A stretch of 64,000 nucleotides of DNA from Sphaerolaimus hirsutus (Eukaryota; Nematoda; Chromadorea; Monhysterida; Sphaerolaimidae), in the NCBI GenBank assembly GCA_964036195.1, contig OZ038450.1, forward strand, positions 11,968,701 through 12,032,700. Direction: 5' to 3'. The notes beneath the pieces are model-generated. The model searched no databases. It had not been told where the DNA came from and worked only from the letters and a program-made list of their open reading frames with translations. Shown one piece after another: positions 1 through 64,000 of the stretch (positions are counted from its first letter, which is position 1; each line of letters begins with the position of its first letter). The position numbers were made by a program, and so were the translations under genes.

Positions 1-1042
1 GGCGAACAGGGTGGTAAGCATAGTGGGGCTCAATCAGGACGGAGATGATCTTTTCTCCGTAATGTGGGTGGATATCTTTTACCCAAAATATCAGAGCCAA
101 AACACAACGGCGTAAAGTGGCTGATGAGCCCAATCCCAGGGACGTAGGCTTGGGACTTTAGGGTCATCAGCAACCTATAACGCACGCCCCACATGGCACG
201 TCTTCATACTGTAAAAAGGCAAGATTATAATCACATGCGAGTTGGACAATGATTAGAAGGACACGGGGATCACAACATGAGTAGGGTGGTGTTAGTGCAC
301 TACCAGCTGCGCGCTTTCAGACAATAAACGGACAGTGGTGAATAATAACCGTGGGTACGGACAATTAACATGCATGGAGAGTCTCACTCAGACGGTCACT
401 CATTAAGTTATCGATGACAACGTCTGTCCTCGATGGGCGAGAGACACGAGCAAGCACGTGTCTCTCGCGCATTGAGGACACCGCAGCACCCAAGCGACCT
501 CACAAAACATGCTCTCACTTTCTGCATCACTACCGTATTCCCAACAACTTAAGTATACCACTCACACAGTCTAAATATGAACGCCACAATCTTTTTAGCT
601 GGGCCTCACGGTCTTTTGAGGAGGTGCAACTTTTTCTTTACTCACCCGTAATAATCTACAAAGTGTCCTATATCACACGACAAGATAACCCACATGAACG
701 AAGTAAAATGTATAAAGGTGCAGTAGCAAGACGTTTCCCGGTGCCTGTGGTCGACACCTAGGACGCGTTACTTCCAACCTGACTATTAAAATTTATAGTG
801 ACATGTCCATACCGGGGTGTTAGCAACATGCTCAATGGTTGGGTTATGATGCCAATGGTATCATACAAATCCAAGAAAAGATATCTAATTTTTTGAGAAA
901 CGTTAAGAGGGATTACATAAAGAAGTTGCATAAAAAGATTACGTATAACAATTCCGTGAAAAATTACATAAAAGAAAAATTACATATAAAAAAATTACTA
1001 CATATAAAAGATTACATACTATACCGGACCTCTGGCATCACA
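1..1042 (-). mobile_element. Putative 3' LTR (partial) of the Ty3/Gypsy element
   Basis: Read on the minus strand, the region just downstream of the polyprotein stop has a purine tract (1043-1055) followed directly by TGTGATGCC. This is the usual arrangement of a polypurine tract abutting an LTR that begins with TG. The LTR would start at 1042 and run toward position 1; its other end is not resolved and may lie outside the window. It contains one copy of the repeated hairpin (121-170). I could not find a convincing matching 5' LTR between 12.5 and 14.9 kb, so the assignment rests only on the polypurine tract and the TG start. Short ORFs in this block look like chance. Confidence 0.45.
121..170. 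repeat. Repeated hairpin copy 1 (putative LTR)
   Basis: Outer stem CTGATGA (121-127) pairs perfectly with TCATCAG (164-170), and CCC 129-131 pairs with GGG 161-163. The inner stem TCCCAGG (134-140) pairs with CTTGGGA (149-155), including one G-T wobble. The loop is GACGTAGG (141-148). This copy is non-coding. Confidence 0.7.
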
Positions 1043-1055
1043 CTCCTCCCCCCTT
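1043..1055 (-). other. Candidate polypurine tract
   Basis: On the minus strand this reads AAGGGGGGAGGAG, 116 bases downstream of the polyprotein stop codon and immediately before a TG dinucleotide. In LTR retrotransposons such a tract primes plus-strand DNA synthesis. The position and composition fit that role. Confidence 0.5.
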
Positions 1056-1171
1056 GCGTGGTCTAACCACAGGTTGTTTGAAAACTAAAACGAAACTTAG
1101 ACAAGAGAGAAACTTAAACTACGGTCTCACATATATTACTTGTTACTTAAAATTATAACTTCCAGGGTGTC

Positions 1172-4100
1172 TTATTTTGAATTAGCGCGCACACGATTAC
1201 CACTTCTGAGTACCATGCCATCATCTGACAGTGGCTTGTCGCCGGGCGTCACACCAGTGTCAGCTTTCTCACCAGAAACATCATGTGTCGGCAGTTCACT
1301 CTCCAAGGGGACCTCACGTACCTTGCGCAGTGCGCGACCGGTCCAAATCGCACCAGAAGCTACCGAATCCTTTACCGGAAGCAGCTTATCCAGATTAACA
1401 CGAATTGCTGCCGCATCGCATTGGTCGATGCGTTTAATTTTGGCTGTCTTCCCTTTTAGCTCTAAAATGCGATAAGGACCGATGTACGGACGGGCAAGTT
1501 TATACGCAGGACCAGTCACAACACCTTCTGCTAAGTACCACACACGCTGCCCTACTTCAAAAGTCAGAGGCTTACATTTCTTATCATACTGCACTTTTTG
1601 TTGTGCTTGTGCCAAATCGATCAACTCTTTGGCAATTTTCCAAGCCTCACGCGTGTACTGGACAATCCGCTCATGGTATTTTGGATGTTCGTTATACACG
1701 AGTTGCGACGTTTCCAAAAACGACGTGTCGCCCGGAAGCGGCATGTCGCGACCTGTTGCCAAAAAGTGCGGAGATTCACCAGTACTCGCATGAGGTATGG
1801 CTCTATACCAGTACAGGGCAGGGGCAAGCCACTCATCCCAGTCAGTGGGGCGCAGAGTGCACATTTTAGCCAGCATGTCTAACAACGTGCGGTTGAAACG
1901 CTCTACTAATGCATTCGCTTGTGGTCGGTACACAGTGGTCTTGCGATGATCTGTCCCCCAAAATTGTGTCAACCCATGTAAAATTGCATTGCAAAATTCC
2001 GAACCGTTGTCAGTTACAAGTACTCGTGGGACACCATGATCTGAAACGAATTGCATAAAATGGTACGCCACTGTTTCCGCGTCTTTTAATCGAAGAGCAT
2101 ACGCACAAGGGTATTTCGTAAATGCATCTTGCAGAACCAATACGTACTGAAAACCGTTTTGCGACATGGGCATTTTTAGAACGTCCATATGGATACGGAA
2201 AAATGGCTCTGCCACCACTGAAATAGGAGTGAGCGGGTTGAGACGTTTACGACCCTGTCCTGTCCTGGTGGCGCACTCCAGACATTTATCCACAGCACGA
2301 TGAGCATCCATGGTCAGTGTGAACCACCAAAAGTAAATTCTTAGCCACATAGACAACTTGAGACCAGCTGGGTGTCCCCAGGAATGAAATCTTTCGCAAA
2401 GTTCCGAAGTGATTTCTATTGGCACCACCAGACACGCACGACGACTAGCATTTCCCATGAACCACAATACATCATGCGCCACACAAAACCCAGTATAGTT
2501 GCGATCTAACCAAGTATTGAAGCGCGCGTGTTTTGTGTATTGCCTAGTGGTCAAAAATAGCTTAATGGACTGAGTATCGGGGTCGTCTTCCTGACCTTTT
2601 ATAATCCGTTGCCAAAATTTTTGGGTTTCCTCAGCGACGGATTCTAGCGTAGAACCCACGATACCGTCTATCGTGAGACCTGCATCGCGAATTACATCAA
2701 CATCCTTACCGGTCATGTTAAATCGTTCAATGGGGGTGGACTTAGCTTCGAAGATTGAGGGGGTGTTCGCTTTTGGTGTTCTATCCTGATTAGCTGGGTG
2801 AGGTATATTATCCAAGGACTGAATATGGCCTACACCGAGCGGGGGGTGCCATTCGTAGTGAATTTCGTCAGAAATTTTCGTAATCTCAACGGCAGAATAT
2901 TCAGACAAATCGGGCTCAGGTTGGTTCAACGGGTGCGCTTGCCACTTATCAGTAAAAGTGGACAGGGGGCAGATACCGGCGGGTACCTCTTCGGGGTCGA
3001 ATTTACCTTGTAAATGATCCTCAGTCCACTTATGGAAATTAACCGACTCGGCAATACGCGACAACGCATCCGCCACACTATTCTCACTACCACGCTTAAA
3101 AATGATCTTAGGTTGGTAAGCCATTAAAAACACATACCACTTGTCTAAACGAGGGTTCTCAGAACGGTTTTCCAGTGCCCATGTAAGCGTACGATGATCC
3201 GTTACAATAATCACTTCTTGCTGTGTTAAATAATGTTTCCAGTATTTCAACGACCAGACAATAGCTAAACATTCCAATTCCGTGGTATTGTAACGTTTCT
3301 CCGCACCTTTTAATGCGCAACTACCATAAGCGACCACGCGATGGCGGCCCGCATCGTCCATTTGACTCAAAACCGCACCCAAGCCACTGCGCGAAGCGTC
3401 CGTGTGCAAAATAAATGGGCGACCCTCTTTAGGGTAGGCTAAAATTGGGCCTTCTACTAAACGCTTCTTAAGTTCTTCGAAGGCCGCCTGACATTCGTCA
3501 TCCCAAGTAGTCTTAGCACCCTGGATCTTTAAATGCAACGGTCGTGTAATAAAGGAAAAGCCCTCAACCCAGCGACGGTAAAAGGAACACATGCCCAGGA
3601 ATCGACGGATTTCCTTAGTGGTTACTGGAACTGGGTAATTTTGGATAGTGGTGATTTTTGACTGTTGCATTTCAATGCCTTCCCTCGTTAGGACGCAACC
3701 CAGAAAGTTAACGCGTTCTTTGAAAAATTCGCATTTCTTAATACCGACTTTGAGGGTGTATCGGTCGAAACGAGCAAAGACATCATCCAAAAGTGAGTAC
3801 ATACGTTCCTCAGTTTCGGCACAAACCAAAACGTCGTCCAGATAAAAATGCACACGGTCTGGGTCTAAGCCCGCAAGTACGTTGGCGATGAGCCGGCTAA
3901 ATGAGGCTGGCGCATTAACTAGGCCAAACGGCATGAATTTATACTGAAACAAACCGACATGGCTAGTAAATGCAGTTTTTGGAATATCCCGAGGGTCAAT
4001 GCGCATCTGCAAGTAGCCAGACGCTAAATCAAGTGATGAAAAATACTGGGGATGTACAAGTCCAGCCATGTCAATCAGGTCAGCACAGTTTGGCAGTGCA

Positions 4101-7100
4101 AAACAATCACGCTTAGTCACTAGGTTCACGCGACGGTAATCGACGCATAATCGCAGCGCGCCATTTTTCTTACGCACCGGGACAATCGGGGATGCCCAAG
4201 GAGACACTGACGGCTCAATTATCCCTAATTTCAGCCACAGCTGCACTTGACGTTCAACTTCCTTACGTAACCCGATAGCTAATCTACGGACTTTCTGTTG
4301 GATCGGGGGGGAGTTTCCAGTTTCGATAGGGTGGTAAATTATATCGCCTGTGTCTCCCATATCAAAATCGGACAGTGAAAAGATGTGGTGGCGTTCTAAT
4401 AGCCAGTCACGCAACACCTGTTGCTTTTCCAAGGGGAGGTGACTAAGTACTCCTTCGTCTAGAATTTTTCCAAGTTGATGCAATCGAGTCTCAGGGGGTG
4501 ACTGGGCGGTAATTACAGGGTCCTCAGGGGGTTCTACATGCGTGGAAGCCAAGTTGGCTTCACAGAGAGCCTTACACAGAGGTGTCTGCACTGTTTGCCA
4601 CCACACATCGGCAAATTCAACTGCGAGTTCGTTCATATGGAAGTCATTAGTCGGTTCCACCACTACCTCTTCGGCCCAGCCAAGAGACTGGCAGGCAAAT
4701 AAGACCATCTCCTTATCCGAATGATTTGCAAAGGGGACAAAGAGCTCATTCCCGTTCTCTAATGGTAGCAAGGTGTTTTCGAAATTTTCGGAGAAGTGTG
4801 CATGTGGGCTGAAAAGAACCGTGGTGAGTATCTCCTGGGGATCACCTGTCAACTCAGCGGGCACATAAGACACAGAGCGCGGTGGGCATACCCAGTTTTC
4901 CGTTGCAACAACCCCGACCGCACCGGTGCCCTTACTTGGCGAAAAATAGGGAACCGGTGACGAAGAGCAAAGCCTATTTACATCTGTTTTCGGGGTCAAA
5001 TACGGCTCTAAAAGTGATCCTACAGTGTAAATATTGCTAGATTGAACTCGTTCAATTGCTTCTGGGATATTTTCACCTGATTTTGCAATGGCGCCTGTAC
5101 GTAACCCGGTGTCTACGTAGGGGATTTCCCCTTCATAGAGCAAACAAGGTTCATCGCCCGGGATGAGATACCGTTTATTGCTGTGCATAACCGGTCGAGT
5201 CATACAAGCGCCAGGACAAATAGGTAGGAACCAAAATTTAGCATAATCACCAATACCTATAATGCACTGAGTGCCTTCAAAGGAAATTGCGAAGTTTATG
5301 CGTCGTGTTTCCGTACCGATCGAGACTGTCAATTGGATCGAGTACAGTAACGTATGTTTATGTCCTGTATAGCCTTTACAAACAAGGGGTTTTTCCAATT
5401 GAAAGATTCGACGGTCTAAACATTTCCCTGAAAGGCTCTCAATTTGCTCTAATAAGGACACGGGAATGGCACTTAATTCCGCGCCAGTATCAGCTAATAC
5501 TAGATAGGGTCCTACACCTTGGATTACGGCGCGGTGGTAAATACTAGGTGTAATTAAATCACGCACAGTGTGCTTTGGACGCGTCATTTTGCCACTTTGC
5601 AAGCGAGCACCCAATGGTTCGGTTACTACCACTTGTGCGGCATTACATTGGTATTCCATGCGCTTAACACCTAAATCCGGGGAGAGTTGTTCCCAATAGT
5701 ATTTCCTACGGTCACGACAAGTTTCTCGGCCAGCATCCGAAGTGCTGAGATCTAGGGCGGCAACTACAGACGTGTGTGTCGCGGGGTTGATAGGGCGAAA
5801 CATATTAATAGATGGTGTCCAGGTAGACGTTTGTGTTTGTACTTGCGCACCTTTTGAACTACTCGGTACTACATGCTCCAGGTCATCAGTGCTCGCGATA
5901 TCACGAATCCCAGGGGCGTAGGCTTGGGACTTTTGCGTGGTTACCGCGAGGGCTGAGGTCTGGTCAGGTTCGCAAGATTGAATGCGAATTTCCGGAATAC
6001 TTAGGTGTGGAATCGAATCGCAAACATGATCGACCTGGGGAACACCAGTCAAGGTTTTACAGAAGCTTACGGTGGGTCTCCTACCAGTCACTGAGTCGCT
6101 GAGCGCGCGTGCCGTCCCAGGGACGTAGGCCTGGCACTTTGGCGCGGCGCCCTTTGGCTCAGTGGTAGACGTGTCCACCCACTGCGTAACGCAAACGTCA
6201 AAATAACTTATTGGAGTTGAGTCAGAATGGTTATAAAGTTCTGGACAGGAACCCAGAAAGTTTACACGCACGTCGTTCTCCTCTTCGGCTAATGCGTCTG
6301 TCTCTGGTGGTACCATATCCGAGTAATCATATTGGTACTGATGCATGGTTTCCGAAGGGTATTCGTTATAATAGCCTTGCAAGTCGTTAGGGTCTGCTAC
6401 CCCATCAACTAAATCATCTTGCAAATCAGTGTGACCAATTTGATCGTCGGGTATGATATCATACTGTGCGTACAGTTCATTGACATTCTGCGCAGGCGTG
6501 TTTTCGGGACACTCACGCGAGAAATGGCCAGGCTTATTGCACTTAAAACACTTAAGTGGCTCACGCGGCGTTTGGGCTGGTGCAGGGCCAGATGAAGTAG
6601 GGCCGGTTGCACGACGACCACACTCTTCAGTGGTATGGCCGGACATTTTACATTTGTCGCAAAAATAGCTCTTATAAGCATTGGGAGGCTGTCGACCGGG
6701 CTTGTCAATAGCTACCACAGGTGGCCCTACATCAACTGTTGGACGCGGAGCAAAGCGCGGGCCTTGTACGGCAGGAGGTAGACGCATAGGCGGAATATCC
6801 CGTTGCGGTCTAAACGGCATGCGCTGTGCATTGAACGGGGGTTGAGCACTAGGCTGCGCTTGTGGCGGAGGGAAAGCAAATCGCGGGTTTTGGCGCATAT
6901 CCATCGGTGGTCGAAACATTGGCCGTTGGCCAGCTAGCATACCGCCACCCAACTGCTGACGGTTATCGCCCATGCGTGCACTAGACATTTGCTGCCGCAG
7001 TTGCGAGAGTTCATCGCGCATGCGCTTAAACTCAGTATCCTTAGCTGAGCGATCTTGCTCAAGCTTACGGTTTTCCAAGGACTGTTGAGCGACTTTGGCA

Positions 7101-10100
7101 TGCTGGATCAGCTTATCGAAAGACTCAAGTGCAGCAGAGTTTAACTCAACTAGTTGACGCAACTCCGAGTTATGCTGACCCAAAGCATGCAAAAATCCCT
7201 CAATCATACGCAATTCGCGCTCGCTATGATTCACATTTTTTAACTGTGCCGATTCGGTCATCAAACGGCGTCGCACAGTATCGATCGTATCATTGGGTTT
7301 CCAGTTCATAAGTGTGATCGCTCGGCATGTGGCTAGCACATGTTTCGCCTGACCAAAATGAGCTTTAAGAGCTGACTCCAATTTCGTAAAAGAGGTCTGG
7401 ACTTCCTGTGGTTGACCATAACACAGGGTCGCTGCATCATGTTCCAACACAGCGGCCAGAGTCAAGGCCATTTCTTCGTCAGAGGCTATTTTGCAAATTT
7501 TACATTTCGCGGTGAACTGTGCTAGCCACTGGCTGACATCAACAGACGTTTTACCCGAGAACATGGGACAACCAAGCATCTTAAGCTTCTTAATACGCTT
7601 AGCCAAATCCTCATCTGAACTGGTTGTGGTGCTAGGCGGGTCATTTGATACATTCGGTTGCGAAACTTGAGGCTGAGCTCGTGATTGAGCACGTCTTTGG
7701 TCTAATAGGGCTCGCATGTTAGCGTTCATAGCCTCCATCTGGTCACGCATATTAGCATATTTTTGGTCCATTTCTGACTTAAGTTGATCTAGAGCCGAAG
7801 TGGGTGCTACAGAAGAGCTGGGGTGTGCTGGTGGAACCGAGAGCCTACCGGTGTGCTGGTGTCCCGTATGATATAATCGCTGGGGCGCCTGCACAGCGGC
7901 GGGTACAGGGGCTCCACCAGCCGAATCAGGCTGCTGATAACCCTGGTGCGACAACAGAAAGTCGTATTGGTTGTCCCGCGTTCCTACATCATCCGGCTGA
8001 ATCATATCTACGTTAGCATCATAGCTGCCACTATTCGTTACCCGGACCATCTGTGAGTGAGCGTTTTGAGCGGTAGGCAACTGTAAGCGACGGCGAGAAT
8101 GCTCGAAGCGATGATTTCGGTCAATTGGAAGCATCGGAGTAGTGTGCACAGGCACCGCCCCGTATCGTCGTGCCAACTTATTGTAGTTAGCCCCAACTTG
8201 TGTGTAATCGCGACGAGCATCACTAGCCAACTTATACAAAAAGCGACCATTAATATGGTACTGTTCGGGTAGCGGATAGGTGTCTGTTATGCCTACCGTT
8301 TCACCATGCTTAATAGAGCGATCAAGCGTGTCAACAAGCTTTTGCACAAGGAAGGCGCAGCGCTGAAATGCAGTGAGTAAGCTATCTGGGAACCAGCCAT
8401 AACGAAACACGAGTTGAAAAATGTATTCAGACTCAAAATACGCGGCGATCAACAACTTAGAATACGCGCGCACGAGATCGGTGTTCCGTGGATCAATGAT
8501 GGCCCAGGGTGTGTCCATAATACCGACTGTAGGCAGAATACGACCGACCCAAGTGGTTTTGACATCCAGCTCAGCCACTGGGCCAACAGAGAACTCCGGC
8601 CCTACAGGTTCTACCCAAGCGTGCATGGATAAGTCAGTCAGTACAATGCGCGGCGGGTCAGTTTGCACTTTAATAGAAGGATCAGGCGGCCACTGATGTG
8701 TCGCCAAGCGCCGCATAGGATCGGGGCTCATTAGATGGGCTACTAAGACATTATTCCAGGCGGGGGGTAAAGTTGAAATGCTACGGTTCAACGGGGTAGT
8801 ATACATTGATGGTTGGTGCGCACTCTGGTGTGGCTCGAGTACTCTCGAAGGTTGTGGTTTGGGTGTCGGAACAGGGGTTTTTCCACGCAACTGGTGTAGC
8901 CAGTCTAATCCAAAACCAATATTGTTCAACAGATTCTGACACACCAACCGACATTTCTGGGGGGTACACCTGTCTGAGACCCGACCGATATGCATTACAC
9001 AGAGGGCATTGTACTGCGCAAAATCCAAATTCTCTAAGCGGCACAAGAGGTCCCGGGCAGAGTCCAGGGTATTACCAAGATGTGCCAGTAATTCTTTCCT
9101 TGTCTTACGAGCAACAGGGCCATTAACTTGGCGCTTAATCTCAGGTAATATATCCGCAAACGCATGGTTGAGGCGAATGCCTTCAGCTATGCACCCATGA
9201 AATTGTGCCATAGCGTACCGAGCTGTTTCTGGCAAGGTGCCAAGCAATGGCATGTACGTGCTAAATCCGGTTCGGTGCACATCGAGGTAAACCCAGGCTT
9301 CTGTCAAACTACGCAGAGCTGCAGCGCGCACTGTTTGGGATACTCCCTTATTTTCTAGGCCAAAAACACCAGCCGTTGATTTCGACTGAATCTGAGAACG
9401 AAGGGTAGTCCAATCCCTTGCTGACTGTGCGGAAACGAGCAAAACGGATTGCACAAACGCAAGTGCACACTGAACGGGGTAGGCGCGTGACTGTGGGCGC
9501 GCGGGGCCAGGGTCTGACGCTGCCAGTACTTGCTGGTTCGCTTGTCTCTGAGCCAGCGTGGACACATCCACGGGGGGCTTAGTTAGGGCATTCGCATCAG
9601 CACAAAAGTTACTCAGTAGGGACTGTAAATCACCCGCTAGGGAGTCAACCCGGGGTTTCAAGTGAACACTTAGAGTACGGTCAATAGAGTCTTGCAGGGA
9701 TCCACGGAATGGCAACATTGCCTGTGACCACGTTCGGAGGGTCATCAGGGCCGAGGTAACATTATCCAGAGTGGTTTGCTGGGATGGGTCAGAAGGTGTC
9801 ACAGTGGCAAGGTCAAACAATAGCTGGTCTAACTTATTTATCTCGGGATCAAGTTCGCTTAGAAGTTTTTCAAAGGGTTGTAACACATCCCCAATGCACT
9901 GATCTGAGGGTTTCAGGTGATCCCATAATTTAGTAGGTTCACATGCTTGTTGCAAGGGGGAAATCATAGTATCAATCTCTGATTGGTTATTCGTCAGTAA
10001 TTCTCGATGTTGTCTTACCGGCCCAGTGAAGGGTTGGGGTTGAGGGCTATTAACGGGGTTAGAAGGTGGTGGTTTCACGGGGGTGCTTAGGTCACAGACA

Positions 10101-12457
10101 GAGGTGGGGGGTCTGCTAGGAGATTGAATGCTCAAGCAGGGGGAACTAGTAGCGTGAGGGAATTCTTCGTCGGGTCGTCTTAACACTGTATCCCGGGACT
10201 CGTTGACATATGACATCCCTGGCTCAGCGGTATATGCTGGGGTGGCCAGGTCAGACATCCGGCCCCGAGAACCCACAGAATCGCCAACATCACTACACGT
10301 AACACCGTGGCGGCTAGTACTGGCCCATTGACCGACAGGGCGCGCGCGTTCCCTACCGTCTAGCTCAAAGAAGCTTTGCTGGTTAGAATTGCCGCGGCGG
10401 CGAGTAACCACACCCAGGGATGAATTATACTGCAACATATTAATATCCGCGGCGTGAGCCATGTAATTATCATTGGCATCTGGCGTCGTGTGTGCTCCAC
10501 TCAGTGCAGCAGGGTCAGCCATATAATCGTCAATAATTTCGAAAGAATTGAGCGAGTCCTCAATAAACACTGTTTGAAACGATTGGGCTGCAGACAAGGT
10601 AGTGGAGCACACATGTTCCAAAGCCACATCCGTGTCACAAGTAGAGTCGTCTAGAGTACTAGGCTGGCTAGCTGCCAAGTCAACACTGTGCTCAAATTGG
10701 CCGTGACCCGCAATCCCAGAGACGTCGGTCTGGCATTTTAGTGAGTCGCTGTCAATTGAAGCATGCGATGACAAGCTCCATTCAGTTGAAAACTCAAAGT
10801 CGTCCGAAGACTCTGATACACCATCATCAGCTGGCAAATACGAATACTGGCCAGCTGCCAAATTCACATCATGCTCGAATTGACACTGGTCCACAATCCC
10901 AGAGACGTAGGTCTGGCATTTTAGTGAATCACTATCAATTGAAGCACATGGTGGCGAGCTTAGTACGGTTGATTGTTCAAAATCATCAAAGGACCATGGT
11001 GCACCATCGTCAACTGACAAGTATAAATACTGGTAATCAAATGAGTCGTAAGAGTAGTCAGTGGTCACGTATTTTTCGCATGATTGACATAGCTCTGGCT
11101 CGCCATCAACAGTTTCGAAAGTTTTGAATTGACAATTGACTGATGCGGGGCATGAAAATTTTTTCGGAAATTTCAAAATTCGTATCAAAAATCGTCGCCA
11201 GGGCATGGTGTATCGTAATCCCTCAAATTTAGAAATTTGGCTCTGTTGCAACATGGATGGGGCAGTATGCCAAGAGATCAACCGGTAATAAGCGCGTGGT
11301 ACACATTTCAAACGTTCAAAACGCTTACGCAAAAGCCAACATTTGTGGTTCCAGTATGTGCACGGTAGCATAGGGCTAAGCTGAAACACTACGCCCTGTA
11401 CGCATGGAGGGTGGCTATGTGTGCGGTGTGAAGGGGGGGTGAAAGGGGGGTGCAACACGGTGCCGTGACCCGAGGTGGGACCTCCAATATAATATAACGG
11501 ACCCCCGGGTACTACAACCTTATCTCTAATATAATGATATAACCCCTCCGGTCTTGCAACCTTGTCTCCAATATAATACTGTGGACCCCCAGGTGCTACA
11601 ACCTTATCATTGTGGGCCAAATAGCAACACCTTGGACAGTGTCCAAGTCTGTCAGAACTTTCAACGATGCGCTCATGCAGCCCATCCTGCCTAATTACGC
11701 CAAATGTACAGCACCTAACAGGGGACTTGGTTACCTTTTGCACGTGTGGAACGACAAACGATGGCAACATGCCAACATAATGATCGCACAATTCCGACAA
11801 TTCAACGAGCGACATGATGTCCACCGGACGCTTAACAATTACCCTACAAGCCCTACGCTTGCCGCGTGCGCGGGAACCCTGTCTGCCAAACTTCACCAGC
11901 TTGGTGCCTTTCGACCTGGCTACTCCGAAGGACGTAGGCTTCTGAGCTTTTCGGTCTACTTGGTTGCCACAGCTAACAAAGTCCGGTCGCGCAAATTGCA
12001 AAAGCTTGCGGCGGATAACGTGCGGCTGTAATTTCCCTCTCTTACCCACCAAATACCAAAGGTTTCTAGGCTGCACAGATTTCTTCAGCCTTTCAGCAGT
12101 TCCCTCAAAAACACCACAAATTCCGGGCTCAATAAAAGCTGGCTCCATGACCAAGTGATCAAGCAACCACTGCTGGGAAGCATCACAAATTATCTCGCCA
12201 TTGGGCAAAACAGAATCAATCACAAAATCATCGGCGCCCTGAACCTTTTCCGCATACGTGGCCCGTCGCTGTATTTGGAACATTTCCGACACGGGTTCAA
12301 AACCATCAAAAACAGGGCCCGGTTCCAAATCATCAACCTCCCAGAAACCTTCAGAACTTGGCGCGCTTCCAGAAACAGAAACAAGATTCGCCCACGCTTC
12401 GAAAACCGATAATTGAACATCACTCGAATGCAAGCAAATAAAAGCAACTTCCATCAT
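1172..12457 (-). CDS. Ty3/Gypsy Gag-Pol polyprotein, single 3761-aa ORF
   Basis: One uninterrupted ORF encodes a complete retrotransposon polyprotein. Seen in order: a long N-terminal region of about 1600 residues that I do not recognise; a Gag-like helical region (about 1680-1850); two CCHC zinc knuckles starting at C1933 and C1970; an aspartic protease DTG at D2323; reverse transcriptase with YLDD at 2872-2875; RNase H with HTDAS at D3020; and an integrase with an HHCC-type zinc motif (about 3345-3395) and a D3425, D3483, E3519 triad with the expected 35-residue last spacing. Reverse transcriptase preceding integrase is the Ty3/Gypsy order. No envelope-like segment is visible after the integrase. 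At 3761 residues it is far longer than usual Gag-Pol (about 1200-1800), mainly because of the N-terminal extension. The lack of stops over 11.3 kb suggests recent activity. The start at 12457 is the first ATG of the frame, and the true start could be internal. Confidence 0.93.
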   Translation of the reverse strand: MMEVAFICLHSSDVQLSVFEAWANLVSVSGSAPSSEGFWEVDDLEPGPVFDGFEPVSEMFQIQRRATYAEKVQGADDFVIDSVLPNGEIICDASQQWLLDHLVMEPAFIEPGICGVFEGTAERLKKSVQPRNLWYLVGKRGKLQPHVIRRKLLQFARPDFVSCGNQVDRKAQKPTSFGVARSKGTKLVKFGRQGSRARGKRRACRVIVKRPVDIMSLVELSELCDHYVGMLPSFVVPHVQKVTKSPVRCCTFGVIRQDGLHERIVESSDRLGHCPRCCYLAHNDKVVAPGGPQYYIGDKVARPEGLYHYIRDKVVVPGGPLYYIGGPTSGHGTVLHPPFTPPSHRTHSHPPCVQGVVFQLSPMLPCTYWNHKCWLLRKRFERLKCVPRAYYRLISWHTAPSMLQQSQISKFEGLRYTMPWRRFLIRILKFPKKFSCPASVNCQFKTFETVDGEPELCQSCEKYVTTDYSYDSFDYQYLYLSVDDGAPWSFDDFEQSTVLSSPPCASIDSDSLKCQTYVSGIVDQCQFEHDVNLAAGQYSYLPADDGVSESSDDFEFSTEWSLSSHASIDSDSLKCQTDVSGIAGHGQFEHSVDLAASQPSTLDDSTCDTDVALEHVCSTTLSAAQSFQTVFIEDSLNSFEIIDDYMADPAALSGAHTTPDANDNYMAHAADINMLQYNSSLGVVTRRRGNSNQQSFFELDGRERARPVGQWASTSRHGVTCSDVGDSVGSRGRMSDLATPAYTAEPGMSYVNESRDTVLRRPDEEFPHATSSPCLSIQSPSRPPTSVCDLSTPVKPPPSNPVNSPQPQPFTGPVRQHRELLTNNQSEIDTMISPLQQACEPTKLWDHLKPSDQCIGDVLQPFEKLLSELDPEINKLDQLLFDLATVTPSDPSQQTTLDNVTSALMTLRTWSQAMLPFRGSLQDSIDRTLSVHLKPRVDSLAGDLQSLLSNFCADANALTKPPVDVSTLAQRQANQQVLAASDPGPARPQSRAYPVQCALAFVQSVLLVSAQSARDWTTLRSQIQSKSTAGVFGLENKGVSQTVRAAALRSLTEAWVYLDVHRTGFSTYMPLLGTLPETARYAMAQFHGCIAEGIRLNHAFADILPEIKRQVNGPVARKTRKELLAHLGNTLDSARDLLCRLENLDFAQYNALCVMHIGRVSDRCTPQKCRLVCQNLLNNIGFGLDWLHQLRGKTPVPTPKPQPSRVLEPHQSAHQPSMYTTPLNRSISTLPPAWNNVLVAHLMSPDPMRRLATHQWPPDPSIKVQTDPPRIVLTDLSMHAWVEPVGPEFSVGPVAELDVKTTWVGRILPTVGIMDTPWAIIDPRNTDLVRAYSKLLIAAYFESEYIFQLVFRYGWFPDSLLTAFQRCAFLVQKLVDTLDRSIKHGETVGITDTYPLPEQYHINGRFLYKLASDARRDYTQVGANYNKLARRYGAVPVHTTPMLPIDRNHRFEHSRRRLQLPTAQNAHSQMVRVTNSGSYDANVDMIQPDDVGTRDNQYDFLLSHQGYQQPDSAGGAPVPAAVQAPQRLYHTGHQHTGRLSVPPAHPSSSVAPTSALDQLKSEMDQKYANMRDQMEAMNANMRALLDQRRAQSRAQPQVSQPNVSNDPPSTTTSSDEDLAKRIKKLKMLGCPMFSGKTSVDVSQWLAQFTAKCKICKIASDEEMALTLAAVLEHDAATLCYGQPQEVQTSFTKLESALKAHFGQAKHVLATCRAITLMNWKPNDTIDTVRRRLMTESAQLKNVNHSERELRMIEGFLHALGQHNSELRQLVELNSAALESFDKLIQHAKVAQQSLENRKLEQDRSAKDTEFKRMRDELSQLRQQMSSARMGDNRQQLGGGMLAGQRPMFRPPMDMRQNPRFAFPPPQAQPSAQPPFNAQRMPFRPQRDIPPMRLPPAVQGPRFAPRPTVDVGPPVVAIDKPGRQPPNAYKSYFCDKCKMSGHTTEECGRRATGPTSSGPAPAQTPREPLKCFKCNKPGHFSRECPENTPAQNVNELYAQYDIIPDDQIGHTDLQDDLVDGVADPNDLQGYYNEYPSETMHQYQYDYSDMVPPETDALAEEENDVRVNFLGSCPELYNHSDSTPISYFDVCVTQWVDTSTTEPKGAAPKCQAYVPGTARALSDSVTGRRPTVSFCKTLTGVPQVDHVCDSIPHLSIPEIRIQSCEPDQTSALAVTTQKSQAYAPGIRDIASTDDLEHVVPSSSKGAQVQTQTSTWTPSINMFRPINPATHTSVVAALDLSTSDAGRETCRDRRKYYWEQLSPDLGVKRMEYQCNAAQVVVTEPLGARLQSGKMTRPKHTVRDLITPSIYHRAVIQGVGPYLVLADTGAELSAIPVSLLEQIESLSGKCLDRRIFQLEKPLVCKGYTGHKHTLLYSIQLTVSIGTETRRINFAISFEGTQCIIGIGDYAKFWFLPICPGACMTRPVMHSNKRYLIPGDEPCLLYEGEIPYVDTGLRTGAIAKSGENIPEAIERVQSSNIYTVGSLLEPYLTPKTDVNRLCSSSPVPYFSPSKGTGAVGVVATENWVCPPRSVSYVPAELTGDPQEILTTVLFSPHAHFSENFENTLLPLENGNELFVPFANHSDKEMVLFACQSLGWAEEVVVEPTNDFHMNELAVEFADVWWQTVQTPLCKALCEANLASTHVEPPEDPVITAQSPPETRLHQLGKILDEGVLSHLPLEKQQVLRDWLLERHHIFSLSDFDMGDTGDIIYHPIETGNSPPIQQKVRRLAIGLRKEVERQVQLWLKLGIIEPSVSPWASPIVPVRKKNGALRLCVDYRRVNLVTKRDCFALPNCADLIDMAGLVHPQYFSSLDLASGYLQMRIDPRDIPKTAFTSHVGLFQYKFMPFGLVNAPASFSRLIANVLAGLDPDRVHFYLDDVLVCAETEERMYSLLDDVFARFDRYTLKVGIKKCEFFKERVNFLGCVLTREGIEMQQSKITTIQNYPVPVTTKEIRRFLGMCSFYRRWVEGFSFITRPLHLKIQGAKTTWDDECQAAFEELKKRLVEGPILAYPKEGRPFILHTDASRSGLGAVLSQMDDAGRHRVVAYGSCALKGAEKRYNTTELECLAIVWSLKYWKHYLTQQEVIIVTDHRTLTWALENRSENPRLDKWYVFLMAYQPKIIFKRGSENSVADALSRIAESVNFHKWTEDHLQGKFDPEEVPAGICPLSTFTDKWQAHPLNQPEPDLSEYSAVEITKISDEIHYEWHPPLGVGHIQSLDNIPHPANQDRTPKANTPSIFEAKSTPIERFNMTGKDVDVIRDAGLTIDGIVGSTLESVAEETQKFWQRIIKGQEDDPDTQSIKLFLTTRQYTKHARFNTWLDRNYTGFCVAHDVLWFMGNASRRACLVVPIEITSELCERFHSWGHPAGLKLSMWLRIYFWWFTLTMDAHRAVDKCLECATRTGQGRKRLNPLTPISVVAEPFFRIHMDVLKMPMSQNGFQYVLVLQDAFTKYPCAYALRLKDAETVAYHFMQFVSDHGVPRVLVTDNGSEFCNAILHGLTQFWGTDHRKTTVYRPQANALVERFNRTLLDMLAKMCTLRPTDWDEWLAPALYWYRAIPHASTGESPHFLATGRDMPLPGDTSFLETSQLVYNEHPKYHERIVQYTREAWKIAKELIDLAQAQQKVQYDKKCKPLTFEVGQRVWYLAEGVVTGPAYKLARPYIGPYRILELKGKTAKIKRIDQCDAAAIRVNLDKLLPVKDSVASGAIWTGRALRKVREVPLESELPTHDVSGEKADTGVTPGDKPLSDDGMVLRSGNRVRANSK
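5892..5950. repeat. Repeated hairpin copy 2 (inside ORF)
   Basis: Nested stems are CTCGCG (5892-5897) with CGCGAG (5945-5950), CACG (5902-5905) with CGTG (5936-5939), and TCCCAGG (5908-5914) with CTTGGGA (5923-5929). The loop is GGCGTAGG (5915-5922). Complementarity continues outward, with CCAG near 5878 and CTGG near 5961. Confidence 0.7.
6071..6179. repeat. Repeated hairpin copy 3, longest (inside ORF)
   Basis: Paired segments from outside inward are GGTGG 6071-6075 with CCACC 6175-6179, CTACCA 6081-6086 with TGGTAG 6163-6168, CTGAGC 6099-6104 with GCTCAG 6157-6162, GCC 6111-6113 with GGC 6141-6143, and CCAGG 6117-6121 with CCTGG 6130-6134. The loop is GACGTAGG (6122-6129). This is an imperfect hairpin of about 109 bases inside protein-coding sequence. 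Confidence 0.7.
10695..10757. repeat. Repeated hairpin copy 4 (inside ORF)
   Basis: CCAGA (10716-10720) pairs with TCTGG (10729-10733) around the loop GACGTCGG (10721-10728). GAC 10705-10707 pairs with GTC 10745-10747, and AATTG 10695-10699 pairs with CAATT 10753-10757. It lies in the first unit of a 183-nt tandem repeat of the ORF. Confidence 0.6.
10878..10940. repeat. Repeated hairpin copy 5 (inside ORF)
   Basis: CCAGA (10899-10903) pairs with TCTGG (10912-10916) around the loop GACGTAGG (10904-10911). CAC 10892-10894 pairs with GTG 10924-10926, and AATTGA 10878-10883 pairs with TCAATT 10935-10940. It is the counterpart of copy 4 in the second tandem unit. Confidence 0.6.
11481..11610 (-). 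repeat. Three 16-residue tandem repeats in the polyprotein N-terminus
   Basis: On the minus strand three consecutive units of about 48 nt encode variants of DKV-x-x-PGG-P-x-YYIG. The first and third are nearly alike; the middle one has diverged (RPEGLYHYIR). This is a small in-frame minisatellite about 285-325 residues from the N-terminus; its function is unknown. Confidence 0.75.
11913..11956. repeat. Repeated hairpin copy 6 (inside ORF, different reading frame)
   Basis: CTC-c-GAAG (11923-11930) pairs with CTTC-t-GAG (11939-11946), with one central mismatch. The loop is GACGTAGG (11931-11938). GACC 11913-11916 pairs with GGTC 11953-11956. The stem sequence is unlike copies 1-5 but pairs equally well. 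The loop is translated in another frame here (KPTSFG rather than QxYVxG). Confidence 0.65.
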
Positions 12458-13975
12458 GATTTCACAAATTAGAATTAGAAGTAATTAGATCCACTAGCTG
12501 GAATGAGCCAATAGATTAAGTAGAGAATTAGTTGCACCAGAGTAAGCTTGAATTACACTAATTAAGTTTCTTGAATAACGTTGCAATTAAAGTTTCCAAA
12601 GTATTTAAATATTTCCAATTTACCTTTCCACTTTCCAAATCAAAACATTAACATAAAAATGACTAAATAACACTCAGGGTCATATAAGTTAAACCAGACA
12701 GGTGAGGATAGCAGTACGATGCACTGGTAAGAGACCACACAAGTCCAGGTACTTAAGTCCTAGCTTGGCACAGCACCACTATCAAAAGTAATCTACAACG
12801 ACGTAGCACAACTGTTTGGGCCCTTACGAAAGCCTAGAGCGAGTCAATAGGTGTACAGCCTACTTCAGCTTATACTACGCCTAAAACAAGTCCACAGAGG
12901 TCCAGACGTACAGTAAGCATCACAGATGGTGGGTTCTCCCCATACAACACCCTATCTTAGCTATACCGGCAGCTCCGTGTGGCCACTCCTGCCCCTGTGA
13001 ACCTAAATGTCACCGTGCAGAGGGAAGAGAAGGCCTATGCCAGAGTTAGCAGAGAATGAATAACCAAGGGTAGGCTCATTTCAGCTGGTAAATCACTGAC
13101 TTAGTAATTAGAAATTGGGTTGAATAGACTGATGATAATCACTGGATTGGGGCTCTCTTTTATGGGTTTGAAGTGCCCAAAACTGGTTTGCAGCTGGGCG
13201 GAGCCAACCAATCACGGAAGTGCATTCAAAAGTGTACCGAAAATAAGTGACTTCAGCTGAACCAAGCCATGTACCACCAGGGTTACTTTTTAATGGAACA
13301 AGGGGATGGTGACTTGACATTCAGGAACACCTTTCTTCTGGCACTCAGCCAGCTAATGAAACCAAACTTGGAACTGTGCCAAACTAAGAAATAACCACCT
13401 ACAGTAACCTACCAAATGTAAACGCACAAACTAACAGCTTAAAAATACCTAAACTGAGTGAAACTCTCAAAACTGAACGTGATACAATCAACAACATGCC
13501 GAGTGAATCCACAGCTAGTCGAACTGCAAGCAAATACAAAAAGGGGCCAAAAATACAAAAATAACCGTGTTTGCTCAAACATGAGCTCGTCCAAAACCAG
13601 CGTACCAACCGGCCAACGTGAAACTAAATACAAGTGCAAAAGTGCAAAACACAGAAATACGTGCAAAACACAGAAATAAGTGCGAAACGTAAAACATAAT
13701 CACGAACACATGCAATTATCACAACTAAGGGGGTTAAGTGGGTAATTAAGTGCAAATAAATACAAATACATACTCAATAAATCACAAACCGCGGCACCTA
13801 CCGCGCACCTACTCCCTAAACCTACTCCTACACCCTACAAAATCACAAAACTCCTCCCTGTGGCAGCAGTGGCTACGGGATATGTGCCAAACTACACACA
13901 AAAACTGCCTTTTTGGCATTATTCCAATTTCCTTTACTAATTTTTAACCTAAGGCACATATCCCTCCAGAAGGGT
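12458..13975. other. Non-coding leader between the Gypsy ORF start and the GC-rich block
   Basis: This is AT-rich sequence upstream (on the minus strand) of the polyprotein start. I see no convincing ORF, splice structure or tRNA. It is probably the 5' untranslated leader of the retrotransposon, but no primer-binding site or 5' LTR could be assigned with confidence. Confidence 0.4.
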
Positions 13976-13977
13976 TG

Positions 13978-14022
13978 ACCCGTCTCTACTCCGAAGGACG
14001 TAGGCTTCTGGAGCTATCGGGG
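13978..14022. repeat. Repeated hairpin copy 7 (non-coding)
   Basis: CTCCGAAG (13989-13996) pairs with CTTC-t-GGAG (14005-14013, one bulged T). The loop is GACGTAGG (13997-14004). CCCG (13979-13982) pairs with CGGG (14018-14021). The stem type is shared with copy 6, but the pairing is restored to C-G where copy 6 has a C-T mismatch. Confidence 0.65.
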
Positions 14023-14581
14023 CCCTCCCTTCCGGTGGCCACTCCCACCAAGAACTCTGAGCGGCCGAAGTCTGTCGCTCCGCGGACGTTCCCGGCGGCC
14101 AACGCTGTCGACGCTCACGAGGACTGGGTAGGGGTGAATTTACAAGTTTTTGAACAATGAACTGTCGCCAAAATACGGCGGCAGCGCTTAAACCCCCTCA
14201 AAAATACACTTGGTGCCATTTTCCGAAAGTTGGCACTCGGCCAAAACTGACCGATTCAACACTTTACAAAAATCCCCAAAACACCCAAAATCCCCCTCTC
14301 CCGGGTTCCGGCGGTCGGCGGTCGTCCAATGGCGGCGGCGCGGCGCTGTCGCGGCCGTCGAAGTCGTTCGCCGGCGCCCATTCGGTCGCCATCCTCAAGG
14401 GAATCGACTTTCGACCGGCGCTGCTTTTTCTTTTTAATGAAAGCGCCGTAATTTTCGCAAAAGTTAGGTTCTATTCCCGGAGGTGTCGAATGACGTCACC
14501 CGGGCTTTTCACGACTAGAAGCGGCCAATTAAGCCGTTCCGCTAATTAAGACCGGCGACAAGGCGCCATCGACATATCGTT

Positions 14582-14658
14582 CTATGGTAATTCGCGCTTA
14601 ATCACCGTCCCAGAGGCGTAGGTCTGGCACTTTGGTGATTTGGCGCCAATTACCATAG
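14582..14658. repeat. Repeated hairpin copy 8, best-formed (non-coding)
   Basis: The outer stem CTATGGTAATT (14582-14592) pairs perfectly with AATTACCATAG (14648-14658). GCG 14594-14596 pairs with CGC 14644-14646, ATCACC 14601-14606 with GGTGAT 14634-14639, and CCAGA 14610-14614 with TCTGG 14623-14627. The loop is GGCGTAGG (14615-14622). A C-C mismatch (14609, 14628) between a GT/AC pair and the apical stem recurs in copies 3 and 9. Confidence 0.8.
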
Positions 14659-14800
14659 CTGGCGTCCGTTGCGCCGTAAGTTCCCTATAAGTTAGGTTTC
14701 ATATAGGGCGACGTCGTGATGACGTCGCTCGGTCTAAAGATGGCCCGTGTGGCGTTTCCGGCGGCTAAAGCGCCATAATTAGGGCTTGTAAGCGTTAATT

Positions 14801-14855
14801 GACGCTGGGTCGCCGTCCCAGAGACATAGGTCTGGCACTTTGGTGGCCCGCCGTC
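14801..14855. repeat. Repeated hairpin copy 9 (non-coding)
   Basis: GACG 14801-14804 pairs with CGTC 14852-14855. GGGTCGCC 14807-14814 pairs with GGTGGCCC 14842-14849 using two wobble pairs. CCAGA 14818-14822 pairs with TCTGG 14831-14835. The loop is GACATAGG (14823-14830), the most divergent loop of the nine. Confidence 0.7.
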
Positions 14856-15478
14856 AGTTCTCGCATTACACATGTAACTGTTGTGATGTAATCCAAATAG
14901 TTTCTTTATTCAGGTGGGATATGTAACCACAGTAAAGTGTGTTATCAGTGAAGTGTATGCCATTTTCTAAGCAATGATACATTTCTTTTGTGCATCCAAT
15001 ATATATTAATGTCCATTTGAGGGACGCACTTCATGTCCATTTGAGAGACACACTTCATGTATATTTGCTGTGGAGGCAGCGTCCACTTTTTGTTTGGCTT
15101 TAGCCATTTTTTTACTGATTGCATTATGCATCGTATACTGCTGGGTTTTCTGTTTGAGAATAGCTAAATTCGCCAGATTCGCTATCACGGCGGTTCGATT
15201 TCGTTTGAGGGGATCTGGCTTTAGATCTGCTGTTTTGATTCGCTAGAACCGGGCCCCGTTTGCGATCATCCATTTCGTTTACCTAGTCACGCTTATTATT
15301 TACACGCTTCGGAAACTGCACTCCTAACATTTAGTTATGTTTGTCGCATTGCCAGTGCTCTACGAATATGTCGCGCTGTTTATTACTCCTTGTTTGCGAA
15401 ATTTGTGTTGATCAGTGAAAGGATATCTGTTTCACTGTGTCTTGTCACATACTACTTTCAAGTGGACTTTTTTCGCAG

Positions 15479-16895
15479 ATCCCGAGGACAAGCGGCCAGT
15501 CTATGAGTACCAATTAACGAGGGAGTACAACTGGAAGGTGCAAAACAAAGGCAAGGGGTTCGAGCAGGAAAATTACTGCCTGGTGTGTTTGTCAAAAATT
15601 GGGTAATGACAGATCGGAAATGGTGCTGCGATGCACCGCAACGAACTTTGCAAGGCGCCGCACAAATACAGTTGAATATGCTCTTTCCCCCGACGTTCCT
15701 TAAGAAGTTCGGGTCATAATTGAAAACAGTTTTATTTCGATAAAAAAACATTTTTATTTCGATTTGTTGATCTATATTGTCTTTCATTCAATGTTTGGGA
15801 CTTCGGCGAAATAATATTGTCAGGTGCGTATTTACGTGCTGTTCGGTGCCGTTTTTCCCAACACTCCATTCGTATCTTGTATTTGTTTCCATTCGTATTT
15901 TGAATGGCTATCCATAACACTGATTCTCAACACCACCCATTCCAGGTGCTGCGCTCCGGCCGCATGCTGTACAACGCTTTGGACACGCGCGTCAAGTTGA
16001 CGCGCCGGCGCGTCAAAGACACCGCCACAAATCGGTCGCGCCGCACCAAACTGGTGGTGAAGCGCAGAGACGAGACGGAGAATGAACGCGACCAGCAGAT
16101 GCGTCGGCTCAACGAGCTGCTCAAGGCTCCCGCCGACGACGAGGAGGAGGCTGAGCCTGGTTAGATTAACTGGTTGTTTTTGAAGCTAGACTGTCACCTG
16201 GCGGCAGCCCCAGTCCGTGTAAAGTGTAAAAGACCCTGTAAAATGTCATGTGACATGTAAAAAAACTCTGTAATATGTCTGGTGTCATGTAAAAGACCCT
16301 GTAAAGTGTCAAATGTTTTGTAAAATACACTGTTAAGTGTCATATGTATCCAAATCTTAGTGTATCCTATCCAAATCTTAGTGTTGTATCCTATCCAAAT
16401 CTTATGTATCGTATTCAAATCTTTTGTTTTTGTATCCAAATCTTGTGTGATTTGGACACAAAACATAAGATTTGCATACGATACAATAAGATTTGAATAC
16501 GCATGACACTTTGCAGGGACTTTTACATGACACCTACATTTTCCAGGGTTTTTTAATTCTAGAACAGTTCACGGAGTACCTGACAAAGTAGGTGAAAATG
16601 CAACTTTTGGTACGACCTTTGAAGGTTCACTGAAATTCACGGCCGTTCTCATGTTCCACCCGCCAAACTGCACTAGCCCAATTCAATCCAGTCACTCTCA
16701 CTAAACTCCGCCCCCCACACAGCGGAGGCTGACGAGGCGGCCGCCGCGGCCGAGGACAGCGACGACAACGCCGAGCCGAAAGCCGAGCAGCAACAAGCCG
16801 CCGCTGACAGTTCGGGCGACAGCGACGCGCCGCCCGCCGAGGAGACTGAAAAACGGCCCACTGCGCCCAGTTCGAGCAGCTCAGATTCCGATTAG
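15479..16895 (+). CDS. PAF1: RNA polymerase II-associated factor 1 (Paf1), C-terminal three exons
   Basis: Paf1 is a core subunit of the nuclear PAF1 complex, which acts on elongating RNA polymerase II and promotes histone H2B ubiquitination and H3 methylation. Exons are 15479-15582, 15946-16159 and 16723-16895 (stop TAG 16893-16895). All junctions are GT/AG with matching phases (1, 0, 1). The first exon encodes a YEYQLTREYNW stretch, and the second encodes YNALDTRVKLTRRR and KLVVKRRD. These match the conserved Paf1 region known in vertebrates (DYKIAREYNW, ELETRVRLSKRR, LLVVKHRD). The last exon is an acidic and Ser/Ala-rich tail ending in SDSD, as in human PAF1. Only about 163 residues are present. 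The upstream two thirds of the protein is not visible between 1 and 15.4 kb, where the antisense Gypsy element sits. The gene converges on the MEIOC-like gene. Confidence 0.88.
16213..16560. repeat. Composite palindromic repeat in the Paf1 last intron
   Basis: Contains several copies of CCCTGTAAA-type and TGTCATGTAAA motifs. It also has four direct copies of a TATCCAAATCTTA-like unit (about 16345-16450), followed by the inverse TAAGATTTGAATAC. It is related to the GACCCTGTAAAATGTCA inverted-repeat family found at 21.2, 28.6, 36.4 and 37.8 kb. Confidence 0.6.
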
Positions 16896-18685
16896 TGTGT
16901 TTTTTGCTGCCGCGCGTTGGTTGAAGTGAAAGGGTTTTGAGTGTGCATGTTTTTTGTTTGTTTCACTTTCGACTGTGCGCTTCATTGTACAAATTTTTAT
17001 TTCCATGCACTTGGTGTACATAAATATCATTCAAGATTTTGTCTTGTCGCGCCTATCCATTATCGTTTTTTCCCGTAAAAAATCAACAAAATTCGGGAAA
17101 ATGATTTTATTTTTGTAACTAAACAAAGTGTTCGCAACTGCAACAAGAAATGATATGCAGAAATGTACCTATATGTCCACTTCAGAGAGCAAAGTAATTC
17201 ACGCTCACCGTATTTACAGTTTGCACTTTACATCAACGTGTATTTCTCCTTGCCGAGCTATTTGAGTGCTTTAAATAGAACCATATGTGGTATCTAAAGG
17301 TGCAACTTGTAAATGAATATTTTCGAACATAATTGCCACAAGTAAAAAGTCAAGGCATGCAAAAACTGTATATGATCTCACTATATTTACAGGAACGATA
17401 AGATGCTCAAATATTCTGATAGTTATTGCAGTGCCTAATAGAATAGGCATACTTGCACTAAAACGCTACAAGCAGATTCTAAAAAATCCTAATAAACCCA
17501 CTAAGTTGAAAATGTGCCAAAAGTAAAAAAATAATCATGTTTACAAAGAAGGTATGTTAAAGTAAAGTAAATATAAATATCCAGTGTTCCCAGTAGTAAA
17601 TTAACCCGCCAACACCTTGTTCTATGCCTGTTGAACAATGATTATACCAAAATTGTAGCTGACCACAATCTTGTTGGAAAGTCCACGGATGTGAGACACT
17701 AGTAACTTATCAAATGTTTGAAAATGAACATGAGCATACAGAGGAACGATTTTTAAATCTAAATATTCAGTTTGAAGTGTTCGGAAGAGTAAGGTTGGCT
17801 GAAGTGGCAATGGATTCTATTATGCATGCAAGTTTGGATTTTCTGAAGTAAATTGCGAACTGTATTTTACTGGTCCTGTTGCACACATAATATCAATATC
17901 ATGAAAATTAATAAGCTGAATCGCTGTACAAAATGGGTTACAATTCAGGTATACAACCAGATGGAGACAAGGCCTCATTGTTCTACTTATTTGTACCGTG
18001 CTCATCCTAACTAATCTACATACCCATGCTATCATAGACAGAATGCCATAATTTCTTGTTTTTTTTTCGATTTTCCACCTACTTTCCTCTGTGATTTTTG
18101 GCATGCTGTCTACCCGGTCTAAATAATTTTTCTATCGAGGAAAAACTGCACCAATGACTACATATGTACCTCCACTCAAAACAGATAAAAAATATTCAAA
18201 AACATCCAATATTCTAATGTAAAATTCCTAATTTTCTGTACAGTTCTGAAATCTATCTCTGACTTATTATAACCTAGGTAATTTTGACTAAGTGACATTT
18301 TAGAAATAGAGCTTACCATGGGTAGGAACAAAATATTTGTAGGTATAAAACAAGTGTATGGGAGGAACAAAAGATTGTGTATACCATTGGAAAAGCAGTG
18401 CTGCAAAAATGACAAACGCATGCATCCATGCATGTATTTACATATGTATTGCACATGCTAAAAATTACAGAAACTGTCTGAAAATATGCAATAATTTTAC
18501 ATATAACATAATTTCACATTCGTAAACTCAGCAAAATGCTTGTATGGTCAATATTTTGACCCACTGGAAAGTGCTGATTACCCTTTCAGTAGTCCATGTC
18601 ATCTCAATAAATATCACAGGCTTCCTCTTGTTGCACACAACTACCCAAATGGTCATTCATTGTGGTGGTTCAATCACCAAACTGT
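16896..18685. other. Intergenic region between convergent Paf1 and MEIOC-like genes
   Basis: AT-rich sequence that should hold both 3' UTRs. AATAAA occurs at 17491-17496 on the plus strand, about 600 bases past the Paf1 stop. No ORF of interest is visible. Confidence 0.5.
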
Positions 18686-21600
18686 TCATCCCCTGTCAGC
18701 GGCAGCACTGTTGTTGCAGTTATCAGCATTTGGCAGCATTGTGCTCAACTTGATGTCTGGTGGGTCAGCATTGTAGTCGGCAGCGGCCAGTGCAGCCGCC
18801 TGTTGTCTCGCATCAGTGGCAGATGTGGTTTGGTTGTCAGGCTGGTACAGGGTGCCCATTAGGCTGCACCAGGCTGCTGCCCGCGCGCGTCTAGCTGCTG
18901 ATGTTACTGATACCAGGCATGCTGAGATGGTGCTGCTGTCTGCAATTGAATGAACATACAGTATAGTTGTCAATTAGAAGTGTTCACAAAACCATTGAAA
19001 AAAATGTGTTTTTTTTGTAAGACCAACCTCTCTCATCAATGACGCCTCTCAGAAGGTTTGCCCTTTCCTGTCCCCTGGCATTTTGCAATGATTTCACTGC
19101 GCTGAGCCACTCTGACATAACAGAGTGTACACGACTGGGCAGAGGCTTGCCATCATTCAGCCATTCCATTTTGCCGAGCAGAGTCACCACCTGTGAGAGA
19201 TAAATTTAAATAATAGAATGTTTGGATTAGACGAGTGATCTATGTCCATAAAGCATTTTGTTGTAGACTCACCCTGGCATGCTCTCTGAAGTAGTCAACA
19301 ATGAGCCTGTCAACCCTGGTGGCTGCCGCAGGCAGTCTTGGGATGGGGATGCTGTTGGCCGAGTTGATGCGCTTGCCCAGGTTGTGCCTGGCCAGCTCAG
19401 CCTCCGTCTTCTTGCGCTCTTTCTCTAGCTGCTTGTATTGCTCTGTGCATTCTTCTAGACGCATTTGCATCTCTAAACCTGTAAGGAAGGGCCATAATTT
19501 ATTTTTGTAAAATTTTTCATTTGGTACACATTTTTATTTTTGCTCATTTTATATTTTTTACATTTCAGTAGACGTTCATGATAACAACTTTTTGAAACCG
19601 AACAGCACCGTGTACTCACTCTGATCTCCATTATTGTGCTGCTGCTGCTGGTGTTGCTGCTGTTGTTGTTGCTGTTGCAGCTGCAGCCGCTGTTGCGCTG
19701 CCAATGTGGCTGCTGCAATACAGGCAGCTTGGGGCTGTGCCATCGCGTTTGTGTTGACACGCAGGGCATTCAGCGCCAGCAGTGGGTTTGGCTGCATTGG
19801 TGCCATTTGTGTCTGTGCCGGAACTTGACCGGCCATAATTAGACCGTACAGCTGCTCATATAGTGCCTGTGTAGGGTGTGGTCTGTTTAATTCGTTATAA
19901 ATACATTGTGTCTTACTGTGTTCCACTGCATTTGGGTCCTGTTTTCTATATTTAGAACTGTTCTCACCTGCCAATTTGGTTGTGCCTGTGGGACATGTCT
20001 TTGCTGTTGGTCCACCATCGCTTTGGTCAATACTCGTTGATACATTTCCATCAAACTCTCTTCAGTGACCCCATTCATGCCCATTTGTTGCTGCAGCATG
20101 TGCGTCATCTGAGCAGTTTGCCCGTTGCTGTAGCTGGGCAACTGGTGCATTGTACTGCCTGCTGTGCTGGCTACTGATGGCATGTCTGTCTGCTGTGTCA
20201 TTGTGCCCGTTGTGTTGGCTGCATTCCAAGGCATGAATGGTGGCTTTGCGGCCGCTGCTTTTGTCTCAGATTCTTGTGATTCTGATCTGATGCTACTGCC
20301 AATGATGGGGCGTAGGGCGCGGCCTTGGGTTGGCTTTGGTGTGTTATCGTTGTTCTGAAAGAGAGCATTTTTTATTAACCATTGGCCACAATTTGTTTGT
20401 CAATTAAATAAATTTTTCAGAACCTTTACCCACCTGTGTGCCAGTTTCTGTGTCCACCTTGAGTCTGACCAGTTCCTGAATGAGGTTGAACTCTCGCTCA
20501 GCTGACTCATACACATTGCCAATCAACTGCTTCCCTGCCGCATTACCCCACACTGTGGCCGGTTTGCCATCATCCGCATTGAATTTTGGCACCTGGCCAT
20601 TGTTGTTTTCCGGTGCACTCCATGCATTCGCGTTTTCTGCCACATACCAGCAGGGTGAGCTGTATTGGGTTGATTTTATGTTGTTGGATAATGGGATTCA
20701 ATGATTTTTAAATTGAATAGTTGCTGTCCGAGCTCGAACATTTGCACATGCAAAACAGTTACGCTTAATGATAAGCTATCTGACTAGATTTTTGAACCTC
20801 AGACAGATTGCTTTTTGTGTAAAGACATAAGATTGCTTTTTACAACATCATACAGTTGTCATGAAAAGTCTGTTGGCTTCAAAAAGCCTCGTTATAATTT
20901 TTTTCAATAAAAACCCAGTTTTGCATGTGCCATGCCATCTCAGTCGCTACTCAAATGAAACCAACGGGTTGTTCGCGGGCGACGTGCTCCCCGAGCCGGA
21001 CCGGGCCGAGTCGCTGCGCTCGCTCCTGGACCCGTCGGTGGTGCTCCAGTGGCCGGCCGGCTTGCCGCCGCTGTCGCACGACGTCGAATCGTGGTGGTGC
21101 TCCAGCCAGCGGGAAATCTGCAGTTGGTAGGGGGAATAGGGTGACTATGGGTAGCGATTAAGGGTGTGGGTGCCGTTAGCAAGCGCTTTCTCGTATCGAA
21201 TTGCGTTGCGTGTGTCGAGTTGTTTTTAGGTGCCTATCCCAGACCCTGTAAAATGTCAAATGTCATGCAAAGTGTCAAAAGTCATGTAAAATGGCAACTG
21301 GGAAGCCATTTTGCAGGGCATTTTACATGACGTTTGACACTTTGCATGACATTTGCCATTTTACAGTGTCTTGAACTGCCGCGATGTCAAATACTCTCAT
21401 CGCAGTCTAACCCAGTGCACAAAAGTAGGTGGTAGTTCACCCCAACCCACCGAGTTGCGTCTTTGCCTGGCCGCGTCCGGCGACCAGCAGGTAGTCGTGG
21501 GCCAGATGCCAGAGGCTCCATCCAGCCAGGCGGTCTGTTCCATCTGGCCCGGCTGCACGCGTTGGTGCTGCTGCTGTTGGTGCTGCGATTGAGCCTGTTG

Positions 21601-22083
21601 CATGAGTGTTGGCACTGAGCCAGTCGTGTTGTCGTCCGCCCACGGGTTGGCCGGCGGCGGTCGCATCTGTGGGTTATCAGGTTTTAGGTATGAAATGAAT
21701 GTTCGTGATTTTTTAGATAAGCTATCCAAAAACCCGCTGAGAAGCGTTTTTCAGTTGACAGCTGTTCAAGTGTCAACTAATGTGCGTGGCCACGATTGTG
21801 TACTTTTAATTTTATGCTGTCATATAAAGTTAGTGCGATTGGCAAATTAGCCAAGCTGCTAATAAGAAGCACGCAGAAATGGAAGTATGTAACTCCCTCT
21901 TCGTTCAATCAGGCTACTTAAAAACACCTGCCTGGCTGAAAAAATCCTGTAAATTACCTGTGTCAAAAGTCCCTTGTTGTCACTGGTCGGGTTGAATTCG
22001 TTCGACCAAATGTTCCTGTAATGCTCGTTAGCATAGTCCAGCGGGAAGCCGGGGCCCCGACCCGCCAATCCTCCAACTGCCAT
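18686..22083 (-). CDS. MEIOC: MEIOC-like protein (meiosis-specific, coiled-coil domain), 9 exons, 663 aa
   Basis: MEIOC proteins partner the RNA helicase YTHDC2 in germ cells and support meiotic entry and prophase; this is known from mouse and assumed here by family. Exons, 5' to 3' on the minus strand, are 22083-21958, 21666-21451, 21117-20951, 20659-20434, 20354-19968, 19866-19620, 19478-19273, 19190-19028 and 18939-18686. Every junction is GT/AG and phases agree, giving 1992 nt. The C-terminal conserved block (about 458-663) has a charged coiled-coil segment (EQYKQLEKERKKTE), then RVDRLIVDYFREHAR and VVTLLGKMEWL, which closely match the vertebrate MEIOC signature RVDRLIVDQLREQARVVTLL. ARRARAAAWCSLM near the end corresponds to the ARTALWCAL segment. 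The first 450 residues are low-complexity: a Ser-rich patch (about 140-170), Gln/Met-rich stretches and a polyQ/His run (about 430-455). The protein is shorter than human MEIOC (about 950). The start at 22083 is the first ATG of the exon. Confidence 0.9.
21236..21372. mobile_element. Inverted-repeat MITE in MEIOC-like intron 2
   Basis: Begins CCCAGACCCTGTAAAATG and reads back as CATTTTACATGAC...TGCATGACATTTGCCATTTTACAG. The arms contain TGTCAAATGTCATGCAAAG and its inverse. Same family as 28625-28797, 36420-36592 and 37772-37932. No coding capacity. Confidence 0.65.
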
Positions 22084-24747
22084 CGATTCGATTGTTGAAA
22101 CTTGGGGAGTTTTTAGACTCGTTTTAGAATTGAGCGGTTTATCTGTGAAGTGAAGATAAATTTGCCATCTGGCATGCTTATATTCGGTGTAAAAGAAGCG
22201 CGTGGAAGAATAACAGCTGAAGGGGTTACTAGAACAATAACGGCTGAAGGGTTTGCTAGAAGAAAAATACGTTGAGTGGATGTTATTGAATTAATTCTGA
22301 TTAGACACTTGACACATTTTCCTGAACTTCCGTCATGCTTCTAGAAGCGCGCGCATCATGTAATTAGCTACCCTGCCCGCGCATTGCCATGATCGCGTAA
22401 ATATTTATCCATATATTTATTCTCGAGTGTATATATTGTGTACCCAGTTTCATCAGCGAAGTACTGTGCGGCAGCACGTAGATCGCTGGGTGCATGCGTT
22501 TTGTCTTGGACACGCAGCCGGTCACGTGCCGCGCGTGCTTACAGCAGCACATGAAGCTGGCCACGGGGAGGAAGTTCAGATGGCGCCGAGTCCACGGCGC
22601 AGTGCAATACAGATACAACAGCAAATGGATGAGTCACGTATGTGGAGGGAAATGCTGTCGCTGGTAATGTACTCGCCGCCCTGGCCGATATTTACTGTCG
22701 CGCCGCGCCGCCGCTTTGTTGAGCGGCGCGGCAGCTGCGGCAAACCTGTTTACCGCCGGCTTGACGGCTGGAAGCTACTGGAACTTTGGAATAGCGCCAC
22801 TTGAATTATTCCATTTAATTCCATGTTCTCGCCGATTGGAATTTCATATTGCTATAGCCTAGAAGAATTGCTTAAGCATCTGGAACAAAATGGAGGATGC
22901 TTAAGAATTTCATTAGAGTCATAAGGCTGAGTGCCTACTTACTTAAAGCGTAGATTTTTCTCGACTAATCGCGGCCCATGAGTCAACGAGTAGTTATTTC
23001 CGTACCTCTTTGGAGTACCAATACATTTAAAGCTTTAGCCTCGAGGTATAGTTGAAAACAATTTACATATGCGGAGCCAGGAAAAGTATAGAGGGGGGTG
23101 ATTCAAATTTGGAATATTTACATTTGTACTATGCTACAAACCGAAAAAAGCATACTGATGTGCACTATGAAAACTTTTTTTCCAAAGAAGTCTGTCCTAG
23201 CTAAATAGCACTTCTCTTCATGACTTATTTAGTTGATGCGTCCATGCCCGCAGCTAACGCACTAGTCTGATCAATGGGCTGGACGGTTGCTATGTAAACA
23301 ACTGGTGAAGTAAATATTTATGTGCTGTAGTGATAGGCATATTTAACGCGCCGGGTTTTTTTCCTGTCTGACAGAAACATGAAAAAGTTCAATTCATGGA
23401 GCGGCGGTAAATGGCACAGCCCATTCCATTCTTCTGGCCGGGTGTGGCTGATATTCTCGATGTCTGGTTGGAATGAATGAGAAATGGGAACAATAAAGTT
23501 TGTGCATGCAATTTGTCTGAGAGGCGGCGCGCGGCCCGGCGACACCTACAGCGCACGCGTTGTATTTACAGTGACGCGGCGGCGGCGCGGCGGCGATAAC
23601 GCAGTGCTCTTTTGCCGCCGGCACAAATGAGGGTCGTCGAACTGTACATTGTTCCAGACACGGCCGCGACGAGAACACCCAGTGCCGTGTTCCATTCTTC
23701 GTAAAAAGATGCCGCGACCTTTTTCACGGCGCTCGCCCTTAATTGGTGAATGGTCACATGTACTAATCATCTGTCGGTGATTAATGAGCGGTACTTAAGA
23801 ATATGCCCGCGTAGGAAGAGTGACTGCTCGAAGGGCTAGCTGGACTGAGCTGCCGATTCGAGTAGACTTAACCGCGGGGATGAATGGACAAGTGTTTCAC
23901 AAGCGTCCTACAAGCGAGGTCAAAGGGGCCGGGCGGCGGCGGGGCGCTGCGGTTCCAAGGTGGCACCAAGCGGCGCCTGGCACCGGCCGCACCGGCGCAG
24001 TGACACGGCACGACGCGAGTTGGCAGCGCGCCCGCCCGCCGCCGCCGCCGCCGCCGCGCGGCACAGCTGACTGCCGCCGCGCCGCTCCATGCCAGCGTCG
24101 GCGGAGACGCGCTGCATGCCGGTCGCGCTGCTCGATTCAAAGTCGCATAGCTTGCTGCCGCCCCTTTAGCTGCCGTCCGTTATCATCGCTTACATGCTTT
24201 CTCTGCCACCGCTATGTGCGAGCGCTGCCCAGTTAGATAAAATAGCACGTTTGCACTTGCAGTCGTTTTGCGCCGCTGCAAACGCGTCGCGTCCGCTATC
24301 CCCAGTAGATTACGCAACGAATCCTCGGAATTTAACTAAATTTGAATTTGGACGCGGCCGCGAGAATTTCAAATTTAATATCACGGGAGGGCACTGGAAC
24401 ACGGGTGTTTTGAATGTCGCGCGACCAGCGCAAAAAAATGGGTCACGCAGCATCCATGGTGTTGCCTCTTTTGAAATGCCAACACCGCAGGGGTTGAAAG
24501 AAAGCTAGACATGTTTAGCAGCTGAATGAACTCGTCGCTTGAGGTCTTCCCGGCGCGAGGGCAGTGCGCCGCCGGAGAAAAGTTAGTAAAATACTCCTGC
24601 CTGTCCAGGTACTAGCGACTGTTCATGTTGTTTTTGTTTTGTTGGCAAACTCGCCGCGCGGCGGCGCACGTGACGATTTACTAGACCGCGAGGCACGTCA
24701 CGATGTCGCGCCGCTGGCGGAGTTTATGGAGTATTCCTTGATAAATT
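22084..24747. other. Region upstream of the MEIOC-like gene with GC-rich islands
   Basis: No gene is supported. About 120-180 bases upstream of the MEIOC-like ATG there is a 27-bp direct repeat (about 22209-22262) containing GGCTGAAGGG and CAGCTGAAGGGG. CpG-dense blocks lie at 22480-22760, 23520-23760 and 23880-24180, including a GCC trinucleotide run near 24035-24057. Long ORFs there reflect stop-codon depletion in GC-rich DNA and show no recognisable protein. Confidence 0.4.
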
Positions 24748-25147
24748 ATCGTATTTACTCGATATACCCCCATCAAAATGGACACTATGAGTTTATACCC
24801 CCCCTCGTAATACCCCCCCCCAAATATAGTGTATAGATAACGTAAATATCAGAAGCTACGGTTTGTTATACGGGAAACGTAGAACACACGTTAAAACAAT
24901 GACTGTTATGTTAGAACAGGGTTTATACCGCTTACGTACATAAATAACTCTATAGAGTCTTATAGTGGCGGTTGTTGTTGCATTTTTCGCCGTCTGTGTA
25001 CGTTACAGACAACAATTAGTACTGGGATTTCAAAAAAATTCTGGCGAAATAATAACCCCCCTCGAAATACCCCCCTCGTTTGACCCCCCTCAAAAATGTC
25101 ACACTGAAAATATAAACCCCCTGGGGGTATTTCGAGGAAATACGGTA
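24748..25147. mobile_element. TA-flanked inverted-repeat element, ACCGTATT family
   Basis: Left end CGTATTTACTCGATATACC; right end reads GGTATTTCGAGGAAATACGG. The interior has C-runs near one end and G-runs near the other. Other copies are at 33057, 34632, 36905, 39986, 41880, 62495 and 63723. No ORF, so non-autonomous. Confidence 0.7.
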
Positions 25148-25499
25148 ACTATAAATATACGCCCATGAAATCTGGATAAGTTTGTGTCGTAAACACTAAT
25201 TAAGCATGGATTTGATAGTGTGGGAAAACGCGTTTGAGAGATATTGGTTTGGTCGCGTGAACTTTCCCAGCGGCGCTTGCCGTCAGCTGCACAGCGCCAG
25301 CGGTACACTGCTGTTGTTTTTGACGGCGGACGCTTTTTGCCGGAAAAAACACGTGTCATTTGTTGTTGACTGACATAATCGGCCAAAAGTGCGTAGACAA
25401 ACAATAAAAGTACGGAAAGCCGTGATAAAACGAATTAACTAAATAATCTTTTTCACAATTTAAAAAAAAAACAGCTGAAACTAGAGTGGTGCATGCGCA

Positions 25500-26060
25500 G
25501 CGGACGTGCCATACTAGATAAAAGAGACAGGCCGGGTGCCGGATAACGGCGCCCAGACAGCTAATGCGCGGATCGCGTGATCCGGGAACACGCTTGCGTT
25601 CAGCGCGTGCATCACGTGCCGCCGCGCCGCCGGCGCTACTGAATGGGTGGCATATTGTGCTGGGTTTGTGAATGGAAGCGGGCGCATTGTTCAACGGACA
25701 GGTGTTTTCCGTGTCCATACGCGCCGAACTGCCGCACGGCGGACACCTTTTCCAGATGGGTCCACCAAACGGCGCACTCAACCCAATTTCGAGCGACATG
25801 AGCACCGCGATTGCGCGACTGCGGTCGGTGCCGGTGCGGTGGGCAAGCGGTTGCGGATGCACTCGAGTCGAGAGAACGGCCCACTCGAACTGCGCGGCCG
25901 GAAAACAGGTGCCAGCCGAATCGGCAGTCGACGACGCATTCCGCCGAATGCCGATCCACGCCTGGCACGGCGGCGGCGACGCGCGGCGCTGTGCCGGCCG
26001 CCGCCGCTATTGCCGCGCGTCACGAACGGCGCGCCGTTGCCGCGCGGCACGGCCACATGA
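25500..26060. other. CpG-dense island, no recognised gene
   Basis: Strongly GC-rich relative to its surroundings, with overlapping ORFs on both strands (up to about 168 codons) that look compositional. Could be a regulatory or promoter region; no exon is supported. Confidence 0.35.
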
Positions 26061-26677
26061 GCGACCCTTTTTTTCTTGACGCCGAGTGTTGTTTGTTTTG
26101 TGTGACGGTGTCTTTCGATGAGGTAGTGGCCGCATACAGTGACGTCTCCGTGAATGGGCGGAAATCAACCAGAGATGAAAAACAACGATTTGTATTGTGC
26201 CAACGACCTCCGACCAAGCGAAGATAATAAAAAACTTATGCATGTTGTTTGTTGAGTGTTTACTGGCACTATGTATTATGCAAGTAACAATATACCTGCA
26301 TACTACACAAGTTCAAATCGTTGGAACCTATTTAAATTTCATTTGTGTGTACAAAAGTGTAAACGAATTTATTTTGTGACGCTCAGCGGCTGGCGGCGAA
26401 TCACACCGCCTGGTACGAAAGCGATGTTTGCAGTTTGCCACCGCGCGGCACCGATACCCGCCGGCGCCCACGCTCAAAACTTTTACTATGCAGCATAGCC
26501 GAATTGCACAGGTGTTTCAGCTAAATAGCTGCCGCGTGGGCCAGCTAAATATACATACGCGCCAAACATATTTGGGCTGATGATGTATGGAAGCTTGACT
26601 ACAAAAGTGCGATGCCGATGGTAAACGCTTGGCGTCGCTGGGTTGTGAACATAGCTTGAAATTTTGTTCGTTTAATC

Positions 26678-27822
26678 AAGGATGTTCAAAAGTACAGTTG
26701 CGAAAACGTATTTACTTTTACTCAAAAATATAATACATAACTCAAGTACTAAAAGTATACTTTTAAATGCTGATTCGCCATGAATTTGAGAAAAAAGCAT
26801 GAACTTGTAGTATTTTTGGATATTCTGTGGACATTGAAAATGTTTCCTTGCAAAAGTGTTGAGAGAAGTTATTTTTTCTATTGAGAAATATTGAGAGAAA
26901 AACCCAATTTTTCATTTTCCTGAGAAAAATACTTTTACATTATTGTTTTAGAGTTTAAGATATTAATATAGAGTAAAATATTTAGAAAAATACTTATTTT
27001 AATGTTTTTCAGGTGAAAAGTGCTTTATGCCTCTTTTACATTGATTCCGAGTAAAAATATTTACTTTAAGTTCTCTGCACTCAGGGGTCAGTAAATAAAA
27101 AAGTCTTAACATTTACATATACCTTGAAAAAAGTTTGATACATTTAGAAAAGTTATGACACCGGGGCTGTAAATGCTGAGTTTGTTCTCCATTAGTAAAT
27201 ATCTTATTCATCTAATCCCAGCAGTCCTAGTAATTCTAATCACTTTTACACTGGCCACAGTTGTGATTCTACACTTCTTGAGCACAGTGGTTAAAAAAGG
27301 TATTTACATTTACTCAAACCATAAATATACTTGAGAACTGGATAATACATTTACATACACTTTTAATAAAATTACCTTTACTCATCTGCATGCATACATT
27401 TGAAAAAGTACACATGTACAGAAAATGTATTTGAAAAATTTCAAATTGTAATTTTTTGTTGCTCAAATAATGAAACCTTCAAGAAAGCATATCATTTTCC
27501 TATAGGAATATTAAATAATCATTAAAAATGACATCTGTTATGTCTTCCAGTGTCACATGTAAAAAGCAGTCGATTTTACATTTTCCCTGAAAACGTACCA
27601 TTTTTACATATTTTATGAAGAAAAGTACTCGCTTTTACTTTTATGAGGAAAAATGTACTCATACCTGGAAAGAAAGTATTTTACTCACATGTACTCATGA
27701 GTACAGGTAAAAAGTATTTAACATTTTCTGTACTCAGTATTTCACATTCTCTGGATGAGAAAAAAGTACAAAGTACATATACAGATACTTTGCAAAAAGT
27801 TATGTTATTTTAACAACTCTGA
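26678..27822. mobile_element. Long hAT-like non-autonomous element
   Basis: Left end CAAGGATGTTCAAAAGTAC; right end reads TTTTAACAACTCTG (inverse CAGAGTTGTTAAAA). Filled with repeated variants of TTTACTTTTACTC and GTACTCAT. Same family as 33470-33959 and 55225-55719. A target-site duplication is not clear here. Confidence 0.6.
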
Positions 27823-28624
27823 TCTTGAGGGATCAAATCACATGTTTTGATGTAGGGTAATGTTGAGAATATTCAGCGCGAGCGTGAAAAATACGCAACG
27901 ATCTATACGACCACATACTACTACATTTATTGACTAATGAGAGCTTGACGATTTCGCTTTTACAACCCTATACGAACTACGCTTGGCTGTGAGTAGGGAT
28001 TGAATGGCGCCATTTGAAGGGGTCCAAAGAACAAGGGTCATCGGCTACAACTTGAATACCTGAAAGAAATTGTTGGATGCTACTTAAATGTGAAGGAAGT
28101 GGATGAACGGTGAAATTATGTTCACTGGCGCCATTGGCGCGTGGCTCTCTTTTTCACAATGACGCCATTGGCGCCGGCTACCATTTCTCTGGCGCTTTCG
28201 ATCGCTAACTCTGAGACGCATGACGTCAACAGACTGAAAACTTTTTGCATAACAGCTGATATACATCCGCAGACAGTGTGAGGTTAAAGAGAATATGTAT
28301 TCTTTTTTATGCTTACCATCAAAACTATTAGAAAAACGAAATCGAATGATGCTGATCTCAGGTCTCAGCACAATCTGGCAAACTTGAGCTAAATACATAC
28401 ATACATAAGAATTAATACTACTTATTGACAAAAACAGATTGTATAATATAATATGTGTAAATATGCATACGTCACCGCCATTCAAAAACACATTGCAAAA
28501 TATATCCTTTACTGTTTAGTTGAAATGCAAACAGTTTTATTTTGCAAATGGAACGTAGGCAATTTTGTTTGACATAATTGAAATATCCTAGTTTTTATAA
28601 AACCAATAGAGTATAACACCAGGG

Positions 28625-28797
28625 GCCAGACCCTGTTAATGCCGTGTAAAGTGTCAATGGTCATGTAAAATGCCCTGTAAAATGTCAAATTATATTTTAT
28701 TCGTTTACTGGACGTTTGTCATTTTTCATGACATTTTACAGACTTTTGACGCTTTGCAGACATTTGACATTTTAACAGGGTCTGGGACTGGCACCAA
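28625..28797. mobile_element. Inverted-repeat MITE, GACCCTGTAAAATGTCA family
   Basis: Left end CCAGACCCTGTTAATG, right end TTTTAACAGGGTCTGG. Both arms carry TGTCA and CATGTAAAATG motifs. About 170 bp, a good hairpin. Confidence 0.7.
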
Positions 28798-29329
28798 TAT
28801 AAGTATTTATGGGTGGACACTATTTTTAGCAGACACCATCGGTGTACCGAAATAAAAACAGAACCCAAAATTCACAGACCATTTTACCTAATTTGGGTAG
28901 TATGTCCTCTTGCATTACTCCTCAGTATCTGGCAAGTGCTCCGCAAGTGCAAAAATGACAAGAAAAGGAATATGTGATAGAAGAAGTTGTAATTCTAGTA
29001 ATGTGTAAACTCCTGACAATTATTTTAGTGAGAAATTTCCTTGCCACTCAAAAACTTGCTTGTCACTTGACTTGCCACGGTGTGAAGATACTGGAAGCAT
29101 TTCTAAAGACGCAGTTAAGACACAAATGAATATTGGTCTTTAACTGTCTGAGAAACGGAAATCTAGGACTCATGGAAATGGGGACAAGTACAAAGACACC
29201 AAACTGAAACATACTAGTCTATCGATGAAAAACGCTGCACTTTATTCTGAAACAAGTCAATTTGGCGTGTGAATTGATGGATGGCGTACGACCGGCGCGC
29301 AGACATCAATTGGCACCTACTAAAGCGAC

Positions 29330-30130
29330 ATTAGGCGAGGCGACCTAGTGCCGCCGGGCGCCAGGCAATGAAACTGCGCGGCCCGAAGTCAGGCTCGGTG
29401 ACTAATCGACTGCGAAGACAGGTAGTCGGGTAGGAAAGCGACAGTGAGAGCGCGATGAGCAAGCGGCGCACCGGCCGAATGTGGCACAAGGTCGGCACCG
29501 GCGGCGCGGCGCTGCCACGCACCTGTACTGCACGCGGGCGGGGCGGCCGTGCCAGCCGGCCGCCCCGTGGCCACATGCAAACACCTGTGCGGCGGCGGCG
29601 CCGCACGTGCGGCCTGACACGGCACGACGCCAAGGTCGCCCGGCCCGGCCCGACGGCGGCACGTGGGCGGCATTGATCTGGCGGGCGGAACTTGACCGTT
29701 TGCAACTGTTGGAAATGTGGATTGGAAAAATGGACACAATAAATTAGTGTATTGGAAACTAAATACATAAGTACTGGCGCTCAGATTTGGTGTTTCCTCT
29801 GCGCGCGCTGACAAGGAGACACCGGGATATACGATTCACAAAAAGAATAGGTATCTCTAGTAATAGGCGCCAATCAACCTGTCAACCTGTCACAAATTCG
29901 AATGGAAATGAATGCGGGCGGCTGTCCGCGCAGCCGGAAGCGCGCCGCCACGTCGACCGGGCGGCGCGTGCTCGGCAAACAGCTTTGTGCCGCGCTGCCG
30001 CGGCTACGAGCGCGGCGGCGGCACGGCCCCGCGTGCCAGCCTCTTATTGTGCGCTTATTCTTGCCGCCATCAACAAGGCGTCGCGAGGTCACACCGCACT
30101 CGGGCGGCGGGATGAGAGAGGCTGGGCCGA
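29330..30130. other. CpG-dense island, no recognised gene
   Basis: Very GC-rich with overlapping ORFs on both strands that have no recognisable domain. It shares ACACGGCACGACGC with the island near 24000, so the islands may include an old dispersed repeat or a shared regulatory motif. Confidence 0.35.
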
Positions 30131-30141
30131 ATTACGCACCA

Positions 30142-31216
30142 CAGTCTGAACGAGAGTATAGCGATCGGTAACCTTCCCGATCGGTAAGCTCTCGATCGGT
30201 AAGCCAAAGTATGTCGATCGGTAAGCCAAAGTATGTCGATCGGTAAGCCAAAGTGTGTCGATTGGTAAGCCACACAAAGTCTCACAAAGTATCTCGATTG
30301 GTAACCCATGGTATATCGATTGTAAAGCCAATGTCTCGATCGGTAAGCCGCAATACAAACATACCACACGCATAAATACATACATACATACGTATGGAGT
30401 AATTAGATGCGGCGGCAAGATAGTAGACTTTTCGGCGATGTGTCCACACCCCCATCGCTGGAGTTATCTTTTGTTCCCCCATTCCAAAAAAATAACAATA
30501 AGTGTTTAAAATAACAACCCGGGATATCAAAATTTCAACCCGGGTCCAATTTCGGGTCATGTTCCGGGTCATATATTGAAAAATATCTATATTTTTATAC
30601 TTTTTGGACCCGGAATGCGTCCCGGAACATGACCCGAAATGTGACCCGGGTTGAAATTTTGATATTCCGAGTTGTTATTTCAAACACTTATTCAGTAAAT
30701 AAGTGTTTGAAATAACAACCCGGGATATCAAAATTTCAACCCGGGTCCAATTTCGGGTCATGTTCCGGGTCATATATTGAAAAATATCTATATTTTTATT
30801 TTTTTTGGACCCGGAATGCGACCCGGAACATGACCCGAAATGTGACCCGGGTTGAAAATTTGATATTCTATTATGATTTGATTATGTACACATTGGCGCC
30901 GCGTATTTTTACTTCTTTCTTCGCAGTTTGTACATTTGATGAAAGGCGCCCAGTCATAATTGCCTCATGTATTGTTTTTACATATTTACCTCAGTAATTT
31001 TTCCATGTATTACTCGTATGTACGCTCGCGGCTTACCAATCGAGAAAGTCGGGTTAACAATCGATACACTGTGGCTTACCGATCGAGTCAAAAATAAAAA
31101 TTGCCTGTGGCTTACCCATCGACACACTTTGGCTTACCGATCGCCATACTTTGGCTTACCGATCGAGAGCTTACCGATCGGGAAGGTTACCGATCGGGAT
31201 TCCCTCGTCTGAACTG
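30142..31216. mobile_element. Foldback element with arms made of CGATCGGTAAGCC arrays
   Basis: Left terminus CAGTCTGAACGAGAG and right terminus CTCGTCTGAACTG are inverse. Each arm holds about 4-8 spaced copies of CGATCGGTAAGCC (left) or its inverse GGCTTACCGATCG (right), at roughly 22-base spacing. The centre contains two tandem hairpins (30505-30872). No ORF. The termini begin CAG, as in many hAT elements, but no clean target-site duplication is visible. Confidence 0.75.
30505..30872. repeat. Two tandem copies of a hairpin unit of about 190 bp (CCCGGGT-rich)
   Basis: Each unit runs from AAATAACAACCCGGGATATC, through GGTCATGTTCCGGGTCAT, an AT-rich centre and the inverse of both. The second unit starts near 30706. 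The two units are nearly identical and differ by a few bases, implying a recent duplication within the foldback element. Confidence 0.75.
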
Positions 31217-31689
31217 GGGGGCCCGGTGCCAGCCGCAGACTAGCCCCTTTTATAGCACGGCGCGGATGAATCGAGGTGAGGAATTGTCAAAATGAACGTC
31301 TGCATCCATTATTTGATCTGTTTACAGTTTTTGTTTGAAAATGGTTGCAGATTTATATTGTGTTTAGTTTTCTTCTCTTGGGTTTGAATGGAAACCATAT
31401 CACAATGAAGGCGGGCTGATTTGAGACAAAAAGAATGCGGCAAATCGGTACCTACGTCGAAATGGTGATAACGAGGTGTTTTTCACACTATCTCGCGAAA
31501 ACGGAAAGCACACACAAAGGAACGCTGTGCACAAAACTACGCACTTAAAACCGAAATAATCGGCTCGATACACTACGCACTTATTCATAGTAATCGCTCA
31601 CGTTTCAGGTACCAAAAAAAAACAACATACATATCCACTACTGATCTCCTAATGACGTGTAATGACGGAAAAATGCGAAAAATGTTTAA

Positions 31690-32215
31690 AATAGGCGTCG
31701 TGGAAGGGGGGGAGTCGATCGTGCCATGCACAAAGTGTTACACCTGTCGGCTGTGGTAAAACGATTGCAAAAACACGTGAAACACGCAATCCACGGAGTG
31801 CGCGCCGGGGCCACAGGTGTGTTGTTGACGCGTCGGCGACAAAGCCGGTGATAACTGACACATAAGTGGATGCGGGCGGCAGAAACTGAGCGCGCCCACA
31901 AACCTACATCCATGACGGGAGCGGCTTGAATCCAGCGCCACCGCAACGTTGGTCACTGTAAACCGGAAATCCGAGATCTGCACGATCCGACGACGGGAAA
32001 AATGGCTGGCCGCGCGAAATCAGCGCTCTCGCAGCGCAGAGTCGCGACGCATCGATTTGTGCGTGCACGAAGGGCGGAATAAGATCGCCAGCGCCGACTG
32101 GTAGTGCCGCTCGGCGGCTGGCACTCGCATCGCACCGCCGCCGTGTCGGCCAGCCCCGGCGTGATCGCGCGCAGTTGCACACGCCGGCCGGCCCGGTCGA
32201 TTTAGAATGTGTCAC
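31690..32215. other. GC-rich block, no recognised gene
   Basis: GC-rich with overlapping ORFs in several frames, none with a recognisable domain. I see no splice structure linking it to a gene. Confidence 0.3.
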
Positions 32216-32802
32216 CGGAATTTCGATACTCACACTGTGTGCGGGGCAGAAGAAGTGTAGACTTTTTCTTAGCTAGCTTTCGTGTCGCCAGATATAAATA
32301 GAAATATCTGTGGAATCACTGGAAGATGTTGATTGAGGAAGCGGGTAAAACGTGGAAGCTATTCTGTACTCAGCAAGCAAATAAAAATCAAGCAGCCGCA
32401 TTATCAGAGTAGGTGTTTAGGATCAGAAATATTGTGCACGGCCAGTTGGTGACAAATTGTTACAAAGCAAACAGCTTTCAGAACCCTGATTTCAACCATT
32501 TAAGACAAAAACAATTCTAATAAAGACCCCTGCACCAAGAGGTTAACCTTCCCAAGGGCAGAACATTCTGCCATAATACAAAACTGCTCGAAACAAAGAA
32601 CACTGTCTTTTGTCCATCCCCATTGCCAGCGGCGTGTGTAACCTTGCAGACCGACTGAAGATTATCAGTAGTAGATAAGCGGAAGGTCACCGGCGGTGCA
32701 CAAAGCAATCACACGCTTAATTGTGCATGACGACCGAGACAGGCGATGCCGCCTCCATCAGGTACCGGATTCAATTTGAACGTAAGGTGCCTGACATGGC
32801 TG

Positions 32803-33448
32803 TATAGTTGTTAAAACGTATTTATGGTTACTCGAAAAACACGTATACTCGAGTACTGAGTAAATACGTTTACTTTTCCTATGGAAAAATATCAGTACCC
32901 ACCAAATGTTTTTCCAGATACAAAATCGAGTAAAATTATCGCTTTCACGTTTTCCCTGAGTAAAAATTCTGGTATTTACTTTTACTCATCTTTTACGCAT
33001 CGTAAATGTGAAAAAATACTTTATGTTTTCTGTACACAGGTGTGAGTAAAAAAAAATACCGTATTACCTCGAATTAACCCCACTTGAATTGACCCCCCTC
33101 GAAATACCCCCCTTAAATTTGGCTGAGGAAATAATAAAAAAACCCTCGAAATACCCTCCTAAAATAGGGGGAAAGGTTGGGGATGTTAGGGAAGGGTTTA
33201 TGTGTATATACAGTCATATATGACTATAAACACATGTACATCTATGTAATTGTTTGATTTTTATACGTCTGAGTATCTCTAAAAATTACTGGCTGAAATA
33301 ATAGACCCTCTCGAATAAACCCCCCTGGAATTACCCCCCTCACAAATTTTACTGGTGAAATAATAAACCCCCTGGGGGTATTTCGAGGTAATACGGTACT
33401 CTACATTTACATTTACTTTGAAAAAGTTCAGTACTTTTAACAGCTCTG
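32803..33448. mobile_element. hAT-like non-autonomous element carrying a nested insertion
   Basis: Left end TATAGTTGTTAAAACG; right end TTTTAACAGCTCTG. The interior resembles 55225-55719 (TACTCGAGTACTGAGTAAA and similar). It is interrupted by the ACCGTATT-family element at 33057-33398. Confidence 0.65.
33057..33398. mobile_element. ACCGTATT-family element nested in a hAT-like element
   Basis: Bounded by TACCGTATTACCTCGAA on the left and TTCGAGGTAATACGGTA on the right, consistent with a TA target duplication. The surrounding hAT-like sequence resumes directly after it. Confidence 0.75.
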
Positions 33449-33469
33449 GTGTAAGCGCGTGCGCGCATA

Positions 33470-33959
33470 CCTAGTTGTTAAAATGTATTTACATTTACTC
33501 AATAAATACAAGTACATATATTCGCGTACTGCGTAAATACGTTTGTTTCCTCCCAAAAAATACCGTTACTCACTTACTCACGTACTTTTTGAAAGTACGC
33601 GAGTATAGAAAACGTATTTCAAGGGGACAGAAAATGTCATTTTGCCTGACAGAAAGTGACAAACATGTGATATTTTCCTAAGCAACTTATCAGGCGATAA
33701 AAACGCACACCTTTTATGTATTTCAGAGTAAAAATTGAAGAAACAGAAAGATACCAACTTTTATGTTTTCCGTGAGAAAAAATACCAATTTTTACGTTTT
33801 CTCTGCAAAAGAAGTCTCACCTTTTACGCAGTGTAAAAGTAAAAATAAAATACTTTTCTTTTCGTTAAAAAAACGTTTTCTGTACTTATGTGTGAGTAAA
33901 ATAAAAATACTTTACGTTTACGTTTACCTTAAAAAAGTTCAGTACTTTTTACAACTCTG
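33470..33959. mobile_element. hAT-like non-autonomous element
   Basis: Left end CCTAGTTGTTAAAATG; right end TTTTACAACTCTG. Shares long stretches with 55225-55719, for example CTCCCAAAAAATACC and GGGGACAGAA. About 490 bp, no ORF. Confidence 0.7.
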
Positions 33960-34631
33960 CACGCGGGTCGGACGCCTTACATGCATATATTTACGTTCTA
34001 ATTGAGTCTGCTCCCAGTTGATTGTGCCCACGCGGCTGTTTATTGGGGCCACAGATGACGTGCTTCCGTCGATCAGATGTAGCTAATATGCCACAGACGT
34101 CAGCTGGGCAGAGTTGCGATACCGTAATTACAGTGATGTAATTAACCATGCATTTTTACAGCTCCAGTTACAGAATCATTTCTGTGGTATTTATCAATCA
34201 TATTATTGATATTTTGGCTAGTTACAGGTAACAAACTGCTAATTTTCGGGTGAAAAAGTCCAAAGATATGATGTCATTTATATTAATTTTTGTTGACGTG
34301 TAAAGCACAAAAAATACCGCTAGAATGGTGCTGTAATCACTAAATTGCGGTTTCAGTCATTTCATGTGTCAATCTTTATTATCACGTTATTATAGATGGT
34401 TTTAAATTCAGACAAAAAACTGCAGTTTTGGACTTCCATCACTGATTACAGGTACATTACAGTTTATTACAGTTTACGGTGAGCGAGGTGGTGAGTGCGT
34501 AAAAACAGTCACCTAGACATTACACTTAAATTATAATTACAATCTCAAAAATATGGTCTCACAAAATATCCCACAAAATCTCTTATAACCCTGAGCTGAG
34601 ACAGATTGTTTAATGATCCGGACAAAATAAC

Positions 34632-35086
34632 TACCGTATTTCCTCGAAATACACTACCGTATTTCCTCGAAATACCCCCCGGGGGGTGATTGTTTCAGAG
34701 TGAGAATTTTGAGGGTGGGTTAAACGAGGGGGGTGATTTCGAGGGGGGGCTTTTTATTTCGCCAGAAAATTTTTGAACTCACAGTACTAATTTGTTTTTT
34801 TGTAACATACGCAGACGTCGAAAAACGCAACAATAAGCACCATGATAAGAGTCTATAGACTTACATAGGTAAATATGTAGATGGTATAAAACAGTTGTTA
34901 ACGTAACACAGTCATTGGATTTAACGTCTGTTCTGCATTGCCGGGTCACAAACCGTAGATTTCGTCGTTTACGTTCCGTTTACACTCAAAATGGGGGGGG
35001 GGTATTTCGAGGGCGGGCTGATGAATTCATAGTGCCCATTTTGAGGGGGGTATTTCGAGAGGGGGGTATTTCGAGGAAATACGGTA
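34632..35086. mobile_element. ACCGTATT-family element with a duplicated left end
   Basis: The left terminus TACCGTATTTCCTCGAAAT occurs twice in tandem (34632 and 34656). The right terminus is ATTTCGAGGAAATACGGTA ending at 35086. The interior has G-rich runs of up to ten G. Confidence 0.75.
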
Positions 35087-36424
35087 CCAATGTATTCACA
35101 GTGGCTATGTTGTGCCAGTTACACTTTTTTTGTTTCATGCAAGACTAGGTTAAATTATTTTTAAAATGTAAATGATATTTCTGTGAAAAACTATTTGTTT
35201 ACTGGTTAAAAAGTAAAACATATTTACACGGAGAGCTCAAGCGTGAGGAGATCGGTTATCATGAGTGTTTCGCGCTGGGTTGCAACTTGCAAAATAAATA
35301 TTTAGGTAAATACACATAAAATATCACACAAGAGAAATTTTCACTGAAAACAGACACCACAAAGAGCACGCTGCATTTGAAAAGCATTTTGCACTTATTG
35401 GATGCAAAAAGTGACCTAAGCAACTTAACGCAGGTGTGTTCAAGTTGTGTTAAGTCAGTGAACGCGAACGAGTAGGCTTGGAAGTTCACACGGAGCGAAG
35501 ACTGCACATGCTGTCTGCACGCGTCAAACTGGAACACAAGTCAGAGGTCACATTTCACAATTGGGCAGACTGTAACTACCAAATAGGATTGGAAAAGCTT
35601 TTTTCAAACGCCTTATAATTATGCTGTCTTTCTAACTTCAAGTGAAAAACATGGTGACTTTCTGTGAATGGTTGCCTTGACGCCTAGCATCGATTCCAAG
35701 AACATGCATTGCGGCGCCGCGTGGCACCAACACTGATCACAACACTGATACTGCCCCAAAGCGCCATACACACAGACGGCAGTGTTTTGGCGCAAATGGC
35801 ATTCTTGCCAACTTGAATGGCGCTATTGCCATCACTATGCACCCGTCTGGGCAACACAAAAAATATCTGCTCTAGCAGAAACTAGAAAGCAAAAAAACGA
35901 CTGGGCTAGCAGGTGCCTACGGTCTAGCCGAGATGATAAGGTTTTATGTTTCCCATTGCAAAGTGTGATTTATGTAAATGTGCGCATATTAATAAACATG
36001 TATTTATCTTCTTCATATATGGCGACACCAGCGGAAACGAATCTGCGATTTTCAGACACTAAATAGGTACATAGCATCAACCGTCCCGCCACAAAACACG
36101 AAAACTTACAGCGACATCAGACAAAATCCAATAGACAGGAACAGCATGATAACAAATTTGATTATATTCCGGAAGCAGACAGATAAGGACAAACGGAAGT
36201 GAGGGAGTAAAGGTGTAAAACTGTGTGAATGAAACCACAGTCGCTTGAATACAAAGTAGGCTATGGCTAGTAGCTGTCCATACACGACCCAGGGAACTAT
36301 TCCATTAAGTGTCAAGTGCGACTTTCAAGTCCCCGGTAAAGTCACCGATACATGCAATTTATAAAATACGAACTTTTACCGGGATATGTCACTTGACGGA
36401 GTGCGGCATTGGCCCCAGGTGCCA

Positions 36425-36592
36425 AACCCAGAGTCTGTAAAGTAGAGTGTCAAATGTCATGCAAAGTGTCAATTGTCGTGACAAATTTAAAGTAAATTGT
36501 AAATTGTCATTCAAGGTCCAGTAATAATTTTTTTGTTTTGATTGACATCTTACATGTCATTTGACACTTTACCGGGTTTGGGACTGCCCCCT
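36425..36592. mobile_element. Inverted-repeat MITE, GACCCTGTAAAATGTCA family
   Basis: Left arm CCAGAGTCTGTAAAGTAG...TGTCAAATGTCATGC; right arm CATGTCATTTGACACTTTACCGGG. A separate smaller hairpin (GTCAAGTG with CACTTGAC) lies just before it at about 36308-36396. Confidence 0.6.
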
Positions 36593-36904
36593 GGTTGCAC
36601 GATCAGATTTGTAACATATGGCACGCTGAGCGCCACCCAGCAGCATTTGGTTGTGCAGCTGCACACAACAGACTAAATTGATGAGTTTTCAGTCTGAATA
36701 ATTCAACTAGCAGATGCATGCGCTCTGTCATCGCATTTAAAAACGTAAAAAATCCGTGAATTCAGACATGCACAATGATTGGACGAATGATATGTGGGAA
36801 TACGCCGCGATATGTATCCCAGAATAGGAAGCCGATTCTGATTCTGCCTACAGACATGAAAAAGATATGAGAATACAAGAGAATGACATTCAGGACTAGA
36901 CAGT

Positions 36905-37368
36905 TACCGTATTTGCTCAAAATACCCTCAGGGGGTTTATTTTTCAGAGTGAAAATTTTGAGGGTGGGGGTATTTCAAGGAGGGGGGTATTTAGATGAGG
37001 GTGGGTTATTATTGCGCCAGAAATTTGCGTGAAGGATTGTAGTAATGAACAGGCTATTAAATATATAAAATTTACACATAACTCGTAATAAACGCGACCA
37101 AAGAAGATATTTGGACGTATCAAGTGCATCGCTACACGAACTACAGTCTATGTATAGCAGCGATGCAAATTGGCCCTAGTGAATAAATTACCTGTGTAAA
37201 TTGCATACATGATGTACATTTTTCCAGACCTTTCAAATGGGGGTATTTCGAGGGTCGGGTGGTTATTTTACTTAAGCTCGTTTAGACCTTGCGGTATTTC
37301 GAGGGGGCTAATTCAAGGGGATATTTCGATGGGGTTAATTCAAGGGGGAATTTCGTGGAAATACGGTA
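36905..37368. mobile_element. ACCGTATT-family element
   Basis: Starts TACCGTATTTGCTCAAAAT and ends ATTTCGTGGAAATACGGTA, flanked by TA. About 464 bp, no ORF of interest. Confidence 0.7.
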
Positions 37369-37771
37369 AGCCGATTCTGATTTACATGCATTTGCTGACA
37401 GACGGCGCTACAACATTCAAAGCGGTGCATTTCATGAATGGGAATTACACGCCCACACGAATAAAGTAAAGCAATGGACGAATGAACAAAGTGTAGAAAG
37501 GTTGTATTTATTATACAGTCTGCCTGAGCAAACAGCTTGTCTGACCGTAGCGTAATGTAGGCGTGGCACAAGCATAAACATTACAAGCTTACATCCATGA
37601 GCAGAAATAGTTTAGTCTGCGGCGCGCCGCGACTGAATTAAATCAGCCCCGAATAGAGTCGAAAAACTGGCGCCTTCGAGCCGTGTCAGTTTTTTAGGTA
37701 AACCTAGAGTCGTAACCGGTAGCGTCCGGCGGGTACCCGGTAACTCACGGCAGAACAATGAGCTTAGGCCA

Positions 37772-37932
37772 GTCCCGCACCCTGTAAAATGCTATGCAAT
37801 ACGTAAAAATGTCCCAAAGGTACCATTCAAAATGCCTGGAAAGATGTTCATCCTTGTCCATTTTACCAGACGCTTGACAAATGATGCAGGTCATTTTACA
37901 TGATGTTTACATGGCATTTTGCAGGGGTGATT
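37772..37932. mobile_element. Inverted-repeat MITE, divergent GACCCTGTAAAATG member
   Basis: Left end GTCCCGCACCCTGTAAAATG; right part CATTTTACATGATG followed by CATTTTGCAGGGGTGA. The arms are more diverged than in the other copies. Confidence 0.5.
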
Positions 37933-38168
37933 TTGCTAACAGGAGGGAGGCTCGAAAATTGTCAATAGGTGGCGATTTTTTGTGAGATGGCGCGTTAGTG
38001 AAGTCGTGCAAAACACGAGGAACTTCAGACTTAATCTGTCGTGCCATCCGACAGTAACACTTTTGCACATAGGTATTCTTTAAATTTCCGTTCATCATAA
38101 ATAAGATATTGTGGCCTGTGGGTTTCATTCGCAGCTTGCGTACATACCTATTTATGCACCCATCCCAC

Positions 38169-38174
38169 TTTATT
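38169..38174 (-). terminator. Candidate polyadenylation signal for the annexin gene
   Basis: AATAAA on the minus strand, about 290 bases downstream of the annexin stop codon. Position is plausible, but no cleavage site can be shown. Confidence 0.3.
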
Positions 38175-38463
38175 TCTGGCTGAAATAAATGAAAAAAGTT
38201 GATAGGTAGATTGAACAAGGGTGTGCTGACTGGAACTGAATCACATAAAAACATCACAAAATCAACAGATCAATCGAAGCTACCTATTATACATATATTA
38301 TTAAGCGTTTACCCCAAAATGATGAAATAACACAATCCTTCCAAAACGAACATGGTTCCCCAAAGAAAAGACTACTGAGGCTTGATGAAAAATCACGACT
38401 TTCCTGACGAAATTTGTGCTGCTGTTAAATAATTATCAGAGATTGCCATCATAAATGCCTACA

Positions 38464-41400
38464 TCAGTGATTGCCTTGCACAAGTGCGACCAGGGCAGTC
38501 TTGTAATCACCTGACGTTTCGCTCTGAAATATGTGATAAAATTGATGTGTGAATTTGGTGTCGTAAATCAATGAAATAAATTTTAGAACAACAAAAAGAT
38601 GCTCACAGCAATGGCAGCGTCCAGGGTTTTGTGATACTGCCTCTGAAATTCTTGCTTTATCTGCAGCATGTCGGTTTCCGCCCGGCTCACAACCACTCGA
38701 ATTAGATCGCGATCACGCGTGCCCATTCCCTGTTGATAAAGTGGATTTACAGCATGACAACAAATAAGAGGTGAAGCGGCAAAAAAACATCACCGAAAAA
38801 TTCATTTTTTTTCTTCATGTTTTCAATTATTTTATTCAAAATTCATGTTCAATACACAATTTTTCGCACTAATTTATTGTGTGCTAGATGTGAAATCCTA
38901 ATTTGAATGAAAAACGTTGGATGTAAATTAGTCCGCCAACAAATGAATTTCACGTCGACGCCCTAAAATCAATTTGTCGATGATCATTTGCATGCAATGC
39001 TTGATCAAAACATTTAACAAATATATGTCAGAAATGAAAATGTCAGAAACTTGACGAGACTTACAGCCATTGCAGTTTGTGCCCTCAGCGCAAAATAGGA
39101 CGCAGGGCTGCGGGCACAATGGACCAACACCAACAGTCCATTTTCGATATCGCCGGAAAATTCACGCTTCACAGCTGTCTCAACGGAGTGCCCGGCCAAC
39201 TTTTCGTACTCCTGTAGAACAGTGGGAATTGGTGAATATGTTTCCGAAGCACCAGCTAAACTTCACTCGGGAAGAAAGCGCATTCGTAAAAATGTGATGA
39301 ATCGTTTTATACTACGTCTACGGCCGTATGAACCGAAAAAATATGACCACATTTCACGAACGATCACGAAAAGCACGTCAAAATATCCACAGCCACCCAC
39401 CTGCATAATACACTGCAACTGGGCGTAATTGGACATAACTAGCGTCGCATTGAACTGCCCCTCGTCGGTGCCCATCTTCTTGACGCCGGCCTTGAGCAGG
39501 TCCTGCGCCTGCTGCCTGGCCCTGTTCACGTCGACCGCGTTCGACTCGTCGCGGCCGCCGGCGCTCAGCGACACCAGGAGCCGCTTGAAGTGGAACGACG
39601 TTTCCGACCCCAGGTCGCGTTCTAGCTCGCGGCGGAACACTGAGTTGGGTGGGGGTTTTGAACAGTGATGTTAATGGAAGAAGTTTGTGAGCCGGGTGCC
39701 ATATTTACTTGGATACTTCTGTTTAAATCGAGAGAGATTATCAAGGTACGCAAAAGTACGCAAGTGACTCGCATTTGTCAGCTGCATGGCTACAGAGTGA
39801 TGGCTGCCCCACCTAATTTATCAAGCTATCTATTTATATGATTGTCAAAAATCCTGAACTTTTACTCATCTATCCCATTCGCTCCACTAACTGGCCAAAG
39901 AAAAGTCTGAAATTTACTAAACTGCAACTTGTCAGCCGGTAAAATTAAACACGATGTGCACGAAAAATTTCATTACGTAAAAAACTACCGCATTTCCTAG
40001 AAATACCCCCTCGTTTAACCCCCACCAACTCAAAAATTTCCACTCTGAAAAAATAAAACCCCTGGGGGTATTTCGAGGAAAGACGGTAACCCACTTAATT
40101 TTCCCGATAGCACAACTGTCACACAAAAAAACATACATTTTCGATACTCCATCTTTATCGCATTGATTTCCCCATTGGTCCTAGTGCTCAATATTTCAAC
40201 CAAAGTAGCTTCATTCGTGCCGATCCCTTCCATCGCGTGACGCAATTCACGGGCGTCATATGCCGCCGGGGTGAACATCAGCGCCACTATCGTGTCTTCG
40301 AAATCGCCGGAAAGTTCCGAGCGCAAATTTGCTATCAGATCTTTGCCATACATTGTCTTGTAGGCTAGTGCAATCTGCTGCCTGAAAAATTTACGATGGG
40401 TAAATATAATTATAGTAAAAAATGAAACATTTATTGCATCGGCCGGCTTAGAAGACAGATTCAGTTTGCCCAATATCTGATGTTGCGTACTCGACATTTC
40501 AACAAATGTGCAGCATGCGCAGAGAAACCCCGGTACATTGCTAGGGGGCGCATGATGTCAACGAAAAATAAATACCTAGCTCATATGAATGTTTCCCGGT
40601 AATTGTCCAAGTTTTTGTTGGTGTGTAATATGGTTTTTTATCTCACCACAGTATCTACATTACTCAAATCGGCCGGCCCAATCAGCTCTTAGCACATCGG
40701 TCACAGGGGTAGGAAAAAGGGGTTGGGGGTGGTCCCCAAATCGCTCAGGTATCTAGGGTCAAAATCTAGAATACCCCTCGCCGATCCTAAATAATTTAGA
40801 ATCACAAATCCACCCAACAACCCACCTTTCAGCATTCGTCCTTTTGCACAGCACCTCAACGATAGCCTTTTCATTCGTCCCAAACCCCTTCATAGCCTTG
40901 CGCAGTTTTTCCGCATCTGCCTGGGCATTGAAGCCGGGCGTCGGGCGGAGAGAACCCTGCCCCCGGTTGTATGACGTCATTGTTCCCGGGTACTGTTGTT
41001 GTTGGTGTTGTTGTGGTTGTGGTTGGTAGGGCGGGTAGGAAGGCGCGCCGCCTGCTATAAAGTGGGGGGGGGGTAATCGAGGGAGGGGGTCATTCAAATG
41101 GTGAATTGATGGAAGATTCACCATCAACGTTATTGCACATCCAGAGCGATGTTTAAATGAATGGCGGTTGATCATTAATAGCTTGCAAAACTGGTATTTT
41201 TGACCCCAAAATATGGCACAAAAGTAATTAAAAATGGCACAAAGTAATCAAAGCAACCAGCAATGCCAAGTTTCATGTGACAATGCGCGCTTGCGCCACA
41301 AGAAGAAGCAACATAGGTAGTTACATCGAGAAAAAAAAGTTTTTTGCAAGCTGTTTTTTTTAAATACCGACTTGATACTTGCGCATTTTTTAAAAGTTTT

Positions 41401-44400
41401 GTAAAATGATGGTTAAAAATTACACAGGCCATTACTACTTACGATCTGTTTGTTGGGCAGTCCGAAATGGTAGAAACTATTCCAAATTCTCAAAGTTCCT
41501 CTGAATGCATCCTGAATCCGATTTCACTTTTTTGGATAATAAAATGCGTTTTGTGTGGAAAGTGCGAGACATTTGTAGAGTACACACGGGATAACGGAAC
41601 CAAGTTTACACTTACAAACTGTTTTTTGTTGCACACAGAGAAGTGCCGCCTAAAGAAACTATTCACACAAAAAGTAAATACAACACAGAAAAACACTTGG
41701 TTGAAAATAAGTTGTGAAATGGAAAGAATATTCACATGCTTAAACAGAACCCACATCAAAAGAATGGTGTTTACGAGCGTCCCACATTACTCTCAAAGGT
41801 TTAGTGCATTGGGCCTACACAAACTAGTTGATATCAAAATTCGTGTCAACTAAATTTTGGTTAATTACGTGATTTCAACTACCGTATTACCTCGAAATAC
41901 CCCCATGGGGGTTTATTATTTCGCCAGCAAAATTTGAGGGGGGTTGATTCGAGGGGGGGGGGGTATTCGAGGGTTTTTTTTTATTATTTCGTCAGAAATT
42001 TTCGTAAGGATCGTAGTAAAAAATAGGCATTCGCGTACCCAAAACAGGTAATAAATGTGTCCAAACGGGGTATATTTGGACATACAAACATAGATAGCTA
42101 CACAAACTAATCGATGTGTAGCTGCAATGCAAATTAGCAGTAACATACATCATGTACATTGCATACATGACGTTTTTATTACGTACATGACGTACATCAT
42201 TCGAGGGGGGGGGGGTATTTCGAGGGGGGTTTATTATTTCCCCAGCCCATTTTGAGGGGGGTTAATTCGATGGGGATTTTCGAGGTAATACGGTATCCTT
42301 CTGTGATAGGGCATCATCAATTTTCCATCGTGACACTAAATTTTCATTGTTTCTGTTCAGTGTAATTCTTTCAAAAAAATTCTGCTGTTTTTTCAGTTGA
42401 CTTTCAGTTGACATTTATTTGCGATGTCAACTAGTGTGTGTGGGTCCATTACGGCTCAACATACCTTGGTGTTGCTGCTGGTGCTGAGGCGGATAGCCCT
42501 GCTGCTGTGGAGGATAGCCACCCCCTTGCTGTTGCTGCGGATAACCCTGCTGAGGTGGGTAGCCCGGCTGTTGTCCGGGGTAACTCGGCTGCTGCTGTGG
42601 TGGGTAACCCGATTGCTGTGGTGGGTAACCCGATTGCTGCTGCGGCGGGTAACCCGATTGCTGCTGTGGGTAACCCGACTGCTGCTGTGGGTAGCCCGGC
42701 TGCTGCGGGGGGTATCCTTGACCGGGTTGTTGCGGGGGGTAACCGCCCTGTTGCTGTGCCGGATAGCTTGGGAAACCGCCTGGCTGTTGGCTTGGGTAAC
42801 CCGGTTGCGACGGATATGATTGCTGCTGCTGTGGGGCCTGGGTTGGATAGCCTGCGTGCATGATTCATACGTATTTACGTGATTCTATTGGGTGACTCAT
42901 CAAATTGTGTTGGAAATGGATTTGAATGAGTTGAATGTTTTGCTGGCGAAAACCAAGTACATAAGTATGTAAACACCTTCCCGGTCACGTCCGGCACCCA
43001 TTTTTTGATTTTACTTCTTACATCCTATCCACAGCTCTAGGGTGCCCCAGAGGCTGAAACTTGGGGGAGATATTGGCGCAACCACCCTCTACTTCGCATG
43101 AATTGGGGGGTCGCGGCGACCCCTCTCAGGGTGGGTCGCCCTAAGTGCAAAATTTTTTTTGACTTTTTTGGTGTCCCACAGCAGGTCCGGCACCCACTGA
43201 TTTCTGAGCTGTGGGAGCAGTATAAATCTAAAATTTTGGGAATGTGTTACCAACACCACTCCCCTACTATACACTATTCAATAAGGTGAGATTAACGTGA
43301 AAAATTTCTCAAAAATTCTCATATTCTCTAAAAAAACACCACTCCCCACCAGATGGATGACAAAAAATCACTTTTTGCAACTTTTTTATTAGACACTCTA
43401 AGAGATGGGTTACGATACTTAAAAGGGAAGGGTTTGATGTTTAAAGTTATGTAAATAACCATACCTCTAAAATGCCTGCATTGCAAAATTTACTTAGGGC
43501 GAAATTTATGACATTGCAGGAACAAAAATTTGCAAAATTTACACTTTTAAAATCCCCCAAGTAAATTTTGCAATGCATGCATTTTAGAGGTATGGTTCTT
43601 TACATAACTTATTCACGTTAATCTCACATGATTGAATAGTGTATAGTAGGGGAGTGGTGTTGGTAACACATCCCCAAAATTTTTGATTTATACCGCTCCC
43701 ACAGTTCAGAAATCAACGGGTGCCGGACCTGCTGTGGGACACCAAAAAAGCCAAAAACAAATTTTGCACTTAGGGCGACCCACCCTGAGAGGAGTCGCCG
43801 CGAACCCCAAATTCATGAGAAGTAGAGAGGGTTGCACCAATACCTCCCCCAAGTTTCAGCTTCTGGCGCGCCCTAGAACTGGAGATAGGGTGTCACAAGT
43901 ACGATCAAAAATAGGGTGCCGGACGTGACCAAGGCCAGACCACTTAGGATGCTAGTCGTTTGGTATGCTGCCACAACGCTCACTTAGGATGCTGCAAGGC
44001 GTCGCTTGACATGACAACTAGCTACACGTCCACGTTGTATGCCACCATAAAATCATCCCACGCTTGCTCACCAAATGCGACACTTAAGATGGATTTCATG
44101 AGCATTAAAGGTGAATTGAAATTGTTAAATATTTTTTAAGCATTTTCTGGCCACTTGCCATGTTTTTTATGCTTTTTTACTTCTCAATTCAATTCAAATT
44201 TTACTTCTCAATTCACTTCTAGCACAGTGATACCTGCAATGAGGCACTACAGCATACTAACTGTGCATTTCCGCGTCATACTAAGTGACCAGCATACTAA
44301 ATGATGCATCCCCGACGTGACCGGGAAGGTGTTTACATAGGAAAGATACATATTGTATTGAATGTAAATAGGTTTTCATTCACCCCACTCAAACTCAATA

Positions 44401-45758
44401 TGAATGATATCCAATTACAAGGAAATTACCTGGTTGCATGGGATAGCCCGGCTGTGAAGGCTGGTTTGGCGCACCACCAATGTTCTGTATGGGAAAACAA
44501 ACAAACATGTGGTTATTGATTGGAATATAAATACATCAAAATGTGCAGCACTGCGAATACATCTTTACTTTTTAATGCTGTCGCAGTCAGCGTGTTGGCG
44601 CAAATGCGGTTGTGACTAACGATAGCAAACAAACATTCAAAAGATCATAAACGTTTTCGAATTTTCTACTTTTTATTCCACTACAAGAAAAACCGTTCTC
44701 TCCCAGTTAAAATCGAAAATTCGAACAATATTTTCGAACTTTTCTGGTATTTTTTTGCTAAAAGAGCATGCATAAAATGTTGAAAAGTCATTCAAAAGTT
44801 CTATTTCGCATGGATATATTTTGTGGCGGTCAAAACATTGTGCAAAAATGGCTTGGGGAGGCTACAAAATATAAACAAAATTCAAAAATTCAGGCTTGGG
44901 GAGGCGTATATTCAAAATTGACCAGAAAATTTCGAACACGCAAAAAACTGATGGAAAAAATTATTAAGCATTAAAAAATTAAGTATTTCAAAAATACGAA
45001 AACCGGATACGGAAATTCGAGAAGTCGTTTTTAGCAACAAAAAACACTTCAAAATCTAAACACTTTTTCCAGAGGGTTTGCCATCGTTAGTGGTGACACA
45101 GCACATGGTATGGAATATTTACACTGCTGTTGATAAACAATATGACATATATTTATACACGAAAATAATAAACGAGAAAATAGATAAACAATATGTACAC
45201 ACCAAAAATATGGTATTAGGACATATGGAAATATACCTACCTAGCTGTTTTTGCCTCAACAGCGGGTAGCAAGATGGCGAAACTGTTTTGATGTTGGAAA
45301 AAGGTTAAAAAAGCACATATTTAGGTATTTACAGTGCCACAAGGGTTTTGTAGATTCCCAAAGTTATCCAAAATAATTAGGAATTTCTTCAGTAAACTAG
45401 TGCACACATATTTAGTGAAAATGGCCCTTTGAAAATGTCTATCTGATTGATGCCCACCGCCTTAAAATGTACAAATGTGAATGGCGTATGGCATACCTAT
45501 TTAAATTACGTAAAAAAATCGACACACACCCAAGCCACGTGGAAAGTTTAGTATGCAACGCCTGTCAAATATCAAAAAAAAACTTTCGCAGTGTCCATGG
45601 TGTTCACTTCATGGTAAATGCATGCATGCATGCATGGTAAATTTATCTCATCTAACTTTACAAATTAGAAGAAAACTCACAAATCCGATATTTCCAGCGC
45701 CACCACCAGGCTGTTGTTGTGGATATCCTCCCCCAGTAGGATACGGTGGGTATGACAT
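38464..45758 (-). CDS. Annexin of the A7/A11 (Gly-Tyr-Pro-rich N-terminus) type, 9 exons, 519 aa
   Basis: Annexins bind acidic phospholipid membranes in a calcium-dependent way. Exons, 5' to 3' on the minus strand, are 45758-45681, 44484-44430, 42851-42465, 41051-40826, 40381-40137, 39639-39401, 39211-39065, 38729-38607 and 38523-38464. All junctions are GT/AG with matching phases; the total is 1560 nt including the stop. Residues 1-215 are rich in Pro, Gln, Tyr and Gly, with repeated GYPPQQ-type units in exon 3. This resembles the long N-termini of ANXA7 and ANXA11. The core (about 219-519) has four annexin repeats with the type II calcium loops GFGT, GIGT, KMGT and GMGT. Each has a downstream acidic partner (SELSGD, SETSF, REFSGD, SETSGD). 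Repeat 4 ends at [16 protein letters not shown], close to the family end, so the gene is complete. Several introns contain transposons (39986-40088, 41880-42295, 42968-44337). Confidence 0.93.
39986..40088. mobile_element. Internally deleted ACCGTATT-family element in an annexin intron
   Basis: Only about 103 bp: TACCGCATTTCCTAGAAAT at one end and TTTCGAGGAAAGACGGTA at the other, lying 48 bases downstream of annexin exon 5. Probably a deletion derivative of the approximately 400-bp elements. Confidence 0.7.
41880..42295. mobile_element. ACCGTATT-family element in the annexin intron between exons 3 and 4
   Basis: TACCGTATTACCTCGAAAT at the left and TTTTCGAGGTAATACGGTA at the right. The interior has two runs of nine to ten G followed by TATT-CGAGGG. 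Confidence 0.75.
42465..42851 (-). repeat. Coding minisatellite in annexin exon 3
   Basis: About fifteen imperfect units of 18-24 nt encode [13 protein letters not shown] and related peptides. The same DNA is also fully open in at least two other frames because it is built from CTG/TGG-like triplets. Length polymorphism would be expected. It forms most of the N-terminal tail of the annexin. Confidence 0.85.
42968..44337. mobile_element. 1.37-kb inverted-repeat element in the annexin intron between exons 2 and 3
   Basis: Termini TGTAAACACCTTCCCGGTC and GACCGGGAAGGTGTTTACA are perfect inverses, flanked by TA on both sides. Inside is a large foldback (about 42998-43930) with arms of some 400 bp (for example CAGCAGGTCCGGCACCC and its inverse GGGTGCCGGACCTGCTG). 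A non-palindromic segment (43931-44310) follows. No ORF. Confidence 0.8.
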
Positions 45759-46930
45759 AACCTTGATGAATTTAGTTCTGTGCAATAGATAGTGTTTGAA
45801 GGCTGAAATGGGGAGAATTCGTCTTTGTATTTTTTTATTTACAGTGTTTGTATTTAATAATCAAAAATATTGGTAGATAAAATGTCAAAAATATAATCTC
45901 ATAATGACACTGAATAACTTATAATAGACATTTACAATATATCCAACAATCGAAAATTCCTTTTTGCCATTTTTTCTATTTTCTTCTGAAAAAAATGTGG
46001 TTCGATGAATTATTTCAGCTGAACAAACATTCCACAATTTGTATTCAACACATGATTATTTCTAGCAGATTCTGAAAATAAATAAATGGGAGATAAAAAC
46101 ACATTGAAATGGGAAACCGCGCAGCGCAATGGAAATTATGGCACTGGCTGCAAACTACATAGCAGCTAAATCCGGTGAGAATGCACACAAACAAAAACTC
46201 GGCTGCCTTGAAACCAAATTCTGTGTAACTTTTGGACAAATGTAAAGTTCGCAGGTTTTATATCGATCGATACACTGCAGGCCCAGGCACATGACAAGTG
46301 ACGTAAAAAATACACACATTTTGGCGTGACTCATATTGGCAAAGCAGATCTCTGACGTGAATTGAAAAGCGAATGACTAGGTTCTTTGTATGTACGCAGA
46401 CTGCAGACAAGCGTCGGAGTGACTCAGCACACTTCACTGAAAGTGGGAGAAATTTTTGGAAAAGGTTTTTATTGAATAGTGAAAATTGTGTTTTCTAGAA
46501 AAGGGACAGACAATACACAGACAGCTGAACGCACCTACGCTAATGTAAAAGCGCCATGGCGCTTTTGGGTCTTGGCGCCATTGTCGCATGACGCCATCGG
46601 TGCTTGACGATTAACGATGGCAAACCCCCCGGAAAAAAGTATTTAAATCTTTAAGTATTTTTTTCTAAAATGACTTCGAATTTTTCCCCAAAATACTTTT
46701 TGAATTTAGAATTTAGTTTTCGAATTTTCGAATCTTTTTTTGGCACTTTTCAAATTTTTTTGGGCAGTTTTTGAATTTTTTTGGAAAAAATTATGAATTT
46801 GAAGCTTGAAATGCATTGATTGATGACTTTATCAATCGGCACCTGTTCCAGCGCTGTGTTTGCAATTGCCTAGGCACATCAGTACACTCCAGACAGAGAG
46901 ACATGTTGGGAAGGTGCATAGCATAAACTG
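45759..46930. other. Region upstream of the annexin start
   Basis: AT-rich; presumably the promoter and 5' UTR, although no core promoter element is convincing. A cluster of GCGCCATGGCGC-like palindromes lies at about 46550-46620. Confidence 0.35.
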
Positions 46931-46934
46931 AGGG

Positions 46935-47690
46935 TTGCATTTCCGGGTGGGGGTCCACCAGACTTATGTGTCATCACATTCTGTTGTACCTGGCTTGGCT
47001 GATTTTGATGCCATTGATATTTGATGTTGGGGGTTTGGGTCAGTGCTAAGACTAAATTTGGTTGTTTATGTGAATAATCATCCTGTCCCGAGATAAGGGG
47101 GGTTTTATCAATTGAGCTTATTATTTGATTTTAAAGCTCAATAACTTTGTCATTTCTGGGCTGCTTTGGTCCATTCAACACTTCAAATGATCAGCACAAC
47201 TGAGGTTGGTTAGTGATGTCTAAATTCGTATGCCGATTTGACCTGTTTTTTTTACCAAAAATTTTTTTCTGAACATGCTAGCACATACTAGCATTAACTA
47301 AAATTTTTGGGCCAGGATTATACTTTTTGTCTGAAGTAGTTTTTTGTTGAATAACCGGGTCAAATCGGCATACAGAATTTAGACATCACTAATACGACAT
47401 CAAAAAAAGTCTACAGGTTGTGCCGATCATTTGAAGTGTTGAACAGTCCAAATCGCATGAAATGGCAAGCTTATAGAACTTCAAAGTCAATTGGCCAGAT
47501 CAGCCATGTAAAATGATGACCTAATTATAGACCACCCTTTTCTTGGGACTGGGGGATTTTTTGAGAATATTTTTTCAGTCATAGCCCCGATCCCAATCCC
47601 CAACATACTTGAACAGTGTCAAAATAAGCTGACGTACTACAGAATGGGACCACAAGAAAGTCTGGTGCACCCCCACCTATAAAATGCCAC
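46935..47690. mobile_element. Foldback element of about 750 bp
   Basis: Left arm includes GGGGGTCCACCAGACTTAT, CAAATGATCAGCACAAC and TTAGTGATGTCTAAATTC; the right arm carries their inverses (GAATTTAGACATCACTAA, GTGCCGATCATTTG, AGTCTGGTGCACCCCC). It shares the ATCACTAAT and GTGCCGATCATTT segments with the element at 50242-52694. Confidence 0.7.
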
Positions 47691-47874
47691 CACAATCAAG
47701 CTATGGATCGGTCTCTGCCACCAGCCCATGGATGCTATTTCAACATTTTTAACGTTTTTGACATTGTTCTTTTTTGCTGTTCAGACGCATTACAAATCAA
47801 TTGTCAATTGATTGATGACAAAATTCGAAAATTTGAAAACATTTTCCATTTTTTACCATCGTTATTGATGATGG

Positions 47875-48835
47875 ACATTGGAAAAGCGCCATGGCGCTAT
47901 TGGCGCTTTTCACATCACTACATGTGGCCTCGTGGCCCTGAAAAATATGTTCGATACACGTTTCACTCAGCGGGAATGCATCACCTTTGGACGTGGAAAT
48001 AAAAACTTTAATGGAGCAATGTTGTCCGTGATAACACATTTTGAAAGAAAAAAACAATTATCGATAACGTATGTTTGAACAATGGATAATCAACTGCAAT
48101 CTAAATAAAACATGAAGAACATCAAACACATTGAGGTAACTCGATATTAGGATATTTTGCTTTATATTTTGATAAAAGTCTAAGAAAAACAATTATTGCA
48201 TGCACTATGCTTCCTTCATTCACCTTCTCAAATTTGACAAACACTGGTGATAAAAGGTGTTGACGCTTTTGGCGCTTGGCCATATTTTCGCCTGGCGCCA
48301 GGAACAAAATGCCTGGCGCTGGCGCGTTTTGCTCTGGCGCCATTGGCACTTGGCGCTGGCGGTGGCAAAAGCGCCATGGCGCTTTTGGCGCTTGGCGCCA
48401 AAGTTCACAACATTAGTTATGAGTGCAGTTATGGGTGAAGTATTGATCGTGGGTAGTGATGTAAAAGTGCCGTGGGGCTAGCGCCAAAGCAAAAAGCGCC
48501 ATGGCGCCATTTTGCTCTGGTATCATTGGCACTTGGCGTTGGCGGTCGCAAAAGCACCATGGTGCTTTTGGCGCTTGGCGCCAAAGTCCACAACACTATT
48601 TATGAGTGCAGTTATGGGTGAAGTATTGATTGTGGGTAGTGAATAGTGATGTAAAAGCGCCATGGGGTTAGCGCCAAAGCAAAAAAACGCCATGGCGCTT
48701 TTGGCGCTTGGCGCTATCTTGCTGTGGGACCATTGACGCTTGGCGTCATGTCCATGAAAAGCGCCATGGCGCTTTTGGCGCTTGGCACTATTTTTGCCGG
48801 CACCAGGAACAAAATGAAGGCAAAAAGCGCCATCA
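47875..48835. repeat. Satellite-like array rich in GCGCCATGGCGC palindromes
   Basis: Repeated AAAAGCGCCATGGCGCTTTT and TTGGCGCTTGGCGCCA blocks, with a larger unit of about 184 bp. For example, GTGCAGTTATGGGTGAAGTA occurs at about 48423 and again at about 48607. Related short clusters are near 46555, 53685 and 58310. Several ORFs here are by-products of the repeat. Confidence 0.75.
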
Positions 48836-49027
48836 CCTGAAATTCACACAAAACTGTGTATCCAAATATGTTTTTTTTAAAGAAACTCAAAACTCAAACA
48901 ATGTTTTGAAATATTTTTTGGCACATTGCCAAATATCTCAATCCGTTATTCTGCGCTGGAATTGGAATTAGGAAATTGTTGTAGTCTCTTCGTTTTTATG
49001 CCAAATTTTTGACATTCCCAACCGTTA

Positions 49028-49245
49028 GGCGCACCGCACACTGCAAAGTGTAACGGGAAGTTCGGACGATTTTTGCATGGGTGGAATTCAAGAGCGGAAT
49101 TCAAAATCGTCCGAACCGACCCAAATTTCAATAGTTTTATAGATGTGTCGTAAATAAAATCGTCCGAACTGACTTTATAATTCTGCCCGGGCAGAAATTA
49201 AAACGTCCGGACCCGATCGTTACACTTTGCAGTGTGCGGTGCGCC
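49028..49245. mobile_element. PIF/Harbinger-type MITE upstream of the Schlafen-like gene
   Basis: Perfect terminal inverted repeats GGCGCACCGCACACTGCAAA and its inverse TTTGCAGTGTGCGGTGCGCC are flanked by TTA on both sides (49025-49027 and 49246-49248). TTA target duplication with GG-starting termini is the Harbinger signature. The 218-bp interior carries four copies of an (A)CGTCCGAAC-like motif in both orientations. It ends about 100 bases before the ATG at 49350. Confidence 0.85.
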
Positions 49246-49349
49246 TTAGGTGCAGAAACCCTTGCTGTTCACATTTGTACGATGTAAATACGAGAACTAG
49301 CCATGTCCACTCTATCTACTCGTCAAACGTTGCAACGTAGCGCAACGTA

Positions 49350-52300
49350 ATGGCAACGTGCAGCGTCGACGACCGGCTAGCTGCGCTGGAGCGGCGGCGC
49401 GAGGATGTGCGCCTGGAGTTCAAGTGCCACCCGGTCGTGTGCATAGAGGAACTGTCCGATCGGCAGGAAAGGCTCAACGATGTCGGCAAGATCAAACGCA
49501 GGCTGCAGCCTTGGTCCAAGTTTGTTACGTGCAGCCACGTGTTTTTACATTGTTGAATCGGCTAGGGATGGCCAGCGCTTTTTTTTAAAAAGCGCATGGG
49601 TCCCAGTGCTTTTTTATAAAAAAGAGCGCTGGCAAAAATTTTTTGTACCTATGCACTAGGTATTTTGTAATTTTTTGGGCGCAAGCGCGCAATTTCACAT
49701 ACACATTACCACTGGTGGTTGTTTTCATTGGTTTTGTGTAGTTAGTGTCATTGCTTCTATTCCTGCATGCTATCATATAATAATAAGCTGTGATATGTGA
49801 GTGTTGTGTATAATATGCAGTAAATGCGTTTCCACATACTTATACAGTGGGAAACATCAGTTTCAATGTATTCACCTTCTTTTGTAACCTTATTTAAGCA
49901 TTATTTCATGCCTAAGATCACTTGAAATCACGACCATATAGCAATTTACATCACGAGTCAACATAAAAGGTGGATTTTTGGCATAAAACCCCACTTATAA
50001 TGCTATCCCATTGCTCCACAGCCATTCTGTGGCTATTGATCATCACAAGTACTGCCACCTGTATGATATACATGTATATATTGACTCAGAACCATATTTG
50101 GGAGCTTTCTAGGAAATGTCTTGACATTTTTTTGAAAAAAGCAAAAAAAGCGCGTTTTTTTTTAAAAACTGGGCTTTTTGAAAAAAGCGGGGCCGTTGAA
50201 AAAAAGCGCTTTTTATCCATCCCTAGCCGCGGCGGTGTAGTAATAGGGGATTTTGGGGTTAGCATTTGGGGGGGAGGGGGTTCGCCTAGGGTTGGCCAAT
50301 GTTTTTTTAAAAACGTTTTTTATTAAAAAAACGTTTTTTTATTTAAAAAACATGACGTCCGAAATGTTTGTTTTTAAAAAAAACATTGACCGAAATTTTT
50401 AGTACTAAGCACTAGGTATTTTGCAAAATTTTTGCGCGCAAGCGCGCAATTTCACACACAAATTGACATTGATGGTTGTTTTCATTGGTTTTGTGGCATT
50501 TTTAGTATCAAAGTATCCATTTATATATGCTACCATGGGTTAATAAGCCGTCATTTGCCGGTGTAGTATATAATATTGAGGTAATGTGCTTCCATGTACC
50601 TCCACAGTGTGTAACGTCACTCCCAAAGTAACAACCTCCTTTTATAACCTTGTTTCATCACTATTCCGTGCCAAACTTTACCTGAAGTCACGAACATTTG
50701 ACTATAAGACCCCGTTTACACGGATTTTTTGTGATGACTCGACAAAAATAAAACGTTCAATAAGTTGAGTAAAAATGTTCCATATTTATGAGAAAAAGTG
50801 GTCAATTATACATCTAACCTAGGCAAATATGCATGTCAAATTGCACAATCGTGCTTGTAGCTCATGAGTTAAAGGCGTTTGAAAACTTTTGCAGTTGTCG
50901 GACAGTTGTCAGACTGTCTCCGACAGCCAGCGACAATAGCAAACTTTTTTCAAACGTTATAAATCTTGGGCTACAAGCATGAGTTTGCAATTTGGCCTGC
51001 ATATTCGCTTAGGTAGAAGGTATACTTGACCACTTTTTCTCATAAATATGGAACATTTTTACTCAACTTATCGAACGTTTTATTTTTGTCGAGTCGTCAC
51101 AAAAAATCCGTGTAAACGGGGTCTTAGGCGATATACGAACGTATCAACAAAAAAATGGATATTTTTGACAGAAATCACCACTTATAATGATATCCCATGG
51201 CTCAACAGCCATTATATGGTCATATATAACATCACAGAGTATTGCCACTGTCTGATATACCTATATATGTTGACACAAGATCATATCTGGGAGCTTTTAA
51301 AAAAAACGTTTTTTATTTAAAAAAAACGTTTTTTTAATAAAAAAACATCGAGTTAAAAAAAACGTTTTTTTCCAACCCTAGTTTCGCCACTTTTCACGTG
51401 TTTATATATCGGGAACCGCTAGGTGAAAAATGTTGAAATTTGGATATATTATGGTTTCAGGTCGGGGCTCTCTCGGATTTCGACGAAATTTATCTACGAG
51501 GCCCCAGACCGGAGATAGGGTGGGTTATAAAAACGTGGTCATTTGCGAAATTTTTGAGTGTCGCTCAGAAAATTCAAACTTTGCACATCAAAAACTCGGC
51601 TAATTCTGGGCCGATTTTGATCGTTGAACGCTTAAACTGATCGGCACAACCTGTAGATTCCGTTTTTGTTGTCGGATTAGTGATGTCTATATTCCTTACA
51701 TAGATTTGACTCGGTTTGTAAACCCAAAAAATTATTTATCTAAACATGCTATCATATACTTTATACAACGAGAATTCGTATAAAACAAAAATAAGTTCAA
51801 TATCTCGTTCCAATCAAAAGTTACAGCGCTTCAAACTTTTTCCACCCATCCACAAAAATAACCACATGCAGTACTATGCATGCAATTTCAAAACTCCATA
51901 TCTCGATCATTTCTCAGCCGATTTTCACCAATGAACACTTAAAATTATCAGAATAACATGGAGATATTGTTTTTATTCACAGTTTATTTGTATACGTTGT
52001 CATTATGTCAATTTCAGTCAAAAGATCGCGTTATTTTCTTGTATGGCAAATCTGATAAAATATAGGGAAAGTCTGGGATAAAAAATGAAATCTTCACGTC
52101 ATTCTGATAATTTTAAGTGTTCATTGGTAAAAATCGGCTGAGAAATGGTCGAGATATGGAGTTTTGAACTTGCATGCATGTGGTTATTTTTGTGGATGGG
52201 AGGAAAATGTTTGAAGCGCTGTAACTTTTGATTGGAAAGAGATATTGAACTTATTTTTGTTTTATACGAATTAACGTGGTATAAAGTATATGATAGCATG

Positions 52301-55300
52301 TTTAGAAAAATTTATTTGTCGTGTTGACAAACCAGGTCAAATCTATATAAGGAATATAGACATCACTAATCCGACAACTATCTACAGGTTGTGCCGATCA
52401 TTTTAAGCGTTGAACAATCAAAATCGGTCCAAAATTGTACGAGTTATTGATGTGCAAATTTTGAATTTTCTGAGCGACACTCAAAAATTTCGCAAATGAC
52501 CACGATTTTATAGATCCACCCTATCTCCGGTCTGGGGGCTCGTAGAAAAATTTCGTCGAAATCTGAGAGAGCCCCGACCTGAAACCATAATATATCCAAA
52601 TTTCAACATTTTTCACCAAGCGGTTCCTGATATATAAACACGTGAAAAGTGGCGAACCCCCTCCCCCAAAATGCTAACCCCAAAATCCCCTATTGGTGTA
52701 GTTGATAGAATTTGGAGCACTTTTTTATATCAAAGATTGATGTCGAATTTTTCTAAAAAATATCGAACATGATAATATCAAAAAGAAAACCGCTGCAACC
52801 GTAATTTGAACTCCGCGGGGTAGAATAATAATTACTTTTCAGGACGATTTGTGCCATGCTGAATACTGAGGGTGGATCATTGTTTGTCGGTAAGCGAACG
52901 TAATTTTTGTAGCTGTTTGGGTGGGGGTTGTGCAGCCTTGTCCACGACATACATCGCAGGTGTCACTGACAAGCACCATGCGGATGGCTTGATGCTGACA
53001 CCACACGAGGTAATTTGTTTGATTTATGTGACAAATGACTTCGGATCAACGCACCTAAAACTGCAGAAGCGCCATCTACACTTGTCGCTGGAGGATACGC
53101 TGGCACGATTTACTCCAAAAGTAGATGCCAAGTTCATGCGGAAAACTGGTGTCCGCGTTTCGATGACGTTTACGCCGCTACATGAAACTGAGGTCAGTTA
53201 GTCAGTCATTTGTGTTCAATTTTTAAAATGTTTAAGGGTTCAATGATGAAAAGACAAAAATTAAAGAGACTGTTAACCTTTCTTAACTTCTAACTTCCAA
53301 ATTTATCCGCTTTTTATTTTTTACTTGGGTTTTACTTCTCCACTTGCGGAATTGGCGCCTAGACCGCGGTTCCGTTCGAAATCTAACATGCGCAAGTATA
53401 ATATCAGATGTACACAGGGGTATCTTGAATTTTGACCCTCCGAGTGGTTGGATAGATAGCTGAGCGGCCTTCAGGATAGGCAGATAGCTGGAAAAAAATT
53501 GTGGGGGGTGTGATGTTCGATATATAGGCTATTTCAGGGTGTAGAAGGAAGAAAAGGGAGAAACATCGCTAAAAGCAGTGACGTATCCAGGATTTTCGAG
53601 CGGTGGGGCTGCTTGTTTACGGAGCCCGGCGAACGGGGGGGGGGTCAGCCTCCCCTTGAAATTTCGCCTACATAGTGACGGAATGGCGCCATGGCGCTGG
53701 CGCCATTCATGGGCGCCACGCCATGGCGCCATTGGCGCCAGCGTCAGAAACCGCTGTATATGTATGAAATACACGAAATTCATATGAAATTCATACACAG
53801 CGGAGGGCACACAATTTCATGGATTTGTGTCACCGGGACCGATCCGCTGATAATTACGTGTTGGAGGGAGGTCGGAAATTTTTTGCACCTACCATGAAAA
53901 ATGTATGGGAAAAGTTGCTTTTCCGGGATTTTTTAGGTCTCACCCCGGGAGCGGGGGGGGGGGCTGCAGCCCCCCCGCCCCCCTGGATACGTCCTTGGAT
54001 AAAAGTAGGTGTAAAATAGCTCAAAAATGGGTATACAAGAGCATATAGTACTGAAATAGCTGAAAATAGGTAAATAGGAACAAAAACTAGTATTTTGGAG
54101 GTGAAAATCTATAAAACGGTATGAAAAATTACGATTTTGAGCGAAAATTGGGGTATAGTTTCTCAAAAATCGCTCAGGTAGGTAGATAGCTGAGCGATTT
54201 GGGGGTGGGGTTTAGGGGGTAGTAGCCCAAAATTTTGCCTCCGGGATAGATAGATAGCTGGGGGGTAACCCCCCCAACCCCCCATTCGAGACCCCTGGAT
54301 GTACAGGGTGCGGCAATTTAGACCAACACTTGACACTGGGTCGCCCGATTTTGAATAACTTGACACTGGGTCGACGGATCTTGAATAACTTGACACTGGG
54401 TCGCCGGATGAAAGTCAAATTTTAGGTGAATATTAACAACTAAATAGGAAAGGTTTCCACAAAATATGGTCCACTTTGTAACAGGTTATTCATGCAAACT
54501 CATAATTGTCACTTTACTACCACCTTGTAATGGTATTCAAATGGGATTGACGTTTTGGGACCGGGATAGGAATCGGGCTTGTTTTTTTACTTCAGTTTTT
54601 TTTCTCTTTTTATTTTCGCAGCGGCGTGCTTAAATGCGTGCGCGCGTGCCACTAATCCGCCTTACCGATAAGGAAGGCGGCAGATGGTTGCATAATTGGT
54701 TGTAAAGCAAAGTGGTCGATATTGGTGTTTGTTTGAATAACTCTCGAACCAGTATAGCGATTGCAGCCATATTTTGTGGAAAGCTTTCCCATTTAGTTGT
54801 TGATATTCACCCAAAATTTGACGTTTATCCGGCGATNNNNNNNNNNNNNNNNNNNNNNNNNNNNNNNNNNNNNNNNNNNNNNNNNNNNNNNNNNNNNNNN
54901 NNNNNNNNNNNNNNNNNNNNNNNNNNNNNNNNNNNNNNNNNNNNNNNNNNNNNNNNNNNNNNNNNNNNNNNNNNNNNNNNNNNNNNNNNNNNNNNNNNNN
55001 NNNNNNNNNNNNNNNNNNNNNNNNNNNNNNNNNNNNATGCAGCCAGGTATTTTTACATTGTTGCGGCGGCGGTATTGTTGATAGAATTTTGAGCACTTTT
55101 TGATATCAAAGATTGATGTCGAAGTTCGAAAAATTAAAAAAATTTAAAAATATCGAACATAAATAGATAATATCGAAAAGAAAACCGCTGCAACCGTGAT
55201 TTGAACTCCGCGGGGCAGAATAATTATAGTTGTTAAAAGTATTTACGTTTACTCGATAAATACGGATACTCGAGTAATGCGTAAATACGTTTACGTTTCC

Positions 55301-58300
55301 TCCCAAAAAAATACCAGTACTCACTTACTCGCGTACTTTTTGAAAGGGGACAGAATATGTCATTTTGCCAGACAAAAAGTGACAAACATATGACATTTTC
55401 CTAAGAGATATTTATTAGGAGAGGAAAAAACACATCTTTGGCGTACATCACGGTAAAAATTTCAAAAATACCAATGTTTACGTTAATTTGTGAGAAAAAT
55501 AGTCACTTGTACGTTTTCTGTGAGAAAATATATCCATTTTTACGTTTTCCCCGGAAAAAATACTTGATTTTACGTTTTCTCTGGAAAAAGTATTTTACTC
55601 ACCTTTTACGCAGTGTAAAAGTAAAAATAAAATACTTTACGTTTTCTGTGCTCAGGGGTGAGTAAAACAAAAATACTTTATGTTTACTTTCAAAAAGTTC
55701 AGTACTTTTAACAACTCTGAGAAAAATAATTACTTTTCAGGACGATTTGTGCCATGCTGAATACTGAGGGTGGATCATTGTTTGTCGGTAAGCGAACGTA
55801 ATTTTTGTAGATGTTTGGGTGGGGAGTTGTGCAACCTTGTCATATACATTATTGCGCGTTCGCAGGTGTCACTGACAAGCACCATGCGGAAGGCTTGATG
55901 CTGACACCACACGAGGTAATTTGTTTGATCTACCTGACAAATGACTTCGGATCAACGCACCTAAAACTGCAGAAGCGCCACCTACACTTGTCGCTGGAGG
56001 ATACGCTGGCACGATTCACTCCAAAAGTAGATGCCAAGTTCATGCGGACAACTGGTGTCCGCGTTTCGATGACGTTTACGCCGCTACATGAAACTGAGGT
56101 CAGTTAGTCAAGTGTGTTCAATTTGAAAAATGTTCAATGGTTCAATGATAAAAAGACAAAAATTAAAGAGACTGTTAACCTTTCTTTTAACTTCTAATTT
56201 CTAACTTCTAAATTTATCCGCTTTTTATTTTTTACTTGGGTTTTACTCCTCCACTTGCGGAATTGGCGCCTGGACCGCGGTTCCGTTCGAAATCTAACAT
56301 GCGCAAGTATAATATCAGATGTAAACAGGGTGCACGCCAGGTCCGCCACCCAAATTCTGAGTCGGTGCCGGACGCCATATCTCCAGTTGTAGTGGGGGGA
56401 TTTATTCGAAATTTTGAGGGCATATACTCGAAACCCACCCACTACTATACACGGGCTGGGGAAGGTCGGCGACCCACCTGAGTGTGAGTCGCCGTATCAA
56501 TGAATAGTTTTTTTGAAAAAATCGCTGTCCACGCGAGGTCCGCCACCCGTTGTTTTTTTGATATAACGGGCTGCCAAACTAAAACTGTTGAGGGGAATTG
56601 ATCGAAATTTTGAGGGGGTGTCGTGTACACCCCTCAAAATTTCGATCAATTCCCCCCAACAGTTTTAGTTTGGCAGCCCGTTATATCAAAAAAACAACGG
56701 GTGGCGGACCTCGCGTGGACAGCGATTTTTAAAAAAAAACTATTCATTTATACGACGCTTTAGATTTTGAATGACTTGACACTGGGTCGCCGGATGAAAG
56801 TCAAATTTTAGGTGAATATTAACAACTAAATAGGAAAGGTTTCCACAAAATATGGTTCACTTTGTCACAGGTTATTCATGCAAACTCATAATTGTCACCT
56901 TACCACCACCTTGTAATAGGGTTCAAATGGGATTGACTTTGCGGGACCGGGATAGGGATCGGGATTGTTTTTATTCTCCAGTTTTTCTCTTCTTATTTTC
57001 GCAGCGGCGTGCCTAAATGCGTGCGCTCGTGCCACTAATCCGCCTCACCGATAAGGAAATCGGCAGATGCTTGCATAATTAGTTTGGTTGTAAAGCAAGG
57101 TGCTCGTAAAGCAACGATTATTGGTGTTTGTTTGAATAACTCTTGAACCAGTATAGCGATTGCAGCCATATTTTGTGGAAAGCTGTCCCATTTAGTTGTT
57201 GATATTCACCTAAAATTTGACGTTCATCCGGCGACCCAGTGTCAAGTTATTAAAAATCTAAAGCGTTGGTCTAAATTGCCGCACCCTGTATTTACATGTC
57301 AATTAGACTGGCGGGGAGCCATTTACATCACCCAACCCGCAGTCGTCGGGCGACTCTGCGCTGCAGCTACCTTCGGTGCAGGAATAGGGATACAAAGAAA
57401 TCAATTTTTTAAGCTGCTTGATTTAAAATATTGTAAAACGAGTAGAAATGTATATTACGTTACACTTAACGAACTGGCATGTTTATTGTGGGGATATAAG
57501 GATGGAAGTTTTGGAATATCTACCAATGTATGATAAGTGGTGATTTTTGCAAACCTTTTCACCTTACAAAATTTGGCTATGGTTGAAAAAGTTTTCAACG
57601 ACCAAGTATTAAAAACAACGTATTGCAACGATTTTCAGATTTTAATACGACAAACTCCAATACAAATTCGAAATGTGAAAAAATAAAGGTGCGTGCAAAA
57701 AATGCAAAATACCTAGTTAACAACTAAAAATTTTTTTGGCTGCTGTCTTTTTTAACAAGTTAGTGCTTATCTTTTTTTACAAAAGACACTGGCCATTGCC
57801 AATGGACGCACACAAATTTTTTTATAATTACCAATTTATTTATAATTAATAAAGTGAATCAACACCATAAAATTATTTTCTGGTTCAGAATATTAAGCAC
57901 TTCAAAAGTGCAATCCCTATGCAAGACCTGCGCGCAAAGTCGCCGCATGACCTGCGCACCCCGCACCGGCTGTGCTGGTGCCACTGCGACGCAAAGAGCG
58001 CCCTGGGTACCGTAAGTCCTCGTTGCGTTTGTTATATTTAAGACAGGGGACTCACATGGGGGTTGACCGGGGGTGTTACCCCCTCAAGTCGCCCAGCTAT
58101 GTATCCTGTAAATTTAAAAGGATTTGAGGCGACAGGAGACAATATGGTAATATTCCTTATGTCTGGTGGAACGATGCGCGCTTGTGTGCAAAATTTTTTC
58201 TACACCTTGCAAAATGGTACCGAAAGTCGCATTTAACCATGTTTTTCAGGTCTCACCCCGGGAACGGGGGCTCCCCTAAAATTTGGCCCAATACTTAAGG

Positions 58301-58875
58301 AATGGAGCCATGGCGCTGGCGCCATTTGTAGGCGCCCACGCCATAGCAGTATTGGCGTTGGTGCTGGCGCCAACGTATACTATATAGGTATCTATTAAGA
58401 CCTATATATAGCTACTATGAACACGTTGGGCACTTTTATAATGCTGTTTGGTCACCTGAAATGTTCATTAAACAAAGGGGTGGGGTTAGCGCGCTTGCGC
58501 GCAAACATTTTTCAATTGTACCTACAAAATACCTTTTCAAAAGTGCCATTACTGGCAAATTTTTATGACCGGCCCGGGAACGGGGGGGGCGGCCGCTCCC
58601 CCCCCTCCGCCCCCCCTGCGTACGTCCTTGCTCCCGCCCCCCTGGATACGGCCTTGATTGTCAGTGACAATCTTCAAATTACCATGAGCCACGGTGTATT
58701 GTTTATGGTGTTTCTTTTTTACGGTGTATCCGATTTCCTCCAATTGTGGCGTAAAATAAAATAAACAATCTGTTCAATATTTCACTACAGTTTTATCTTC
58801 TCAGAAAACAAGCAGGCCGTATTTGGTGCGAGTTGAAGTCCAGCCTCCAACAGAGAAGTTCTTTTCGCGGGGCAG
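49350..58875 (+). CDS. Schlafen-type AlbA_2 domain protein, 5 visible exons (3' end uncertain)
   Basis: Exons are 49350-49513, 52843-52889, 52960-53192, 57889-58011 and 58805-58875, with a second copy of exons 2 and 3 at 55741-55787 and 55866-56098. All junctions are GT/AG and phases agree (2, 1, 0, 0, 2). The protein begins MATCSVDDRL. Residues 18-25 read EDVRLEFK, giving the E-x4-E-x-K pattern of Schlafen nuclease and AlbA_2 domains (E18, E23, K25). Residues 57-72, ICAMLNTEGGSLFVGV, match the family core pattern of N-x-x-GG-x-L-x-x-GV, followed by D74 as a possible third acidic residue. PYLVRVEVQPP near 194-204 resembles the later beta-strand of these domains. Schlafen-type domains are RNA endonucleases or nucleic-acid binders; in worms such proteins process piRNA precursors. 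The specific role here is inferred only. The frame after exon 5 needs at least one more exon. Confidence 0.78.
49563..50225. mobile_element. hAT-like MITE (TAGGGATGG) in Schlafen-like intron 1
   Basis: Ends TAGGGATGGCCAGCGC and CCATCCCTA. The interior has AAAAAGCGC/GCGCTTTTT arms and a core with CACTAGGTATTTTG and TTGGTTTTGTG. This core is shared with 50287-51380 and, inverted, 60063-60512. Eight-base flanks are only partly similar. Confidence 0.7.
50287..51380. mobile_element. hAT-like MITE (TAGGGTTGG) nested in the foldback element
   Basis: Ends TAGGGTTGGCC and CCAACCCTA, flanked by GGTTCGCC and GTTTCGCC (7 of 8 identical). Comparison with the intact right arm of the host element shows the uninterrupted sequence GGGGGTTCGCCACTTTTC, confirming the insertion. 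It carries a further nested element at 50705-51126. Confidence 0.82.
50705..51126. mobile_element. Innermost foldback element, third level of nesting
   Basis: Inverse termini TAAGACCCCGTTTACACGG and CCGTGTAAACGGGGTCTTA, TA at both ends. Arms include AAAAATAAAACGTTCAATAA and its near-inverse around a centre at about 50915. About 420 bp. Confidence 0.75.
52703..53418 (+). repeat. Segmental duplication copy A (Schlafen-like exons 2-3)
   Basis: From TGATAGAATTTGGAGCAC through exons 2 and 3 to AATATCAGATGTACACAGGG. Homologous to 55063-56334. Exon 2 is identical in both copies, and exon 3 differs at six of 233 positions (three amino-acid changes: D/E, V/L, K/T). Copy A lacks the hAT-like insertion present in copy B; its intact site AGAATAAT is at 52822-52829. 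Confidence 0.85.
53419..54300. other. Repeat-derived intron sequence
   Basis: Contains several GATAGATAGCTGAGCG-type stretches, CCCCC/GGGGG runs and a GCGCCATGGCGC cluster (about 53683-53750). It has no counterpart in duplicate copy B, so it is probably an insertion. No gene. Confidence 0.5.
54301..54836. mobile_element. Inverted-repeat element (CAGGGTGCGGCAATTTAG), truncated by the gap
   Basis: Left end CAGGGTGCGGCAATTTAGAC; it then contains TTGACACTGGGTCGCCGGAT and GTCAAATTTTAGGTGAATA, and runs into the N gap. A second copy with its right end intact lies at 56750-57287. Confidence 0.65.
54837..55036. other. Assembly gap, 200 N
   Basis: Exactly 200 undetermined bases, probably a scaffolding placeholder. 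Sequence resuming at 55037 (GCAGCCAGGTATTTTTACATT) resembles that just after exon 1 (49531-49554), so the gap may hide a second copy of exon 1. Confidence 0.99.
55037..56334 (+). repeat. Segmental duplication copy B (Schlafen-like exons 2'-3')
   Basis: Starts with sequence matching the exon 1 3' flank, then directly TTGTTGATAGAATTTTGAGC, so it lacks both large insertions present in intron 1 of copy A. Exon 2' is 55741-55787 and exon 3' is 55866-56098, with intact splice sites. It contains a hAT-like insertion (55225-55719) absent from copy A. Confidence 0.85.
55225..55719. mobile_element. hAT-like non-autonomous element with empty site in the window
   Basis: Left end TATAGTTGTTAAAAGTA, right end TACTTTTAACAACTCTG. 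Flanks are AGAATAAT (55217-55224) and AGAAAAAT (55720-55727). The duplicate copy A has the single unduplicated AGAATAAT followed by AATTACTTTTC, which is the empty site. This demonstrates an 8-bp target duplication for the family. 495 bp, no ORF. Confidence 0.88.
56501..56746. repeat. Near-perfect 246-bp hairpin
   Basis: TGAATAGTTTTTTTGAAAAA...GCTGTCCACGCGAGGTCCGC on the left, mirrored on the right (GCGGACCTCGCGTGGACAGC...ACTATTCA). The centre is around GTGTCGTGTACACCCC near 56622. Arms of about 115 bp differ at only a few positions. Shares the AGGTCCGCCACCC and GGCGACCCACC motifs with the foldback in the annexin intron (42968-44337). Confidence 0.85.
56750..57287. mobile_element. Inverted-repeat element (CAGGGTGCGGCAATTTAG), right end
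   Basis: Arms GACACTGGGTCGCCGGATGA and TCATCCGGCGACCCAGTGTC enclose TGCCACTAATCCGCC-type sequence; the right terminus is CTAAATTGCCGCACCCTG at 57287. Same family as 54301-54836. Confidence 0.65.
58012..58804. other. Schlafen-like intron 4
   Basis: Repeat-rich: a GCGCCATGGCGC-like cluster near 58306-58370 and long G/C runs at about 58565-58640. No extra exon is recognised. Confidence 0.5.
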
Positions 58876-60062
58876 GTGAGTCACCAGTGGTCATGTCTTT
58901 AACACAGTTGTAAAATGTATTTACATTTACGCGAAAAATACAAATACTCGAGTACTGGGTAAATAGATTTATATTTCCGCTGAAAAATGTACTTACCTGT
59001 AACCGTACTTTCGAAACGTACCCGAGTACAGAAAATGTATTTCATAAATTCCAAAAATGGGATGTAAAATGTGACTAGGTGCATTGTTATGAGTTTACTG
59101 AAGTTCTGAAATTAAATATCACACATGTGGGGAAATGCTTTTGAATATAAAAACTCACGATAAAACTGATGCTTTAAAAAAAAAATAAATCAAGATATCT
59201 GTGGAGATCTAGTAGAGAATGCGACGAAGAAATCGTGCCAGACATTTCAGCTTTGAGATTTCAGCACTGAGAAGTTCAGCAGGTGCATCTAACGCTGCCT
59301 CAATCACAGTTGGGTGATGTGTGAGATGGTGGGAATTCATGAAGTTGGCTCCCTTGACATGTAACCCGCTAAACATGTAGACCCGTTGCAGGGGTATCCA
59401 ATCGTAGGGGGGGGCTGCCCCCCCCCCTAAAAAATCGGCCAGCTATCTATCTATGCCGGAGTTTACTCAGCTAAACTATTTATATATGTATCCCAAGACA
59501 ATTTTTTGGCTATTTTCCCGTGAGCCCCCGCAACATTGCTCAGCTACGTATCTCTAAAATTTTATACAAAACAAATTTTGAGCGATTTTTCCCAAATTTT
59601 CACTCAAAATAGTTTTTTTTAAATCCTCCATTTTGCCACTTTTCACATTAAAATCGTCTTTACGGATATATTCATATCTGGTAACTATTTTTAGCTACAT
59701 GCATAGCTACCCACATGTCTACAGGCACAGGGCGAAATAGAGTTGTGAAAAGTAGCAAAAAAGTATGCATAAGCATAAGCTATTTTTGTTTTACTCACAA
59801 TTTTTGTTTTCAAGTACAGAAAGCGTTAAGTAAAAATATTAAATTTTACTGTCGAGAAGTTAGAGTAAAATACCTATTACCTATTACCTAAGTGTAAATA
59901 CAGCTTTTTTTCTCAGGAAAGCGTAAAAGCCAGTAAAATACTTATTGTTTCTGGAAAATGTAGAAGGTAGCTTTATGAGTATTTACTGTGGACAACAAAA
60001 AGGCATAATCTTTCTATTAAGAAGTATTCTTTATGAAAATGAAGTTTACTCTGGTTAGCATA

Positions 60063-60512
60063 GGGTTGAAAAAAAGAAGTTTTTTTAACGCCATGTTTTT
60101 TAAGTGTGGAACCATGGGATAGCATTATAAGTGGTAATTTGTGTCAAAAATGTCCATTTTTTGTCGACATGTTCGTATATCACCTTTTAGTCGAATGTTC
60201 GTGACTTCATGTGAAGTTTGGCACGGAATAGTGATCAAACATCGTTATATAAGGAGGGTGTTACTTTGGGAGTAGCATGTAGAAATGGATGCTTTGATAC
60301 TAAAAATGCCACAAAACTAATGAAAACAACCACCAATGTCAATTTGTGTGTGAAATTGCGCGCCTGCGTCAAAAATTTTGCAAAATACCTAGTGCTTTGT
60401 ACAAAAAAATTCGGCCGATGTTTTTAATAAAAAAACGTTTCGGACATCATGTTTTGTTTTTAAAAAAAACGTAATAAAAAAAACGTTTTAAAAAATATCG
60501 GCCCACCCTAGA
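60063..60512. mobile_element. hAT-like MITE (TAGGGTTG family), inverted orientation
   Basis: Ends TAGGGTTGAAAAAAAG and GGCCCACCCTA. The interior carries, inverted, the core shared with 49563-50225 and 50287-51380 (CAAAATACCTAGTGC and AAAACAACCACCAATGTC). Flanks GGTTAGCA and GACTAGCA are 6 of 8 identical. Confidence 0.65.
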
Positions 60513-60629
60513 CTAGCATTCCAAGAATAAAATGGAAAATACTCTTTCCATACCTGAAAAAATAATCTACAGGCTCGAGTACTCTCAACAAGTAAGCGTA
60601 AAGGCGAGTACATAGACTTTTTCAAAGTA

Positions 60630-61326
60630 TGCATATGAAGGCTGTGCTTCTAAAAGTACCGATCTACAAATTTTTCAAATTTGAGTTAGGACCATTTTTG
60701 GGGTCCCCATAAACATGCGCTTCAAAAATATATATAATATGTGGGGGGTGCGAAATTCAATTTTGAGATATGGGGGGTTGAAAAAAGCAAAAAATCGCAA
60801 AATACAGTTTTTGAAATTTTAAAAGTACCGATCTACAAGCTTTTTCAGCTTTCGTGTCTTTAAAAGTACCGATCTACACACTTTTTTCAAAAATTTTCTT
60901 TTAAATGTACTGATCTGCACATTTTTTTTGTGCTTCTAAAAGTACCGATTTCAGATCAAGTTCCTGTTGCGCAAAAACTCATTTTGTGCTTTTTTATTAT
61001 GGGTAAAAGTACCGATCTACAGCTTTCTGATTTTGTGCTTTAAAAAATACCGATCTACACGCTATTACCAATTTGTTCCTTTAAAATGTACTGTACTACA
61101 AAAATACAATTCCCTAAATTTTATATAGCTAGTGTTATGTGTATAATCAATGATTATACCCATGCATGTGGATACCCAACAATACGGCCGAAATACCCAT
61201 ACCCAAAATTCCCATACCCAATACCCATGTATGGGTATTGCATGCTCCAAACTTTCAATCGCGATTATCTCAAAATCGATTTTTTGTAGATCGGTGCTTT
61301 TAGAAGCACACCCTTCATATGCATAA
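60630..61326. mobile_element. Inverted-repeat element with multiple TAAAAGTACCGATCTACA copies
   Basis: Termini GCATATGAAGGCTGTGCTTC and GAAGCACACCCTTCATATGC are near-perfect inverses. Inside are at least six direct copies of (T)AAAAGTACCGATCTACA at irregular 30-200 base spacing, and one inverse copy at the right end. No ORF. Confidence 0.7.
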
Positions 61327-62494
61327 TTACTTTGTACTCTAGTATGCATTCTTTTTAGTAAAAGTAAATACGCATAAATAACTGTGGCCGAATTCATTGA
61401 CAAACAACACACTGTGGCTGATAACTAATGTGTTGTTATTGTTGTGTTGCTGTTGTAACTTTTTATTGTTGAAATAAATAAAAAACATGAAGAAATCCAT
61501 GTCATTTTCCTATAGAAATTTTTTACTAAATAATCAAGAGAAAAAACACATCTATTATGTCTTGAAGTGTAAAAATCGCTTTTACATGTAAAGAATACGA
61601 GCTTTTACATTTTCTATGAAAAAGTGTCCACTTTTACATATTCTATGAATAAAGTACTCGCTTTTACATTTTCACGGAAAAGTGATTTACTCACATCTAT
61701 TTACTCATTTATGGGTATTTATGGGAAAAAAGGTATTTTACATTTCCTATACTCGAGGTAAAAAAGTATTTTACATAAAGGGCCTTTCACTCAAGGGCCG
61801 AGGAAACAGCAGTAATCTAAAAAAATCTCAAAAGCTCAAGTATATTTGCCAGCAGTTTATACATATGCTTTGAAAATGTTCAGTGATTTTAACAACTCTG
61901 GTCACGGAGTTTTTTAGATTTTATTGCAAAGTGGCAATAACGCAGGCCAGCTATACAAAACGAGGAGGGACTTGCCTATGTGCGCCGATTCTGTTCAAAC
62001 ACAATCGTTCGTTTTTTAACCCTTATGCGAAGTGCCATATTTTTACCCCAAAGTTTTCACTCAGCTGAGCATAAATGATCTGGTCAACATGGTGCACAAT
62101 GAACGTGCTGGGATCATTCGCCATTGAAATGTCGGCCAAGAATATGTTTAGCGTTCTGAAAACGGTCTGAAGGTTTTTGTCTTTGTATTATTTGTATTCT
62201 GTTTAAAGCATCTGAGAAGTGCATCGAATCGAACACGTTTTTAATTTTTGGATGTCTAATGAAGCTGTTAAAAATAACAATAAAAAATTGGCCAAAATTA
62301 CACTACCTAATGATGACAGAGCCATCTGTATCAAAATTCCGTCGAAGTTGCCGATTCAGAAGTTGAATTTATATTGTGACGTAAAATTCATTCTGACTAC
62401 ATAAACATTGATTTCATAGTTTGATTTTTTAGGATCCATGGAAAATTACGGTATTCAGTTGAATCAAGTCACATTGTAGGAACGAATGTGTATC

Positions 62495-62888
62495 TACCGT
62501 ATATCCTCGAAATACCCCCGGGGGGTTTATTTTTTCAGAGTGAGAATTTTGAGGGGGGTATTTCGAGGGGGGGGGGTTATTATTTCGCCAGAAATTTTTT
62601 TTAAACCAAGTACTAAATTGTCGTCTGAAACGTACGCAGACGTCGAAAATGCAACAAAAATCGCCATTTATAAGACTCTAAAGACTTGTATAAGTGTGTA
62701 GACGTATAATCACTGTTCTCACATAACAGAGTCATCGTTTTTAACGTGTGTTTTGCATTACCCAGATGACGAACCGCAGCCTTTGTCCTTTACGTTCTCT
62801 ATACACTAAATTTGGGGGGGGGTATTTCGAGGGGGGTTTATAAGTTCATAGTGTCCATTTTGAGGGGGTATTTCGAGGAAATACGGTA
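62495..62888. mobile_element. ACCGTATT-family element
   Basis: Starts TACCGTATATCCTCGAAAT and ends ATTTCGAGGAAATACGGTA. Contains G-runs of up to ten G. About 394 bp. Confidence 0.75.
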
Positions 62889-63501
62889 GTTGTGTATTGT
62901 TTTCTTGTTTTGTGAGTCGTTCTTTGTTTTTTATGTCATTGGGCGCCTTCTTGCTTTTGTTTGGAATTGTTTTCTCTTAATTTATGAACGTATACTCCGG
63001 TTACTTTACACCCTGCACGCGTGGTTCCCGCTGAAAGTGTGCCAACGATGGTTAACGCGTTCGAGTTTCATAAAAAGATGAAAAAATTGATTGTTGTTAT
63101 AATGTTATTCATTAACATATTCACATCGATGAATTTTTTTCATATTTTTACGGAAATCGCATGATTTAATAATCATTGGCACGCTTCCAACACGAGACAT
63201 AAATCAGTGCGAGGGCAGAGTATCACGTACGCCGAGTATATTAGGTAACAACAACCATTGTCTTTCATTCCTGCTGTGTTTACGCTTGCCTCTGGCCATT
63301 TTCCCACGCGGCGCATTACCTACCCAATTAGTGCGTTCTCACCACCCGCTTTCCGCTAAGTGTTTCATTTGGGCTTTTGCTCACTTAATGGATGCTATGT
63401 GAGTGCTATGCAATTTTACAAAAAACATGCGATGTGAAAGTGCTTGATTTAAAAATAACACATGCTTTTGGACATGTTCGTTCAAATCTTCGCCTTCACA
63501 G

Positions 63502-63658
63502 TGGCCCGCGCCATTTTCCTGTAAAGTATGTGCATGCAACTTGGCGCCGTGCCTCACTCACACGCGCGGCCATTTGTCATACAGCATTGCTTTTGCCGTC
63601 AGGGAAGTCATACATCATGGAAGTGAGCCGTTTCTATTTGGCAAAGTATCGCGTCTAG
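63502..63658 (+). CDS. Tentative last exon of the Schlafen-like gene
   Basis: A pyrimidine-rich stretch ending CTTCACAG at 63494-63501 could be a splice acceptor. The next base completes the split codon left by exon 5 as AGT (Ser), and the frame continues 51 codons to a TAG (63656-63658). The phase fits, and the local sequence is CpG-rich like other exons here. However, I recognise no conserved motif, and a GTGAGC donor at 63620 could instead continue the gene beyond the window. Exons between 58.9 and 63.5 kb may also have been missed. Confidence 0.3.
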
Positions 63659-63722
63659 CTTTATTGTTCGTCTAGAATCGACGATTCTTTTGTATGAGAT
63701 TAGGAAATGTCTATTGGATTAT

Positions 63723-64000
63723 ACCGTATTTCCTTGAATGCAAATTATTACGCAAGCGAATTTTTACGGGGGTTATTCGAGGGCTTTTCAGGGTTTTGTG
63801 CTACTGTGATTGAGGTGTGATTGTGTAACCATAAACATAAGAAATTCCAACAACTGCAGACTTGTCAATATTTCGAAATAGCCATTGTATTTTTAAATGC
63901 AATATGCTTCTGCAATATGCAATATCTTCAAGTTCAAAAAAATAGGAGGGGGACTATTATCCCCCTCAGCCCTCAGCTTACTCAAACCTGGTGGAAATTC
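63723..64000. mobile_element. ACCGTATT-family element, left end (runs to window edge)
   Basis: TACCGTATTTCCTTGAATG followed by TTACGGGGGTTATTCGAGGG. The right terminus is not seen before the window ends, so the element is divergent or truncated by the window. Confidence 0.5.

What the first reader, a model, noticed from the sequence alone, without database searches (positions are those of the whole stretch)
121..14855. Nine dispersed hairpins with one conserved 8-nt loop and covarying stems across a Gypsy retrotransposon
Nine hairpins (loops at 141, 5915, 6122, 10721, 10904, 11931, 13997, 14615, 14823) share the plus-strand loop GACGTAGG or a variant with one change (GGCGTAGG, GACGTCGG, GACATAGG). 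Stem sequences differ (CCAGA/TCTGG, CCAGG/CCTGG, CCAGG/CTTGG, CGAAG/CTTC) but always pair. Outer arms are unrelated between copies yet self-complementary within each. All copies have the same orientation, CCTACGTC in the transposon's sense RNA. They occur in the leader, the ORF and the putative LTR. This is the pattern of a structured RNA or DNA element used many times by one transposon, for example for packaging, translation control, RNA dimerisation or a host-protein site. I know of no described Gypsy cis-element of this form.
Basis: seen in the sequence. Interest (0 to 1): 0.85.

Follow-up and report, generated by a model that had tools for sequence, protein, structure and literature searches.

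The report
Repeated hairpin code in giant retrotransposon
A giant, recently active retrotransposon in an unidentified genome carries about twenty copies of one hairpin with nearly the same loop and top stem but different paired arms, and these hairpins change much more slowly than the sequence around them, so they are probably docking sites that the element uses many times over.

Summary
The nine hairpins are real, lie on one strand, and have no further model match in the window. The carrier is a 29.4-kb Gypsy retrotransposon with 3,383-bp LTRs (99.88% identical) that runs off the left of the window. It holds 23 hairpins at 19 distinct positions, ten of them downstream of a second ORF. Arms differ between positions yet pair within each: 144 of 272 outer levels are Watson-Crick, against 81 when arms are swapped. 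Between diverged copies core stems changed at 0.7-1.9% of sites and arms at 2.8-5.3%, against 11-16% for spacers and 23-24% for part of ORF2. The genome has 650 strict matches, the reversed control none; seven of seven fetched isolated matches were pieces of this family. Rfam has no match at its cut-offs. Best explanation: multivalent protein-binding hairpins on the genomic RNA, most likely for packaging. G·T and A·C mispairs are equally common, so the acting strand, and even RNA versus single-stranded DNA, is not settled; the loop itself varies no less than the arms.

The parts
117..175 (+). hairpin, loop 141-148, between ORF1 and ORF2
   Evidence: CM R1, 57.8 bits, matched 117-174; fold
5891..5949 (+). 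hairpin, loop 5915-5922 (GGCGTAGG), in ORF1 downstream of the zinc knuckle
   Evidence: CM R1, 50.1 bits
6098..6156 (+). hairpin, loop 6122-6129, in ORF1
   Evidence: CM R1, 59.0 bits
10697..10755 (+). hairpin, loop 10721-10728 (GACGTCGG), in ORF1; in a 183-bp tandem duplication with the next one
   Evidence: CM R1, 63.6 bits; duplication
10880..10938 (+). hairpin, loop 10904-10911, in ORF1
   Evidence: CM R1, 66.1 bits
11907..11965 (+). type-B hairpin (GAAG/CTTC stem), loop 11931-11938, in the 5' LTR and in ORF1
   Evidence: CM R1, 41.6 bits; outer stem weak
13973..14031 (+). type-B hairpin, loop 13997-14004, in the 5' LTR
   Evidence: CM R1, 43.3 bits
14591..14649 (+). hairpin, loop 14615-14622 (GGCGTAGG), near the outer end of the 5' LTR
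   Evidence: CM R1, 66.9 bits
14799..14857 (+). hairpin, loop 14823-14830 (GACATAGG), at the outer end of the 5' LTR
   Evidence: CM R1, 63.9 bits
11488..14870 (-). 5' LTR of the element (3,383 bp; its 3' partner is L043:1166-4548, left of the window)
   Evidence: 99.88% identical direct repeat; CATG flanks both outer ends
1172..12484 (-). ORF1, open frame of 3,770 codons (stop to stop): long N-terminal Gag-like region, CCHC knuckle, RT, RNase H, integrase; its 5' part lies in the LTR
   Evidence: Pfam zf-CCHC, RVT_1, RT_RNaseH, rve on pieces
1043..1055 (-). second polypurine tract after ORF1 (possible central PPT)
   Evidence: sequence reading; resembles the tract before the 3' LTR
1..14870 (-). 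part of the element inside the window; the whole is G000:C1:11954166-11983570, 29.4 kb

Best explanation
The hairpins are one cis-acting element that this retrotransposon family repeats about twenty times along its 29-kb genome. Shown: a nearly constant 8-nt loop on an 8-level conserved stem with a 3-nt bulge, carried on longer arms whose sequence differs by position but pairs within each hairpin; slower change than the flanks; found only with this family as far as tested. Inferred: each hairpin is a binding site for one protein, read through the top stem, the bulge and the loop, with the arms as a rod that presents it. Many sites on one molecule give multivalent, cooperative binding. The most likely protein is the element's own Gag (its CCHC knuckle or the long N-terminal region), and the most likely purpose is selective packaging or condensation of the genomic RNA.
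For: Orientation: one orientation at all 19 positions; the hairpins lie on the strand opposite to the family RT in 8 of 8 groups that have one. Sites occur in LTR, ORF1, the inter-ORF region and, ten of them, after ORF2. Reading frame is not shared (11931 is read in another frame than 5915, 6122, 10721 and 10904; reading) and 14 of 19 positions are outside the two ORFs, so a peptide is not the conserved thing. Pairing: 13 of 19 own-arm scores are in the top 5% of 342 swapped-arm pairs; 144 of 272 outer levels Watson-Crick against 81.3, sd 8.2, maximum 123 in 5,000 swaps. Selection: in the five-hairpin stretch of ten copies, variable sites are spacer 114/294, arm 37/219, core stem 3/80 (Fisher p 6e-8 and 3e-11); against diverged LTRs, changes are spacer 343/3027, arm 11/396, core stem 1/144. 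Copies differ by duplication of hairpin-bearing segments while the order is kept. Precedent: dispersed stem-loops with a shared loop motif regulate hepatitis B virus core assembly in vitro (PMC7612645, abstract).
Against: No binding or packaging data exist. The G-U excess on one strand that an RNA helix should show is absent: on the + strand A-C 29 against G-T 21 within stems, 27 against 25 among polymorphisms, 23 against 24 in the fixed register (p 0.32 and 0.89 for the first two). As sense RNA the 8-nt loop is open in the predicted fold of only 21 of 35 representatives, against 34 of 35 for the antisense strand, although sense folds are 3.0 (se 1.1) kcal/mol more stable. The loop is not more constrained than the arms: 6/40 variable sites against 37/219, 5/72 against 11/396 in LTRs, 8/216 against 62/1171 in arrays, so it is the top stem that is best kept. 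The ten positions after ORF2 also fit a 3'-untranslated regulatory role. Six of 19 hairpins do not reach the 5% arm-swap level singly. The within-cluster swap test is modest (p 0.0016) and of 16 clusters only that of 10721/10904 is significant alone.
Confidence: 0.45

Rival explanations
1. The hairpins are RNA sites for a host protein that controls the fate of the unspliced transcript (nuclear export, localisation, stability or translation), comparable in role to retroviral transport elements.
For: A 29-kb transcript with two ORFs must be exported and translated (inference); ten positions lie after ORF2, in what would be the 3' untranslated region.
Against: Five positions sit in ORF1 and one between the ORFs, which 3'-UTR control does not need; no Rfam family matches at its cut-off. 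Host and its proteins are unknown.
Confidence: 0.25
2. The acting form is single-stranded or cruciform DNA: hairpins in the cDNA, or in the integrated copy, bound by an element or host protein.
For: Equal G-T and A-C mispairs fit a DNA helix better than an RNA helix; with DNA parameters the loop is open in 32 of 35 on the sense strand and 26 of 35 on the other.
Against: The mispair counts are small and many cells may be neutral or out of register; the loop is not palindromic, so ordinary double-stranded recognition would not need the arms. No LTR element known to me requires such sites (recalled).
Confidence: 0.15
3. The hairpins are precursors of small RNAs, or decoys for a Dicer- or Drosha-like enzyme.
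For: Stems of about 25 levels with scattered mismatches resemble microRNA precursors; one weak mir-350 match overlaps one hairpin (22.8 bits, E 0.13, gathering 60).
Against: Here the top stem is conserved across positions and the arms differ, the reverse of microRNA logic (recalled).
Confidence: 0.07
4. The hairpins are separate insertions of a palindromic MITE, or neutral palindromes spread by duplication.
For: Duplication does spread some of them (10721/10904, k1033/k1284, k749-k1033-k1478).
Against: Arms fall into 17 clusters at 70% identity, one orientation only, and slower change than spacers.
Confidence: 0.04
5. The repeat is a protein motif encoded several times.
For: Four ORF1 copies read in one frame as KCQ(A/T)YV(P/S)G-like peptides.
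Against: 11931 is read in another frame, 14 of 19 positions are outside the ORFs, and such peptides (up to two changes) were not found in the 65 polyproteins.
Confidence: 0.02

Closest known systems
Dispersed RNA packaging signals (MS2, parechovirus, hepatitis B virus)
   Same: Many stem-loops along one genome that share a motif and differ elsewhere (PMC7612645 abstract; the others from the listing)
   Different: Here the shared motif is larger (top stem, loop and bulge), the carrier is a Gypsy retrotransposon, and no binding protein is known
Burro giant Gypsy elements of planarians
   Same: About 30 kb, Gypsy class, giant ORF1 and accessory coding (PMC6431247 section 7)
   Different: That section mentions no dispersed hairpins; the BIR, MATH and ankyrin domains it names were not hit here, while a NADAR domain was; the protein search gave no relative above 43% identity
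Retrozymes and Terminons with hammerhead ribozymes
   Same: Retroelements carrying structured RNA motifs (listing; figure legend)
   Different: No hammerhead or other Rfam ribozyme was listed for the hairpins
Retroviral transport and packaging elements (CTE, RRE, Psi)
   Same: Hairpins on the unspliced RNA that bind a protein (recalled)
   Different: Those are one compact region (recalled); here the sites are spread over 29 kb. No such Rfam family was listed

Membership tests
Dispersed RNA packaging signals | several stem-loops along one genome with a shared motif | tested here: met
   23 hairpins at 19 positions in 29.4 kb
Dispersed RNA packaging signals | recognition motif in the loop is the conserved part | tested here: inconclusive
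   loop nearly constant across positions but between copies it varies no less than the arms; the top stem is best kept
Dispersed RNA packaging signals | motif acts in the packaged RNA strand | tested here: inconclusive
   no strand bias of mispairs; folds point both ways
Dispersed RNA packaging signals | bound by the capsid or Gag protein; loss impairs packaging | not testable with these tools
   needs binding and packaging assays
Ty3/Gypsy LTR retrotransposon (carrier) | RT-RNase H-integrase order, LTRs, primer site, polypurine tract, target duplication | tested here: met
   Pfam RVT_1, RNase H, then rve; LTRs; CATG duplication, primer-site-like TGG start, polypurine tract. A protease domain was not hit by Pfam
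Burro | giant Gypsy, about 30 kb | tested here: met
   29.4 kb
Burro | BIR, MATH, ankyrin or BCL2-like domains | tested here: not met
   no such Pfam match on the pieces of ORF1 and ORF2 scanned
Burro | pol phylogeny within the Burro clade | not tested
MITE or palindromic insertion | shared terminal sequence at each copy | tested here: not met
   arms fall into 17 clusters; target duplications were not searched copy by copy
Known RNA families (Rfam 15) | match at the gathering score | tested here: not met
   none on the nine window hairpins or on nine of the ten downstream ones; L043:5262 was not scanned

The most novel reading that the evidence does not exclude
A giant LTR retrotransposon packages or moves its genome through a repeated code of about twenty hairpins with a common top stem, loop and bulge, kept by selection in coding, LTR and noncoding parts and expanded by duplication: a multivalent genome-labelling system that I did not find described for Gypsy elements, and which may act as single-stranded DNA as well as RNA.
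Probability: 0.4. Interest if true: 0.85.

Novelty: new variant of a known kind. Interest (0 to 1): 0.72.

Why it matters
How LTR retrotransposons pick their own RNA for packaging is poorly known outside a few models such as Ty1 and Ty3 (recalled). An element that spells out its recognition site about twenty times, with natural variants and independent arms, would make the recognition code readable by comparison and testable in vitro on short RNAs. It would also extend the dispersed-signal idea from RNA viruses and hepatitis B virus to retrotransposons, and might bear on how a 29-kb genome stays mobile.

Tried and rejected
Rejected: chance (model scan, arm-swap controls); MITE insertions; encoded peptide; known Rfam families. 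Pattern hits elsewhere: 1 in viral contigs and 19 in genome contigs; 0 of these 20 have the TTT bulge in its place (reading), and by my own rough estimate their number is within chance; those collections may leave out the window's own genome. Two pieces of other Gypsy families of the same genome gave no model hit (8 kb and 7 kb, a weak control), and a crude search for shared loops in them found none repeated; the same crude search found only two to three repeats of the loop word in the element itself, so it is insensitive. Led nowhere: ORF2 had no homologue at E 1e-3 among 7,982 scored candidates; the host could not be named (highest identity among the 120 listed is 49% over 69% of an ordinary Gypsy RT); Gag-like parts of ORF1 have no credible Pfam domain. 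Strand tests were inconclusive.

Rows dropped before counts: one search left out hits too close to a locus end and merged identical ones (183 hits became 115 unique 75-mers); one search left out single-member clusters and sequences more than 14 changes from the majority of their cluster; one search used 114 of 115 in 16 clusters (the other is a singleton, used only in the across-cluster test); searches used 35 of 115 (at least 6 changes apart within a cluster); one search used 10 of the 11 arrays (L081, cut at one end, left out), only the stretch k1478-k2001 and columns with 8 or more letters; one search counted each reference position once, longest BLAST piece first, and its LTR part covers window 12601-14870 only.
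Full report
Observation. The loop octamer alone is at chance level (29 matches against 23.6 expected), so the evidence rests on the combination of loop, stem and flank. A covariance model of 59 columns and 24 pairs finds 23 hairpins in 83 kb of window and flanks and nothing else up to E = 1. Eighteen of the 19 distinct positions were in its training set. The one that was not, L043:5262, scores 65.5 bits.

Carrier. A 3,383-bp direct repeat, 99.88% identical, links window 11488-14870 to L043:1166-4548, with CATG on both outer sides. The element is therefore 29.4 kb on the minus strand, young, and extends 14.5 kb left of the window. ORF1 (3,770 codons) carries CCHC, RT, RNase H and integrase domains and begins inside the LTR. 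The sequence after the 5' LTR starts TTGGAGGTCCCACC, as a tRNA primer site would (inference). ORF2 (2,277 codons, L041:2064-8897) ends in a NADAR domain (49.3 bits, cut-off 35.1). A search with the RT piece scored 111 of 1,974 candidates: 61 at 96-100% identity, three of them partial, and 50 at 36-40%, so this is one compact family apart from the other Gypsy elements.

Hairpins in the element. Four are in each LTR (one of these, 11931, also in ORF1), four more in ORF1, one (141) between the ORFs, none in ORF2, and ten after ORF2 (L041 601 to 2001 and L043 5262). All have the same orientation. Type A has a CCARR/YYTGG top stem, type B (11931, 13997) GAAG/CTTC; both have eight levels between loop and bulge. 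In other copies the downstream cluster keeps its order but differs in number through duplication of hairpin-bearing segments (11 loci, 8 to 13 hairpins each, an LTR hairpin included in three, some loci cut at an end).

Pairing. On 18 hairpins 68.5% of cells pair, against 28-42.5% when the partner is slid by one to three columns. Own arms beat swapped arms: 13 of 19 are in the top 5% of 342 swapped pairs, 6 are not. With one representative for each of 17 clusters, 144 of 272 outer levels are Watson-Crick, against 81.3 (sd 8.2, maximum 123) in 5,000 swaps. Among homologous copies the same test is weaker (1,776 against 1,765.2, sd 3.2, p 0.0016), and of 16 clusters only that of 10721/10904 is significant alone. 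Of double changes that start from a Watson-Crick pair, 6 of 6 end in one.

Selection. In the five-hairpin stretch k1478-k2001 of ten copies 114 of 294 spacer sites vary, 37 of 219 arm sites, 3 of 80 core-stem sites, 6 of 40 loop sites and 2 of 15 bulge sites. Against three diverged LTR copies the changes are 343/3027 spacer, 11/396 arm, 1/144 core stem, 5/72 loop, 0/27 bulge. Against three diverged arrays they are 408/2553 spacer, 62/1171 arm, 8/432 core stem, 8/216 loop, 5/81 bulge, while the adjoining part of ORF2 differs at 23-24%. Every part of the hairpin changes more slowly than spacer and ORF2 part; the top stem is best kept, while the loop is no better kept than the arms, with variants mostly at its positions 2, 4 and 6. 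These copies are related by descent, so sites are not fully independent.

Restriction to the family. The strict pattern has 650 matches in the genome and 0 in the reversed control. The looser one has 1,208 against 2; 17 per copy times 61 copies makes 1,037, and larger arrays and partial copies can supply the rest (inference). The places listed, all on contig C1, form ten groups. Eight contain a family RT; the other two were looked at (L088, L090). Together with five more places that stood alone, 7 of 7 are pieces of this family. Places beyond the listings were not seen, so copies outside the family are not excluded.

Strand. If an RNA helix were selected, one strand should show G-U in excess over A-C. 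Within stems there are 29 A-C and 21 G-T on the + strand (p 0.32), among polymorphisms 27 and 25 (p 0.89), and in the fixed register of the outer stem 23 and 24. The sense strand folds 3.0 (se 1.1) kcal/mol better, but keeps the loop open in 21 of 35 against 34 of 35; with DNA parameters it is 32 against 26. This is the main weakness of the RNA reading and is left open.

Mechanism. A kept top stem, loop and bulge on arms that differ from site to site is the pattern of a protein site on a rod. About twenty sites on one molecule suggest multivalent recognition of the full-length genome, and Gag is the natural reader; this step is inference. Packaging is favoured because the sites are spread over coding and noncoding parts. 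Control of export or stability by a host protein is the closest rival, because ten of 19 positions are in the likely 3' untranslated region.

Comparison. Multiple stem-loops with a shared loop motif regulate assembly of hepatitis B virus cores in vitro (PMC7612645, abstract); MS2 and parechovirus are known to me here from a search listing only. Giant Gypsy elements of similar size are known as Burro (PMC6431247, section 7), without mention of such hairpins in that section. Searches of the open-access library listed no description of dispersed hairpins in a Gypsy element; listings were capped and most subscription papers are not in it. I file the hairpin as a new motif of a known kind of device, not as a tested member of the packaging-signal class.

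Noticed in passing
L041:2064-8897 (minus), left of the window: ORF2 of 2,277 codons ends in a NADAR domain (49.3 bits); no homologue of ORF2 was found at E 1e-3. NADAR enzymes reverse guanine ADP-ribosylation (abstract start of PMC11125620 in the listing), so it may counter a host defence (inference). A paper on such systems in viruses has no occurrence of retrotransposon or retroelement (PMC9503650, passages).
   Followed up: partly
window 11488-12484: ORF1 starts inside the 5' LTR and runs through the primer-site region, an unusual layout.
   Followed up: partly
window 1043-1055: A polypurine tract followed by TGTGATGCC...GGTATAGTATGTAAT after ORF1 resembles the tract and junction before the 3' LTR: a possible central polypurine tract.
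   Followed up: no
window 421-482: A long hairpin with a different loop in the same inter-ORF region (self-inverted match 425-480, 86%).
   Followed up: no
G000:C1 about 511-563 kb: Hairpins recur with a period of 25,765 bases over two units, as in tandem elements that share an LTR (positions).
   Followed up: no
window 14870-15119 and L043:499-748: The 250 bp right of the element are a 98.8% inverted copy of a stretch left of it.
   Followed up: no
L084, L088, L089: Pieces whose ORF2 part differs by 23-24%; a 99% identical family RT lies about 13-15 kb from L089, which may reflect recombination between subfamilies.
   Followed up: partly
L085, L086, L087: Diverged LTRs carry an extra weak type-B hairpin (21.7-29.9 bits) beside the 13997 one, apparently a duplication.
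   Followed up: no
window 51383-52656 and 56490-56757: Large palindromes in the part of the window outside the element; the second gives sub-threshold microRNA matches in Rfam.
   Followed up: no
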